From: Liquidambar formosana
Lineage: Eukaryota > Streptophyta > Magnoliopsida > Saxifragales > Altingiaceae
Direction of reading: 5' to 3'
DNA: 64,000 nucleotides
NCBI GenBank assembly: GCA_039720395.1
Contig: JBBPBK010000072.1
Coordinates: forward strand, 248,001-312,000
In this document: positions 1-64,000 of the stretch, one piece after another
How positions within the stretch are numbered: the stretch's first letter is position 1
How the letters are laid out: each line of letters starts with the position of its first letter
Translations under genes and position numbers: made by a program
Notes under the pieces: model-generated
Databases searched by the model: none
What the model was told of the DNA's origin: nothing
The model's input: the letters and a program-made list of their open reading frames with translations, nothing else

Positions 1-330
1 AATGACTTGTTCTTGATGCTATTTCATGCACACAACTTGAATTGCAAGTGAAACTTTGATGAAGAATGTGTTTGTGAGTGTTTGGAGAAGATGGAGTGAG
101 TTTCTAGAGAGAGAAACTCTCTATTTTCGAATTGGGTGTGTGTGTGCATCAAATGGGGGTCAAGGGTTTAAAAACCCAGAATTTTGAGGGCACCAGCCTC
201 GGGTAACCGCCCGGCATGGGGCGGCAAGCCGCCTGGGCTTGGGCGGCAAGCCACCAGCAGCCAGGTGGCAAGCCCCCTTGCTCGCTCCGTTGCGCTCGTT
301 TGGCCTTTGCTCGCTTATTCGCGCTTTTGA
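1..330 (-). promoter_or_regulatory. Upstream region and leader of an antisense gene in a plus-strand Tat element
   Basis: Read on the minus strand, this stretch resembles 21570-21760, the region in front of the intron-bearing PMD gene of Tat1. Both have a GC-rich inverted repeat (here about 186-290), a TTTTTAAA box (about 167-176), then a leader with CTCTCTCTAGAAA. By position it is the promoter and start of an antisense gene whose coding part lies left of the window. The plus-strand element that owns it ends in the LTR at 1817-4922. The resemblance is seen directly; promoter activity is inferred. Confidence 0.5.
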
Positions 331-1272
331 ACCTTCTTTGAGATGAAATCTCAAGCTTATTTTGAGTTGAAAAATGAGTGAATATCTTGACATTGTTTGA
401 CATGAAATGATTTGAAAGAGATTGCATTGGTAGCCCTTGTGCGGGCATGGCATGCTAGTAGGGTTGAACAACCCTCTCTATGCATATGACTTTTGATCAT
501 TAGGGATGGATTCCCTCCTATGTCACTATGATTTGTTGTCATTTGGGATAAAGATACCTTCCCTATATGCATGTGAATGATTGCTTTCATGAGGAGAATG
601 TGTCTCCTATATGAGTTGATGTTTGAGTTGAGGCATGAATAGCCTCCATGTGAGATGATTCGGTGAACTTGTTGTGTGTTGGTAAGTAGAAGCTTACCTT
701 TGCCTTGATGATTTAGTGAGAGAAAGATGAAATCTTTCTCATGTTACATGCTTACCTTGATGACCTGAAAAATGCAATCTTTCCTATGATTTGTGTTTAC
801 CTTGATGGTTTGAATACGAGAAGGATGTATCTTTCTCATGTTTTGAGATAGCCTTGATGGCTTCTTGTGGTATGTGTTTACCTTGATTGATTTGAGCAAG
901 AGGAGGACGTGATCTTTCTCGTGTTATGTGATTACCTTGATATTTGAATGATTACCTTGATGGTTTGGATATGAGAAGGATGTATCTTTCTCATGTTGGC
1001 TTCCCATGGTATGTGTTTACCCTGATTGAAGGTTGTGACCTTCCTCGTGCTATTGAGTGATAACCTTGACGGTTTGAATATGAGAAGGATGTATCTTTCT
1101 CATATTTTGAGATGGCCTTGATGGCATAATGCTACCCCGTATTATTCACCAGTTGTCACTGGTGCAGTATGTTATGTGATTACCTTGACATTTGAATGGC
1201 AACCTTGATGGTTTGAATATGAGAAGGATGTATCTTTCTCACGTTTTGTGATAGCCTTGATGGCATAGTGCT
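331..1272 (+). repeat. Hairpin-rich degenerate repeats in the 3' region of a Tat element
   Basis: There is no coding sequence. The stretch is a string of short inverted repeats 30-60 bases apart. Examples are TTGAGAT/ATCTCAA with loop GAA near 338-355, GAGGGTT/AACCCTC near 462, GAGAAAGAT/ATCTTTCTC with loop GAA near 720, and several GAGAAGGAT/ATCTTTCTC units. Spacers repeat the phrase ACCTTGATGGTTTGA. It lies between the antisense gene start and the 80-bp tandem array, where Tat/Ogre elements are known to carry variable tandem repeats. Confidence 0.6.
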
Positions 1273-1640
1273 ACCTCATATTATTCACCAGTTGTCACTG
1301 GTGTAGTATGGGAAGACCTTTCATCGAACGAAGTTCGATGTAAGCTATGGATATCTCATATTATTCACCAGTTGTCACTGGTGTAGTATGGGAAGACCTT
1401 TCATCGAACGAAGTTCGATGTAAGCTATGGATACCTCATATTATTCACCAGTTGTCACTGGTGTAGTATGGGAAGACCTTTCATCGAACGAAGTTCGATG
1501 TAAGCTGTGGATACCTCATGTTATTCACCAGTTGTCACTGGTGTAGTATGGGAAGACCTTTCATCAAACGAAGTTCGATGTAAGCTATGGATACCTCGTA
1601 TTATTCACCAGTTGTCACTGGTACAGTATGAGAAGAGTTC
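1273..1640 (+). repeat. 80-bp tandem repeat, about 4.5 copies
   Basis: The phrase TTATTCACCAGTTGTCACTG recurs at 1281, 1361, 1441, 1521 and 1601, an exact 80-bp period. Copies differ at few positions. Each full unit holds two perfect hairpins: CACCAGT/ACTGGTG with loop TGTC, and CATCGAAC/GTTCGATG with loop GAA (for example 1322-1340). A more diverged copy of the first hairpin is near 1142. This fits the tandem repeats known from the untranslated 3' region of Tat/Ogre elements. Confidence 0.85.
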
Positions 1641-1816
1641 TGTAGAACTTATGAGGAGTACCTTTGTGCTTGTGTATGATGAATTCGAAGAATTCAGTGA
1701 TATGATCACCCTCTTTTCCCCAGTGGGTCTTGACAAAGTCAATTCCCTAGGCAAAAATGGGTTGTTCTTTTGGTCATTGGCTTGCAAGTGAAACTTGCTC
1801 ACCAATGAGGGGCTTC
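1641..1816 (+). other. End of Tat internal region with polypurine tract
   Basis: The stretch carries two more hairpins (AAGTTCT-type near 1635-1652 and GAATTC/GAATTC with loop GAA near 1681). It ends in ATGAGGGGCTTC directly before the LTR start. The same phrase, inverted, abuts the Tat1 3' LTR at 20385-20400, so it is the polypurine tract that primes plus-strand DNA. Confidence 0.6.
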
Positions 1817-4800
1817 TGTCACACCCCCATTTTTGCCACCTTAGCTAGGGTTTGTCATTGCATGTGTCTTTTTGTTTCCTTTTTGAGTCTAGTCTTTTGC
1901 ATTGAGTTTCTAGGGTCCTAAGGATGGTGTCTATGAATTTTGGTTCGATTTGGAGTTGATCTCGAGGGTTAATAAGAACTTTTGTGACTTGAGGGGCATA
2001 ATCGTCTTTTTGATCACAAACTTTCCATTTGACCTTGAAATGATCTCCAAGTTGCCAATTGGAGTTCATATGGTTGTATTTGAGGTATTTGTGGGATCAA
2101 TTCGATGAATTGAAGGTTCGGGATTAGAATGGCTCAGCGAGGCTCAGGTTGGCTAAGAGACCTACTTCGGGTTAGCTCGAATTGGTTCATGATTTTCACT
2201 CTATGACTACTCATTTGACCTTGATTGGTCTTAATTTCATCCCCAAATGTGTTTAGGGAGGTTGAATTTCGAATTGGAAAGCATTCGGTGCAACCCTATG
2301 TGCATACCTAAGCTAAGCGATGGTGAGGCATAGCGGTTAACCACCTTTGTAGGACCCAACCATGCGGCTATGGCTAGGGTTTCTTGCCCTCAAGTGACTC
2401 AAATTACATTCCCCTTCGAAACACGGTCGTTTTGGCTTTCGTTTCGTCAAAATCGGAGTTGATTTGGGCCCTGAAACACATTTGGAAGTCGAAAGGGTTC
2501 AAAAATGGGCTGAAGCTGACATGGCCTCGGGTGACCACCCAGGCCTGGGCGGCTAGCCGCCTGGGCCCAGGCTGCTAGCCGCCCAGCCCCAGGTGGTCAC
2601 CCGAGCCACTTTCCTATTTTGAGCCTTGACGCGGCTCCCACCCTATTTTCTCGGATTTGCTCGCCTTTGGCCGCCATTTAACCCTAATTTCAGCCCTTTT
2701 TGACCTACTTGAGCCCCAAGGTAACCTCTAAGAGCCCTTGGATCAATCCCTAGGGTTTTAATCCCAACCATTGAGGGTTTCCCCTCAATCCCTATAAATA
2801 CCCCCTTATACTTCAGCGATAGGGGGGCCAATTTCAAAACTAGGGAGGCACTTTGGAGGCATGTGTGAGACTTGGAGGCTATGGCAGCCATCCTTAGGGT
2901 AGTTTAACCTAAACTTTGAGTGAGAGAGTGTGAGAGAAAGCTTGAAGGAGGACTGGAGCATTGCTTGAAGGCTTGAAGGAAGGAATTCCCAGCAGTACAC
3001 AAGAGAAGGAGGACTCCCTACAGCAGCAAAAGGATACTTCACCATAGGTATACCTCCCTTCCTCCTCTTCTCTCTTTTAAAGTTAGGGTTTTTGCATAGA
3101 ATAGGATGATTGCATATCAAAGCTTGTGTTTTTATCATGTCTTGTTGCTTCCATTGGTATGTATGCATGTTTAGGATCATATTCATGGGCTGTTTAGTAT
3201 GCTAGGATGTCATTCCATGTGATTTACTGCATGTTTGGGACTTTAGGGTTTCTTAGGTGCTTAAAATGGTTTTCTGCATAAAATAACTCCTTTGCATATT
3301 AAAGCTTGTGTTTTTATTGTGTTTTGCTATTTCTATTAGTATGTATGCATGTTTAGGATCATGTTTGTGGGCTGTTTAGTATGCTAGGATGCTTTTCCAT
3401 GTGATTTACTGCATGTTTAGGATTCTAGGGTTTCCTTAGTGCTGAAATTGAGTTTATGTTTAGAATAGCTATATTTCATGTGCAAGCTTGTATTTTTCTC
3501 ATGTGTGGATGCTTCTATTGATTAATATGCATGATTAGCATGATGTCTATGATGGGCTTTGCATGATTTAAAGTTATTCAATGTGTTTTTTAGCACAATT
3601 GTGATTCTAGGGTTTTTATCATCCTTGTGTGAGTTTAGTTGCATATAGCATGATAGCTTAGGGTTTTTCCTTGTGTTTTCTTCATAGTTGACATATATGC
3701 GCTGCATATTTGATAACTATGATATTTCTAGCATTCATATAGGTGATTTTAGGGTTTTTTGCATGTCATTGCATGTAGGGTTGAATTAGGGTTTTAGTTA
3801 GCTTATGATTCATGTTGTTGCATGACTTGTGGTTGATTTTAAGCCTTATTTTAATTCTGTCCAGATCTGTTATTTGTCCTTGATATGATATTTTGAGCAT
3901 GAGTTAGCCCATGTTTGGGCATGATAATGGCTTGATTTGGCATCTAGCTTGTTTGGTTGGTATTTTTGGTATGTTTTGCATGGAAATTGCAGGTGCTTTG
4001 ACAGGTACAACAGGCGCAACTACCCCACCAATGTGGGGTGGTTATTTTGGCTATTGCGAGATGAAATCTTGCAAATTACCCTATGTAATAGGGTGGTTAT
4101 TTTGACAGGTTGCTTTGCTTAAGGTAAGTAGGGTGTGAGGGTGCCCCAATTCACCCTTCTTTCCTTTTTCCTTGAAGCTTTCCTTTTCTCCCCCCTAGGG
4201 TTGTTTCCTAATAGAGGGGTATGGTAACTCCTATAGTTTCCTTTCGATAACAAATGCCTTTCGAATCAAGGTTTCCATTTTTATCAAAATTCCATATATT
4301 ACCAAAAATCTTTTGAGAATCATTTATTTTGGAAACTTACCATGTTTTACTTGAAAGGAAACTTAGGGTTTACCATAGGCCTTGATTAGGTTATAACCCT
4401 ATTCCCTTTCGAACTACGTGGACTTTGATCCATGTATTTCCATACATGGTACGTAGGCGCTCCTTGTGAGGTTCAAGTCCGCCCTAGGATACTAAGTATC
4501 CTAGGTTTTCTTCTCCCCCCTCTTTCTTTTTTCTGTTTTTCTTTGATTTACTTGATTATATGGATGAATGAATGAATGATATGCATGCTGTCTTGTGATG
4601 ATAATTGTTGATTTGTGTGTGATTAAGACTTTGATTTAGCCCAATTAAATTAAGAGACCGTTTAGGGCGATATGGGTGCCTATAGGCTTTGCCTAGAACC
4701 TTCCCATATCGTAACTTAGCCTCCGAATCCCCGATTTCTCTGGTTTCCAAAAGACTTTTTTGCCTTTCCATTTTTAAATATGGAGTCAATCTTTTGTTTT

Positions 4801-4922
4801 CCTAAAACAAAACTGTTTTTTAGGGTTTTCCTTATTTCCTTTAAAAAATAAGGTGGCGACTCCTTTTCCTTTTTCAAACCTAAAACCCCTCGTGGGCCTT
4901 AACCTTCTTTTTAGGGTTCACA
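1817..4922 (+). mobile_element. Tat/Ogre-type 3' LTR (LTR1), plus strand
   Basis: Starts TGTCACACCCCC and ends GGGTTCACA, the termini shared by all Tat LTRs here. It is about 3.1 kb. It holds a GC-rich palindrome at 2526-2605 with 14-bp perfect arms, a TATA box TATAAATA at 2793-2800, and a strong splice-donor-like AAGGTAAGT at 4121-4129. The polypurine tract just upstream shows it is a 3' LTR; the rest of its element lies left of the window. Its right end is joined to a primer-site remnant of another element (4923-4934), so it inserted there. No coding potential is seen. Confidence 0.85.
2526..2605. repeat. GC-rich palindrome of LTR1
   Basis: The outer arms CTCGGGTGACCACC and GGTGGTCACCCGAG pair perfectly. 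Inside is the self-complementary GGCGGCTAGCCGCC. It lies about 190 bp upstream of the TATA box. Equivalent palindromes occur at 7143-7222, 19621-19678, 21570-21654, 24911-24990, 27880-27980, 47212-47291 and about 51764-51848. Confidence 0.9.
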
Positions 4923-4934
4923 GAGTCGCCAAAC
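4923..4934 (-). other. Truncated primer-binding site of the element owning 4935-17644
   Basis: On the minus strand this reads GTTTGGCGACTC directly after the LTR end GGTTCACA. It is the start of the same primer site seen complete at 50060-50077. It is cut after TGGCGACTC by the end of LTR1. Confidence 0.75.
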
Positions 4935-7410
4935 TGTGAACCTCGAAAAACGGCCCACAAGGGTTTGGCAAAAAATATAGGGCATATGGGTTGAAAGACA
5001 ACAAACAAGGAAGGAGTCGCCACCTCATTTTTTATGGAAAAGAGGAAAACCACAAAAATGTTTTATTTTCAAAACCACATGACTCCATTAAAGGAAAAGC
5101 AAAGTCTTTGAAACTAGAATTGGATTCGGGGGCTAAGTTACGACGTGGGAAGGTTCTGGGCAAAAACCCATAGGCACCCACATCGCCCGAGTTGGTCTCT
5201 TAATTTGATTGGGCTAACTTAATATCTTTTTCACTCAAATATCAACATATATCATCACAAGGCAGCATGCATATCATATATTCCATCTAATCATCCATGC
5301 ATAATCACTCAAACAAAACAGAAAAAAGAAGAAAAGAAAAGAAAAGCCTAGGATACTTGGATCCTAGGACGGACTTGAGCCTCACGAAGAGCGCCTACGT
5401 ACCATGCAGCGAAATACATGGATCAAAGTCCACGTAGTTCGAAAAGAATAGGGTTACAACCTAATGCAAACCTATGGTGAAAACCCTAGGTTTCCTCATT
5501 TGAAAATATGTTGATTTAATCCAAAACAGAAAACTTCCATAATAGGAAAACCTTGATAAAAACCAGAATTTTATATTGAAGGAAACCTTTGATTATTACC
5601 ATAAGCTTGTATTAAAAAGTAACCCTAGGAGGGAGAAGAGAAAAGAAAGAAAAGAAAGGTGAATTGGGCACCTTCAAACCCTACTTACCTGAGCGCACAA
5701 GCTCCAAACATTAGCCATTTCAGACTATAGCAGCCCTATTTGCAATAGGACAAGCATTGTACCTGTTTGCACCCTTACAAGTGCACCAAATCATGCAAAG
5801 AAAGCAATATGCAAATCTGGACAGAACCTTGACAAGGCCTAAAATCATCCATCTATCATGCAAATAACAAGAATAACTAATAACTAAGGACTCTAACTCA
5901 ATCCTACATGCAATGACTCGACTAACATGCATAAAAAACCTATCAAAGACACACTAACAAGCATAAGAGACTCCAATAACATCAATAAACATGATAACTA
6001 AGCCAATTCTAACCAAAAAGACAATATTTCATGTAAAATATGCAAATAGGCCTCCCTACGGCGAGCTTTCTTAAGCAAAACTATCCTAGAATAATTTCAC
6101 GTAAAAAAGACATTATGGGGAGGTGCAACCAACATATCCTACGTAAAATATATACCCTAGAACACAACAGAAAAGATTTCATGCTTAAACACATCACAGA
6201 AGACTCTCATGCAAAACCTTACTCAACGAAAAGGATAATTATCCTTAGAAAAGGATAATGTATCCAAAAACCCTACAAAACATACTATATGTATGCAAAC
6301 CTAGCATGATTCAACTATATGCAGCATATATAGAATGACTATGATGAGCAACAACTCAAAAAGCTAAGCTAAGCATGCTGTATGAAACTTGTGCAATTTC
6401 AGGGTTATCGAAACCCTAATTTCACAACTATGCATTAAAACCTATGAAACGACTCTAAGACATGCTCAAATTATCATGAATATAATTCATATAGCATATA
6501 TTAACTAACAGGAACATCAACGCATGATAACTATCACAGCGACCTAAACATGTGAACTATGCATGATTTAAGAGGATAGAACGAATAAGGCTATCAAATC
6601 CTTGGTAAACCAGGGATTATCAAGCATATAAAGCTATGAACTATCCTAAAATCAATCATATATTATCCTAAAAACATTGAACTAACCTAACATGTGGAGC
6701 TATATCATGCACTAGAACTACTATAGAAGAAGAAGAAGAAAGAGAAGCAGGAGAAGCATGTTCAGCACTAAAGGGATAGGCTTACCTCTTGTAGACTCTT
6801 CCTTGTCTTCAAACTTCTTGTTTCCTTGCTTGCTTGGGGTTGAAGAGCCTCCTCTTGAAGTCCTTCTAGCTCTCCCAACTCGTAGCTCCCTCTCTCTCTA
6901 GGTGTAAAGTGCAAATTAACCTCCCCTATGTGCTGAATATCATGTCCTTTATATAGAGAACTGACCCCCTAAACCAATGGCTAGGATTAATTCATTAAAC
7001 AATGATCCTAGGGCTATTAGAGACTCTCTTGGTGCTCAAACAACTCAAACCTACACACTCCTAAGCTCAGACAAGTTGTTTTGGCGGAGGAAACCGTCAA
7101 AAGAGGGAAGATAGAGTCAGAAGTTGAGTTAAACGAGGATTCCTCGGGTGACCAACTAGGCCTGGACGGTTAGCCGTCTGGGCTTGGACTGCTGACCGTC
7201 CAGCCCCAGACGGTTACCCGAGGGGTTTCCTTGTTTCACTCCGGTTTTGACTCCTACTCGCTGTAGAAGTCCTAAAATGCTCAAATTAAGTCCGATTTTG
7301 ACGAAATAAAAGCCAAAACGACCGTGTTTCGAAGGGGAACACATTTTTAAGTATTTTGGGACAAAAATCCTCAACCATGGGTGCATGGTTAGGTTTTACA
7401 AAAGTGGTTA

Positions 7411-9068
7411 TGTTAGGATTATGCCCTAGAGCCAATCATGGAGATGATTGTTTAGGGATTAGGAACAATCATTTGATTTCATTTATGTATGTCACATTTA
7501 TTATTGATTTAATAAAAGGGCTTATTCTATTATGTTTATATGCATCATTTATATTTACATAATATGTCCATGGAGTTAGAGTTGAGAATATGGAATTACA
7601 AAGAGTTGTAATTTTGAGACTATAGATATATCTCTGTACTAAACTCCTAAAGCATTCCTAGTTGAAGGTTCACTATGATGGACAGTAATGAACCAGAGGA
7701 CTAGCACTTGTTAGGTTGACTCTATAGGAGGATAGCTAGTCTCAAGCTATTTGTGTGGAGACACTACAACCAACAAGTGGGTGCCTATTACGAGAATAGG
7801 TACACTGAATGTGACCAAAGATATGAGATAAACTGAATGGAGTTTCTCCTACCTGTCAATCAGTTTCTCATTGTTATAGTGGTACAAGTAATCCTTAGAC
7901 CTGAGACACCATAGTTGTCTTATGCATGTAGCTTTAGAAGTTTGATAACACTAAGTGCAAATCCTATTCATGGGTTTGCAAAGGTGTTCATTGGCCCTAC
8001 TGCTATGTGTATGAAGGCATGTGAGTGATCAACAAGGGATCCATCACTCTCAGGAAAAAGAGAGAGAATGTCTCATATAGCATTCATAATATAACTCATT
8101 AAATCCATGGCCATGGTAGGATGAATATGAAAAGAGTTTCATGAGTTCATCTATGAGTTGATATCTATGAATGAGTATAAAGTAATTGAACTAGGGACTT
8201 GACAGACTTCCATGTCCTATTAGTTCAATTGGAGACATTGTGTTGAAGGAAGGATGCAATTGTAACCTATAAACTATAACAGAAGGGTTCTTTGTAAATG
8301 ACTATTCACCTCATTAAGGACCACACCATGAGCCATATGCTAGGTGTTACTCATGGTTAGTAGAAGCCCTAATTGATATAAGTGAGTTATAATCAATTAG
8401 GGAATTGGAAGGAGTTCCAATTAGACCCTAAATGGAAAGAGTTCCATTGTGCACACCTCGTGCTATTCCTACTACTTAATGATGTGAACCCAATGGGTCA
8501 CACACTGATCATGCAAGAAGGGCTTTAAAGTCTATGAGAGAAAGGGTTTTAGTGAATAAAGAATAGTTCTTTATAGGCCTATTTGTATTTGATACAAATA
8601 ATAGGGGTTAATGTGCAATTAAGTGTAATTACACATAACCCTATTAGGGTTTCTTCCCCATGGCCAGCCCCCTTTAGTGGGCTGCCTATATAAGTCACAC
8701 TTATGTGTGACATGGCATAATAAGGCTTGCACAATAAACCCTAGCCGTCCAGCCCCTTGGAGGCTCTCTTCTCTCTCTCTCTCTTCTCCACTTCTAGCAA
8801 CAACAAGGAAGAAGAAAGAAAAGGCTTGAAGCTCTAGCTAGGTGTGGATACCGTTGGAGGCAGCACACTTGGGCTGCTCATTCACCGCTGTCCGGAATCA
8901 AAGCTTGGAGCAAAAAGGAGAAGACATTAAAACTGTAAGTGTTCTAACCCTCTTCGTAGTTAGGGTTTGATTTTGTGTTATGCATAGTTAGATTCATGGG
9001 ATTGGGAATCGTAGGAAAAATTTTTATATTCCGCACTTCTATTTTTCCCTCTTGTTCGATTCCCAGCA
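7411..9068 (+). repeat. Copia A 5' LTR
   Basis: Starts TGTTAGGATTATGCC and ends GATTCCCAGCA. The TATA box TATATAAG is at 8687-8694, with a hairpin GTCACAC/GTGTGAC (loop TTAT) immediately after it at 8694-8711. At least seven hairpins lie in 8369-8711. One is CCCTAATTGAT/ATCAATTAGGG around a 14-nt loop, and two are AATTGGAA/TTCCAATT (loop GGAG) and AATGGAA/TTCCATT (loop AGAG). A CTCTCTCTCTCTC run lies near 8770. Confidence 0.93.
8580..8640 (+). promoter_or_regulatory. Two covarying hairpins upstream of the Copia TATA box
   Basis: First hairpin: stem TATTTGTAT/ATACAAATA, loop TTG (8580-8600). Second: GGTT, ATGTG and AATTA pair with TAATT, CACAT and AACC around loop AGTG (8606-8640). In the Copia B LTR (31641-31700, minus) both keep the shape. 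In the first, an A-T pair is replaced by G-C. In the second, ATGTG/CACAT becomes TTGTG/CACAA and AATTA/TAATT becomes AATTT/AAATT. Confidence 0.8.
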
Positions 9069-9069
9069 G

Positions 9070-9088
9070 TGGTATCAGAGCCATGATT
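9070..9088 (+). other. Primer-binding site, initiator tRNA-Met type
   Basis: TGGTATCAGAGCCATGATT starts one base after the 5' LTR. TGGTATCAGAGC is the classic plant copia site complementary to the 3' end of initiator tRNA-Met. Confidence 0.95.
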
Positions 9089-12060
9089 ATGCATAATACA
9101 AAATACATATGGGCTGGTAATTATGGTATAGTTGAATGATTCAAAAATCTGGAAAATTTTTCTGCATAATTGGTTTTCCTCCATGGCTGAACCTAGGGTT
9201 TGGAACCCTAGGTCAATTCTCTTCTACTCCTCTTCTAATTGATGGTTAAGTGTAGCTACGGATGCAATAGGTTGCATAGGGTTTGAGTTTGGAGAAGAAG
9301 AATAAGGATTCTAAGGTTTTATAAAACTGTTATGAACAGTTTTCATGGTAGCCATGAAAAACTGTCATCTTGTTTTGCATGCCGAATTCAGAGTTCTTCT
9401 CCAAAATTTTCGAGCCATATATGGTTAGAAAGCTCTTCGAATAAGCTTTTCAACCCAACAAACGGTGCATCAATCCGAGTTCTGTAGTGAAAGTTATGAA
9501 TTTTTTACTACAGGCTGTCTGGAAAGACAGTTTTGCTCGGGAATGATGCAATAGCCACAACTTTGAGTTATTGATGGAGATCAAAGGCATGGAAATGGTT
9601 GCCACCACTTGGGTTATGTTCTAGACATGGTAGGGAAAGGTTCCCAAGCATTTAGATGCATCATAATTGGATTAAGATGCTAGAACAGAAGGAAGAAGGA
9701 GAAGAACACCATGGAGGCTGAATCTGGGTTTTAGAACCCTAAGGTTCTTGCAATTAATTCTAATTAAAGCTGCTGTATTTATGATGGCAAATCATTGTAG
9801 GATCATCATATATCATGTGTATATGATTTTCTTTAAGTTTCAAAAAGGTTTGGATGGAAAAAGATTCAAAAAGTTTGAAAAGTTTTCATGAACAGCATAG
9901 CAGAATTTTTCTGCAGAAAAGTCATCAATGGAGTTTTGATTAGAACTTGAGTTAGGGAACTCCAAATTGCATGAAACCAATTGCATTAGTTTCCTAAGAC
10001 ATGTAGGATACTGGGAAAATTCGTTTGGTAGCCTGACTTAATCATCTTGTTGGGTTTTAAATCAATTTCTGACCATGGACAGTATGCTGTCAAATTCTGG
10101 GCAGCCTACTGTTGTTTTAATTGTTTAGAACAATTGGTGATGATATGATCATCCAAACCTCTTCTATTGGCTTAGTATTTCATGTAGGGACATGATACAA
10201 AAGCTGGTTTCAATGGAGGAGTCGAATTGATAAGGATTTAGAAGCTATTGTGACCTTCAAGGTCTGCAACAATGGCTCCAGCAATGGGTTTTGGAAACCT
10301 TGATTGTTCTTGATGATGGCAGCCACTTCCACCACTTCTCACGTGTCCAGAGGCTTGTCCCACACCCCTAGGATGTTCTCCCATGACTGGCCATGGCCTC
10401 CCACAGTCGTTGGTGGCCATGGCAGCCTAGCCAAGCTCAGGCAGCCCCCTGGTAGTGACGGCTGCATAGAGTTAAGGATGAAACCCTAATTTTGAGTTAA
10501 TGATGAAACCCTAATTTCATTATGGCATTAATTAAAACCCTAATTGGAATATTAATTACCTTAATTAAGAGTTAATGATTGGTCATTAAATGACCAATCA
10601 TGGTTATTGATTGTTAGGGCATAATTAATACCATTAATGATGTATAGGGTTAGGGTTTTGGAAACCCTAATTAGTGTAATTAATTAAGGGTAATTAATAC
10701 CCTATTTGGCATTAATTAAACCCTAATCCCTTTTATTAAATACCATATGAACCTAGGGTTTTAATGATTGGACATTAAATGACCAATCATAAGGCATTTA
10801 ATGATTAGGGCTTGCATTTAGGGTTTAGGGTTATGCATTTAGGATTTAGGGTTTTAGGAAACCCTAATACACTAACTCATCATTTAAATGATTTTATTTA
10901 ATTCCCATGTTAATTATTTAATTAATATTGATTAATTTTATAATGTTTTAAATGGTTTAAAATACAATTGGGGATTAAATTAAAATCTGGAAATTCTTAA
11001 TTAAATGAAATTGTTTTGTTTAAATAAGGAAACCCTAATATTGGATATTAGAGTTATTTTAGGAAACTTTACATGTTTTCTATTAATTTGATTAATTGAA
11101 ACTAAATGTCTTAAATGTTAAGACTTTATTTAATTCTGGATATTTTTGTTTAAACCTAATAAGATTAGGATGCATTAATGAGATTAATGTAAATCATTCA
11201 AGAGAATTACCATAATGCCCATATGTTTTAATGCTTACAGTTTTTCTTTACATTATGCAATGAGATTGTATGTATGTGTTTGGATGATGATTATGGACTA
11301 TACCCCTTAAACCAATTGTGATTGGCCGTCTTATGAATGGGTTGTAATAATTTTTCAAGAGTTGTAATTTTATTATGGTGATGTAATTTATTATTTGGGG
11401 CTTGCATGCCACCTTCCCTCTCTCTTTATCATTCTCTTATGTACCCCACATTCCCCTTATGTATCCCTTTCTATATATTATGTAAATGTTATGTAATCGA
11501 GAGCGCACTAAGGAGCATGGTGGACCCAAAGGAGTATGATGGAGCCCAACAAGCCAATGGTGGAGACCAACAAGCCAATGGTGGAGACCATCAAGCCAAG
11601 GGAGCAGATTGAAGGACTTGAAAGCTTAGAGAAGTTTTTCAAGAAAGCATGCATGTTACGAATGGTTTATTTTACGATCACCTACACCCACCTTAGACCT
11701 TGGATTCAATCTATTGGCTTGGATTGAATCCTCTCAAAGTCCATAATCATCATAGTGGGAGCTTTAATTTATGAGATAATTGTATTAGCTCCAATACCAT
11801 AGTTTGGTATATGTTACCTATTCACTTAGGGACTAATATCAAAATATGGTACTTTATATATGTTGATATATAATAACATGCGATGTATGATTTATAATAG
11901 CATGAGATGTATGATTATAAATAGCATAATTTATATGTTTAAATTTTGATACATAGGATGCATGTTAATTTGATGAGACCCCTTAAAACCCCTCTCTTTT
12001 AATATTAAGTTAAAAATGAAGAAATCATAGGGAATGAATTCTTCATTGCCTTCCATCATT
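9089..12060 (+). other. Copia A leader and gag-position region, non-coding
   Basis: No gag protein can be read. AACCCTAAT-rich palindromes fill 10490-10900. ATGATTGGTCATT pairs with AATGACCAATCAT near 10574, a near copy lies at 10764, and AGGGTTT/AAACCCT hairpins occur several times. CTGTCT/AGACAG with loop GGAA lies near 9518. A short ORF at 11406-11612 has repeats of the residues QANGGD; Copia B has a longer version (36598-36924, minus). I do not recognise its product. Confidence 0.6.
11520..11605 (+). repeat. 21-bp tandem repeat, three copies
   Basis: CAACAAGCCAATGGTGGAGAC is repeated about three times, the last copy changed. It encodes the QANGGD repeats in the short ORF. Copia B keeps fewer copies (about 36735-36780). 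Confidence 0.75.
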
Positions 12061-12085
12061 ATAGGATCATCTAACGTCCCTTAAT

Positions 12086-12470
12086 GTGGGTACCTGGCTG
12101 CAGACATGTAGGAGCTACCCATGTTAAAGACATTACTTGAAACTATCACATATGAGATATCATGGGGTGCCTAAACTGGTATATACCAAGAAACTAACAT
12201 GTGAGGTATATATTTGGCGAAACATACCTGTGTGAATGATGGGTTTAACTTAACTAGGGAAGTATTCCAAGAAACTAACATGTGAGGTGTATGTTCCCTA
12301 GAGGCAAAACGATTGGAACTTGCTTATGAAGCAATAGACAAAGAGTTGTCTTCTTATTGTGGGTTAGAAGCCAAGAAACTAACATGTGAGGCTTCTAGGT
12401 CACAGTGGGACCCCAATCCCCATTAGGAATGAGATTCCCGAATTCCATTAGAGGGTGTATGGAATTTGAT
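12086..12470 (+). repeat. Hairpin series with an invariant 17-nt loop
   Basis: Three hairpins share the loop AAGAAACTAACATGTGA. Their stems are TATATACC/GGTATATA (12180-12212), CTAGGGAA/TTCCCTAG outer with CC/GG inner (12254-12301) and TAGAAGCC/GGCTTCTA (12365-12397). A more diverged relative lies near 12133-12160, and GGGTA/TACCC at about 12088-12121. AATTCCAT/ATGGAATT follows near 12440. Copia B has all three at 35937-36160 on the minus strand; its only change in the 8-bp stems I saw is a C to T that leaves a G-T wobble. Confidence 0.85.
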
Positions 12471-13790
12471 AAAATAGTGGGAGGTACCATATGATTAAAG
12501 ACCCAATCATTATGGATAAAAATGAAATCTAATTCTCTGTTTATGTAGATTACCTAATTACTCACCTCAAAACCCCTATTTCCTAATATATAGGATATTG
12601 ATAGTTTGACTAAACCCGATTTCTTTGATTGACTTAGGAAATTGAGAATTGTTCTTAATTTCAAAAGATTGTTCATATGCTATTAGGCCTTTTCTTAAAG
12701 GCCCTCCATAAAACATCCTAAGAAGAAAAAGACACTATGCGCAATTGGCATCTTGTTGCCATGCTATATGATAGTATTGATGACTAATGAGCTTCAGAAG
12801 CAAAATTAGTCAATGCAAGTGCCTTTGATGTCCTACATCACATACAAAGGTTGTATTATGAGTGAAATAATACTATAAAGTATAGTACTTGTAAAGGACT
12901 TCTTCTGGACTAGGATGTAATAAAAGTTGTTTATTAATAATCATTCTTTTGAAAAATGATTAATCACATAGAATAGCTTGAGAAGCTAGATGTGATTTAA
13001 AATGGAAGCATAGAGGAAAGCAAGTCTTGAAAAGTCAAAGACAAAGAAATATAATTATTTTGTAGTAAATATAAGGTATTGTAAAGGGAACTTGATAAAG
13101 TATCAGTCTTCCTAGAAGAACCAAACTTTTGAAGTTTTGGTTCATGCTCTAAACTAAATTGTTGGTTAGTTCTGCTTCTTGGTTTTTGGATTCTAGTATA
13201 ATCTAAATCGAAGCAGAAAGTTAAGTAGATAATAAGTTACTTTTAAAAATTTTAATAGAGCAAGAGTTGCTAGATTAATTTTGGGAACTTATTTCTTAAC
13301 TAAGTCATTTAAGACATTCTAGAAATTTGATTTCCGAATTTAAATGACTAATTAGAGCGAATGCAACGTATTCCGAGAATACAAGAGATGTAGAGACTCT
13401 CATTTAAATGTAACGATTATGACTTGGTTATGAGATGACCAAACCCATCTTTTACTTGGTGAAGTGAATGAGTTACATTTATAATTTGACTATACATTGT
13501 GATGTATACAGTCATGTAGAGCATGCATTCAATTATAGTAGACTCATCTTAGAATACCATAGCTCAATGGTGAATCTAAGAGAACGAATTGAACCCTATT
13601 AAGATATGGTTTGATCCATGATGAGTTTTACTAATGTATCCATCTAGGATATACCTTAAAATTGCTACATATTGATAATTTAGGGTTCACTCCAGTTTCG
13701 TCCCAATTATATCAGATATGATATGGGAAGAAACCCAATTTAAAGAAGTTAAAGCTTGGGCTTGTGCTACGTTTGTCTGGAAACATAATG
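12470..13790 (+). repeat. Dense hairpin array in the Copia A interior
   Basis: Perfect stems follow each other about every 40-60 bases. Examples are GGCCTTT/AAAGGCC (loop TCTT, near 12688), GACTAAT/ATTAGTC (near 12781), TACTATA/TATAGTA (loop AAG, near 12870), AATCACAT/ATGTGATT enclosing TAGCTT/AAGCTA (12962-12998), AGTCATTTAA/TTAAATGACT (near 13303-13350), GTATTC/GAATAC (loop CGA, near 13369) and TATACAT/ATGTATA (loop TGTG, near 13491). No protein domain is readable. Confidence 0.75.
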
Positions 13791-15430
13791 TAGACAATCT
13801 GGAAATACGGTCAAGTAAGTGTTGAATTGTGGTATATCCCAAAAGTGGTTGGGATAGTATTTCTATTACCCTAATGAACAAAAGTTGTCCATTAGGATGT
13901 TTGCTGGATTTTCTTGAGAAAGAGTTCATTCAAGAAAGATGCAAAAGTAGATAGAATTTATAGAATTGTCTGTAAAGCCACAAACGAACAAAGATCCAAC
14001 CCTTGTCTCTGTTGAGACAAAACCCTTAACTACACTACAATCTTTTCATAGATCAAATTGGATATTTCTTTAACATAAGAGAGATATTGTATCTCCATTA
14101 GAATGTGAAAGAATTGTTCTTTGGTGATAAAGATCACCAAGATAATCCTATTGATTATGATTAGGCGATGTTTGACATCAACTTGAGAAATGACTAAGAG
14201 TCATTAAATCCAATATGGACAAGTAGAGACCTAAAAGGCTTGGCTATTTAAGAATGTTTTCAACATAGGCAAAAAGTTGTCTATAAAGAAACTTGTTAGA
14301 TAATAGTTATGCTGAAATCCATTTGGATCTTGTTATCTATAAACACACATTTTAAATATGAGATATGTCAAAAAGGATATAAAGATGTTATATCAAATGG
14401 TGAAAAACCATAAAAGTGTGTAAGTTATAGAAGTCTATTAATAGACTACAAGGTTCTCATAATTAGAACATCTATAAAGTTGAGGTAATCAAATTGTTTG
14501 ATTTCTCTCATTGTATAGATGGACCATGAGTGTATAAAAGGTTAGTGGGAGTGCGATCGTTTTTCTTTATCCTAAGTATGGATGACATCATAATCATTAT
14601 GAATGATATATGAATGTTATCTAATGTAAAGTTTTAGTTTTTGGAGAAAAACTAATTCATGAAAGATTTGGCAAAAGCATCCAATAAGATCCATAGAGAT
14701 AGATCATATAGATTGCTAAGTATCTCCAAATCATCAAACATAGTTGAAATGTTGAAGGAGTTCAACATGGAGAATTCTAAGGGAGGTCTGATTTACTTCA
14801 GATAAGAATTCATTATTCAAGGGCATGTGCCCTAGGATAACACAAGTAAGATTCTTAAAGTGTTAAGAAGCCTTATTTTACACTATGTATTGAACCTGAT
14901 ATCTATTATGTTGTAATTGTTACAAATAGTTATCAATCAATTCAAATTTGGAATATTGGATTGTATACGGAAATTGTAAACTCATAGTAGATGGGTATAT
15001 GGATTTGGATATAATCCATATGGGGTATATTTTATATTCACTTTAGTTGGTGAAATACTTAATGGAAGAACTGTATGAAAGATACAGTGGATTCCATTAT
15101 TAAGGGTGAATTAATTGTCGCATTGTCTAGGAGACTGTTTGGATCTATAAGTTCATTTAGAACTTAGAGTTGTTCCTTCCATTGAGTTGCCCACACCTTG
15201 TTTTGTGACAACAATGGGTCTATATCTCAAGTATAGGAATCACGGTCTCATCAAAAGTCCAAACACATAGAGCGACAATTCCAAGTGATTAGAGGAATCA
15301 TTGGAAGAGGTAATAGATACATTACAGAAGATATTATCTACATAAGTTTTTGTAGACCTACTGACTAAAGCTTTAAAACATAATTGGTTATGTCTAAGAC
15401 CAACATCTTGAGAAGATAGGTATACGATAC
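13790..15430 (+). pseudogene. Decayed copia pol: end of integrase, reverse transcriptase, RNase H
   Basis: Fragments in shifting frames match plant copia pol. They run in order: a YPK..GW then FLEKEFI trace typical of the integrase C-terminus (near 13830-13930), KVSGSAIVFL (near 14540), EFNMENSK (near 14757), VVPSIELP and TTMG (near 15175-15215), VDLLTKALKH (near 15350). The residues around the YVDD position are lost; the DNA there now reads as a CATAAT/ATTATG hairpin. Stops and frameshifts run throughout, so no protein is made. Hairpins continue here, for example TTGTCTC/GAGACAA (14003-14020), TTGGTGAT/ATCACCAA (near 14121) and ATGTTGAA/TTCAACAT (near 14749). Confidence 0.75.
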
Positions 15431-15450
15431 ATGGTCGATTGGCTTTAGTG

Positions 15451-15462
15451 CAAGTGGGAGAT
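15451..15462 (+). other. Copia A polypurine tract
   Basis: CAAGTGGGAGAT lies directly before the 3' LTR start at 15463. Copia B has the same phrase at 32873-32884 on the minus strand. Confidence 0.9.
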
Positions 15463-17120
15463 TGTTAGGATTATGCCCTAGAGCCAATCATGGAGATGAT
15501 TGTTTAGGGATTAGGAACAATCATTTGATTTCATTTATGTATGTCACATTTATTATTGATTTAATAAAAGGGCTTATTCTATTATGTTTATATGCATCAT
15601 TTATATTTACATAATATGTCCATGGAGTTAGAGTTGAGAATATGGAATTACAAAGAGTTGTAATTTTGAGACTATAGATATATCTCTGTACTAAACTCCT
15701 AAAGCATTCCTAGTTGAAGGTTCACTATGATGGACAGTAATGAACCAGAGGACTAGCACTTGTTAGGTTGACTCTATAGGAGGATAGCTAGTCTCAAGCT
15801 ATTTGTGTGGAGACACTACAACCAACAAGTGGGTGCCTATTACGAGAATAGGTACACTGAATGTGACCAAAGATATGAGATAAACTGAATGGAGTTTTTC
15901 CTACCTGTCAATCAGTTTCTCATTGTTATAGTGGTACAAGTAATCCTTAGACCTGAGACACCATAGTTGTCTTATGCATGTAGCTTTAGAAGTTTGATAA
16001 CACTAAGTGCAAATCCTATTCATGGGTTTGCAAAGGTGTTCATTGGCCCTACTGCTATGTGTATGAAGGCATGTGAGTGATCAACAAGGGATCCATCACT
16101 CTCAGGAAAAAGAGAGAGAATGTCTCATATAGCATTCATAATATAACTCATTAAATCCATGGCCATGGTAGGATGAATATGAAAAGAGTTTCATGAGTTC
16201 ATCTATGAGTTGATATCTATGAATGAGTATAAAGTAATTGAACTAGGGACTTGACAGACTTCCATGTCCTATTAGTTCAATTGGAGACATTGTGTTGAAG
16301 GAAGGATGCAATTGTAACCTATAAACTATAACAGAAGGGTTCTTTGTAAATGACTATTCACCTCATTAAGGACCACACCATGAGCCATATGCTAGGTGTT
16401 ACTCATGGTTAGTAGAAGCCCTAATTGATATAAGTGAGTTATAATCAATTAGGGAATTGGAAGGAGTTCCAATTAGACCCTAAATGGAAAGAGTTCCATT
16501 GTGCACACCTCGTGCTATTCCTACTACTTAATGATGTGAACCCAATGGGTCACACACTGATCATGCAAGAAGGGCTTTAAAGTCTATGAGAGAAAGGGTT
16601 TTAGTGAATAAAGAATAGTTCTTTATAGGCCTATTTGTATTTGATACAAATAATAGGGGTTAATGTGCAATTAAGTGTAATTACACATAACCCTATTAGG
16701 GTTTCTTCCCCATGGCCAGCCCCCTTTAGTGGGCTGCCTATATAAGTCACACTTATGTGTGACATGGCATAATAAGGCTTGCACAATAAACCCTAGTCGT
16801 CCAGCCCCTTGGAGGCTCTCTTCTCTCTCTCTCTCTTCTCCACTTCTAGCAACAACAAGGAAGAAGAAAGAAAAGGCTTGAAGCTCTAGCTAGGTGTGGA
16901 TACCGTTGGAGGCAGCACACTTGGGCTGCTCATTCACCGCTGTCCGGAATCAAAGCTTGGAGCAAAAAGGAGAAGACATTAAAACTGTAAGTGTTCTAAC
17001 CCTCTTCGTAGTTAGGGTTTGATTTTGTGTTATGCATAGTTAGATTCATGGGATTGGGAATCGTAGGAAAAATTTTTATATTCCGCACTTCTATTTTTCC
17101 CTCTTGTTCGATTCCCAGCA
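15463..17120 (+). repeat. Copia A 3' LTR
   Basis: Same length as the 5' LTR. The two changes I found are C to T near 15894 (counterpart near 7846) and C to T near 16797 (counterpart near 8746). Its TATA box is at 16739-16746. The target duplication GGTTA follows at 17121-17125. Confidence 0.93.
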
Positions 17121-17644
17121 GGTTAACCATGGTGCTTCACCGTCGCTAAGCTGGGTTTGTACACAAGGTCGAACCGAATGCTTTCCCAATCGAAAATCGA
17201 TCTTTCTAAACATGTTTAGGACATAAATAAAGCCCAATTGAAGTCAAATGAGAGAAAATTGGTTGGGTCTTATGAGTCGATTTGAGCAAACCAAGAAAGG
17301 GTCTTTTAGCCAACCCGAACCATTACGAGCCGAATTGATCTTAAACCACTGATTCATGAAATTGAACCTATATATGGACTCTATATAACCATATGAACTC
17401 ATGGGAATGACTCGAGATTCATTTCAAGGTCAAATGGAAAATATACGACTTAAAAGACGATTATGCCCTTCAAGTCGCAAAAGTTCTTATTGACCATCGA
17501 GATGAACTCCAAATCACTTCAAAATTCATACACATGATATTCAATGCTATAGAAACTCAATGCAAAAGACTAGACTCAAAAAGGACTCAAAATCCTACAT
17601 GAAGTGATATGCCCTAGCTAAGGTGACAAAAATGGGGTGTGACA

Positions 17645-18450
17645 AGGTTGTTATTGCTTAAGCTTGCTATTGCTCGGAGATATTGCATAAGGTAAGTAGG
17701 GTTTGAAGGTGCCCCAATTCACCTTTTTCTTCCTTTATCTTCTCTCTTCTCCCTCCTTAGGGTTATTTCCTAATATGAGTCTATGGTAATAATTAGAGGT
17801 TTCCTTGATTAAATAAATTACCTTTTTATCGAAGTTTCCATTTTGTGGAAGTTATTTCTATTTCAAACTTGGTTTAAATACCAGATTTTCTATCTTTTAA
17901 ATAAGGAAACCTAGGGTTTTTACCATAGGTTTATATTAGGATTTAACCCTAATTCTCTTCGAACTACGTGGACTTTGATCCATGTATTTCGCTACATGGT
18001 ACGTAGGCGCTTTGAGGTTCAAGTCCACCCTAGGATCTAAGTATCCTAGTTTTGTTTTGTTTTCTTCGTTTTTGTTTGTTTATTATGGATGGAACATATG
18101 ATATGCATGTAATTCTTGTAATGATATACTTGCTGATTTTTGTATGATAAGACTTTAATTTAGCCCAAATAAACTAAGAGACCGAAAGGGTGACATGGGT
18201 GCCTATAGGCTTTGCCTAGAACCTTCCCATGTCATAACTTAGCCTCCGAATCCCAATTTCTTTTGTTTCCAAAAGACTGTTTTTGCCTTTCCTTTTTAAA
18301 TATGGAGTCATTCTTTTCTCTTCTTAAAACAAAATTGGTTTTTAGGGTTTTCCTTGTTTCTTTCAAAAAATAAGGTGGCGACTCCCTTTTCGTTTTCAAA
18401 CCTATTTTCTTTTAAATCCTCTTGGGCCTTATGATTTTCTAAGGTTCACA
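17645..18450 (+). mobile_element. Right part of a plus-strand Tat LTR (LTR3)
   Basis: Matches the last third of solo LTR D (about 52740-53541), including AAGGTAAGT at 17689-17697 and the end GGTTCACA at 18450. Its left part is not in the window, because LTR2 inserted in it at 17644/17645. It in turn sits in the Tat1 3' LTR, which resumes at 18451. Confidence 0.8.
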
Positions 18451-20384
18451 GAGGGAGAAGAGAAGGAGTAAGGAAGAAAAGAAGTGAATTGGGGCACTTC
18501 CACACCCACTTACCTGAGCGCAATAGCTCCAAGCATAAGCAAATTTAAGCAAAAGCAGCCCTATATGCCATAGGGCTATTATCACACCTGCTTGCACCCT
18601 TACACGTGCTCAAAACCATGCAAGAATAATAATATGCAAATCTAGACAGAATAGTATCATGGCCTAAATTCATCCACTAAACATGTAAATAGCAGAAACA
18701 GTGAATAAGCATAAGCCCTAATGCAATCCTAGAACCATATCATCCATAAGAACCCTAAAATCCACTAACATGCATGCAAAACATATCATAATTACTCTAT
18801 ATACAATACATATACAGCAACTATAAAAAAGCCTACTTTAACATGCTATATGAAACTAACCTAAAATAAGGACAATGAAAACCCTAAACTCACAAACATG
18901 CTTAAAAACACATAAGACAACCTCTAATCATGCTAAAATCATGATAAACAGAACTTAAATCATGCATATTAACTAACTAAAGCAATGACACTATTCTAAA
19001 ACAAGAACAATGGAAACCCTAAACTTACAATCATGCTTAAAAACCTGTAGAACAACCCTAAAGCATGCTATAATCAACATGAACAGCATTTAAATAATGT
19101 ATATTAACTGACTAAAGTGATAACACATGATAAAAAAGCTACCTTTAGCATGCAATAAGCCTATTCTATAAGAAAACCTGATTTAACACTAATAAGGAAG
19201 AAGGTTACCTTAGGAAGAGCTTCCTTGCTGCTATAGAGACCTGCTTCTTGACTTGTGGATGACTTGAATCAATGTTCTTCAAGGCTACAGCAGGAACTCT
19301 AGCTCTCTTTCAACTCTCTCTCTCTTTTATTCTCTCACACACACTCAGGTTTAATGCATAGAACAGCCTTTAGGAACCTCTAAATTGCCTCTCTTTTGCT
19401 GGAGCGTAAGGGGGTATTTATAGAGTTTCATTAGGATAAACCAATGGCTGGGATTAAAACCCTAGAAATTAATCCAAGGGTTATTAGAGACCCCCTTGGT
19501 GCTTAAGTAACTCAGAAGTTACCAAAAATTAGAAGGAAACACATCTAAAAGAGCCCTTGTACGTCAAAATAGGTAAGAGTTCGCTTCAGCAACGAAGTGG
19601 AGAAGAAATAGGAAAGTGGCCTCGGGTGACCACCAGGGCCAGGGCGGCTAGCCGCCGGGGGCTGGGTGGTCACCCGAGCCCACTTTGGATTTTTGCCTAT
19701 TTTTGACTCTTTTTCCTTCTAGGAGTGTTTCAGGGATCAAATTAAGTCCGATTTTGATGAAACAAAAGCCAAAACGATCGTGTTTCAATGAGGAATACAT
19801 TTTTGAACATTTTAGGGGTGAAAACCACTAACCATGGGGGCATGGTTAGGTTTGAAAAAGGTGGTTAACCGCTATGCTCTACCTTTGCTAAGCATAGATA
19901 TGCACATAGGATCAAACCAAATGCTTTCTATATCAAAATTAAACTTTATAAAACACTTTTAGGGATAAAATAATGACTAATGAAAGTCAATTTGGAAGGA
20001 TTTGGTTGGTAATTATGAGTCAATTTGAGCTAACCCAAAGAAGGGTCAATTAACCAACTTAAACTACATCGAGCCATTTTAATCCTGAGCCATTGATTCA
20101 TCCAATTGAACCTAGAAATACTTCATGTGCATCCATATGAACTCCAATTGACAATTCGGAGATCATTTCAAGGTCAAATGAAAAGTTTGTGACTTAAAAG
20201 ATGATTATGCCCCTCAAGTCACAAAAGCTCTTATTATCCCTTAAGATCAACTCTGAATTGAACCAAAATTCATATCCATTGTCCTTGTGACTCTAAAAAA
20301 CTAATGCAAGTGACTAGACTCAAAAACAAAAACATGAATGAAATGATGAGCCCTAGTAAGGTGGTGCAAAAATGGGGTGTGATA
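18451..20384 (-). repeat. Tat1 3' LTR (partial)
   Basis: On the minus strand it starts TATCACACCCC at 20384 (TG changed to TA). It carries the palindrome at 19621-19678, a TATA box at 19415-19422 and a splice-donor-like CAGGTAAGT at 18508-18516. It stops at 18450, where LTR3 inserted. It matches 50801-54969 closely, except for a stretch missing from the 5' LTR. Confidence 0.85.
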
Positions 20385-20400
20385 GAAGCCCCTCATTGGC
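20385..20400 (-). other. Tat1 polypurine tract
   Basis: On the minus strand CCAATGAGGGGCTTC lies directly before the 3' LTR. The same phrase precedes LTR1 at 1817. Confidence 0.7.
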
Positions 20401-20580
20401 GAACAAGTTACACTTGTGAACCAATGATAAAGAACAACCCATTTTTACGAGACAGCCTGGAGAAATCACGCACTATAACCAACAATGATAGGAGATTGAA
20501 ATAGGGATTGAAATAAGGAAGTGCACTTAAGTCATGAGTATACTTAAACCACTGGGGGTTGAGAATTGATAAGAGAAACA

Positions 20581-21300
20581 TATTCAAGCCACTACGAATG
20601 AATATGCTTTTCAAATGGGAAGATATATTCAAGTCACGAATATATTTAACCAAGTGATTGAAAATGAGATTTGAGAAGCATATTCAAGGAATGAACATAC
20701 TTTTGAGATGGAGAAATATATTCAAGTCATGAATATACTTAACTAAGAAAGTGACAAAGATTGAGAAGTATATTCAAGTGATGAACATACTTTTGAAATG
20801 GAGAAATATATTCAAGCGATGAATATATTTAACCAAATAAGTGACCAAGATTGAGAAGTATATTCAAGTGATGAACATACTTTTGAAATGGAGAAATATA
20901 TTCAAGTGATGAATATATTTAACCAAGTAAGTGACAAAGATTGAGAAGTATATTCAAGGGATGAACATACTTTTGAAATGGAGAAATATATTCAAGCGAT
21001 GAATATATTTAACCAAGTAAGTGACAAAGATTGAGAAGTATATTCAAGTTATGAACATACTTTTGAAATGGAGAAATATATTCAAGCGATGAATATATTT
21101 AACCAAGTAAGTGACAAAGATTGAGAAGTATATTCAAGTGATGAACATACTTTTGAAATGGAGAAATTTATTTAAGCGATGAATATATTTAACCAAGTAA
21201 GTGACAAAGATTGAGAAGTATATTCAAGGAGTGAATATACTTTTGAAATGGAAAAATATATCCAAGTGATGAATATATTCAACCAAGTGGGATAGGAAAT
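20581..21300 (-). repeat. 90-bp tandem repeat, seven copies, in the Tat1 3' region
   Basis: TTGAGAAG starts a unit at 20671, 20761, 20851, 20941, 21031, 21121 and 21211; a diverged unit precedes them. Each unit is two related halves, and each half is a hairpin. One half is GTATATTCA with TGAACATAC (loop AGTGA; perfect in the last unit as TGAATATAC). The other is ATATATTCA with TGAATATAT (loop AGCGA). ATCAATTC/GAATTGAT with loop AAG follows near 21428. Confidence 0.88.
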
Positions 21301-21569
21301 CAAGATTTGAAATGAGAATGTATAGTCAATTTATTGAAATTGAACAAGCATGGTGCAAGGGGAAAGTGCCTTAGCACGTTGTCACTTGAGTTGGCATGAC
21401 ACAGGGGAAATATATTCAATCCTTTTGAACATAAAATCAATTCAAGGAATTGATTTCAAGATGAAATATGTTTGATTTTAAGCTCAAAAAGTGTTGAACA
21501 TCTCATTTGGAAGGAAGTTTGATCACGCGCCAAGGCAAGACAAAGCAAGAAGGAAAGCCAAAACAAGCT
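21301..21569. other. Spacer between tandem repeat and antisense gene promoter
   Basis: Non-coding. It holds a few TTCAAG-type hairpins like those in the repeat and nothing else I recognise. Confidence 0.4.
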
Positions 21570-22708
21570 GGCTTGGGTGATCACCAGGCCTTAGGAGGCT
21601 AGCTGCCTAGGCCCTGGTGGCTAGTTGCCCAAGTCTTGGGTGGTTACCCGAGCCTATTGCTGAAAAATCTGGGTTTTTAAATACATGGGGGCACTATTCA
21701 TACCCCCCATTCAACCCAACCCGAAAATTGGGAGCTTCTCTCTCTAGAAAGCTTACCCCATTTTTCAAAATCACTTCAACACCTAAGGGCATTCAAATCC
21801 CTACTTCAAGGTGGATTCATGTTCATCAAATAGCATCATTAGCACCCAATTTCACATCAAAAACAACAATTTTGCAGCACTTTGCAAATCAAAAACCTAT
21901 TAAACCCATTTTTGCTCAACTCAAGCTTGTTCATCCACTATGGATTCCAATGAAGCTCCTACTTCAAAGTATCCATTCCTTGATTCAAAGAGTAGATACA
22001 AAGCTCCAAAATACGATGTTCCCCAAGGGAAATTGCTCCTAGAACCAAAGAACCATCTTTCCTTCATTCATTCCAAACAAGAGGCAAGCTTACCCAACTT
22101 AAAAACTTTTCTTTGAAATTTTCATTTTTGTTGGTTGAAATGCATTCCTATGGATTCCCTATGATTATTCCTAGCAATATTTGCAATGCCCACCGATTTT
22201 GGCAAGGATTGGATGTAAAGAAAATTCAATTTCAAAGCTTGGTGAATAGTGCCCACCAAGTGTTCGATAAAATGCCCAAGTGATGAAAATTCATCCAATC
22301 TTTGTAAAATTGATGTGTATTGCAAGGCAAAATCATAGGCATTCATTTCTAATTGATTTTAGAAACAAAACCAAACATTTTCATGAACTTTTAAAAACAA
22401 AGTTTGCTATTTTTTTGAAAAACCAATGTTTTTATGGACAAGGTTTGCTTATTTTTTCCTTAAAAAACCGCTTTGGAAAACAAAGTTTACTTATTATTTT
22501 CTTTGAAAAACCAATGTTTTCATGGTCTTGGGATGCATGGTTTACCAATGGTCACGAGTTTGGGGAGCAAAGCTAATGTTTTCATAAACTTATAAAGCAA
22601 AGTTTACTTGTTCATGAACTAAAAAACTTATCTTTTGAAAAGCCAATTATCAATGTTTGCCCATAATTTTTGCACTAACTAGATGAATAATTCTCTTGAT
22701 TAGCCTAA
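21570..22708 (+). promoter_or_regulatory. Promoter and leader of the first antisense PMD gene
   Basis: A GC-rich inverted repeat (21570-21654, arms GGCTTGGGTGATCACC and GGTGGTTACCCGAGCC with mismatches) is followed by a TATA-like TTTTTAAATAC near 21672 and a leader with CTCTCTCTAGAAA. The layout and parts of the sequence recur on the minus strand at 1-290. An open frame at 21617-22042 overlaps the palindrome and is probably not a protein. The stretch 22080-22700 is AT-rich with repeated GTTTGCTTATTTTTT and AACCAATGTTTT phrases; it may be intron. Confidence 0.5.
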
Positions 22709-24657
22709 CTTCCAAAACCTACGCATAAGGTCTTCCATCAAGAATCTCATTGGGTGGTGGAAACCCAACCTACTGCACGAGAAATCATTAAAAAGGCGGG
22801 TTTTGGTTGGTTCCTTGACTCCTTATGGAATGAACAATGGGACAGGCAAGCCCTATTCGCCTTAGCTGAGTTATGGTGGGATACCACCAATACTTTTCAT
22901 TTTAGTTTTGGGGAGATGACCATGACTCCCAAAGATTTTTCCATAATCACGGGCCTAAGCATCAAGGGAAAGAGGTTGGCATATTATGGGAATGCCAACA
23001 CGGATGGTAACTACCTCTTGTCCATGCTGGGGATGGACATTGAGAAAAGCTTACGCGGTGTTCGGCAAACCTGGTTATTTGAAAACTTTTCCAGCTAAGA
23101 AGAAGGTGCGGGAGTAGACCCCGAGTACTTAGCTAGGACTTTCCTGATTTACATGCTCTCTTGCACTTTCTTTGTTGGTGCCAATGACATGGCACAACTG
23201 GGCTATCTTGCTTGCATGGTGGATGTTCACAAGATTGGGAGGTACAACTGGGGAGGAGCAGTACTGGCCATTATGTATAGATCTATGTCTGACATGTCTC
23301 GAAGGGTCTCCAAGAACTTTGGCGGGCTTCCATTTGTTTGGGAGGTAAATAAAAATGTTTAAGTTTTTAGATTCCTCTAAAATTTGACTTGGTTTTAACT
23401 GCTTTCTTGGGTTTTGACAGATCTGGTACTATGAGTACTTGGGACTATGCCGCCCCGCACTAGACAATGAAATACAGGAGTGGCCAATACTTGGGAATTA
23501 CGCTCCTAGCAAGATAGCTGTGTGTGCCGCCAACAGGCATGACTATGCCCATGCAAGGGCATACTTGGCGAGTCTGAATGCCGACATGGTAATCCACCTT
23601 CCTCATTCTTTTCTTTCTTTTATTTTTATTATCTAGCACATCATTTTTTCCAAATTCAACAGGTGGAATGGAGCCCATGGGGACTGTGGGAAGCTAGGCT
23701 ACCCAGGAGGTGTGTGTCCTGCTTAGAATTGACTGGGAAGAGGGTACCTTTTGAGGGTCCCTCAAGGTAATACTGGTACTTGGGAGAGCGCGTCCTTAGG
23801 CAAGTGAAAGGACGTGTGGATGCTGCTTTTACCCCTGTCATGCCTCCGGTGAACATGAGGCATACAAACTCTTTAGATGGGGATGAGTTGATGGAGGCTT
23901 TAACTGGGTGGGATGTTGAGGAGTTCACCTCGCCCAATACTGATTACATGACTTTTTGCCATCAATTCTTGATACGGCCTAGGGTCACTGGCTTCCCACC
24001 TCAAGGGGTGAGTCTTTATCCCATTCCTCTTATTATTGATTTCTGTAAACACTTCTTTTAAACAAATTATTTATTGCAGGGTAGGCGAGCTTGTGGATAT
24101 AGTTCCACAGTAAGGTCATCCATTGGCATGACCCATGGTGCTGATGATTATGAAATGGAAGGAATTCCACAACCACCTCTCCCAGTTCTCAATTGGCAAG
24201 TGAGTCTATACAATGGATTGGAATTTATGAAGACTGATATTGCTCGCCTTGCTTTTGATGAAGTTCCTAGGATCGACCCGAGCTACGAAAATGTAAGCTC
24301 TAAGCCCTTACCTTTCTTGAGGCCTTTTTCCATCATTTATTAACCATGTTCCTTTTTCAAGTTCCTAGGGAGTATGCCTAGGAGTGCCTTGAGCTTAGCG
24401 AAGGATTAAGGCAAGACCTTGTCAGGATGAGCTTGCCGAACTCCGTGCTAGAAGGACGTTTAAATCCCTCTGTCAGACATTCCTTTGTTCATTCCAATTA
24501 TAGGAGCTAAAGACATTACCCTTTTTATTAATAGATTTTCTTTGCAACAAGTCTCCACATTGCGTCCACCACAACCAATGCCACCCCAAAGGGTTCCTCA
24601 TGCTGGTCGTGGTAGAGGTGAATCAAGCCAAAAGAGAAGAACAGCGGGAGATCATTA
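22709..24657 (+). pseudogene. Intron-bearing plant mobile domain (PMD) gene, antisense in Tat1
   Basis: The first exon reads RPTAREII-like then TFHFSFGEMTMTPKDF, the hallmark of the plant mobile domain, a family of uncertain function found in plant genes (MAIN-like) and in extra ORFs of Tat elements. Exons inferred from frames and splice signals: to 23344; 23421-23588; 23663-24007; 24080-24292; then a decayed last exon from about 24362, ending with GRGRGE and a basic tail. The first four exons join in phase 0 at GT and AG borders. In-frame stops occur at 23096 and 23768, and the last exon is out of frame. The start is uncertain; no good ATG precedes the domain. The retained introns show this gene was not copied from its own spliced mRNA. 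Confidence 0.78.
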
Positions 24658-24852
24658 GCTTAGCTTAACCTTTTGCTTGTAAACGAATGGAACATCCTTC
24701 TTTGTGCTTTGTAACTCCTCTTTCAATACTTCCTTTGGTACTTTTATGAGACTTTTGGAATTCCATTGTGGTGATTTTCTCATGTTTTTCATGCATAAAT
24801 AAGCTCAAAATAAGCTTTCCAAGGTCACATAACCATGTAGGGGTCAAATACG

Positions 24853-24907
24853 GTCAAAAATAGGCAAAACTGGGCAAAATGGGCAAAACTGGGCAAAATG
24901 GGCAAAC
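24853..24907 (+). repeat. Short tandem repeat of GGGCAAAACT/GGGCAAAATG
   Basis: Units GGCAAAACTG and GGCAAAATGG alternate about five times, just upstream of the palindrome of the second antisense gene. Confidence 0.8.
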
Positions 24908-24910
24908 GGC

Positions 24911-25133
24911 CTCGGGTGACCACCCAGGGCTGGGCGGCTAGCCGCCCAAGCCCAGGTGGCTAGCCGCCCAGGCCTGGGTGGTCACCCGAGCCCGAAGTGG
25001 AAATCCCACTTCAAATAGGAAACTTCCTATTTTGACGGGTTTTCTCCTTCTGGAACTTGGATTTGTGACTTTTTCCCTATAAAAACACATCCAAAGGGTT
25101 CCTAAACCTACTTGTATTGATTCATTAGAAATT
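24911..25133 (+). promoter_or_regulatory. Promoter of the second antisense PMD-like gene
   Basis: An inverted repeat at 24911-24990 has 18-bp perfect arms (CTCGGGTGACCACCCAGG and its complement) and the inner palindrome GGGCGGCTAGCCGCCC. A TATA box TATAAAAA lies at 25078-25085 and the ATG at 25134. The palindrome-then-TATA arrangement copies that of the Tat LTRs. Activity is inferred. Confidence 0.6.
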
Positions 25134-28100
25134 ATGGAGGCTCTAGAAAAATTTTTGGGAGGGTTTTTGAGAGTTATGAGTGCTGAAGTAAAATCTGAGT
25201 TCAAGTGCTTTGGCTTGGATCCATTGCTCTCCTTGAGGCATGTGAAGCTTGAAACGAACCTCCTAACTGCTGCTACATATTTTTGGGACCCCCAAATTCA
25301 TGTGTTCCGCTTCAATTATGAAGAACTATGCCCAATAATGGAGGAATTCTGCACATTGTATGGAGTTTCATTGGTAGGTCCTTTCATTCTCCCTACTCCT
25401 CGCCCAAGCTTTCTTACTTCTTTCTCCAATTTCCTTGGGATTCACCAAGAATATGCCTCCATGTTTGTAAAAGACCATATGGTAGATTTGATGAAATTGG
25501 TAACCTCTTTCTTGGCCTATGATAGTAAAGGTATTCTGAAATTTACTTTTCCTATTAAGCATGCACTTGCCTTTTGCCTTATTGGTCGTTTCCTTATTTC
25601 CACTGGTACTCCATATGTTCCCATACAAATCTGTGAGTTGATTCCTTTCCTTATCAAGGGCCATAATTTGATTCCCATGGTACTAGCTGAAACCCTGAAT
25701 AGCTTGGATAAAATTCATGAGGACCCAAAAGTTCCCTTAGGAGGTAGCCCCATTCTGCTACAGATGTGGTTGCTTGAAAGACTGAAATTCTTGTCACCCA
25801 CTGTCATTACACCGTGTGAACCCCGGAAAGTGGCCCACATGATTGAAAAGAAAATAGGTTTGAAAATGAAAAGGGAGTCGCCACCTTATTTTTTAAAAGA
25901 AACAAGGAAAACCCTAAAAACAGTTTGTTTTAAGAAAACAATTTGAATGACTCCATATTTAAAAAGGAAAGGCAAAAACAGTCTTTTAGAAACCAAAGAA
26001 ATCGGGGATTTGGAGGCTAAGTTATGACATGGGAAGGTTCTAGGCATAGCCTATAGGCACCCATGTCACCCTTTCGGTCTCTTAGTTTATTTGGGCTAAA
26101 TCAAGATCTTACCATACAAAAATCAGCAAGTATATCATCACAAGAATTGCATGCATATCATATATTCCATCCATAATAAACAAACAAAAACAAAGAAAAC
26201 AAAACAAAACTAGGATACTTAGATCCTAGGGCAGACTTGAATCTCAAAGCGCCTACGTACCATGTAGCGAAATACATGGATCAAAGTCCACGTAGTTCGA
26301 TTGGGAATAAGGTTATAACCTAATACAAACCTATGGTAAAACCCTAGGTTTCCTTATTTGAAAGATAGAAAATCTGATATTTGAACCAAGTTTGAATTTA
26401 GGAAAACTTCCACAAGATGGAAAACTTTGATAAAAAGGTAATTTATTTAATCAAGGAAACCTCTAATTATTACCATAGACTCATATTAGGAAATAACCCT
26501 AAGGAGGGAGAAGAGAGAAGGTAAAGGAAGAAAAAGTGAATTAGGGCACTTTCAAACCCTACTTACCTTGTGCAATATCTCCGAGCAATAGCAAGCTTAA
26601 GCAATAACGACCTTATTTGCAATAAAGCGATTATTACCCCTGTTTGCACCCTTACACATGCTCAAAACAAACCAAAAGAAGAAAATACAAATCTGGACAG
26701 AATAGTATAAGGGCCTAAAATCATCCACTAATCATGCATATAACACAAGTAGTGAAATAACATAAACCCTAATGCAATCCTAGAACCATGACATGCATAA
26801 AAACCCTAAAATAACTAACATGAATGCAGAAAATCATCATAGCTATTCTATATGCAATACATATACAGCAACTATGAAGAAAAAGACAACAAAAAGCCTA
26901 AACTACTATGCTATATGCAACAAACCTAAAACAAGGGCAAAAGAAATCCTAAACTCACACACATGCTTTAAACTATGTGAAACAGCCCTAAATCATGCAA
27001 AACTAAACATAAATGACATTCTAATCATATGTATTAACTAATGAAAGCATCAACACATGATAAAAATGCAAGCTTGAACATGAAATAATAGCTATTCAAT
27101 GCAAAACCCTAAAAAAGACACTAGAAACCCTAGAATCACAACTATGCATAAAATCACATGGAATAACATTATAACATGCATAACTCCTCAAGAATAACAT
27201 TTTAGTCATGAATATTAACCAATAGAAGTATCAACACATGATAAAAATGCCAACTTGAACATGAAATAGAGCTATTCTAATTTCAGCACAATAGAAACCC
27301 TCAAATCCCAACTATGCAGTAAACCACATGAAATAATCCAATTACATGCATAACTCATTATGAATAACATTTAAACCATGTATATTAATTATTAGAAGCA
27401 TCAACACATGATAAAAATACTATCTTGAACATGTAATAGAATTATTCTAAGTGAAACCTTAATTTCAGCATAAAGAGAAAAGAGGTATACCTATGGTGGA
27501 TGTCCCCTTGCAACTGTAGAGACTTCTTCTCCTCTTGAAACGCTCTCCTTCAAGCCTCCACACAAACCCTAGCTCTCCTTTGGAACTCTTTCTTACTCTC
27601 TTTCTCCAGAAATTAGGTTAAATGCCTTAAGGATGGCTGTCATTCCCTCCAGGTGGCTCCCCCTAATGCCGAAGTATAGAGGGGTATTTATAGGGATTGA
27701 GTGGAATCAATCAATGGTTTGGATTAAAACCCTAAATATTAATCCAAAGGTCCTTAGAGACTTCCTTGGGGCTCAAGTAGGTCAAATAGGGCTGAAAATA
27801 AGATGGAATGGCAGCTGGAAGCAAAAAATCCGTCAAAAATAGGAAGAAATCCCGCTTCAGCATGATTTTAGGAAGGTGGCTCGGCTGACCACCCAGGGCT
27901 GGGCGGCTAACCACCTGGCCTTGGGCGGCTGACCACCTGGGCTGGGCGGTTAGCCGCCAAGCCCCAGGTGGTCACCCGAGTGCGCTGTCAGCAATTGCTT
28001 TATTTGAGCCCTTTTGCCTTCCAAAAGTGTTTCGGGGGTCAAACGGAGTCCGATTTTGACGAAACGAAAGCCAAAACGACCGTGCTTTGATGAGGAATGT

Positions 28101-29300
28101 AATTTAAGACATTTTAGGGCAAAAATACCTAGCCATAGCTGCATGTTTGGGTTTTACAAAGGCGGCTAACCGCTATGCACCACCGTCGCTAAGCTTAGGT
28201 GTGCACACAGGGTCGCACCGAATGCTTTCCAATTCAAAATTCAACCTTCCAAAACATCTTTGGGAATGAAATTAAGACTAATTAAAGTCAAATGAGTGGG
28301 AATGGAGTGAAAATCATGAGCCGATTCGAGCTAACTCGAAATAGGTCTCTTAACCAACTTGAGCCATATTGAGCCATTTTAATCCCGAACCATCAATTCA
28401 TCAAATTGAACCCATAAATACCTCAAATGCATCTTCATGAACTCTAATTGACAATTTGGAGATCATTTTAAGGTAAAATGAAAAGTTTGTGACCTGAAAG
28501 ACGATTATGCCCCTCAAGTCACAAAAGCTCTTATTATCCTTCAAGATCAACTCCAAATTGAACCAAAATTCATATCCAATGTCCTTATGATTCTAGAAAG
28601 CTAATGCAAGTAACTAGACTCAAAAACAAAACAAAAACATGCATGGAATGACAAACCCTAGTAAGGTGGTGCAAAAATGGGGTGTGACACACCATATATG
28701 CCCCAGCATTACTGTCTCCGCCGTATTGAATTACCTGGGCAATTTTCCTTGAGGGATTGTCTAGGTTACTTCCAAACCCTTTCATGGAGGAATATCAAGT
28801 GGTTTGTCTTTATATGGGGCTACAGTGAACATGTGCTTCTATGCACTTCTGGGTATGCTATGGTGAGGCTGACAAAACTGAGGTTTACTTCCTTTTATTG
28901 GCCTTCAAAGGTTCTTCGTCAGATGGGTTCCATGCAAACCATACCCACTTCCTTGAAAGGTGACTATCCCATAGTGCATGCAGGTCTTTCTGTGGTAACT
29001 TGGGCGAAGGGTCGATGGCCTAGCAAGCTGACGCTAACCCAAGTTATGAATACTGATGGTCCATATATGATGAGCCTCGAGTACAAGGAATAGTTGAAAA
29101 ACAATTTGGGTGAACAAGAGACTATTCGAAGAGAACGGATTTATGGACTCATCAAAGACATTACACTTGGGTCTTACAGAAAGGATATTATGGAAGTAGT
29201 GACAGCAGCTCATGAACACGACTTGAAGAAGAAAAGAAGACTTGAAAGAGAAAAGAAGAAAACTGAAAAGCGGGCTGCAAATAAATCCAAGAAAAATTGA
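25134..29300 (+). pseudogene. Intronless PMD-like antisense gene of Tat1, split by solo LTR E
   Basis: The frame opens at 25134 and runs to 25814, is cut by LTR E with its target duplication, and resumes in frame at 28695, ending at TAG 29091-29093. Total is about 359 codons. The reading frame then stays open to 29300 with a lysine/arginine-rich end (KKKRRLEREKKKTEKR), so the TAG is probably a late mutation. AATYFWDPQIHVFRFNYEEL and LLQMWLLERLKFL resemble PMD-type proteins coded antisense between pol and the 3' LTR of Tat elements. Function is unknown. It differs from the PMD gene at 22709-24657 and has no introns. The basic end could target the nucleus; that is inference. Confidence 0.78.
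25815..28689 (-). mobile_element. Solo Tat LTR E
   Basis: A 2.9-kb LTR with termini TGTGAACC/TGTGACA and no internal region. Flanks are CACCG (25810-25814) and CACCA (28690-28694), a 5-bp target duplication with one change. The interrupted reading frame shows CACCA fits the original codons. It contains a palindrome at 27880-27980, a TATA box at 27685-27692 (minus) and AAGGTAAGT at 26561-26569 (minus). It probably arose by recombination between two LTRs. Confidence 0.9.
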
Positions 29301-29613
29301 AGACTCATAGAATAGGATATTTATGGCATATTTATAGTTCCTTTACTTAATATCAATAAATTGCTATGTCAATCACTTTTAGTTCTGAATGAATTGCCAA
29401 TAATAAGCCAAATTTGGGATTTTATTTTGTTGTTTGATTTAGACCTCACCCAAAGTAACTTTATGGGTTGCCTACGTATCTCCATGATTTTTCTTTTTCT
29501 TTCCTTTTTTATTTTTATTTTTATTTTTTTTATATGGAGAATCAAGTCTTACGTAGTTCTTATGCCTTAACTTTTGCCTAGGCCGCCCTTTCGGGTTTTC
29601 AACCTAGCAGGCC
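29301..29613. other. Spacer between antisense gene and integrase end
   Basis: No gene. A T-rich run (29500-29535) and the convergent ends of the PMD-like gene and integrase. It could hold 3' ends for both directions, but I see no clear poly(A) signal pair. Confidence 0.4.
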
Positions 29614-30674
29614 TCAAACATAGTATTTCTTCAATTGATCCAAATTAGTTGGATGAGCGAACTCAATCCCATCTAAATCCATGAGGCGAACAGCCCCTGC
29701 TAGCAATATCTCTTTGATAATGTATGGTCCACCCCAACTTGGCTTGAATTTTCCCCGCAGATCGAACACTGGAGCTCTGATTTCTTTCAGCACTACATGC
29801 CCTTTCTTTAGACCCCGATCTTTGACATACTTGTTGAATGCTCTGGTAACTCTCCGCTGATACCCTTGTACATGATACAGCGCCCTTAACCGCTTTTCAT
29901 CTAGTAACGCTAACTCATCATAACGGCTCTTGACCCAGTCCACTTCTGTTATCTAACTCTCCACGGCGACCCTTAGCGAAGGAACTTCTAGTTCAACTGG
30001 TAATACGGCCTCCATTCCATAGACTAGAAAGTAAGGGGTAGCCCCTGTTGATGACCTTATTGACGTTCTGTAACCCCATAAAGCCAATGGTAACTTCTCA
30101 TGCCAGTCCATGTACAAGTCTGTAGTCTTCTGTAGTAACTTCTTGATATTCTTGTTAGCTGCTTCCACTGCTCCATTAGTCTGAGGACGGTATGGTGATG
30201 ACAGATGGTGAACTATGCTGTATATTTGTAAGAGCTCATAGGTTTCTTTCTGGAAGTGTTGTCCATTGTCTGAGATAACTTCATGTGGTACCCCATATCA
30301 ATAGATAATGCTATGCTGTATGAACTGTGCTACCTTCTTAGCATTCAAGGTCTTAAAAGACGCTGCTTCCACCCACTTAGTTAAATAATCAATAGCAACA
30401 AGAATGTATTCATGCCCATTTGACGCCTCTGGCTTGATCTATCCGATAATATCTATCCCTCATACTGCGAACGGCCATGGTGACGACATACTTGTTAAAG
30501 GCATAGAAGGCAAATGTTGTCCGCTAGCGAGCAGTTGGCACTTATGGCACTTCTTGACATGTGCGTGGCAATCTCTTTCCATGGTAGACCAATAATAGCC
30601 TAGCCTTATGATTTTCTTAGCCAACATATAACCATTCATGTGCAGAGCCCCTATCCTTTCATGGATTTCTTTGA
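29614..30674 (-). pseudogene. Tat1 integrase
   Basis: The frame reads through the zinc-binding domain (CHAHVKKCHKCQ, near 30540-30580), then the catalytic core with aspartate in GIDIIG, aspartate in ISDNGQ and glutamate in NGAVEAANKN. The C-terminal part has KFKPSWGGPYIIKEIL, a typical gypsy integrase end. This enzyme would insert the DNA copy. Stops break it near 30450, 30295 and 29953. It follows RNase H directly, as in all Ty3/gypsy elements. It ends 314 bases from the antisense PMD-like gene. Confidence 0.85.
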
Positions 30675-31196
30675 TTAGATGCTCGGCTTATTCTTCTGTG
30701 ACACACAGCAGGTGGATCCCGTCGTATGATCTCCGATATAGCTTTCCTCCACAAAGTACATAGTGACTAGCTGCCATCTTAAGGTCTTTCTATCGACATG
30801 AGATGCTCCTTTTGGGTATTCTCTTTCTTCAATGAACTTCTTTATATCATGGAACCATAGATTGCCATCATTCACTTCCCCTTCTCGGATTGCACAACAG
30901 TACACCGGCTTGTCTCGGCATTCTATCACCAACAGCTTCACATTTTCTCCTTTGGGTATCTCCACCATGGATGCTAGGGTTGCCAAGGCATCGGCGAATT
31001 GGTTCTTGTTTCTTGACAGGTAATTGAACTATATTTCTGAGAACTCCTTGGTTAGAGCTTCCAGATAGGCATGGTGTGGCAATAGCTTCTCATCCCAAGT
31101 TTTCCATTCCCCTTTTATCTGACAAATGATTAGTGCCGAGTCCCCGAACACTTCCAATTCTTTGATCCCCAATTCAAGTGCAGCTTCTAATGCCAA
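30675..31196 (-). pseudogene. Tat1 RNase H, distal part
   Basis: Continues the RNase H domain cut at 40909: ALEAALELGIKELEVFGDSA, then FADALATLASMV, the usual end of the plant gypsy RNase H. The Copia B target duplication GATGC flanks the break (31197-31201, 40904-40908). A stop lies near 31029. The tail leads into the integrase. Confidence 0.85.
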
Positions 31197-31201
31197 GATG
31201 C

Positions 31202-32872
31202 TGTTAGGAATTGAACTAGAAGGAAATAGAATGCGGAATAACTTGAATAACAAAAATTTCCTATCAATTCCATGCAACCCATGAATCTGATTGTGGTTCA
31301 TACAAAACAATAAAACCCTAATTACAAAGAGAGGGTTTAGAACTTACAGTTGATTATGTCTTCTCCTTTTTACTCCAAGCTTTGATTTCGGACAGCAGTA
31401 AATGAGCAGCCCAAGTGTGCTGCCTCCAACGGTATCCACACCTAGCTAGAGCTTCAAGTCTTTTCCTTCTTCTTCCTTGTTGTTGCTAGAGGTGGAGAAG
31501 AAAGAGAGAGAGAAGAAAGCCTCCAACACTTTGGACGGCTAGGATTGGGAGTGTGCAAGCAAGCCCATGCCATGTCACACATAAGTATGACTTATATATG
31601 CCACACTAAAGGGGCCAGCCCTAGGGGAGAACCCTTTTAGGGTTTTGTGCAATTTCCCTAAATTGCACAATAACCCCTATTGTTTACATCAAATACAAAC
31701 AAGGCCTCAAAGAACTATTCTTTATGCACTCATACCCTTTCTCTCATAGACTTAAAAGATCATCTTGCATGATCAGTGTGTGACCCATTGGGTTCACATC
31801 ATCAAGTATTAGGAATAGCACAAGGTGTGCACAATGGAACTCTTTCCATTTAGGGTCTAATTGGAACTCCTTCCAATTCCCTAATTGATTATAACTCACT
31901 TATATCAATTAGGGCTTCTACTAACCATGAATAACACCTAGCATATGGTTCATGGTGTTGTCCTTAATGAGGTGAATAAGTATCTAACAAAGAACCCTTC
32001 TGTTATAGTTTATAGGTTACAATTGCATCTTTCCTTCAACACAATGTCTCCAATTAAACTAATAGGACATGGAAGTCTGTCAAGTCCCTAGTTTAATTAC
32101 TTTATACTCAATCATGAATATCAACTCATTGATGAACTCATGAAACTCTTTTCATATTCATCCTACCATGGCCATGGATTTAATGAGTTATATTATGAAT
32201 GTTATATGAGACATTCTCTCTCTTTTTCCTGAGAGTGATGGATCCCTTGTTGATCACTCACATGCCTTCATACACATAGCGGTAGGGCCAATGAACACCT
32301 TTGCAGACCCCTGAATAGGATCTGCACTTAGTGTTATCAAACTTCTAAAGCTACATGCATAAGGCAACTATGGTGTCTCAGGTCTAAGGATTACTTGTAC
32401 CACTATAACAATGAGAAACTGATTGACAGGCAGGATAAAACTCCATTCAGTTTATCTCATATCTTTGGTCACATTCAGTGTACCTATTCTCGCAATAGGC
32501 ACCCACTTGTTGATCATAGTGTCTCCACACAAATAGCTTGAGACTAGCTATCCTCCTATAGAGTCAACCCAACAAGTGCTAGTCCTATGGTTCATTACTG
32601 TCCATCATAGTGAACCTTCAACTAGGAATGCTTTAGGAGTTTAGTACAGAGATATATCTATGGTCTCAAAATTACAACTCTTTGTAATTCCATATTCTCA
32701 ACTCTAACTCCATGGACATATTATGTAAATATAAATGATGCATATAAACATAATAGAATAAGCCCTTTTATTAAATCGATAATAAATGTGATATACATAA
32801 ATGAAATCAAATGATTGTTCCTAATCCTTAAACAATCATCTCTATGATTGGCTCTAGGGCATAATCCTAACA
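31202..32872 (-). repeat. Copia B 3' LTR
   Basis: Minus-strand start TGTTAGGATTATGCC at 32872, end CAATTCCTAACA at 31202. It carries the counterparts of the Copia A LTR hairpins. At 31641-31675 the stem bases differ from Copia A on both arms but still pair. Confidence 0.92.
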
Positions 32873-34640
32873 ATCTCCCACTTGCACTGAAGCCAATCAA
32901 CCATGTATCGCATACTTATCTTCTTAAGATGTTGGTCTTAGACATAACCAATTATGTTTTAAAGCTTTAGTCAGTAGGTCTACAAAAACTTATGTAGATA
33001 ATATCTTCTATAATGTATCTATTACCTCTTCCAATGATTCCTCTAATCACTTGGAATTGCCGCTCTATGTGTTTGGACTTTTGATGAGATCGTGATTCTT
33101 ATACTTGAGATGTAGACCCATTGTTGTCACAAAACAAGGTGTGGGCAATTGAATGGAAGGAACAACTCCAAGTTCTTAATTAATGAACTTATAGATCCAA
33201 ACAGTCTCCTAGACAATGCGATAATTAATTTACCCTTAATAATGGAATCCACTGTATCTTTCATACAGTTCTTCTATTAAGTATTTCACCAACTAAAGTG
33301 AATATAAAATATACCCCATATGGATTATATCCAAATCCATATACCCATCTACTATAAGTTTACAATTTCCATATACAATCCAATATTCCAAATTTGAATT
33401 GACTGATAACTATTTGTAACAATTACAACATAATAGATATCAGGTTCAATACATAGTGTAGAATAAGGCTTCTTAACACTTTAAGAACCTTACTTGTGTT
33501 ATCCTAGGGCACATGCCCTTGAATAATGAATTCTTATCTGAAGTAAATCAGACCTCCCTTAGAATTCTCCATGTTGAACTCCTTCAACATTTCAACTATG
33601 TTTGATGATTTGGAGATACTTAGCAATCTATATGATCTATCTCTATAGATCTTGTTGGATGCTTCTACCAAATCTTTCATGAATTAGTTTTTCTCCAAAA
33701 ACCAAAACGATTAGGATGTCATTCATATATCATTCATAATGATTAGGATGTCATCTATACTTAGGATAAAGAAAAACGATCGCACTCCCACTAACCTTTT
33801 ATACACTTATGGTCCATCTATACAATGAGAGAAATCAAACAATTTAATTACTTCAACTTTATAGATGTTCTAATTATGAGAACCTTGTAGTCTATTAATA
33901 GACTTCTATAACTTACACACTTTTATGGTTTTTCACCATTTGATATAACATCTTTATATCCTTTTTGACATATCTCATATTCAAAATGTGTGTTTATAGA
34001 TAACAAGATCCAAATGGATTTCAGCATAACTATTATCAAACAAGTTTCTTTATAGACAACTTTTTGCCTATGTTGAAAACATCCTTAAATAGCCAAGCCT
34101 TTTAGGTCTCTACCTGTCCATATTGGATTTAATGACTCTTAGTCATTTCTCAAGTTGATGTCAAACATCGCCTAATCATAATCAATAGGATTATCTTGGT
34201 GATCTTTATCACCAAAGAACAATTCTTTCACATTCTAATGGAGATACAATATCTCTCTTATGTTAAAGAAATATCCAATTTGATCTATGAAAAGAATGTG
34301 GTGTAATTAAAGGTTTTGCCTCAATAGGGGCAAGGGTTGGATCTTTGTTGGTTTGTGGCTTTACAAATAATTCTGTAAATTCTATCTACTTTTGCATCTT
34401 TCTTGAATGAACTCTTTCTCAAGAAAATCCAGCAATCATCCTAATGGACAACTTTTGTTCATTAGAGTAATAGAAATATTATCCCAACCACTTTTAGGAT
34501 ATACCACAATTCAACACTTACTTGGCCTTATTTCCAGATTGTCTACATTATGTTTCCAGACAAACGTAGCACAAGCCCAAGCCTTAACTTCTTTAAGTTG
34601 GGTTTCTTCCCATATCATATCTGATATAATTGGGACAAAA
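32873..34640 (-). pseudogene. Copia B polypurine tract and decayed pol
   Basis: The polypurine tract is at 32873-32884. The rest is the counterpart of 13790-15450 in Copia A, with the same broken pol trace and hairpins. Paired changes include TTGTCTC/GAGACAA in Copia A against TTGCCCC/GAGGCAA here (34316-34333): one T-A pair became C-G, a second position became a mismatch. A region of about 20 bases near 33720-33750 is duplicated (ATTAGGATGTCAT). Confidence 0.75.
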
Positions 34641-37200
34641 CTGGAGTGAACCCTAAATTGTCAATATGTAGCAATTTTAAGGTATATCCTAGATGGATAC
34701 ATTAGTAAAACTCATCATGGATCAAACCATATCTTAATAGGGTTCAATTTGTTCTCTTAGATTCACCATTGAGCTATGGTATTCTAAGATGAGTCTATTA
34801 TAATTGAATGCATGCTCTACATGACTGTATACATCACAATGTATAGTCAAATTATAAATGTAACTCATTCACTTCACCAAGTAAAAGATGGGTTTGGTCA
34901 TCTCATAACCAAGTCATAATCGTTACATTTAAATGAGAGTCTCTACATCTCTTGTATTCTCGGAATACGTTGCATTCGCTCTAATTAGTCATTTAAATTC
35001 GAAAATCAAATTTCTAGAATGTCTTAAATGACTTAGTTAAGAAATAAGTTCCCAAAATTAATCTAGCAACTCTTGCTCTATTAAAATTTTTAAAGGTAAC
35101 TTATTATCTACTTAACTTTCTGCTTCGATTTAGATTATACTAGAATCCAAAAACCAAGAAGCAGAACTAACCAACAATTTAGTTTAGAGCATGAACCAAA
35201 ACTTCAAAAGTTTGGTTCTTCTAGGAAGACTGATACTTTATCAAGTTCCCTTTACAATACCTTATATTTACTACAAAATAATTATATTTCTTTGTCTTTG
35301 ACTTTTCAAGACTTGCTTTCCTCTATGCTTCCATTTTAAATCACATCTAGCTTCTCAAGCTATTCTATGTGATTAATCATTTTTCAAAAGAATGATTATT
35401 AATAAACAACTTTTATTACATCCTAGTCCAGAAGAAGTCCTTTACAAGTACTATACTTTATAGTATTATTTCACTCATAATACAACCTTTGTATGTGATG
35501 TAGGACATCAAAGGCACTTGCATTGACTAATTTTGCTTCTGAAGCTCATTAGTCATCAATACTATCATATAGCATGGCAACAAGATGCCAATTGCGCATA
35601 GTGTCTTTTTCTTCTTAGGATGTTTTATGGAGGGCCTTTAATAAAAGGCCTAATAGCATATAAACAATCTTTTGAAATTGAGAACAATTCTCAATTTCCT
35701 AAGTCAATCAAAGAAATCGGGTTTAGTCAAACTATCAATATCCTATATTAGGAAATAGGGGTTTCGAGGTGAGTAATTAGGTAATCTACATAAACAAAGA
35801 ATTAGATTTCATTTTTATCCATAATGATTGGGTCTTTAATCATATAGTACCTCCCACTATTTTATCAAATTCCATACACCCTCTAATGGAATTCGGGAAT
35901 CTCATTCCTAATGGGGATTGGGGTCCCACTATGACCTAGAAGCCTCACATGTTAGTTTCTTGACTTCTAACCCACAATAAGAAGACAACTCTTTGTCTAT
36001 TGCTTCATAAGCAAGTTCCAATCATTTTGCCTCTAGGGAACATACACCTCACATGTTAGTTTCTTGGAATACTTCCCTAGTTAAGTTAAACCCATCATTC
36101 ACACAGGTATGTTTCGCCAAATATATACCTCACATGTTAGTTTCTTGGTATATACCAGTTTAGGCACCCCATGATATCTCATATGTGATAGTTTCAAGTA
36201 ATGTCTTTAACATGGGTAGCTCCTACATGTCTGCAGCCAGGTACCCACATTAAGGGACATTAGATGATCCTATAATGATGGAAGGCAATGAAGAATTCAT
36301 TCCCCAATGATTTCTCCATTTTCAACTTAATATTAAATAAGAGGGGTTTTAAAGGGTCTCATCAAATTAACATGCATCCTATGTATCAAAATTTAAACAT
36401 ATAAATTATGCTATTTATAATCATACATCTCATGCTATTATAAATCATACATCGCATGCTATTATATATCAACATATATAAAGTACCATATTTTGATATT
36501 AGTCCCTAAGTGAATAGGTAACATATACCAAACTATGGTATTGGAGCTAATACAATTATCTCATAAATTAAAGCTCCCACTATGATGATTATGGACTTTA
36601 AGAAGATTCAATCCAAGCCAATAGATTGAATCCAAGGTCTATTGTAGGTGTAGGTGATCGTAAAACATTCAATGGAAACATGCATGCATTCTTGAAAGTC
36701 TTCTCTAAACTTTCAAGTCCTCCAATTCCTCCATGAGCTTGATGGTCTCCACCATTGGCTTGTTGGGCTCTACTATGCTCTTTTGAGTCCACCATGCTCC
36801 TTAGTGCGCTCTCGATTACATAACATTTACATAATTTAAAGAAAGGGATACATAAGGGGAATGTGGGGTACATAAGAGAATGATAGAGAGAGTGAAGGAG
36901 AAAAAGGTGGCATGCAAGTCCCAATTAAAAATTAAATCACCATAAATAAATTACAACCCTTTGAAAAATATTTCATAACCCATAAGACAGCCAATCACAA
37001 TTGGTTTAAGGGGGCTTAGTCCATAATCATCATCCACACACAATTATACAATCATATTGCATAAATAAAAGTACTGTAAGCAATTAAAACATATGGGCAT
37101 TATGGTAACGCTATTAATTGGACTTCATTAATCTCATTAATGCTTCCTAATCTCATTAGGGGACCTCAAAATATCATATCCAAAATTAAAATAATGAAAA
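34641..37200 (-). repeat. Copia B hairpin array and unknown short ORF
   Basis: Counterpart of 11300-13680 in Copia A. The three constant-loop hairpins are at 35937-36160. An open frame at 36598-36924 (108 codons) shares the SALRSMVD and QANGGD phrases with 11406-11612 of Copia A. I do not recognise it. It lies where gag would be expected, but no zinc knuckle is present. Confidence 0.6.
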
Positions 37201-37208
37201 TGGTAATG

Positions 37209-37610
37209 TTTTATTAATTTCTAAAATTAGAATTTCCTAAACCCTAATTTAGAAATCAATTATTGAATTAAAACTCCTTTTAATCAATAATTTTCAAAGA
37301 TTATTTTAATCTATTCTAGTGTGATTTTAACTCTTTAAAACATTGAATTTTGATCAATCATATTAATCAAAATTACTAGAATAATTGAAACAACTTAATA
37401 AAACAAAATGAATGGCATTTATTAATTTCTAAAATTAGAATTTCTAAAACCCTAATTTAGAAATCAATTATTGAATTAAAACTCCTTTTAATCATTTAAT
37501 TTCCCAAAATTATTTTAATCTATCCTAACATGTTTTAACTCTTTAAAACATCTAATTTTGATCAATCATATTAATCAAAATCATTAGAATAATTAAAACA
37601 ATTAAATAAT
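37209..37610. repeat. 209-bp tandem duplication inside Copia B
   Basis: TTTATTAATTTCTAAAATTA starts at 37209 and again at 37418, and the two copies match with few changes for about 190 bases. Copia A has no such duplication in the matching region (10900-11150). Confidence 0.8.
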
Positions 37611-39217
37611 ACTAACTAGTATCTAATACTATAGTATTAGGAATTAACTTAAATAAATAAAACAATTTTATTTAAATAAAAAATTCCAGAAAATAAATTT
37701 ATTCCAAAATTGCTTTAAACAATTTAAAACATCTTAAAATTAATCAATATTAATTATATAATTAATTTCGGAATTAATTTAATTTGGGAGAAATCAAATT
37801 TTAAATGTATTAGGGTTAGGGTTTCATAAACTCAAACCCTAATGCATTTAATTAGAACCGGGTTCATTAATGACCAAGGCTGGTCATTAATGTCATAATT
37901 AGAACCCTAATAGGACACATTAATGAGGGTAATTAGGGTTTCTAAAACCCTAGTACACATAGGATTAGGGTTTCCTATGAAAACCCTAATTTCCGAAAAT
38001 AGGAGGCTGCCATGGAGCTTCCATGGCTGCCACGATCCACCCATGGCTGCTGCCAGCCTATGCCAGGCCTTGGGGCACTCTCCTACATCTGGGACAATCA
38101 TCACAGAGGTGGTGATTAAGGGCCAAGAGCCCTAGGTCGAATTTGGGAGGGGTTTCCATAAACCCTAGCTGCTGCCTGCTGAAGAAGATGAAGCTTCAAA
38201 GAAGCTTTCATGGCTGCCACGATCCAACCATGGCTGCCCAAGCTTTGGCAACCCTCAAGTCATATCTCCATATGATTTTCGACCCCCATAGGTGAGATTT
38301 AATTGATCAAATCAAGCCCAAACAGCCGCTGCAAATAAATCTATGAAGATTATCCAGAAAATTTCAGCAAAACGATAATGAAGAGAATGGGTTCTAAAAC
38401 CCTAGAAGATGCCATCTAATGGCTGCCGCACCACTTGGGGTTTATCCCCTAGTGTCCCACGATTCTAATAGAGGTGGTTTCATGCCCTGCCTTGCTCCTA
38501 TGAAGAAGATACATGCCAATAACCACGGCTGTATCATGCTGCCCAGAAAACTGCTTTGCTGGAAAATTTTAAAACTCAAACTTTTTGATTGTTTTTAATT
38601 CAAAACTCATACCAACATCAATGATAAACATATATACAATATATATATTAAATCTATGATCATTCATAATGATTTTGATGGAAGAGAATGAACAAAAACC
38701 AGAAAACTAACCTGGGTTTTTCAAGAACCCAGATTCAGCCTCTTCAAGAACTTCAATCTTGTTTTTCTTTTAAATTCGATTTTTAATGTATCAAATACAT
38801 ATAGTAATTATATATACAGTATATATAATTGTATATAATCATCATATGATTAATAAATCAAATTAATATAAGAAGAAGATGAAGAACAACCTAGAGTTCC
38901 ATTCCCGCGTAAAACTGTCTTTCCAGACAGCCTGTAGTAAAAAAATCATAACTTTCTCTACAGAGCTCGGATCGATGAACCGTTTGTTGGGTTTGAAAGC
39001 TGATTCGAAGAGCTTTCTAACCATATATGGCACGAAAATTTTGGAGGAGAACTCAAATTTTGGCATGCACAACAAGATGACGGTTTTTCATGACTATCAT
39101 GAAAACTGTTCATAACAGTTTTATAAAACCCTAGTTTTCTTAAAACTAATTAGAACACCAATGTCCAATTTATTGTACCATAAATACCAGCCCATATGAT
39201 GTTTGTATGAAGCACAA
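37611..39217 (-). other. Copia B leader region
   Basis: Non-coding. It has strong palindromes: CATTAATGACCA/TGGTCATTAATG with loop AGGC (37865-37892), TTAGGGTTT/AAACCCTAA near 37965, CCATGGA/TCCATGG near 38009. CTGTCT/AGACAG near 38927 is also in Copia A. Confidence 0.6.
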
Positions 39218-39234
39218 CCATGGCTCTGATACCA
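39218..39234 (-). other. Copia B primer-binding site
   Basis: On the minus strand TGGTATCAGAGCCATGG follows the 5' LTR after one base, the initiator tRNA-Met type. Confidence 0.95.
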
Positions 39235-39235
39235 C

Positions 39236-40903
39236 TGTTAGGAATTGAACTAGAAGGAAATAGAATGCGGAATAACTTGAATAACAAAAATTTCCTATCA
39301 ATTCCATGCAACCCATGAATCTGATTGTGGTTCATACAAAACAATAAAACCCTAATTACAAAGAGAGGGTTTAGAACTTACAGTTGATTATGTCTTCTCC
39401 TTTTTACTCCAAGCTTTGATTCCGGACAGCGGTGAATGAGCAGCCCAAGTGTGCTGCCTCCAACGGTATCCACACCTAGCTAGAGCTTCAAGTCTTTTCC
39501 TTCTTCTTCCTTGTTGTTGCTAGAGGTGGAGAAGAAAGAGAGAGAGAAGAAAGCCTCCAACACTTTGGACGGCTAGGGTTGGGAGTGTGCAAGCAAGCCC
39601 ATGCCATGTCACACATAAGTATGACTTATATATGCCACACTAAAGGGGCCAGCCCTAGGGGAGAACCCTTTTAGGGTTTTGTGCAATTTCCCTAAATTGC
39701 ACAATAACCCCTATTGTTTACATCAAATACAAACAAGGCCTCAAAGAACTATTCTTTATGCACTCATACCCTTTCTCTCATAGACTTAAAAGCTCATCTT
39801 GCATGATCAGTGTGTGACCCATTGGGTTCACATCAAGTAGTAGGAATAGCACAAGGTGTGCACAATGGAACTCTTTCCATTCAGGGTCTAATTGGAATTC
39901 CTTCCAATTCCCTAATTGATTATAACTCACTTATATCAATTAGGACTTCTATTAACCATGAATAACACCTAGCATATGGTTCATGGTGTTGTCCTTAATG
40001 AGGTGAATAAGTATCTAACAAAGAACCCTTCTGTTATAGTTTATAGGTTACAATTGCATCCTTCCTTCAACACAATGTCTCCAATTAAACTAATAGGACA
40101 TGGAAGTCTGTCAAGTCCCTAGTTTAATTATTTTATACTCAATCATGAATATCAACTCATTGATGAACTCATGAAACTCTTTTCATATTCATCCTACCAT
40201 GGCCATGGATTTAATGAGTTATATTATGAATGCTATATGAGACATTCTCTCTCTTTTTCCTGAGAGTGATGGATCCCTTGTTGATCACTCACATGCCTTC
40301 ATACACATAGCAGTAGGGCCAATGAACACCTTTGCAGATCCCTGAATAGGATCTGCACTTAGTGTTATCAAACTTCTAAAGCTACATGCATAAGGCAACT
40401 ATGGTGTCTCAAGTCTAAGGATTACTTGTACCACTATAACAATGAGAAACTGATTGACAGGCAGGATAAAACTCCATTCAGTTTATCTCATATCTTTGGT
40501 CACATTCAGTGTACCTATTCTCGCAATAGGCATCCACTTGTTGATCGTAGTGTCTCCACACAAATAGCTTGAGACTAGCTATCCTCCTATAGAGTCAACC
40601 TAACAAGTGCTAGTCCTATGGTTCATTACTGTCCATCATAGTGAACCTTCAACTAGGAATGCTTTAGGAGTTTAGTACAGAGATATATCTATAGTCTCAA
40701 AATTACAACTCTTTGTAATTCCATATTCTCAACTCTAACTCCATGGACATATTATGTAAATATAAATGATGCATATAAACATAATAGAATAAGCCTTTTT
40801 ATTAAATCAATAATAAATGTGACATACATAAATGAAATCAAATGATTGTTCCTAATCCCTAAACAATCATCTCTATGATTGGCTCTAGGGCATAATCCTA
40901 ACA
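39236..40903 (-). repeat. Copia B 5' LTR
   Basis: Same termini as the 3' LTR. Substitutions and short indels against 31202-32872 are frequent (for example near 39431, 39590, 39835, 40383), far more than in Copia A. Confidence 0.92.
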
Positions 40904-40908
40904 GATGC

Positions 40909-41773
40909 AGGCCTCGTACTCAGTAATGTTGTTGGTAGCTTCAAACCCCAACTTGACCGCCAATGGTGTAAATGCCTCTTCAGGTGAAACCAGCAAAACT
41001 CCTATCCCATAACCCTTTTTATTGGCTGCCCCATTGAAGTATACTCTCCAAGTCTTCTTGCCAATCTCTAGCACATCCTCATCTAGAAACTGATTACTGA
41101 ATGGAGCGGATGATGATACAGGATAGTTGGCTAGGTGATTTGCGATAGCGCTCCCCTTGATAGACTTTTGACTTACATACTTGATGTCAAATTCATTAAG
41201 GAGAATTGACCATCGAGCCGTTCTGTATGATAATACTGGCCTCTCTATCAGGCACTTCAATGGATCCACACGACTTATCAAGAATACTTCGAAGGACATC
41301 ATGTAGTGACAGAGTTTTTGCGTTGCCCATACTAGTGCCACACAAGCCTTTTTGATTGCGTTATACTTCACTTCATAGTCTGTCATTTTCTTGCTTAAGT
41401 AATACATGGCATTTTCTTTTGTCGACCCTTCAAGATATTGAGCTAACATAGCTCCCGTCGTGGTTTCGATGACCGTTAAGTATAACAAAAGCAGTGCACC
41501 TTGTCGTGGGGGGACTAAGATTGGGGGATTGCCCAAATATCTCTTAATGGTCTCAAAAGCCGCTTGGAATTCTTTGTTCCATACTTTTGGCACTCCTTTC
41601 TTAAACAATTTGAAAATTGGTTCGCAAACTATGGTCAAGTTGGCAATGAAACGGCTTATGTACTGAACTCTTCCTAGAAAACCTCGGATCTTCTTCTTAG
41701 TGCTAGGCGGCTCCATTTCCACAATAGCTTTTATCTTCCTTGGGTCCACTTCGATGCCTCTCTGAGTGATCAT
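40909..41773 (-). pseudogene. Tat1 reverse transcriptase end and RNase H start
   Basis: ITQRGIEVDPRKIKAIVEM and IRGFLGRVQYISRFI are the standard end of a gypsy reverse transcriptase. YLSKKMTDYE and the domain start WRVYFNGAANKKGYGIG with TEYEACIC mark the RNase H. In a working enzyme the second motif starts with an aspartate in the position of the asparagine of FNGA, so this catalytic residue seems lost. The frame is open for 291 codons, then broken by Copia B. It continues at 31196. Confidence 0.87.
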
Positions 41774-42660
41774 GAACCCTAATAGCTTGCCTGCGGTGAC
41801 ACCAAAGGCACACTTTTAAGGGTTTAAATGGAGATTGTACTTCTTTTCTCACTCCAAGAATTTCTCTAGCGCTTTGAAATGCCCTTCCCTATCCACGGAA
41901 TTCACGATCATATCATCGACATAAACCTCAACTTCTTTATAGATCATATCATGCAATAGGGTTGTAGCTGCTCTTTGGTAAGTGGCCTTGGCGTTTCTTA
42001 AGCCAAAAGGCATTACCTTGTAACAGTACGTTCCCCATTGCATGATAAAAGCTGTTTTCTCTGTGTCTTGAGGCGCCATCTTTATCTGATTATACCCTGA
42101 GAATCCGTCCATGAAGGAGAGGAGCGCATGTCCCACTGTACTGTCCACTAACACGTCGATATGGGGTAAAGGAAAGTCATCCTTAGGGCTCGCGGCGTTG
42201 AGATCTCAGAAATCGACACACATCCTCACTTTCCCATATTTTTTAGGTACAGGTACTATATTCGACAACCACTCGGGATACTCCACAACTTGGAGGAATC
42301 CCACGTCTAGTTGTTTAGTTACCTCTTCTTTTACTTTTAGAGCCCATTCGGGTTTTAATCTTTTGAGTTTCTGCTTTACCGACTTCTTTAGGGAATTAGT
42401 GGGGATAAAGTGTTGCACTATATCGGGGTCAATGTCAGGCATGTCTTCATAAGACCATACGAAAGCCATAATGTTGGCTTTTAAGAGGGAGATCATTTTT
42501 TCTTTTTTAATGGGGGAGAGGGTTTTCCCAATTTTAACTATTCTTGGCAATTCATTCGTCCCTAAGTTGATTGATTCCAATTCACCTATATTAGGTTTGG
42601 TGACGCCCCTTTTCTTTTACTCAACGAGCTCGGGGGGACATCGTTCTTAGGATCTATATC
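41774..42660 (-). pseudogene. Tat1 reverse transcriptase
   Basis: IVPVPKKYGKVRMCVDF, FMDGFSGYNQIKM, KVMPFGLRNAKATYQRA and YVDDM (41912-41923) are the ordered motifs of a Ty3/gypsy reverse transcriptase, and the YVDD catalytic pair is intact. Frameshift and stop lie near 42155-42205, and a further break near 41775-41848. It would copy the RNA genome into DNA. Upstream, FVWSYEDMPDIDP matches the usual lead-in. Confidence 0.87.
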
Positions 42661-42863
42661 CATGCCATAGATATCCATAGAAGAGAGAAAAGAGACAGTA
42701 CATATATAGAGAAAGAAAACATTCTTTATTAACTAGGAATAGTAGGAATGACACACAAAGGAAGAGAGAAAACAAACAAATCTGTATCACTACTATGACT
42801 CCACAAAGTGAGTTAAGTAGATACATCTTATTGAATTAAAGAAATATTACTAAACTAAGACAC
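42661..42863 (-). other. Non-coding gap between protease part and reverse transcriptase
   Basis: No frame. On the minus strand it ends in a pyrimidine-rich run (TCTCTTTTCTCTCTTC near 42680) and then GATATAG. Ogre elements are known to have a spliced intron at this position, so this may be one; the donor is unclear. Confidence 0.35.
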
Positions 42864-43844
42864 CTACAAGCTGTTATCAAGTAGGCCAAGGTCTTCTTCT
42901 TTATGGATTTCTGCAATGACACCACTTTCAAGGTACCAATTAAGGAGTGGTACGGTAGCATGGCTAATGGATGAACCCCGGAGTTCTTTAACGGTCGAGT
43001 CTCCCAGGGTGAGGATCATGTCTCGGAACATTTCGGTCATAGCCCCTGCATCAAGGTTCTCAGCCCAATCCTCCTCTTTCTTTTCCCAGAACTCATCATT
43101 GATGGCCTCATCATCTACCATCTCAGCTGTGATCGGATACCACTCGGTGAAGAAGATTTCAAATCCCGGAACTCTGGTCTTGGTAGCTTGGTCGAAGGTG
43201 GGCTCTAGAAACCCGCAATATAGGAAACCATCCCCTTCTTTGATAAAGTAACCATTCAAAGTGGGCCGTTACGGTGATATCTTTAGGTTTGGCACCCTTC
43301 CCTCGGCTTTAGCTCTTACTTTCTCTTTATTCTTTTTCAGCATTTTCGCATGATCATTTCTAGAGGGCTCATATCCTAACCCAAAAGTGTACGAGGTGAC
43401 ACGGCTCTGAATAGACCTAGGGATCCCTTGTTGGCGACGCCCTAGCCCCATGCTTGGAAAGAAACTCATTCTTCTCATGATTTCACCGACAAGCAAATTG
43501 CCATGGGGGCAAAAGTCCAAAGGTATTAACTCACCCTTCTCAAGTTCTTTCTCAATGCATAGGACATAGTCAAACTCGGATAATGGCACCGTCGCTGATT
43601 CTGGTTGTATTTCACATATAGGCACCCCTGTGAGTTTCAACTCATAGTCCCCTTGAAGTGTTACTATGGCTCCTTCATAAGGAAACTTCACCTTTTGATG
43701 GAGTGAAGACGGCACAGCCCCAACAAGATGGATCCATGGTCGGCCCAATAATAAGTTGAAACATGACGGCACATCCAACACTTGGAATTCCACCCTAAAT
43801 TCAGTGGGTCCCATGATTAGAGGCAAAATAACTACTCCTATCAC
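42864..43844 (-). pseudogene. Tat1 protease end and linker to reverse transcriptase
   Basis: LLLGRPWIH, seen near the start of the frame 43269-43844, is the conserved end of the plant gypsy protease. The frame 42864-43259 begins NGYFIKEGDGFLYCGFLEP and is an acidic linker I know only as part of Ogre-like polyproteins. A stop separates the two frames near 43260. Confidence 0.75.
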
Positions 43845-44978
43845 TTCTCGGTGGGTGTTGTCATAAGCTCTTAAGGTCTACCCAGATGGCGCGAAATCGG
43901 TGGGTCCCAAACCCAAGACAGTGGCAGTTCTGAGAGGACATACATTCAATGTAGGCCCATTATCAATGAGGACGGTGGGAACCCTCTTCTCCATGGTATC
44001 AACAGTCACATAAAGAGCTTGGGAATGGCTTAGCCCGCTTTTAGGTAGGTCCACATCGGTGAACACAATAGTTGAGTTCTTAGGAGTTGGATTCACCAAA
44101 TGTAATAATCCCTTGGGGGATGTATCAACAGGCATTTGTATCTGATTCAGCAGTTTCAGCACGGTTTGTCTGTGCTTATGCGAGGCCGTGAGCAAACCCC
44201 AAATGGTGATGTTGGCATTAGTCTTCTTCAGCTACCTAAGCACCTCATCCTCTTCTTCTTGCAAGTCGGGACGCCTTTGCCCCTCCAAATCTCCCAATGG
44301 ATTCTCGGATTCTAAGTGCGGAGGCCTGAAATGGTGACCTCCTCTAGTTATATGATCCAACTCATCATTGCTAGCCCATATGTCATGGACTTCCTCGGAG
44401 TTATTCATTAAGTCATCCCATTCTATCATATCAATGTTCTCCATTTCCATTGGCAAATCGTCCCAATCTGTAGGAATTATCGGCTCATTTGTCATTGGAC
44501 TTGGGCTCAAGTACAACACATAGTAATCAAATTTCCCCGATGATTCACCCAATAGGCCAACTTGAGGATCCCCTGCTTCATATCTTTTTTTTAGCTCTTG
44601 TTGGATTGTCTTTCTTGGCAACAACAAAACTTTTTGGTTAATGAAGTCTTGAATGACCTTCTTTAGCATAGAACAAGCTTCAGTGTCATGGTTGGGTACA
44701 TGATGGTATTGGCAATATTGGTGAGGGGTTGACGGCCTTGGTCTTGGTGGGAGTGGCATTATGAGGCTTTTGTTGTGGCAAAGGGTGAAAAGATGGGTTA
44801 TGGTCATGGGAAGTGGAGTGTATTGTTTTATGGGCCAGCGAGGGCGAGATGATTCAACTCCAATGGCATTCATGTTGTTAGGTGGGGGTGTGTTGTTGTG
44901 AGATGGGAGAAGATTATGGGTGACATTTGGACAGCTTGGGGGTGATATGACTTGCTTGTCAATGAGGTCTTGGACTTG
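43845..44978 (-). pseudogene. Tat1 gag C-terminal part and protease start
   Basis: Continues the gag frame cut by LTR C: VQDLIDKQVI, then CQYHHVPNHDTEAC (a zinc-knuckle-like Cys/His cluster), then VLIDNGPTLNVCPL, the protease active-site region with D-N-G in the place of the usual D-S/T-G or D-G-G. A stop lies near 44232 and a break near 43845-43877. Gag packages the RNA; the protease cuts the polyprotein. Confidence 0.8.
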
Positions 44979-44983
44979 GTGGC

Positions 44984-47900
44984 TGTGAACCCACGAAAAA
45001 AAGCGCGGCGCCCACAAGGGTTTGGCAAAAATGATAGAAGGTCTGAAAGACAACAAACAAAACAAAGGAGTCGCCACCTCATTTTTTAGGGAAAAGAGGA
45101 AAACCACAAAAATGTTTTATTTCCAAAACCACATAACTCCATTAAAGGAAAAGCAAAGTCTTCGAAACCAGAAAATTGGATTCGAGGGCTAAGCTACGAC
45201 GTGGGAAGGTTCTGGGCAAAAGCCCATAGGCACCCACATCGCCCGAGTTGGTTTCTTAATTTAATTGGGCTAACTTAATATCTTTTCACTCAAATATCAT
45301 CATATATCATCACAAAACAGCATGCATAACATATATCCCATCCAATCATCCATGCACAATCAAACAAACAAAACAAAACAGAAAAAAGAAGAAGAGAAAA
45401 GAAAAGCCTAGGATACTTGGATCCTAGAACGGACTTGAGCCTCACGAAGAGCGCCTACGTACCATGCAGCGAAATACATGGATCAAAGTCCACGTAGTTC
45501 GAAAAGAATAGGGTTACAACCTAATACAAACCTATGGTAAAAACCCTAGGTTTCCTTATTTGAAAATATATTGATTTAATCCAAAACAAAAAACTTCCAT
45601 AATAGGAAAACCTTGATAAAAACCAGAATTTTATTATTGAAGGAAACCTTTGATAATTACCATAAGCTTGTATTAAGAAGTAACCCTAGGAGGGAGAAGA
45701 GAAAAGAAAGAAAAGAAAGGTGAATTGGGGCACCTTCAAACCCTACTTACCTGAGCGCACAAGCTCCTAGCATTAGCCATTTCAGACCATAGCAGCCCTA
45801 TTTGCAATAGGACAAGCATTGTACCTGTTTGCACCCTTACAAGTGCACAAAATCATGCAAAGAAAGCAATATGAAAATCTGGACAGAACCTTGACAAGGC
45901 CTAAAACCATCCATCTATCATGCAAACCACTAGAATAATGAATAACTAAAGACTCTAACTCAATCTTACATGCAATGACCTAACTAACATGCATAAAAAC
46001 CAATGAAAGACACACTAACAAGCATAAGAGACTCCAATAACATCAATAAACATGATAACAAAGCCAATTCTAACCAAAAGGATGATATTTCATGTAAAAT
46101 ATGCAAATAGGCCTCCCTACGGCGAGCTTTCTTAAGCAAAACTATCCTAGGATAATTTCACGTAAAAAAGTCGTTATGGAGAGGTGCAACCAACATATCC
46201 TACGTAAAATATATACCCTAGAACACAACAGAAAAGATTTCATGCTTAAACACATCACAGAAGGCTCTCATGCGAAACCTTACTCAACGAAAAGGATAAT
46301 TATCCTTAGAAAAGGATAATGTCTCCAAAAAAACCTATAAAACCCACTACATGTATGCAAACCTAGCATGATTCAACTATATGCAGCATATATAGAATGA
46401 CTATGATGAGCAACAACCCAAAAAGCTAAGCTAAGCATGCTGTATAAGACCTATGCGATTTCAGGGTTATCGAAACCCTAATCTCACAACTATGCATAAA
46501 AACCTATGAAACGACTCTAAGATATGCTCAAATTATCATGAATATCATTCATATAACATATATTAACTAACAAGAACATCCACACATGATAATAATCACA
46601 GCAACCTAAACATGTGAACTATGCATGATTTAAGAGGATAGAAAGAAGTAAGGCTATCAAATCCGTAGTAAACCAGGGATTATCAAGCATATAAAGCCAT
46701 GAACTATCCTAAAATCATTCATATAACATCACATAAGCATTGAATTCCATCCATAAGAAGAGCAATTGCATGCACCATAGCTATCTTAACAGAAGAAGAA
46801 AGAAAGAGAAGAAGGAGGAACAGAAATTCATGTTCAGCATTAAAGGGATAGGCTTACCTCTTGTAGACTCTTTCTTGTCTTCAAACCTCTTGTTTCCTTG
46901 CTTGCTTGGGGTTGAAGAGCCTCCTCTTGAAGTCCTTCTAGCTCTCCAAACTCGTAGCTCCCTCTCTCTCTAAGTGTAAAGTGCAATTAACCTCCCCTAT
47001 GTGCTGAATATCATGTCCTTTATATAGAGAACTGACCCCCTAAACCAATGGCTAGGATTAATTCATTAAACAACGATCCTAGGGCTATTAGAGACTCTCT
47101 TGGTGCTCAAACAACTCAAACCTACACTCCTAAGCTCAGACAAGTTGTTTTGGCGGAGGAAACCGTCAAAAAAGGGAGAGAAGAGTCAGAGTTTGACTTA
47201 AAGAAGGATTCCTCGGGTGACCATCTAGGCCTGGACGGTTAGCCGTCTGGGCCTAGAAGGCTGACCGTCCGGCCCCGGACGGTTACCCGAGGGTCCTCTA
47301 TTTCCGCTTCGGTTTTGACTTCTACTTGCTTCAGAAGTCCTAAAATCTTCAAATTAAGTCCGATTTTGACGAAATAAAAGCCAAAACGACCGTGTTTCGA
47401 AGGGGAACACATTTTTAGGCATTTTAGGACAAAAATCCTCAACCATGGGTGCATGGTTAGGTTTTACAAAGGTAGTTAACCATGGTGCTTCACCGTCGCT
47501 AAGCTGGGTTTGTACACAAGGTCAAACCGAATGCTTTCCCAATCGAAAATCGATCTTTCTAAACATGTTTAGGACATAAATAAAGCCCAATTGAAGTCAA
47601 ATGAGAGAAAATTGGTCGGGTCTTATGAGTCAATTTGAGCAAACCAAGAAAGGGTCTTTTAGCCAACTCGAACCATTACGAGCCGAATTGATCTTAAACC
47701 ATTAATTCATGAAATTGAACCTATACATGGACTCTATATAACCATATGAACTTGATGGGATGACTCGGGATTCATTCCAAAGTCAAATGGAAAATATTCG
47801 GCTTAAAAGACGATTATGCCCTTCAAGTCGCAAAAGTTCTTATTGACCATCGAGATGAACTCCAAATCACTTCAAAATTCATACACATGATATTCAATGC

Positions 47901-47997
47901 CATAAAAACTCAATGCAAAAGACTAGACTCAAAAAGGACTCAAAATCCTACATGAAATGATATGCCCTAGCTAAGGTGACAAAAATGGGGTGTGACA
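44984..47997 (-). mobile_element. Solo Tat LTR C
   Basis: A 3.0-kb LTR from TGTCACACCCC (47997) to GGGTTCACA (44984) with no internal part. Flanks GTGGC (44979-44983) and GTGGT (47998-48002) are a target duplication with one change. It splits the Tat1 gag frame between a CKYHQSKGHATNRC motif and VQDLIDKQVI. Palindrome 47212-47291, TATA box 47019-47026 (minus), splice-donor-like CAGGTAAGT 45744-45752 (minus). Close to LTR2 (4935-17644). Confidence 0.9.
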
Positions 47998-48002
47998 GTG
48001 GT

Positions 48003-49218
48003 GAAGGTGAATACAACGGTTGGTGGCATGGCCTTTGGATTGGTGGTACTTGCAGTACTCATTCTCATTGTAATTCTTGGGTAAGGGATTAGGTGGGGGT
48101 CTTGGGTCAAGTGGTTTTAATAAGTCACAGCTCACGAGTTTTTCAGGGACTCTTTGAAGTGGCATGAATAGATCGATGAATTGATGAGGTGGGTTAACAT
48201 CATTGATGGAGGAGGGTTGAATGGGTTGAGTTATGGTGTTGACCTCGGCATTGTTCTTCCCAGCAAAGTTTATCTTGCGGCTCCTCACTTCCTCAGTTTT
48301 AATTGTCCCATCATTGACAGCATCCTCAACCTGTGCCAGCCCCAATAAGAGCTTTGAAATTTGGGAAATAGTGGGCAAATAAGTGCTTATGATACACGGG
48401 CAGCAAGTTCTTAACCACCAACTGAATTTGATCCTCCTCACTTGGCCTATCCGTCATTCTCGACGCCTTTTGTCTCCACCTTATAATGTAAGCGGAGAAA
48501 GTTTCATGAGTCCCTTGCTTTGTAGTTTCCAAGTCTCTCTGAGTAACGTCCACCTCTGTATTGTACTTGTAGTGCTCCGAGAATTCATTGAATATGTCTT
48601 CCCAAGTCTGAGTCCTATTCTCATCCAACGCCAAGAACCATTTCAAGGTAGAAGTTGTCAAGGTTTCATGAAACATTTAAGCTAAAAGCTCGTCAGTGGC
48701 CCCTCGAGGGTGCATAGCTCACACATACATCTTCAAATGAGTCTTAGGGTAACTCGTCCCATCGAATTTCTCCAACTCTGGCATCTTGAATTGCAATGGA
48801 ATACGAGCTATTGGAAACAGAGATAAAGTCCGCACATCAACCATGTCATTGGCCCTACGAATCCCTTTTATAGTTCTCTCCAATGCTTCTACTTTGCTAG
48901 CCAACACAGAATCACTGCTAGTACCTTTCCCTTTGGTTTTCCCTTCTAGGTTGATGACCACAAGCTTCGAACTACTTTTCCCCCTTGTCTTGGTGTTCTC
49001 ATTGGATTGAGGTCCTCTTCAGTGCCAGCCCCATGAGGTATACCCGAGCAATGGGCCTTAGAGTCATTTTGTTTGAGATCTGCCATCTTCTGTTGGTTCT
49101 CTTAAGCCATTTTCAATGCTGTGTCGGATGTCTCGGTGGTATGGTCAAGCTTGGCCATGATGGCTTTTAGGCAAGCCTCAAGGTTAAAGTGTCTTTCACT
49201 AGTTCTTTCGTCGGCCAT
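48003..49218 (-). pseudogene. Tat1 gag
   Basis: I place the start at ATG 49218 (MADERTSER). FKMPELEKFDGTSYPKTHLK, then LKWFLAL and TWEDIFNEFSEHYKYN are the standard gypsy gag core. CKYHQSKGHATNRC near 48030-48075 is a zinc-knuckle-like cluster. Stops at 49102, about 48719 and 48677, and a frameshift near 48330-48440, break it. LTR C interrupts the end; gag continues at 44978. Confidence 0.85.
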
Positions 49219-50059
49219 GTCTGTCTGATGGGTAGATTCAACACTAACTAGATGCCCTTGCGGATTGCAGATCCAAGCCAGCACGTCTATGGATAGAAAA
49301 GTTTAACCTTTAGCTTAAAGACTTATCCTAAACCTCCATTCTTTCCTTAATGAATTCGGTCTTTACACCATATTCAATTAATTCCTTCCTTTCATCCACT
49401 TACCCTTTCAAAGGTTATGGATTAAAGGGGTGTGTTAAAAGAATAGGGTACAGAGTTCTTCAATTAGGTTTAATTAATTCCGATGGATTAGCACATCACA
49501 AACATAGCTTAACATCCTAATTCCTTAACTTATTCCTCCTAACCCACGACCCTAACAAAGGTTAGGGTTCAAAGGTATATATTAAGGGCATAAGACATAA
49601 AACTTCACACCACAAACACAGCATAGTATCATTACAAACGATTGTGGGTGCATAACGGTGAAACCATAGTGCCCTACAAGGCTCACTACATGAACTAAGA
49701 GGGGGTAGGCTAGGGTCCTTCACTTGCTTGAACCAATCTTTATATCTAACCACATGTGGCATCAGGAACGCCGCGTGAGTCTAGTAGTACGTGATTGATT
49801 CATTTAATATACCCAAGGGTACTAGGCAAGAGAGGTTGATAGCTTTCGCCCCAAAACTTGGAATCAGGAAAACCAAGGTTGAAACTAGGCCCATCATTGG
49901 CAAGGATACATCGAGGGACAATCGAGCCTATCATGCAACAATTTAAGCACACAATGCAATAAATGAAAGCACACAATCAAGCGGATGCATGTGATTGATT
50001 TTAATTAATATAAGAAATTAGTTTAGCCCAATTAAACTTTATAGAGTCTAGTCCACAAG
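49219..50059 (-). other. Tat1 leader between primer site and gag
   Basis: Non-coding. I see no second upstream ORF of the kind found in some Ogre elements. Nothing else is recognisable. Confidence 0.6.
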
Positions 50060-50077
50060 TCCCCAGTGGAGTCGCCA
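50060..50077 (-). other. Tat1 primer-binding site
   Basis: On the minus strand TGGCGACTCCACTGGGGA begins three bases after the LTR end. It closely resembles the tRNA-Arg-complementary site reported for Ogre elements. Confidence 0.85.
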
Positions 50078-50080
50078 AAC

Positions 50081-53000
50081 TGTGAACCCCAGAAATTGGC
50101 CCACAATGATTGACGAAAAAGAGAGAATTAGTTTTGAAAAAAAGAAAAAGGAGTCGCCACCTTATTTTTTAAAGGAAACAAAGAAAACCCTAAAAACAGT
50201 TTGTTTTAAGAAAACAATTTGAATGACTCTATGTTTGAAAAGGAAAGGCAAAAACAAGTCTTTTGGAAACCAAAGAAAACTGGGGATTCGGAGGCTAAGT
50301 TATGACATGGGAAGGTTCTAGGCAAAACCTATAGGCACCCATGTCACCCTTTCGGTCTCTCAGTTTATTTGGGCTAAATTAAAGTCTTTTCAACACACAA
50401 ATCAACATGTATCATCACAAGACAGTATGCATATCATATATTCCATTCATTCATCCATGCACAATCAAATAAAGAAAATAACAAAATAAAACAGAAAAAA
50501 GAAGAAAGAATAAAACCTAGGATACTTGGATCCTAGAACGGACTTGAGCCTCACAAAGAGCGCCTACGTACCATGCAACGAAATACATGGATCAAAGTCC
50601 ACGTAGTTCGATTAGAATTAGGGTTAAAACTTAATATAAACCTATGGTAAAAACCCTAGGTTTCCTTATTTGAAAGAGAATTGAATAAACCAAGTTTGAA
50701 TTTAGAAAGAATTCCATAAGATGGAAACTTTGGTAAAAAACAGAATTTTATTGGTTAAGGAAACCCTTGATAATTACCATAAACTCATATTAAGAAGAAA
50801 CCTTAGGAGGGAGAAGAGAAGGAGTAAGGAAGAAAAGAAGTGAATTGGGGCACTTCCACACCCACTTACCTGAGCGTAATAACTCCAAGCATTAGCAAAG
50901 TTAAGCAAAAGGAGCCCTATATGCCATAGGGCTATTATCACACTTGCTTGCACCCTTACACGTGCTCAAAACCATGCAAGAGTAACAATATGCAAATCTG
51001 GATAGAATAGTATCATGGCATAAATTCATCCGCTAAACATGCAAATAGCAGAAACAGTGAATAAGCATAAGCCCTATGTTACACCCCATTTTTGCACCAC
51101 CTTACTAGGGCTCACCATTTCATGTAGGTTTTTGTTTTGTTTTTGAGTCTAGTTACTTGCATTAGTTTTCTAAAGTCACAAGGACATTGGACATGAATTT
51201 TGGTTTAATTCGGAGTTGATCTTGAGGGATAATAAGGACTTTTGTGACTTGAGGGGTATAATCGTCTTTTAGGTCACAAACTTTTCCTTTGACCTTGAAA
51301 TGATCTCCAAGTTGTCAATTGGAGTTCATATTGATGCATATGAGGTATTTCTAGATTCAATTTGATGAATCAATGGCTTAGGGTTAAAATGGCTCAATAT
51401 GGTTCAAGTTGGTTAATTGACCCCTTTCGTGTTAGCTCAAATTAACTCACAATTACCAACCAAACCTTTTCAAATCGACTTTAATTAGTCATCATTTTAT
51501 CCCTAAAAGTGTTTTAGAAAGTTTAATTTTGGTTTGGAAAACATTTAGTTCAATCCTATGTGCATACCTATGCTTTGCAAAGGTAGAACATAGCGGTTAA
51601 CCGCCTTTGTCAAAGCTAACCATGCCCCCATGGTTAGTGGTTTTCACCCTAAAAGGTTCAAAAATGTATTCCTCATCGGAACACGGTCGTTTTGGCTTTT
51701 ATTTCATCAAAATCGGAGTTAATTTGACCTCTAAAAACATTCTTGGAAGGAAAGGAGTCCTTGGGTGACCACCCAACCTTGGGTGGTCAGCTCGGGTGAC
51801 AACCCAGCCCTGGGTGGCTAGCTGCCCAACGCCAGGTGGTCACCCGAGACCACTTCCCTAAATTTTTGCTGAAGCGGATTTTCTTCCTATTTTAACGTAC
51901 TAGGACTCTTTTGGACGACTTTCCTTCTAGTTTTTGGTAACTTTTGGGTTTCTTAAGCACCAAGGGAGTCTCTAATAACCCTTGGATTAAATTTTAGAGT
52001 TTTAATCCTAGCCATTGATTTATCCTACTTGAACTCTATAAATACTCCCCTATGCTCCAGCACAAGGGGAGGCAATTGGAAGCCACTTTATGCATTAAAC
52101 CTGAGTGTAGCTAAAGGAGAGTTGGAGTTCTTGGTATAGCCTTGAAGAAGCTTGGTTCAAGTCATCCACAAGAGCAAGAGAGTCTCTACAGCAGCAAGGA
52201 AGCTCTTCCTAAGGTAAAATCTCCTCTTATTCAAGCTTAAACTAGGGTTTCTTGTAGAATAGGACTATTGCATGCTAAAGTTGAGTTTTTTATCATGTGT
52301 TATAGCTTTAGTTAGTTAATATACATGGTTTAAATACTATTCATCATGAGTTATGCATGCTTTAGAGCTATTCTATAGGTTTTTAAGCATGATTGTGAGT
52401 TTAGGGTTCCTATTGTCTTTGCTTTAGGTTAGTTTCATATAGCATGTTAACTTAGGCTTTTTTGTGATTTTTCTTCATGGTTATAATGTATGTCTTGCAT
52501 ATAGAATAATTATGATATTTTTGCATTCATGTTAGTGGATTTTAGGGTTTTTTATGCATGTCTTAGTGTTAGGATTGCATTAAGGTTCAGTTTTATTCAC
52601 TGTTTTTGTTATTTGCATGATTAGTGGATGAATTTAGGCTTTAATACTATTCTGTCCAGACTTCTTTGTTCTTCATTTTTTCTTGTTTTGAGCAGGTGTA
52701 AGGGTGCAAATAGGTGCGATAATTGCCTCATTGCAAATAGGGCTATTATTGCTTAACCTTGCTATTTGCTTGGAGTAATTGCCTAAGGTAAGTAGGGTGT
52801 GGAAGTGCCCCAATTCACTTCTTTCTTCCTTAACTTTTCCCTTCTCCCTTTTTAGGGTTACTTCTTAATATGAATCCATGGTGAATTACTAGAGGTTTCC
52901 TTGTTAAAATAAAGTTGCCTTTTTCTCAAAGTTTCCATCTTGTGGAAGTTATTTCTATTTCAAACTTGGTTTAAATACCATATTTTTTATCTTTCAAATA

Positions 53001-54969
53001 AGGAAACCTAGGGTTTTTACCATAGGTTTATATTAGGATTTAACCCTAATTGTCATCGAACTACGTGGACTTTGATCCATGTATTTCGCTACATGGTACG
53101 TAGGCGCTTTGAGGTTCAAGTCCGCCCTAGGATCTAAGTATCCTAGTTTTGTTTTGTTTTCTTTGTTTTTGTTTGTTTATTATGGATGGAATATATGATA
53201 TGCATGCAATTCTTGTGATGATATACTTGCTGATTTTTGTATGGTAAGACTTTAATTTAACCCGAATAAACTAAAAGACCGAAAGGGTGACATCGGTGCC
53301 TATAGGCTTTGCCTAGAACCTTCCCATGTCATAACTTAGCCTCCGAATCTCCGATTTCTTTGGTTTCCAAAAGATCGTTTTTGCCTTTCCTTTTTAAACA
53401 TAGAGTCATTCAAATTGTTTTCTTGAAACAAAGTGTTTTTAGGGTTTTCCTTGTTTCCTTTAAAAAATAAGGTGGCGACTCTTTTTTCTTTTTCAACCTA
53501 TTTTCTTTTCAATCCTTGTGGGCTAGTTTTTAGGGTTCACACCCTAATGCAATCCTAGAACCATATCATGCATAAGAATCCTAAAATCCACTAACATGCA
53601 TGCAAAACATATCATAATTACTCTATATGCAATACATATACAGCAACTATAAAAAAGCCTACTTTAACATGCTATATGAAACTAACCTAAAACAAGGACA
53701 ATGAAAACCCTAAACTCACAAACATGCTTAAAAACACATAAGACAACCTCTAATCATGCTAAAATCATGATAAACATAACTCAAATCATGCATATTAACT
53801 AACTAAAGTCATAAAACATGATAAAAATCCTAACTTTAATATGCAATGACACTATTCTAAAACAAGAACGATGGAAACCCTAAACTCATAATCATGCTTA
53901 AAAACCTATAGAATAGCCCTAAAGTATGCTATAATCAACATGAACAACATTTAAATCATGTATATTAAATGACTAAAGTGATAACACATGATAAAAAAGC
54001 TACCTTTAACATGCAATATGCCTATTCTATAAGAAAACTTGATTTAACACTAATAAGGAAGAAGGTTACCTTAGGAAGAGCTTCCTTGCTGCTGTAGAGA
54101 CCCTCCTCTTAACTTGTGGATGACTTGAATCAATGTTCTTCAAGGCTATAGTAGGAACTCCAGCTCTCCTTCAACTCTCTCTCTCTTATTCTCTCTCACA
54201 CACTCAGGTTTAATGCATAGAACAGCCTTTAGGAACCTCTAAATTGCCTCCCTTTTGCTGGAGCATAAGGGGGTATTTATAGAGTTTCATTAGGATAAAC
54301 CAATGGCTAGGATTAAAACCCTAGAAATTAAGTCCGATTTTGATGAAACAAAAGCCAAAACAACCATGTTTCGATGAGGAATACATTTTTGAACATTTTA
54401 GGGTGAAAACCACTAACCATGGGGGCATGGTTAGGTTTGACAAAGGTGGTTAACCGCTATGTTCTACCTTTGCTAAGCATAGATATGCACATAAAATCAA
54501 ACCAAATGCTTTCCATATCAAAATTAAACTTTATAAAACACTTTTAGGGATAAAATGATGACTAATGAAAGTCAATTTGGAAGGATTTGGTTGGTAATTG
54601 TGAGTCAATTTGAGCTAACCTAAAGAAGGGTTAATTAACTAACTTGAACTACATCGAGCCGTTTTAATCTTGAGCCATTGATTCATCCAATTGAACCTAG
54701 AAATACTTCATATGCATCCATATGAACTCCGATTGACAATTCAGAGATCATTTCAAGGTCAAATGAAAAGTTTGTGACTTAAAAGACGATTATGCCCCTC
54801 AAGTCATAAAAGCTCTTATTATCCCTCATGATCAACTCTGAATTGAACCAAAATTCATATCCATTGTCCTTGTGACTCTAAAAACCTAATGCAAGTGACT
54901 AGACTCAAAAACAAGAACATGCATGAAATAATGAGCCCTAGTAAGGTGGTGCAAAAATGGGGTGTGACA
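50081..54969 (-). repeat. Tat1 5' LTR, split by solo LTR D
   Basis: Runs on the minus strand from TGTCACACCCC (54969) to GGGTTCACA (50081). Without LTR D it is about 2.4 kb. A TATA box is at 54274-54281 and a splice-donor-like CAGGTAAGT at 50864-50872 (both minus). Compared with the 3' LTR it lacks about 270 bases at 54330, including the palindrome; the break sits in AAATTA, which is present at both ends of the missing segment in the 3' LTR. Confidence 0.88.
51077..53541 (+). mobile_element. Solo Tat LTR D
   Basis: A 2465-bp LTR, TGTTACACCCC to GGGTTCACA, with a perfect target duplication CCCTA (51072-51076, 53542-53546). The uninterrupted target is seen in the Tat1 3' LTR at about 18705-18735. 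It has a palindrome near 51764-51848, TATA box TATAAATA at 52037-52044 and AAGGTAAGT at 52785-52793. Confidence 0.95.
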
Positions 54970-56356
54970 GGTTCTGATACTAATTGTTGTCCCAAATATA
55001 TAACCCTAGAGGAGGGTGAATAGGGTTATTAGCCAAATGAAAACTTAATTGGAAACTTAAAAACAAGTAATTACAAGCAACAATATATACAAGAATAAGC
55101 AAATTTAAAGAGATTAAGAGGAAGAGAATGCAAACGAAGTTAACGAGGTTCGGCCTCCCGCCTACGTCCTCGCCTCAAGAGCTCCTTCAGGATTCACCAA
55201 TCCACTATCACTCTCCTTCAAGGTGGAGCAGCAAACCTTTACAACACCAAGTGTTCTTCACCAACACTTGTTTAAAAACACTTTTCAAGTGCTTACAAAT
55301 TAAGGTTTCTCTCAACCCTTGGATACAAGATGAAATGAGTATGTTTTTGTGCTCAAGAAACTCTCTCAAAAGAGTGGATACACAAAGATTTTAAAGCTCA
55401 CACAACTATTGATTGAATCTCAATAAATGCTCACAAGTGAAATTAGGGCTTGTAAATGAATGATCTTTATTTTTAGCTCAATGAATGCCCATTAATGAGT
55501 TTAACTCATGTATATATAGCCCAAGGGGTCCAAGTGACCATTTTGTAGCAATAAATGCCGGGAAAGATGGTTTGGTGGGCATTTAATGCTCAAAAGACCG
55601 TTTAAAAAACTAGCCGTTATGTGACAACTCGAAGGTTTCAGTCGTTTGAAACTTCTTTCAGTCGACTAAAATTAGCATTTCAGTCATCTGAAATGAGGCT
55701 ACTGAAAATACCAGAGAGGGTATAATTTGGGTCTTTTAGTATATAACTTTCAGTCGTCTCAAATTCTTTTTTAGTCGTCTCAAATATACTTTCAGTCGAC
55801 TCAAATGAGTTGTCTAAAATTTACAGAGAGATGTTTTTAGACTAAGACAGTTTCAGTCTGTTGAAAGACTTTTTAGTCTTCTGAAATTCCATTTCAGTCG
55901 TCTGAAACTTCTTTCAATCATCTAAAACAATGTTTCAGTCGACTTAAAGTTATTTTCAGTCGTCTGAAATTTCTTTTACATAGACATATATAAAATTCTA
56001 AGTGATTTGGCCTTGGGATTAAAATCCCTGCTCTATGGATTGTTATAAAGGTTCATTTAAAACTTAAATGCATGATCCTAAGCCCTTGATCACATATGAA
56101 CAAAGATTGAGATCAAATCTTACAATTTTGATCCTAACACTTTTAATAGAAGCTAATCCCTTCGCTTGAAGTCCGTTTGAGTGTTAGTTAATGTTAACTT
56201 GTGTTCTTTGTTGCTTTTTGACTTTTGATTAGGCAGATATGTCCTGGTAGCTTGAATTCCTTAATTACCTGTCTCATATTGAATTAAACTGCTCATTAGG
56301 CCATCTAGTACATTGTTATCATCAAAATCATGGGATTGAAACCTTTTAGGTCAACA
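54970..56356 (-). mobile_element. LTR and primer site of a SIRE-like copia
   Basis: The LTR (54985-56356, minus) starts TGTTGACC, has the phrase TTTTGATGATAACAA common in SIRE-type LTRs, and ends GGGACAACA. The primer site follows: ATTAGTATCAGAACC (54970-54984), a changed form of the tRNA-Met site. The internal region is cut off by Tat1. About 12 copies of a TTTCAGTCGNCTGAAA motif lie at 55636-55975. It is a 5' LTR by orientation. Confidence 0.8.
55636..55975. repeat. Interspersed palindromic motif TTTCAGTCGACTGAAA
   Basis: About 12 variants, most of the form TTTCAGTCGNCTNAAA, spaced 15-60 bases. The perfect form is its own complement. Spacers are not related to each other. Confidence 0.85.
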
Positions 56357-56455
56357 CTTCTTTATCCCTTTCCCAATATCAGCAACTCTCGTATAAGTTA
56401 ACAAACCAACAACTTCCTCCTCTACTGACCATTGACGCCTCCTTCACTCAGATCC
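56357..56455. other. Short stretch without recognised element
   Basis: 99 bases between the SIRE-like LTR and Copia C. This is the only place in the window that may be old host DNA. Nothing is identifiable. Confidence 0.4.
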
Positions 56456-57397
56456 TGTTGTATTTTAAGTGTATAAAATAAGTATTTCAAAAATCCAAAA
56501 GTTTTTCTTTAAGAGCTTTTCTCTTGTGTCTTTATATTATGAAGTCACCTTGTCCCACATTAGAAAAGTGAAAGGTTCTTAATGGGCTTATATAATATTT
56601 CATTTATTATATGTGGTATCATGTGGTAGGATGTAGGGGGTCCCCACATACGCATCAGATAGAGCCCAATCGAGTGATTTGCTGGATTAGGGGTCCGAAA
56701 ATTGACTTAGTCGGGCACGTCATGAGCGTACGTGTGCATAGGGGGTACAAATCCCAGAAATTGGCTTCACTTGTGCAAGCAGAATTGACCCACATTTTGC
56801 TACTTTGATTTTTGGATACTAGATTATCCACGACCCAGTTCAATGACCCCTTTTTATACTAGGATTGTTTTAATTAAATCAGCTTACTGTTTTATTTAAA
56901 ATTAATTATTTTATGACCAGTTGGGCTGATTTAAATTATTTTATGACCGTTTATGTCCAGATACATTGTATCTAATTTATTCAATTTTGTATTTATATTG
57001 TTTGACTGTTAGGAATTTATTTTTGAGGACTGTTACTGATTTCTAAAGTCTATATAAACCAGCCTTCTCATTTAACAGAAAACACACCAAAAGAGCAATC
57101 GTCTCATCTCTCTTCTCTCTACTTTCTCTTCTGCAATTTTATTTTTGAGAGTCAAGAGCATTCTAAGTTCTTCACTTCACTCCTACACTTGCAAGTGCAC
57201 GCTTGTGGGAGCTCGGTTGTTGAATCCTAGAGGGTAGAGCGTTGTGACCTACTGCATCGAGTTTTATACTCAGAGGAGCGAAACTATTCTTAAGGACAGT
57301 ACTTCGTACACGCCTCAACCGATAAGTGTTTTTTATTTCTGCAGTTCTTATTCTAAATTTCTAATTTACATGGTAGCATCTACACTATTTTCCAACA
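56456..57397 (+). repeat. Copia C 5' LTR
   Basis: Starts TGTTGTATTTTAAG and ends CTATTTTCCAACA. The likely TATA box is CTATATAAAC near 57050, followed by pyrimidine-rich leader (CTCTCTTCTCTCT near 57105). Confidence 0.85.
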
Positions 57398-59817
57398 ATC
57401 TTAAGAGTAGTTATCATGGATGTTGCTGCTATGACTGCTAAGATTCTGCATGATGTTTCTAAGATCGTGTACTTCAATGGCACTTTCTTTAAGCACATTA
57501 ACAAGAGGGTGGAAATAAATATTACATAACTTTTGTAGATGATTATTCAAGATATACAAAGATTTATTTATTAAGAATAAAAGATAAAGCTACTGAAATG
57601 TTCTTAAAATATAAAGCAGAAGTTGAAAATCAATTAAATAGAAAGATTAAAAGACTTAGGTCTAACAGAGGAGGAGAATATGAATATAAAGCCCTTAATG
57701 ATTTTTGTGAAGAACATGGCATAATTCATGAAGTAACTCCTCCATATTCACCTGGATCTAATGGAGTAGCTTAAAGAAAAAATAGAACTTGAAAAGAAAT
57801 GATGAATGCTATGTTAATCAGTTCTGGGGCACCACTTAAGTTTTTTTGGGGGGGAAGCTATTCTTTCTGCATGTCATGTACAAAATAGGGTATCTTATAA
57901 GAAAATTGAAATAACATCTTATGAACTTTGGAAAGAACGTGCACCTAATTTAAAATATTTAAAAGTGTGGGGGTGTTTGGCTGAGGTTTTATTGCCAAAA
58001 CCTAAAAATAGAAAAATTAGCCTTAAAACTTTTGATGGTGTTTTAATTGGTTATGCTCATAATAGCGCTGTATATAGGTTCTTGGTAATTAAAAGTGAAA
58101 ATAATATTTTATGGAACCAAACACAATTGTGAAAACTAAAAATGCAGATTTCTTTGAAAATATTTTTCCTTTAAAATCTAAAAGTGAAAAAATAACTCAT
58201 AAACCTCAAAATGAAATTGAAAAGGAATCTAATGATAACATTGAAATTGAGCTAAGAAGGAGTAAAAGAGTAAGAAAAGAAACTAACTTTGAAGATGATT
58301 TTTATACTTTTCTTACTGATAATGACCCACAAACATATAATGAGGCGTAACTTCTCCTGATTTACCTTTTTGGAAAGAAGCAATTAATAGTGAAATTGAA
58401 TCTATTATGTCTAATCATACATGGGAATTGGTTAATCTACTTTCAGGTACTAAAACTATTGGTTGCAAATGGATTTTTAAAAAGAATTTAAAACCTGATG
58501 AGTCAATTGATAAATTTAAAGCTCGATCGGTGGCTAAAGAATATACTCAAAAGAAAGGTATAGATTATTTTGATTACTTTTGCTCCTGTGACTAAAATTT
58601 CCTCTATAAGAATTTTAATTGCATTAGCTTCTATAAATAAATTGGTTATTCATCAAATGGATGTTAAAATTGCATTTTTAAATAGATACTTAGAAGAGGA
58701 GATAGATATGGACCAACCTGAAGGTTGTGTTGTCCCTGGTAATGAGCATAAAGTTTGTAGACTAGCTAGTTAAATCTTTATATGGTCTTAAACAAGCACC
58801 GAAACAGTGGCATGAGAAATTTGATAATGCTATGACATCTAATGGATATTTAATTAATGATTCTGATAAATATATTTATAACAAATTTTATGATAATTCT
58901 TGTGTTGTTATCTGCTTGTATATTGATAACATGTTGATTATGGAGCTAGTCTAGATGTTGTTAAAGAGACTAAAAATTTTCTATCTTCTCAATTTGATAT
59001 GAAAGATATGGGTGAAGTAGATTTTATTCTTGGAATAAAAATAATTAAATCTACTGAGGGTATTTTTCTTTTACAAGAACATTATGTAGAAAAACTTTTA
59101 AAGAAGTTTGGACACTTTGATTGTAAATCTATATCTACACCTTATGATGCTAATTCTCATTTAAAGAAAAATAAAGAAGATAGTGTCTCACAATCCGAGT
59201 ATGCTCAAATAACTGGTAGTTTAATATATTTGATGAATTGTACTCGACCTGATATTGTATATGTTGTTAGTAGATTGAGTAGATATACTCATAATCCTAG
59301 TAGAGATCATTGGATTGCTTTGTATAAAGTACTTCAATATTTGAAAGAAACTATTGACTATATTTTATTTTATAATGGTTTTCCTTCTGTATTAGAGGAG
59401 TACTGTGATGCTAATTGGATTTCTGGTTTGGATGAGACAAAATCTACTAGTGGTTCTATTGTTACACTTGGAGGAGGTGTAGTATCTTGGAAATCTACCA
59501 TGCAAACATGCATAGCTCGGTCTACTATAGAGTCCGAGTTCATTGCCTTAGAGAAGGCAAGTATAAAGGCTGAGTGGCTTAGAAACCTTTTAGCAGATAT
59601 TCCCATTTGGATGAAACCAACTCCATCAGTGTCTCTACATTGTGATAGCCAGGCTGCTATAGCCAAAGCTAAGAGTAAATTTTATAATGGGAAGAGTAGG
59701 CATATATGCCTAATACATAATATAGTGAGGCAATTGCTTAGTGATGGGGTTATATCCCTTGACTTTGTGAGGCTCAGAGTTGAATTTGGTCGATCCTTCG
59801 ACAAATCCACTAGGTAG
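57398..59817 (+). pseudogene. Copia C gag start fused to integrase, reverse transcriptase and RNase H remnants
   Basis: A gag-like start (DVAAMTAKILHDVSKI, from 57417) jumps near 57513 to the integrase core FVDDYSRYTKIYL, so about 2 kb is deleted. Integrase: first aspartate present, but the usual aspartate of SDRGGEY is asparagine (SNRGGEY). A run of G near 57846 shifts the frame. Reverse transcriptase: GCKWIFKKN, HQMDVKIAFLN, SLYGLKQAPKQWHEKF; the YVDD site reads YIDN, so the second aspartate is lost. The longest frame, 58999-59817, holds the end of reverse transcriptase and RNase H with [10 protein letters not shown] and SRHICLIH. Stops and frameshifts near 58350, 58590 and 58770 break the rest. 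Confidence 0.88.
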
Positions 59818-60437
59818 AAACCTAGTGAGTAATACATCGTGGGGAATGAGACTAATGCTTATAACTAAGAGTCAACAGTAATAGTAACCCAACCTATGCG
59901 AATGGAGATTCCATGAATTAGGTTTATATGGGTAATAACAAGTTATTGGTTGACTTGGAGTGCACTGTCCACTTTATAATATTTTGAGAGTCTCTCCTTA
60001 TAGGTGTAGATAGTGCTAAACCGCAACGTGTAAGGTTGAGTTTAACTCTTAATGGATTCTATAGTCCTATTTGGGTGGTGTGTTTAGTTGTAGTGCATAC
60101 TTGATGGATCCACTTATATGGGTGCAGAAGTGGGGCCGCTTCCTATGAGAGTCTAAGTAGGTTCTCTAGAGCACTCATAAATTTTCAGATATGGCGCATG
60201 ACCTATTCGTGCGACCTAGATTAGAAGAACTCAAAATTCGAGAATTGTATGTGCGTTGTAAGTCGATTGATCCACTGCTAAGGAATTTTGGTTCATAGAA
60301 ATTTTATATTTCACCAGGTTTCTGTGGGTCACTACTTATATATCCTAGGTTTGGTTTATAGTCCAAAAGACACCATAACCGATGCATTAAGTTCTCATGC
60401 TCCTTTCTTTCTTTTTGTATTGTGAATATGTGGGGAT
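59818..60437 (+). other. Copia C 3' non-coding region
   Basis: Between the RNase H stop and the 3' LTR. No frame is recognised. It ends with the polypurine tract. Confidence 0.7.
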
Positions 60438-61372
60438 TGTTATATTTTAAGTATATAAAATAAGTATTTCAAAAATCCGAAAGTTTTTCTTAAAGAGCTT
60501 TCCTCTTGTCTCTTTATATTGTGAAGTCACCTTGTCCCACATTGGAAAAGTGAAAGGTTATTAATGGGTTTATATAGTATTCCACTTATTGTATGTGGTA
60601 TCATGTGGGAGGATGTAGGGAGTCCCCACGTGCGCATGAGATGGAGCCCAATCGAGTGATTTAGCGGGATTGGATCCAAAAATTAACTTAATCGGTTGCG
60701 TCGCGAGCGTACAACGTGCACGCAGGGGGGGTGCAAATGCCAGGAAATTGGCTTCATGTGTGCAGGTAGGATTGACCCGCATTTTGCTACTTTGATTTTT
60801 GGATACTAGATTATTCAAGACCTAGTTCAGTGACCCATTTTTATATCAGGATTGTTTTAATTAAATCAGCTGACTGTTTTATTTAAAATTAATCATTTTC
60901 TGACTATTGAGCTGATTAAATTATTTTATGACCGTTTTATGTCCAGATACATTGTATCTAATTTATTCAATTTCGTATATATATTTTTTGACTGTTGGGA
61001 ATTTATTTTTGAGGGCTATTACTGATTTCTAAAGCCTATATAAACCAACCTTCTCATTCAGCAGAAAACATACCAAAAGAGTAATCGTCTCTTCTCTCTT
61101 CTCTCTACTTTCTCTTTTGCAATTCTATTTTTTTAGAGTCAAAAGCATTCTGAGTTCTTCGGTTCACTCCTACACTTGCGAGTACACACTTATGGGAGCC
61201 CGATTGTTGAATCCTGGAGAGTAGAGCGCTGTGACCTATTGCATTGAGTTTCATACTCAGAGGGACAGAACTACTTTTAACGATAGTGCTTCATACACGC
61301 CTGAACCAATAAGTGTTTTTTATTTCTGCAGTTTTTGTTCTAAATTTCTAATTTACATAGTAGCATCTACAC
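60438..61372 (+). repeat. Copia C 3' LTR, truncated at its end
   Basis: Matches 56456-57383 with clear divergence (for example near 60480, 60700, 60985). It stops at TAGCATCTACAC, where TGTTACACCCC of the chromovirus begins. Confidence 0.87.
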
Positions 61373-61733
61373 TGTTACACCCCAAATCTGAAAGACTGGA
61401 TTTGGTGACATGATTGTCACAACTCACAAAAGTTTACGCCCCACATAGGCCAAACCACTTAACAATATCAACCTGTAATAACGTTGCCTTCAATAATCTA
61501 TTTACAATAAAATTCAAGTCATAGCATAACTAAATTCTCAACAATTAATTGAAATAACTAGATAAATCCATATCCATCAAAGTAAATTGTCACCTCCAAT
61601 AACCTACTACAATATCCACTGAAATAATAAACTAATTCTTCTAACTACTAAAATAAAAGTTCTAATTAAGTTAGCAGATCAAGCCATCGACACCTTAGCT
61701 CTTCGTATGCGGAAGCCACTCACATCAAGCTAT
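61373..61733 (-). repeat. Remaining LTR end of the chromovirus
   Basis: Non-coding. The minus strand ends TTTGGGGTGTAACA, a common chromovirus LTR end. The boundary with pol is the deletion point. Confidence 0.6.
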
Positions 61734-62790
61734 TCATCTGTGGGGAAAAATCTCACAAGTTTCTCCATAAAGATAGTGTCTCCAAATTTTCATAGCAAAA
61801 ATCACAACTGCTAGTTCTAGGTCATAAGTGGGGTAATTCTTCTCATACGGTTTGAGCTGTCTAGAAGCATATGCTATCACCTTCCCGTGTTGCATTAGGA
61901 TACACCCACGTCCCTTGTGAGACGAATTTGACGGAATAGTTAACACTAGGATAGTCACCAATTGATCCTTCAAATCTTGAAAACTCTACTCGCACTCTTT
62001 AGTCCATTCAAATTTCACCATCTTCTGAGTTAATCTGGTTAATGGAATGGAAATCTTTGAGAATCCCTTAATGAACCTTCTATAGTAACCTGCAAGGCCT
62101 AAAAAGCTTCTCACTTTAGTTACACTAGTAGGAGAACTCCAATTAACCACTGCTTCCACCTTTGCAGAATCCACTGAAATACCATCTTTCGAAATGATGT
62201 GCCCAAGAAAAGACACTTTGTCTAGCTATAATTCACACTTTTTCAACTTAGCAAACAGTTGCTTCTCTCTCAAAGTCTATAAAACTATGCTCAAGTGTCG
62301 CTTATGCTCCTCTAAACTCTTAAAGTACACTAAAATATCATCGATGAAGACAATTACAAACTAATCCAAATAAGGCTTGAACACCCTATTCATTAGGTCC
62401 ATGAATGTCACAGGTGCATTAGTCAACCCAAAAGGCATAACTAAGAACTTATAATGCCCATATCTAGTACGAAAAGCTGTCTTAGACACATATTCCCCTT
62501 TAACCTTCAATTAATGGTACTCAGATCTCAAATCAATCTTGGAAAAGACTTGGGCACTTTGCAACTAATTAAACAAGTCATCTATCTGTGGCAATGGATA
62601 CTTATTTTTCACAGTAGATTTATTCAACTCCCGATAATTAATGCACAACCTCATGCTCCCATCTTTCTTCTTCACAAATAAAACCGGTGCGCCCCGAGGA
62701 GATACACTAGGTCTGATGAAGCCCTTATCAAGGAGCTCCTGCAATTACATTTTCAATTCCCTGAGCTCAACCGGTGCCATACGATAGGGA
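61734..62790 (-). pseudogene. Chromovirus reverse transcriptase and RNase H start
   Basis: In order: [61 protein letters not shown] (catalytic FIDD intact), [30 protein letters not shown]. RNase H begins [20 protein letters not shown] and stops at GETCEIF. Stops lie near 62228, 62365 and 62510. RNase H is cut mid-domain by the deletion near 61733. Confidence 0.87.
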
Positions 62791-63420
62791 GCTTTGGAAA
62801 TAGGTGCAATGCCAAGCAATACATCAATGATGAACTCGATCTCTCTATCGGGTGGTAAGCTAGGCAAATCTTCAAGGGAATACCTTTGGAAAATCTCAGA
62901 CAATGGGAATATCCTCAAGCTTCACTTCCCTTTATTAATTATCCACCACATATGCCAAATACCCTTGACAATTCTTTTTCAACAATCGCTTTGCATGCAT
63001 TGCTGAGATGATGTTAAGAGGGGTACTAACTCTAGTCCCTTCAAAACAAAACTCTATTTCCCTCAAACAACAAAAGACAACCCTCTTACAAAAACAATCT
63101 ACTGTTGCATGGTAGGTAGAAAGCTAGTCTATGCCTAAAATTACATCAAAATCCCGAATATCCAAAGGAACTAAGTCTACAGACAACTCTCTATCACCCA
63201 CCTGAACCACACAATGTTTAAACATATAATCAATAGTCACAAAATCTCTTAAAGGGGTGGTAACAGATTAATCACAATTTAATGCTTCAGGTGTTTTCTT
63301 AAATTTCTCAACAAATGCATAGGATTCAAAAGAATGGGTAGAACCAGAAGCAATCAATACTTTTGCATCAAAAGAATGTATGCATAAGGTACCTGTTACC
63401 ACTGAGTTGGATGCTTGTGC
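62791..63420 (-). pseudogene. Chromovirus protease
   Basis: The active-site loop reads VLIASGSTHSF (near 63345-63375), where the family has an aspartate before SG. The aspartate is alanine here, so the protease is dead. VILGID near 63130-63150 is the second conserved motif. Stops occur at several places. Confidence 0.8.
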
Positions 63421-64000
63421 ATCCTGTTGGGTTATAGCAAAAACCCTCCCTTGAACCTTTGGCTTCTATCCAGTTCCTTGTGACTTGTCCTTCTGCTTTC
63501 CTTTCATATCTGGGCAGTCTTTGATTTGGTGGCCTAGCTTACTGCATCTAAGGCAAGCTCCAGTCTCTAGGTAGTAGGCTCTATCTCTATGGAATTTTCC
63601 ACATCTCTGACAAGCCTTCTTCTAAGTTTAATCCTTACTTTCTCTCCCTACAAATTCTCTCTGCTTACCAAACCTGTTGTTCTGCTTCCTTTTCTTTAGG
63701 CTCTTTAGGTCGAGCTCTCTTCCTTTCTTTTTTTTCTCTAGCTTCCCAAGATTCTTTACTAACAATCTCAGCCTTCTATGCCCTGTCCACCATCTCATGA
63801 TAGGTTTCTAACCCTAGCAGGGAGATTCTGTCTTTAATATGGGGCTTCAATCCTCTCAAGAATTTGCGGGTTTTCTTTTTCTCATCAGCAATCAAATGTG
63901 GAGCAAAGCGAGACAAAGAGGTAAACTTTACCTCATACTCAATCACTGAATGAACTTGTTCTAACTCTAGAAATTCTATTTCTTTTTGGTCTTGCACACT
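63421..64000 (-). pseudogene. Chromovirus gag with zinc knuckle (partial)
   Basis: 63776-63997 reads EFLELEQVHSVIEYEVKFTS and LSRFAPHLIADEKKKTRKFL, the Del/Tekay-type gag core. A complete CCHC zinc knuckle, CLRCSKLGHQIKDC, lies at about 63515-63560. A frame break separates the two. The N-terminus is beyond the window. Confidence 0.87.

What the first reader, a model, noticed from the sequence alone, without database searches (positions are those of the whole stretch)
12086..15430. A dead copia pol region recast as a continuous array of hairpins
In the Copia A interior the protein frames are destroyed, yet perfect stems follow each other about every 40-60 bases, mostly with loops of 3-7 bases (TTG, AAG, GAG, GGAG, AAAG, TGTG, AGTG). 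I counted about 17 stems of 7 bp or longer with loops of 7 or less in 3.3 kb; a rough estimate for random AT-rich sequence is 2-4. The YVDD-coding site has itself become a CATAAT/ATTATG hairpin. Such density argues for selection on RNA or DNA structure, or for a mutation process (template switching in reverse transcription) that turns imperfect palindromes into perfect ones. I know of no description of it.
Basis: partly seen in the sequence, partly recalled or inferred. Interest (0 to 1): 0.88.

Follow-up and report, generated by a model that had tools for sequence, protein, structure and literature searches.

The report
G-loop hairpin array in dead Copia
A plant jumping element whose enzyme gene is broken by many stop codons carries about 70 small hairpins with a G at the end of the loop, a kind almost absent from its opposite strand; selection on its RNA has likely kept them, and they would let a helper element's capsid protein pick up this RNA.

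Summary
In detail: 17 perfect stems (7 bp or more, loops 3-7) against 1.9 in shuffles. The excess spans the whole element (7411-17120) and a second copy (31201-40903, minus strand). Its carrier is directional: short loops ending in G with A/T closing pairs. Copy A has 32 (loops 3-7) against 0.8 expected in element sense, 1 against 0.2 on the other strand. Of 20 preset 10-kb genome samples, only the two holding family members show strong strand bias; 12 open-frame Copia segments do not. Between subfamilies, changed pairs in loop-G hairpins keep sense-strand pairing in 23 of 35, against 29% in control pairs (p 1.4e-5); other hairpins do not, and four of five within-subfamily comparisons are at control level. 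Three paralogous hairpins share a 17-base loop on different stems.

This is likely an RNA-level hairpin array kept by selection while the non-autonomous element moved. My committed mechanism, inferred only, is dispersed recognition sites for a helper Gag. Some tests were negative, no helper was found, and nothing was tested at the bench.

The parts
7411..17120 (+). Copy A: complete insertion of a non-autonomous Copia-type element (5-base target duplication GGTTA at 7406-7410 and 17121-17125)
   Evidence: LTRs 1658 b each, 2 differences (both C/T), TG...CA ends, target duplication
7411..9068 (+). 5' LTR of copy A; carries G-loop hairpins of its own (e.g. 7433 GGAG, 7594 AGAG, 8403 GGAG, 8431 AGAG)
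   Evidence: 12 motif hairpins (5 bp or more) vs 1.4 expected in sense, 2 vs 1.2 on the other strand
9069..9085 (+). Primer-binding-like site (GTGGTATCAGAGCCATG; match to initiator-methionine tRNA is recalled, not tested)
   Evidence: sequence
9069..11128 (+). 5' interior; 9546-10650 found no blastn alignment with copy B except short blocks, yet is equally rich in motif hairpins
   Evidence: (alignable blocks): 9070-11128 26 vs 1.9 sense; 9546-10650 13 vs 1.1
12086..15430 (+). The finding's interval: broken pol with 33 motif hairpins of 5 bp or more (expected 3.4) in sense, 2 (2.4) on the other strand
12172..12222 (+). Paralogous hairpin 1: 17-base loop AAGAAACTAACATGTGA on stem GTATATACC/GGTATATAT
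   Evidence: (z -2.0)
12252..12304 (+). Paralogous hairpin 2: same loop, stem CTAGGGAA...TTCCCTAG
   Evidence: (z -2.1)
12352..12408 (+). Paralogous hairpin 3: same loop, stem AGAAGCC/GGCTTCT with outer pairs; -23.5 kcal/mol, z -5.0
12871..12887 (+). G-loop hairpin TACTATA-AAG-TATAGTA
12918..12936 (+). G-loop hairpin TAATAAA-AGTTG-TTTATTA
13491..13508 (+). G-loop hairpin TATACAT-TGTG-ATGTATA
13835..13856 (+). G-loop hairpin TATCCCAA-AAGTGG-TTGGGATA (one C-G pair here is T-G in 5 of the 6 copies compared)
14121..14140 (+). G-loop hairpin TTGGTGAT-AAAG-ATCACCAA
14189..14205 (+). G-loop hairpin AATGACT-AAG-AGTCATT
14376..14394 (+). G-loop hairpin GATATAA-AGATG-TTATATC
14407..14784 (+). Remnant of the Copia reverse transcriptase (RVT_2), frame broken
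   Evidence: E 5.7e-5, 23.3 bits, below Pfam cut-off 31.6
14487..14503 (+). G-loop hairpin AATCAAA-TTG-TTTGATT
14593..14607 (+). G-loop hairpin ATCATT-ATG-AATGAT over the presumed former catalytic site
14634..14655 (+). G-loop hairpin TTAGTTTTT-GGAG-AAAAACTAA (one A-T pair here is G-T in copy B)
14749..14768 (+). G-loop hairpin ATGTTGAA-GGAG-TTCAACAT
14852..14869 (+). G-loop hairpin TTCTTAA-AGTG-TTAAGAA
15070..15088 (+). G-loop hairpin ACTGTAT-GAAAG-ATACAGT
15446..15462 (+). Polypurine-like tract before the 3' LTR
   Evidence: sequence
15463..17120 (+). 3' LTR of copy A
8611..8636 (+). Hairpin with two A-T/T-A pair swaps between A (ATGTGCAATTA-AGTG-TAATTACACAT, one C-A mismatch) and B (TTGTGCAATTT-AGGG-AAATTGCACAA)
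31201..40903 (-). Copy B: second subfamily, same hairpin array in its own sense (31 vs 0.4; 3 vs 0.6 on the other strand)

Best explanation
The interval is part of a complete insertion of a non-autonomous plant Copia retrotransposon with broken frames, and its sense strand carries about 70 short hairpins, mostly with 3-5-base loops, that end in G, likely maintained by selection on the element's RNA and predicted to serve as dispersed binding sites by which a helper element's Gag would package it. Shown: the hairpins, their strand specificity, the loop motif, family specificity in what was sampled, and preserved pairing between subfamilies. Inferred: that selection rather than mutation is the cause, and that it acts on RNA.
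For: Excess over shuffles. Motif in sense (stems of 7 bp or more, loops 3-7, A/T closing): A 32 vs 0.8 against 1 vs 0.2; B 31 vs 0.4 against 3 vs 0.6. Last loop base G in 27 of 38 three-base and 19 of 27 four-base loops in A, 28 of 37 and 22 of 33 in B; no significant bias for loops of 6 or more. RGAG loops 8 of 27 and 13 of 33. Parts of A and B that do not align with each other are equally rich. In 20 preset genome samples the strong bias appears only in the two with family members; 12 open-frame Copia segments of the same genome have 7 vs 3.3 in sense, 4 vs 2.4 antisense. A versus B (stem 5 bp or more, loop 3-8 ending in G): changed pairs 6 compensatory, 17 G-U, 4 A-C, 8 other; control kept 2379 of 8183; non-motif hairpins 14 of 40; hairpin-cluster bootstrap 0.49-0.82 against 0.29. 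B versus five A-type copies 16:6, 14:7, 17:9, 12:5, 13:10; A versus the same five 6:16, 8:10, 10:21, 5:2, 7:16. Three paralogous hairpins, one loop, different stems: 83.9% paired vs 69.3 shuffled, covariation 0.536 vs 0.281, each 0 of 500. Precedents: HIV-1 NC knuckle F1 binds the last G of GGAG and GGUG loops and F2 the second G (passages of PMC7599994); HBV core protein recognises RGAG loops dispersed over its RNA (passages of PMC8677749); BARE2, a parasitic Copia element, is packaged in BARE1 particles (passages of PMC3735527).
Against: No helper element or Gag was found: the 12 open-frame Copia segments fetched are only remotely similar to the dead pol. Overall folding energy is only modestly low and alike on both strands (z -1.45 sense, -1.53 antisense). 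Standing single mismatches in 9-position stems show no G-T over A-C preference (A 8 and 8, B 8 and 6); in loop-G stems of 7 positions it is 11 and 6 in A, 13 and 6 in B. The last G is not more conserved than other loop bases (62 of 67 vs 181 of 198). A test anchored on copy A over eight aligned copies or pieces, changes shared by two or more, gave 6 kept and 10 broken, not significant. An earlier A/B test over all hairpins with stems of 7 or more gave 4 of 5 double changes compensatory vs 61 of 173, p 0.06. A LTR against the L024 LTR gave 2:6. The B comparisons share B and are not independent; one within-subfamily comparison (L002) gave 5:2. In the paralogue test only 4 rows are distinct, and two measures are unremarkable (both-side pairs 5 vs 3.7, further types 11 vs 9.2). 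In HIV-1, replacing the GGAG loop hardly affected packaging (PMC7599994).
Confidence: 0.42

Rival explanations
1. The same sense-strand hairpins are selected, but for a different reader: a host RNA-binding protein, a nuclease or Dicer escape, RNA compaction, nuclear retention, or a pause signal for reverse transcriptase, not Gag.
For: All the evidence for selection applies equally, and nothing here names the protein. Maize work links local hairpins in transposons to small RNAs (abstract and introduction start of PMC10760457).
Against: A loop motif repeated along the whole RNA including the LTRs suits a coat-like protein better than a single regulatory site (inference); the RGAG/NNG loops resemble known Gag and core-protein targets.
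Confidence: 0.3
2. A mutation process: snap-back template switching, in reverse transcription or DNA replication, writes perfect short-loop stems, with a sequence preference that leaves G at one side of the loop. No function is needed.
For: Loops of 3-4 are sharply favoured (35 and 25 vs 2.2 and 2.5, then 6-8 each for loops 5-8). Some A/B differences look like one-step homogenisation (7956, 8611). The window outside A and B has a 2.7-fold excess at loops 3-4, a plausible background of this kind. Template switching is proposed to create and maintain hairpins (PMC8794818, passages).
Against: It should also produce non-motif hairpins, which are fewer (44 stems of 7 bp or more in A, 32 with the motif). 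It gives no reason for G-U 17 against A-C 4 in the sense strand, for the contrast between and within subfamilies, or for near-absence in 12 open-frame Copia segments copied by the same kind of enzyme.
Confidence: 0.22
3. Ordinary quasi-palindrome background of AT-rich plant DNA, over-read by eye.
For: Eighteen random genome regions without the family hold 2.4-fold more short hairpins than shuffles (533 vs 223), some of it AT microsatellite.
Against: The motif count in the interval is 21 vs 0.60 in sense and 1 vs 0.62 antisense; those background regions show 41 vs 26 and 44 vs 30, without strand bias.
Confidence: 0.03

Closest known systems
Dispersed RNA packaging signals of hepatitis B virus (loop RGAG), and of single-stranded RNA viruses
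   Same: Several stem-loops spread along one RNA with a common loop motif, here including RGAG itself (PMC7612645 abstract and outline; PMC8677749 passages).
   Different: Different element class; no binding or assembly data here; three-base NNG loops dominate in number; the RNA has no long open frame in the interval.
Retroviral Psi hairpins (HIV-1 SL2/SL3) bound by nucleocapsid zinc knuckles
   Same: Exposed G at the last loop position, and second position in four-base loops, as in GGAG and GGUG (PMC7599994 passages).
   Different: Psi is one compact leader structure (recalled); here about 70 hairpins span leader, dead pol and LTR. The HIV GGAG loop can be replaced with little effect (same source).
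BARE2, parasitic on BARE1 (barley, Copia)
   Same: Non-autonomous Copia element packaged in another element's particles (PMC3735527 passages).
   Different: BARE2 cannot make Gag but keeps dimerisation and packaging signals (same passages); here the pol frames are broken too and the array covers the element. A hairpin array is not described in the passages seen.
Template-switch hairpins (Monttinen and Loytynoja 2022)
   Same: Perfect short stems, compensatory change (PMC8794818 passages).
   Different: One-strand loop motif, G-U preference and family specificity are not part of the model in the passages seen.

Membership tests
LTR retrotransposon, complete insertion | Two near-identical LTRs, TG...CA ends, short target duplication | tested here: met
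   2 differences in 1658 b, GGTTA duplication
Copia superfamily | Reverse transcriptase of the RVT_2 kind | tested here: inconclusive
   5 of the 15 tiles were searched, one matches, E 5.7e-5 but 23.3 bits, below the 31.6 cut-off; none of the 12 open-frame Copia segments is close
Copia superfamily | Order of integrase before reverse transcriptase | tested here: inconclusive
   no integrase match in the five tiles searched
Non-autonomous element moved in trans | Broken frames but recent, repeated movement | tested here: met
   83-96 stops per frame; 40 scored copies of 1705 first-look candidates, 99-100% identical over 800 b of the broken region
Non-autonomous element moved in trans | A helper element that supplies Gag and Pol | tested here: inconclusive
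   one search lists 150 Copia matches, many with open frames; 12 were fetched, none close
Dispersed packaging-signal array | Many stem-loops with a shared loop motif on the packaged strand | tested here: met
   (element sense; that this strand is packaged is established for LTR elements, not tested)
Dispersed packaging-signal array | Stems kept by compensatory change among variants | tested here: met
   contrary or null results (A LTR vs L024)
Dispersed packaging-signal array | Binding of the coat or Gag protein to the loop | not testable with these tools
   needs protein and RNA
Template-switch product | Perfect arms without a strand-specific loop motif | tested here: not met
Retrozyme or other Rfam RNA | Match to a described RNA family such as a hammerhead | tested here: not met
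   0 matches at gathering score

The most novel reading that the evidence does not exclude
A retrotransposon lineage that gave up protein coding and turned its whole 8-kb RNA into a repeated capsid-recognition code: about 70 hairpins whose loops end in G, free to vary in sequence as long as the stem pairs and the G is shown, making it a super-competitor for a helper's Gag. The nearby GAA/TGTC-loop hairpins at 1-1817 hint that other families may have their own loop codes.
Probability: 0.3. Interest if true: 0.93.

Novelty: new variant of a known kind. Interest (0 to 1): 0.8.

Why it matters
What marks a plant LTR-retrotransposon RNA for packaging is, to my knowledge, poorly known; even for yeast Ty3 the cis signals are 'not precisely defined' (PMC11381356 passage). 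A family with probably more than a thousand copies (1705 first-look candidates) and an explicit loop motif makes this testable with short RNAs. It would also show how a parasite of a parasite can trade protein coding for RNA recognition, and it gives a simple one-strand statistic to search for in other genomes.

Tried and rejected
Chance and composition: rejected. Excess of any repeat kind: rejected for the interval, where mirror and direct repeats are at chance. Known RNA family: none. tRNA: none. Whole-genome property: rejected on 20 samples and 12 Copia segments. Thermodynamic stability of the whole strand as the signal: weak and equal on both strands. Exact patterns of this family in viral contigs and prokaryote contigs: none; the other Copia frame (58999-59814) in viral contigs: none confirmed. 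Protein relatives of one dead reverse-transcriptase tile: none at E 0.001. Closest helper among 12 open-frame Copia segments: none close. A-anchored multi-copy test: not significant, reported as evidence against. In one search eight aligned copies or pieces were compared hairpin by hairpin; only those aligned over a given hairpin count (3-7). Absence from print rests on ten searches of an open-access library, where most subscription papers are missing. The other Copia at 57401-60400 has 4 vs 1.0 motif hairpins and none on the other strand: too few to judge. Rows dropped: 7 of 13 A/B blocks (out-of-register matches) were left out; gapped hairpins were set aside (6 of 73) and. 'Motif' means loop ending in G plus an A/T closing pair, and loop ending in G alone.
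Full report
What was claimed and whether it is there. One search finds exactly 17 (stem 7 bp or more, loop 3-7). Shuffles that keep dinucleotides give 1.89 (largest 7 of 300); block shuffles and a second-order Markov model give much the same. Mirror and direct repeats of equal size are at chance in the interval.

What it sits in. Copy A is a complete insertion, 7411-17120: two LTRs of 1658 bases with 2 differences, TG...CA ends, a 5-base target duplication, a primer-binding-like site and a polypurine-like tract. The pol-like region has 83-96 stops per frame and no open stretch above 49 codons; one of five tiles searched (of 15 made) matches RVT_2, below the cut-off. Copy B lies at 31201-40903 on the minus strand. 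A and B are 96-99.6% identical in the eight 500-base bins from 11911 on, but only 56-69% in 9411-10910. The host assembly has 718 Mb; a query with 800 bases of the interval gave 1705 first-look candidates, of which the 40 scored are 99-100% identical. That the host is a plant is inferred from a gypsy-type frame in the window whose best named matches are Castanea and Vitis proteins. So the element moved recently although this part of its code is broken.

Sorting the hairpins by loop shows a one-strand motif. In A the last loop base is G in 27 of 38 three-base and 19 of 27 four-base loops; in B 28 of 37 and 22 of 33; for loops of 6 bases or more there is no significant bias. Three-base loops are chiefly TTG, ATG, TAG, AAG, TGG; four-base loops favour AGAG and GGAG. 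The closing pair is A-T or T-A in 35 of 38 and 24 of 27 in A. Stems of 7 bp or more with such loops (3-7 bases): 32 vs 0.8 expected in A sense, 1 vs 0.2 on the other strand; 31 vs 0.4 and 3 vs 0.6 in B; 12 vs 3.2 and 4 vs 3.8 in the rest of the window, by window strand. A non-overlapping list of loop-G hairpins, which also admits one mismatch and any closing pair, has 68 in A and 71 in B, median spacing 68 bases. LTR, 5' interior and pol all carry them, including 5' parts of A and B that do not align with each other.

Is it peculiar to this family? Twenty 10-kb regions were taken at preset coordinates. Only two show a marked strand bias: L010 (3 and 27), which holds a family copy on the minus strand, and L024 (7 and 2), which holds a family LTR. 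The next most lopsided are L016 (4 and 0) and L018 (1 and 4). Twelve open-frame Copia segments of the same genome (22.7 kb, chosen from 150 listed) have 7 vs 3.3 in sense and 4 vs 2.4 antisense, where the interval alone has 21 vs 0.60 and 1 vs 0.62. The 18 random regions without the family have a general 2.4-fold excess of short hairpins without strand bias: a background on which the family motif stands out.

Is the pairing preserved? Between A and B, base pairs in loop-G hairpins that changed are 6 compensatory, 17 G-U, 4 A-C and 8 other: 23 of 35 keep sense-strand pairing. Control pairs at the same distances keep it in 2379 of 8183, and hairpins without the loop G in 14 of 40 (p 1.4e-5 and 0.39). 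Resampling whole hairpin clusters gives 0.66 (0.49-0.82) against 0.29. G-U against A-C, 17 to 4, points to the sense strand (p 0.007, or 0.014 against control pairs). B compared with five A-type copies repeats this (16:6, 14:7, 17:9, 12:5, 13:10), while A compared with four of the same five copies, where most changes probably arose after insertion, is not above control (6:16, 8:10, 10:21, 7:16); the fifth, L002, gave 5:2, and also 5:2 for non-motif hairpins. This is what selection during the moving life of the lineage, followed by neutral decay, would give. The B comparisons share B and are not independent. Contrary results: an A-anchored test over eight aligned copies or pieces, counting changes shared by two or more, gave 6:10; an earlier A/B test over all hairpins gave p 0.06 for the compensatory share of double changes and p 0.009 per pair; A LTR against L024 gave 2:6, B LTR against L024 6:4; standing mismatches in 9-position stems show no G-T preference; the last loop G is not more conserved than other loop bases.

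Paralogous hairpins. A 19-base sequence recurs three times in each copy (12188, 12269, 12373 in A). Each time it forms the apical part of a hairpin, with the same 17-base loop but a different stem (z -2.0, -2.1, -5.0). Across the four distinct rows 83.9% of cells pair (shuffled 69.3, 0 of 500) and covariation is 0.536 (shuffled 0.281, 0 of 500; slid registers 0.06-0.33); the number of pairs changed on both sides (5 vs 3.7) and of further pair types (11 vs 9.2) are within the shuffled range. Pairing without sequence identity suggests a structure that matters.

How it most likely works. Shown: structure potential, strand, motif, family specificity in what was sampled, retained pairing between subfamilies. 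Inferred: selection on the RNA. Committed mechanism, predicted: the loops are read by a Gag zinc knuckle supplied by another element. In HIV-1 the first knuckle binds the last G and the second knuckle the second G of the GGAG and GGUG loops (PMC7599994, passages); the four-base loops here have G at both places in 12 of 27 (A) and 17 of 33 (B). HBV core protein recognises RGAG loops scattered over its RNA (PMC8677749, passages). A parasitic Copia element packaged by a relative's Gag is known in barley (PMC3735527, passages). Against it: HIV tolerates replacement of the GGAG loop, Ty1 Gag has no zinc finger (PMC4974528, passages), and no helper was found here. Which reader it is stays open; a host protein is the nearest rival.

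Template switching. It is proposed to create and maintain hairpins (PMC8794818, passages), and two A/B differences look like single arm-copy events (7956, 8611). It may supply the raw stems and much of the background. It does not by itself account for a one-strand loop motif, the G-U preference, or the contrast within and between subfamilies.

Novelty. Ten literature searches (listed under Tried and rejected) found no description of such an array in an LTR retrotransposon; the library is open-access only. By what it works like, it belongs with dispersed packaging signals; membership is unproven because binding was not testable.

Noticed in passing
1-1817: Another hairpin-rich stretch with its own loops: GAA in 7 of 8 three-base loops with stems of 6 bp or more (five different stems, at 338, 720, 1322, 1680, 1784) and TGTC in 6 of 8 four-base loops, partly in an 80-bp tandem array. 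It may be a second family with a different loop motif.
   Followed up: partly
20598-21288: A 90-bp tandem array whose unit holds an 11-bp stem AAATATATTCA with 5-base loops AGCGA or AGTGA.
   Followed up: no
9411-10910 versus copy B: A and B are 96-99.6% identical over the dead pol but largely unalignable in the 5' interior and 82-89% at the LTR 3' end: a mosaic, perhaps from recombination in mixed particles.
   Followed up: partly
L005:3-2500: A piece of another family copy (interior just after the LTR) lies in inverted orientation and abuts the 5' LTR of the first copy.
   Followed up: no
listing: Among the 150 listed RVT_2 matches is a large group with nearly equal scores and open frames of 1044-1047 codons, probably a recently active Copia family; the segment L034 from it and the similar L035 have 11 and 12 short hairpins against about 2 expected, with little of the G-loop motif.
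   Followed up: no
57401-60400: A different, less decayed Copia element (RVT_2 end at 58999-59817, below cut-off) with 4 motif hairpins vs 1.0 on its strand and 0 on the other: too few to judge.
   Followed up: partly
10650-10870: TTAGGGTTT/AAACCCTAA (telomere-like words) form stems repeatedly in the 5' interior of both copies.
   Followed up: no
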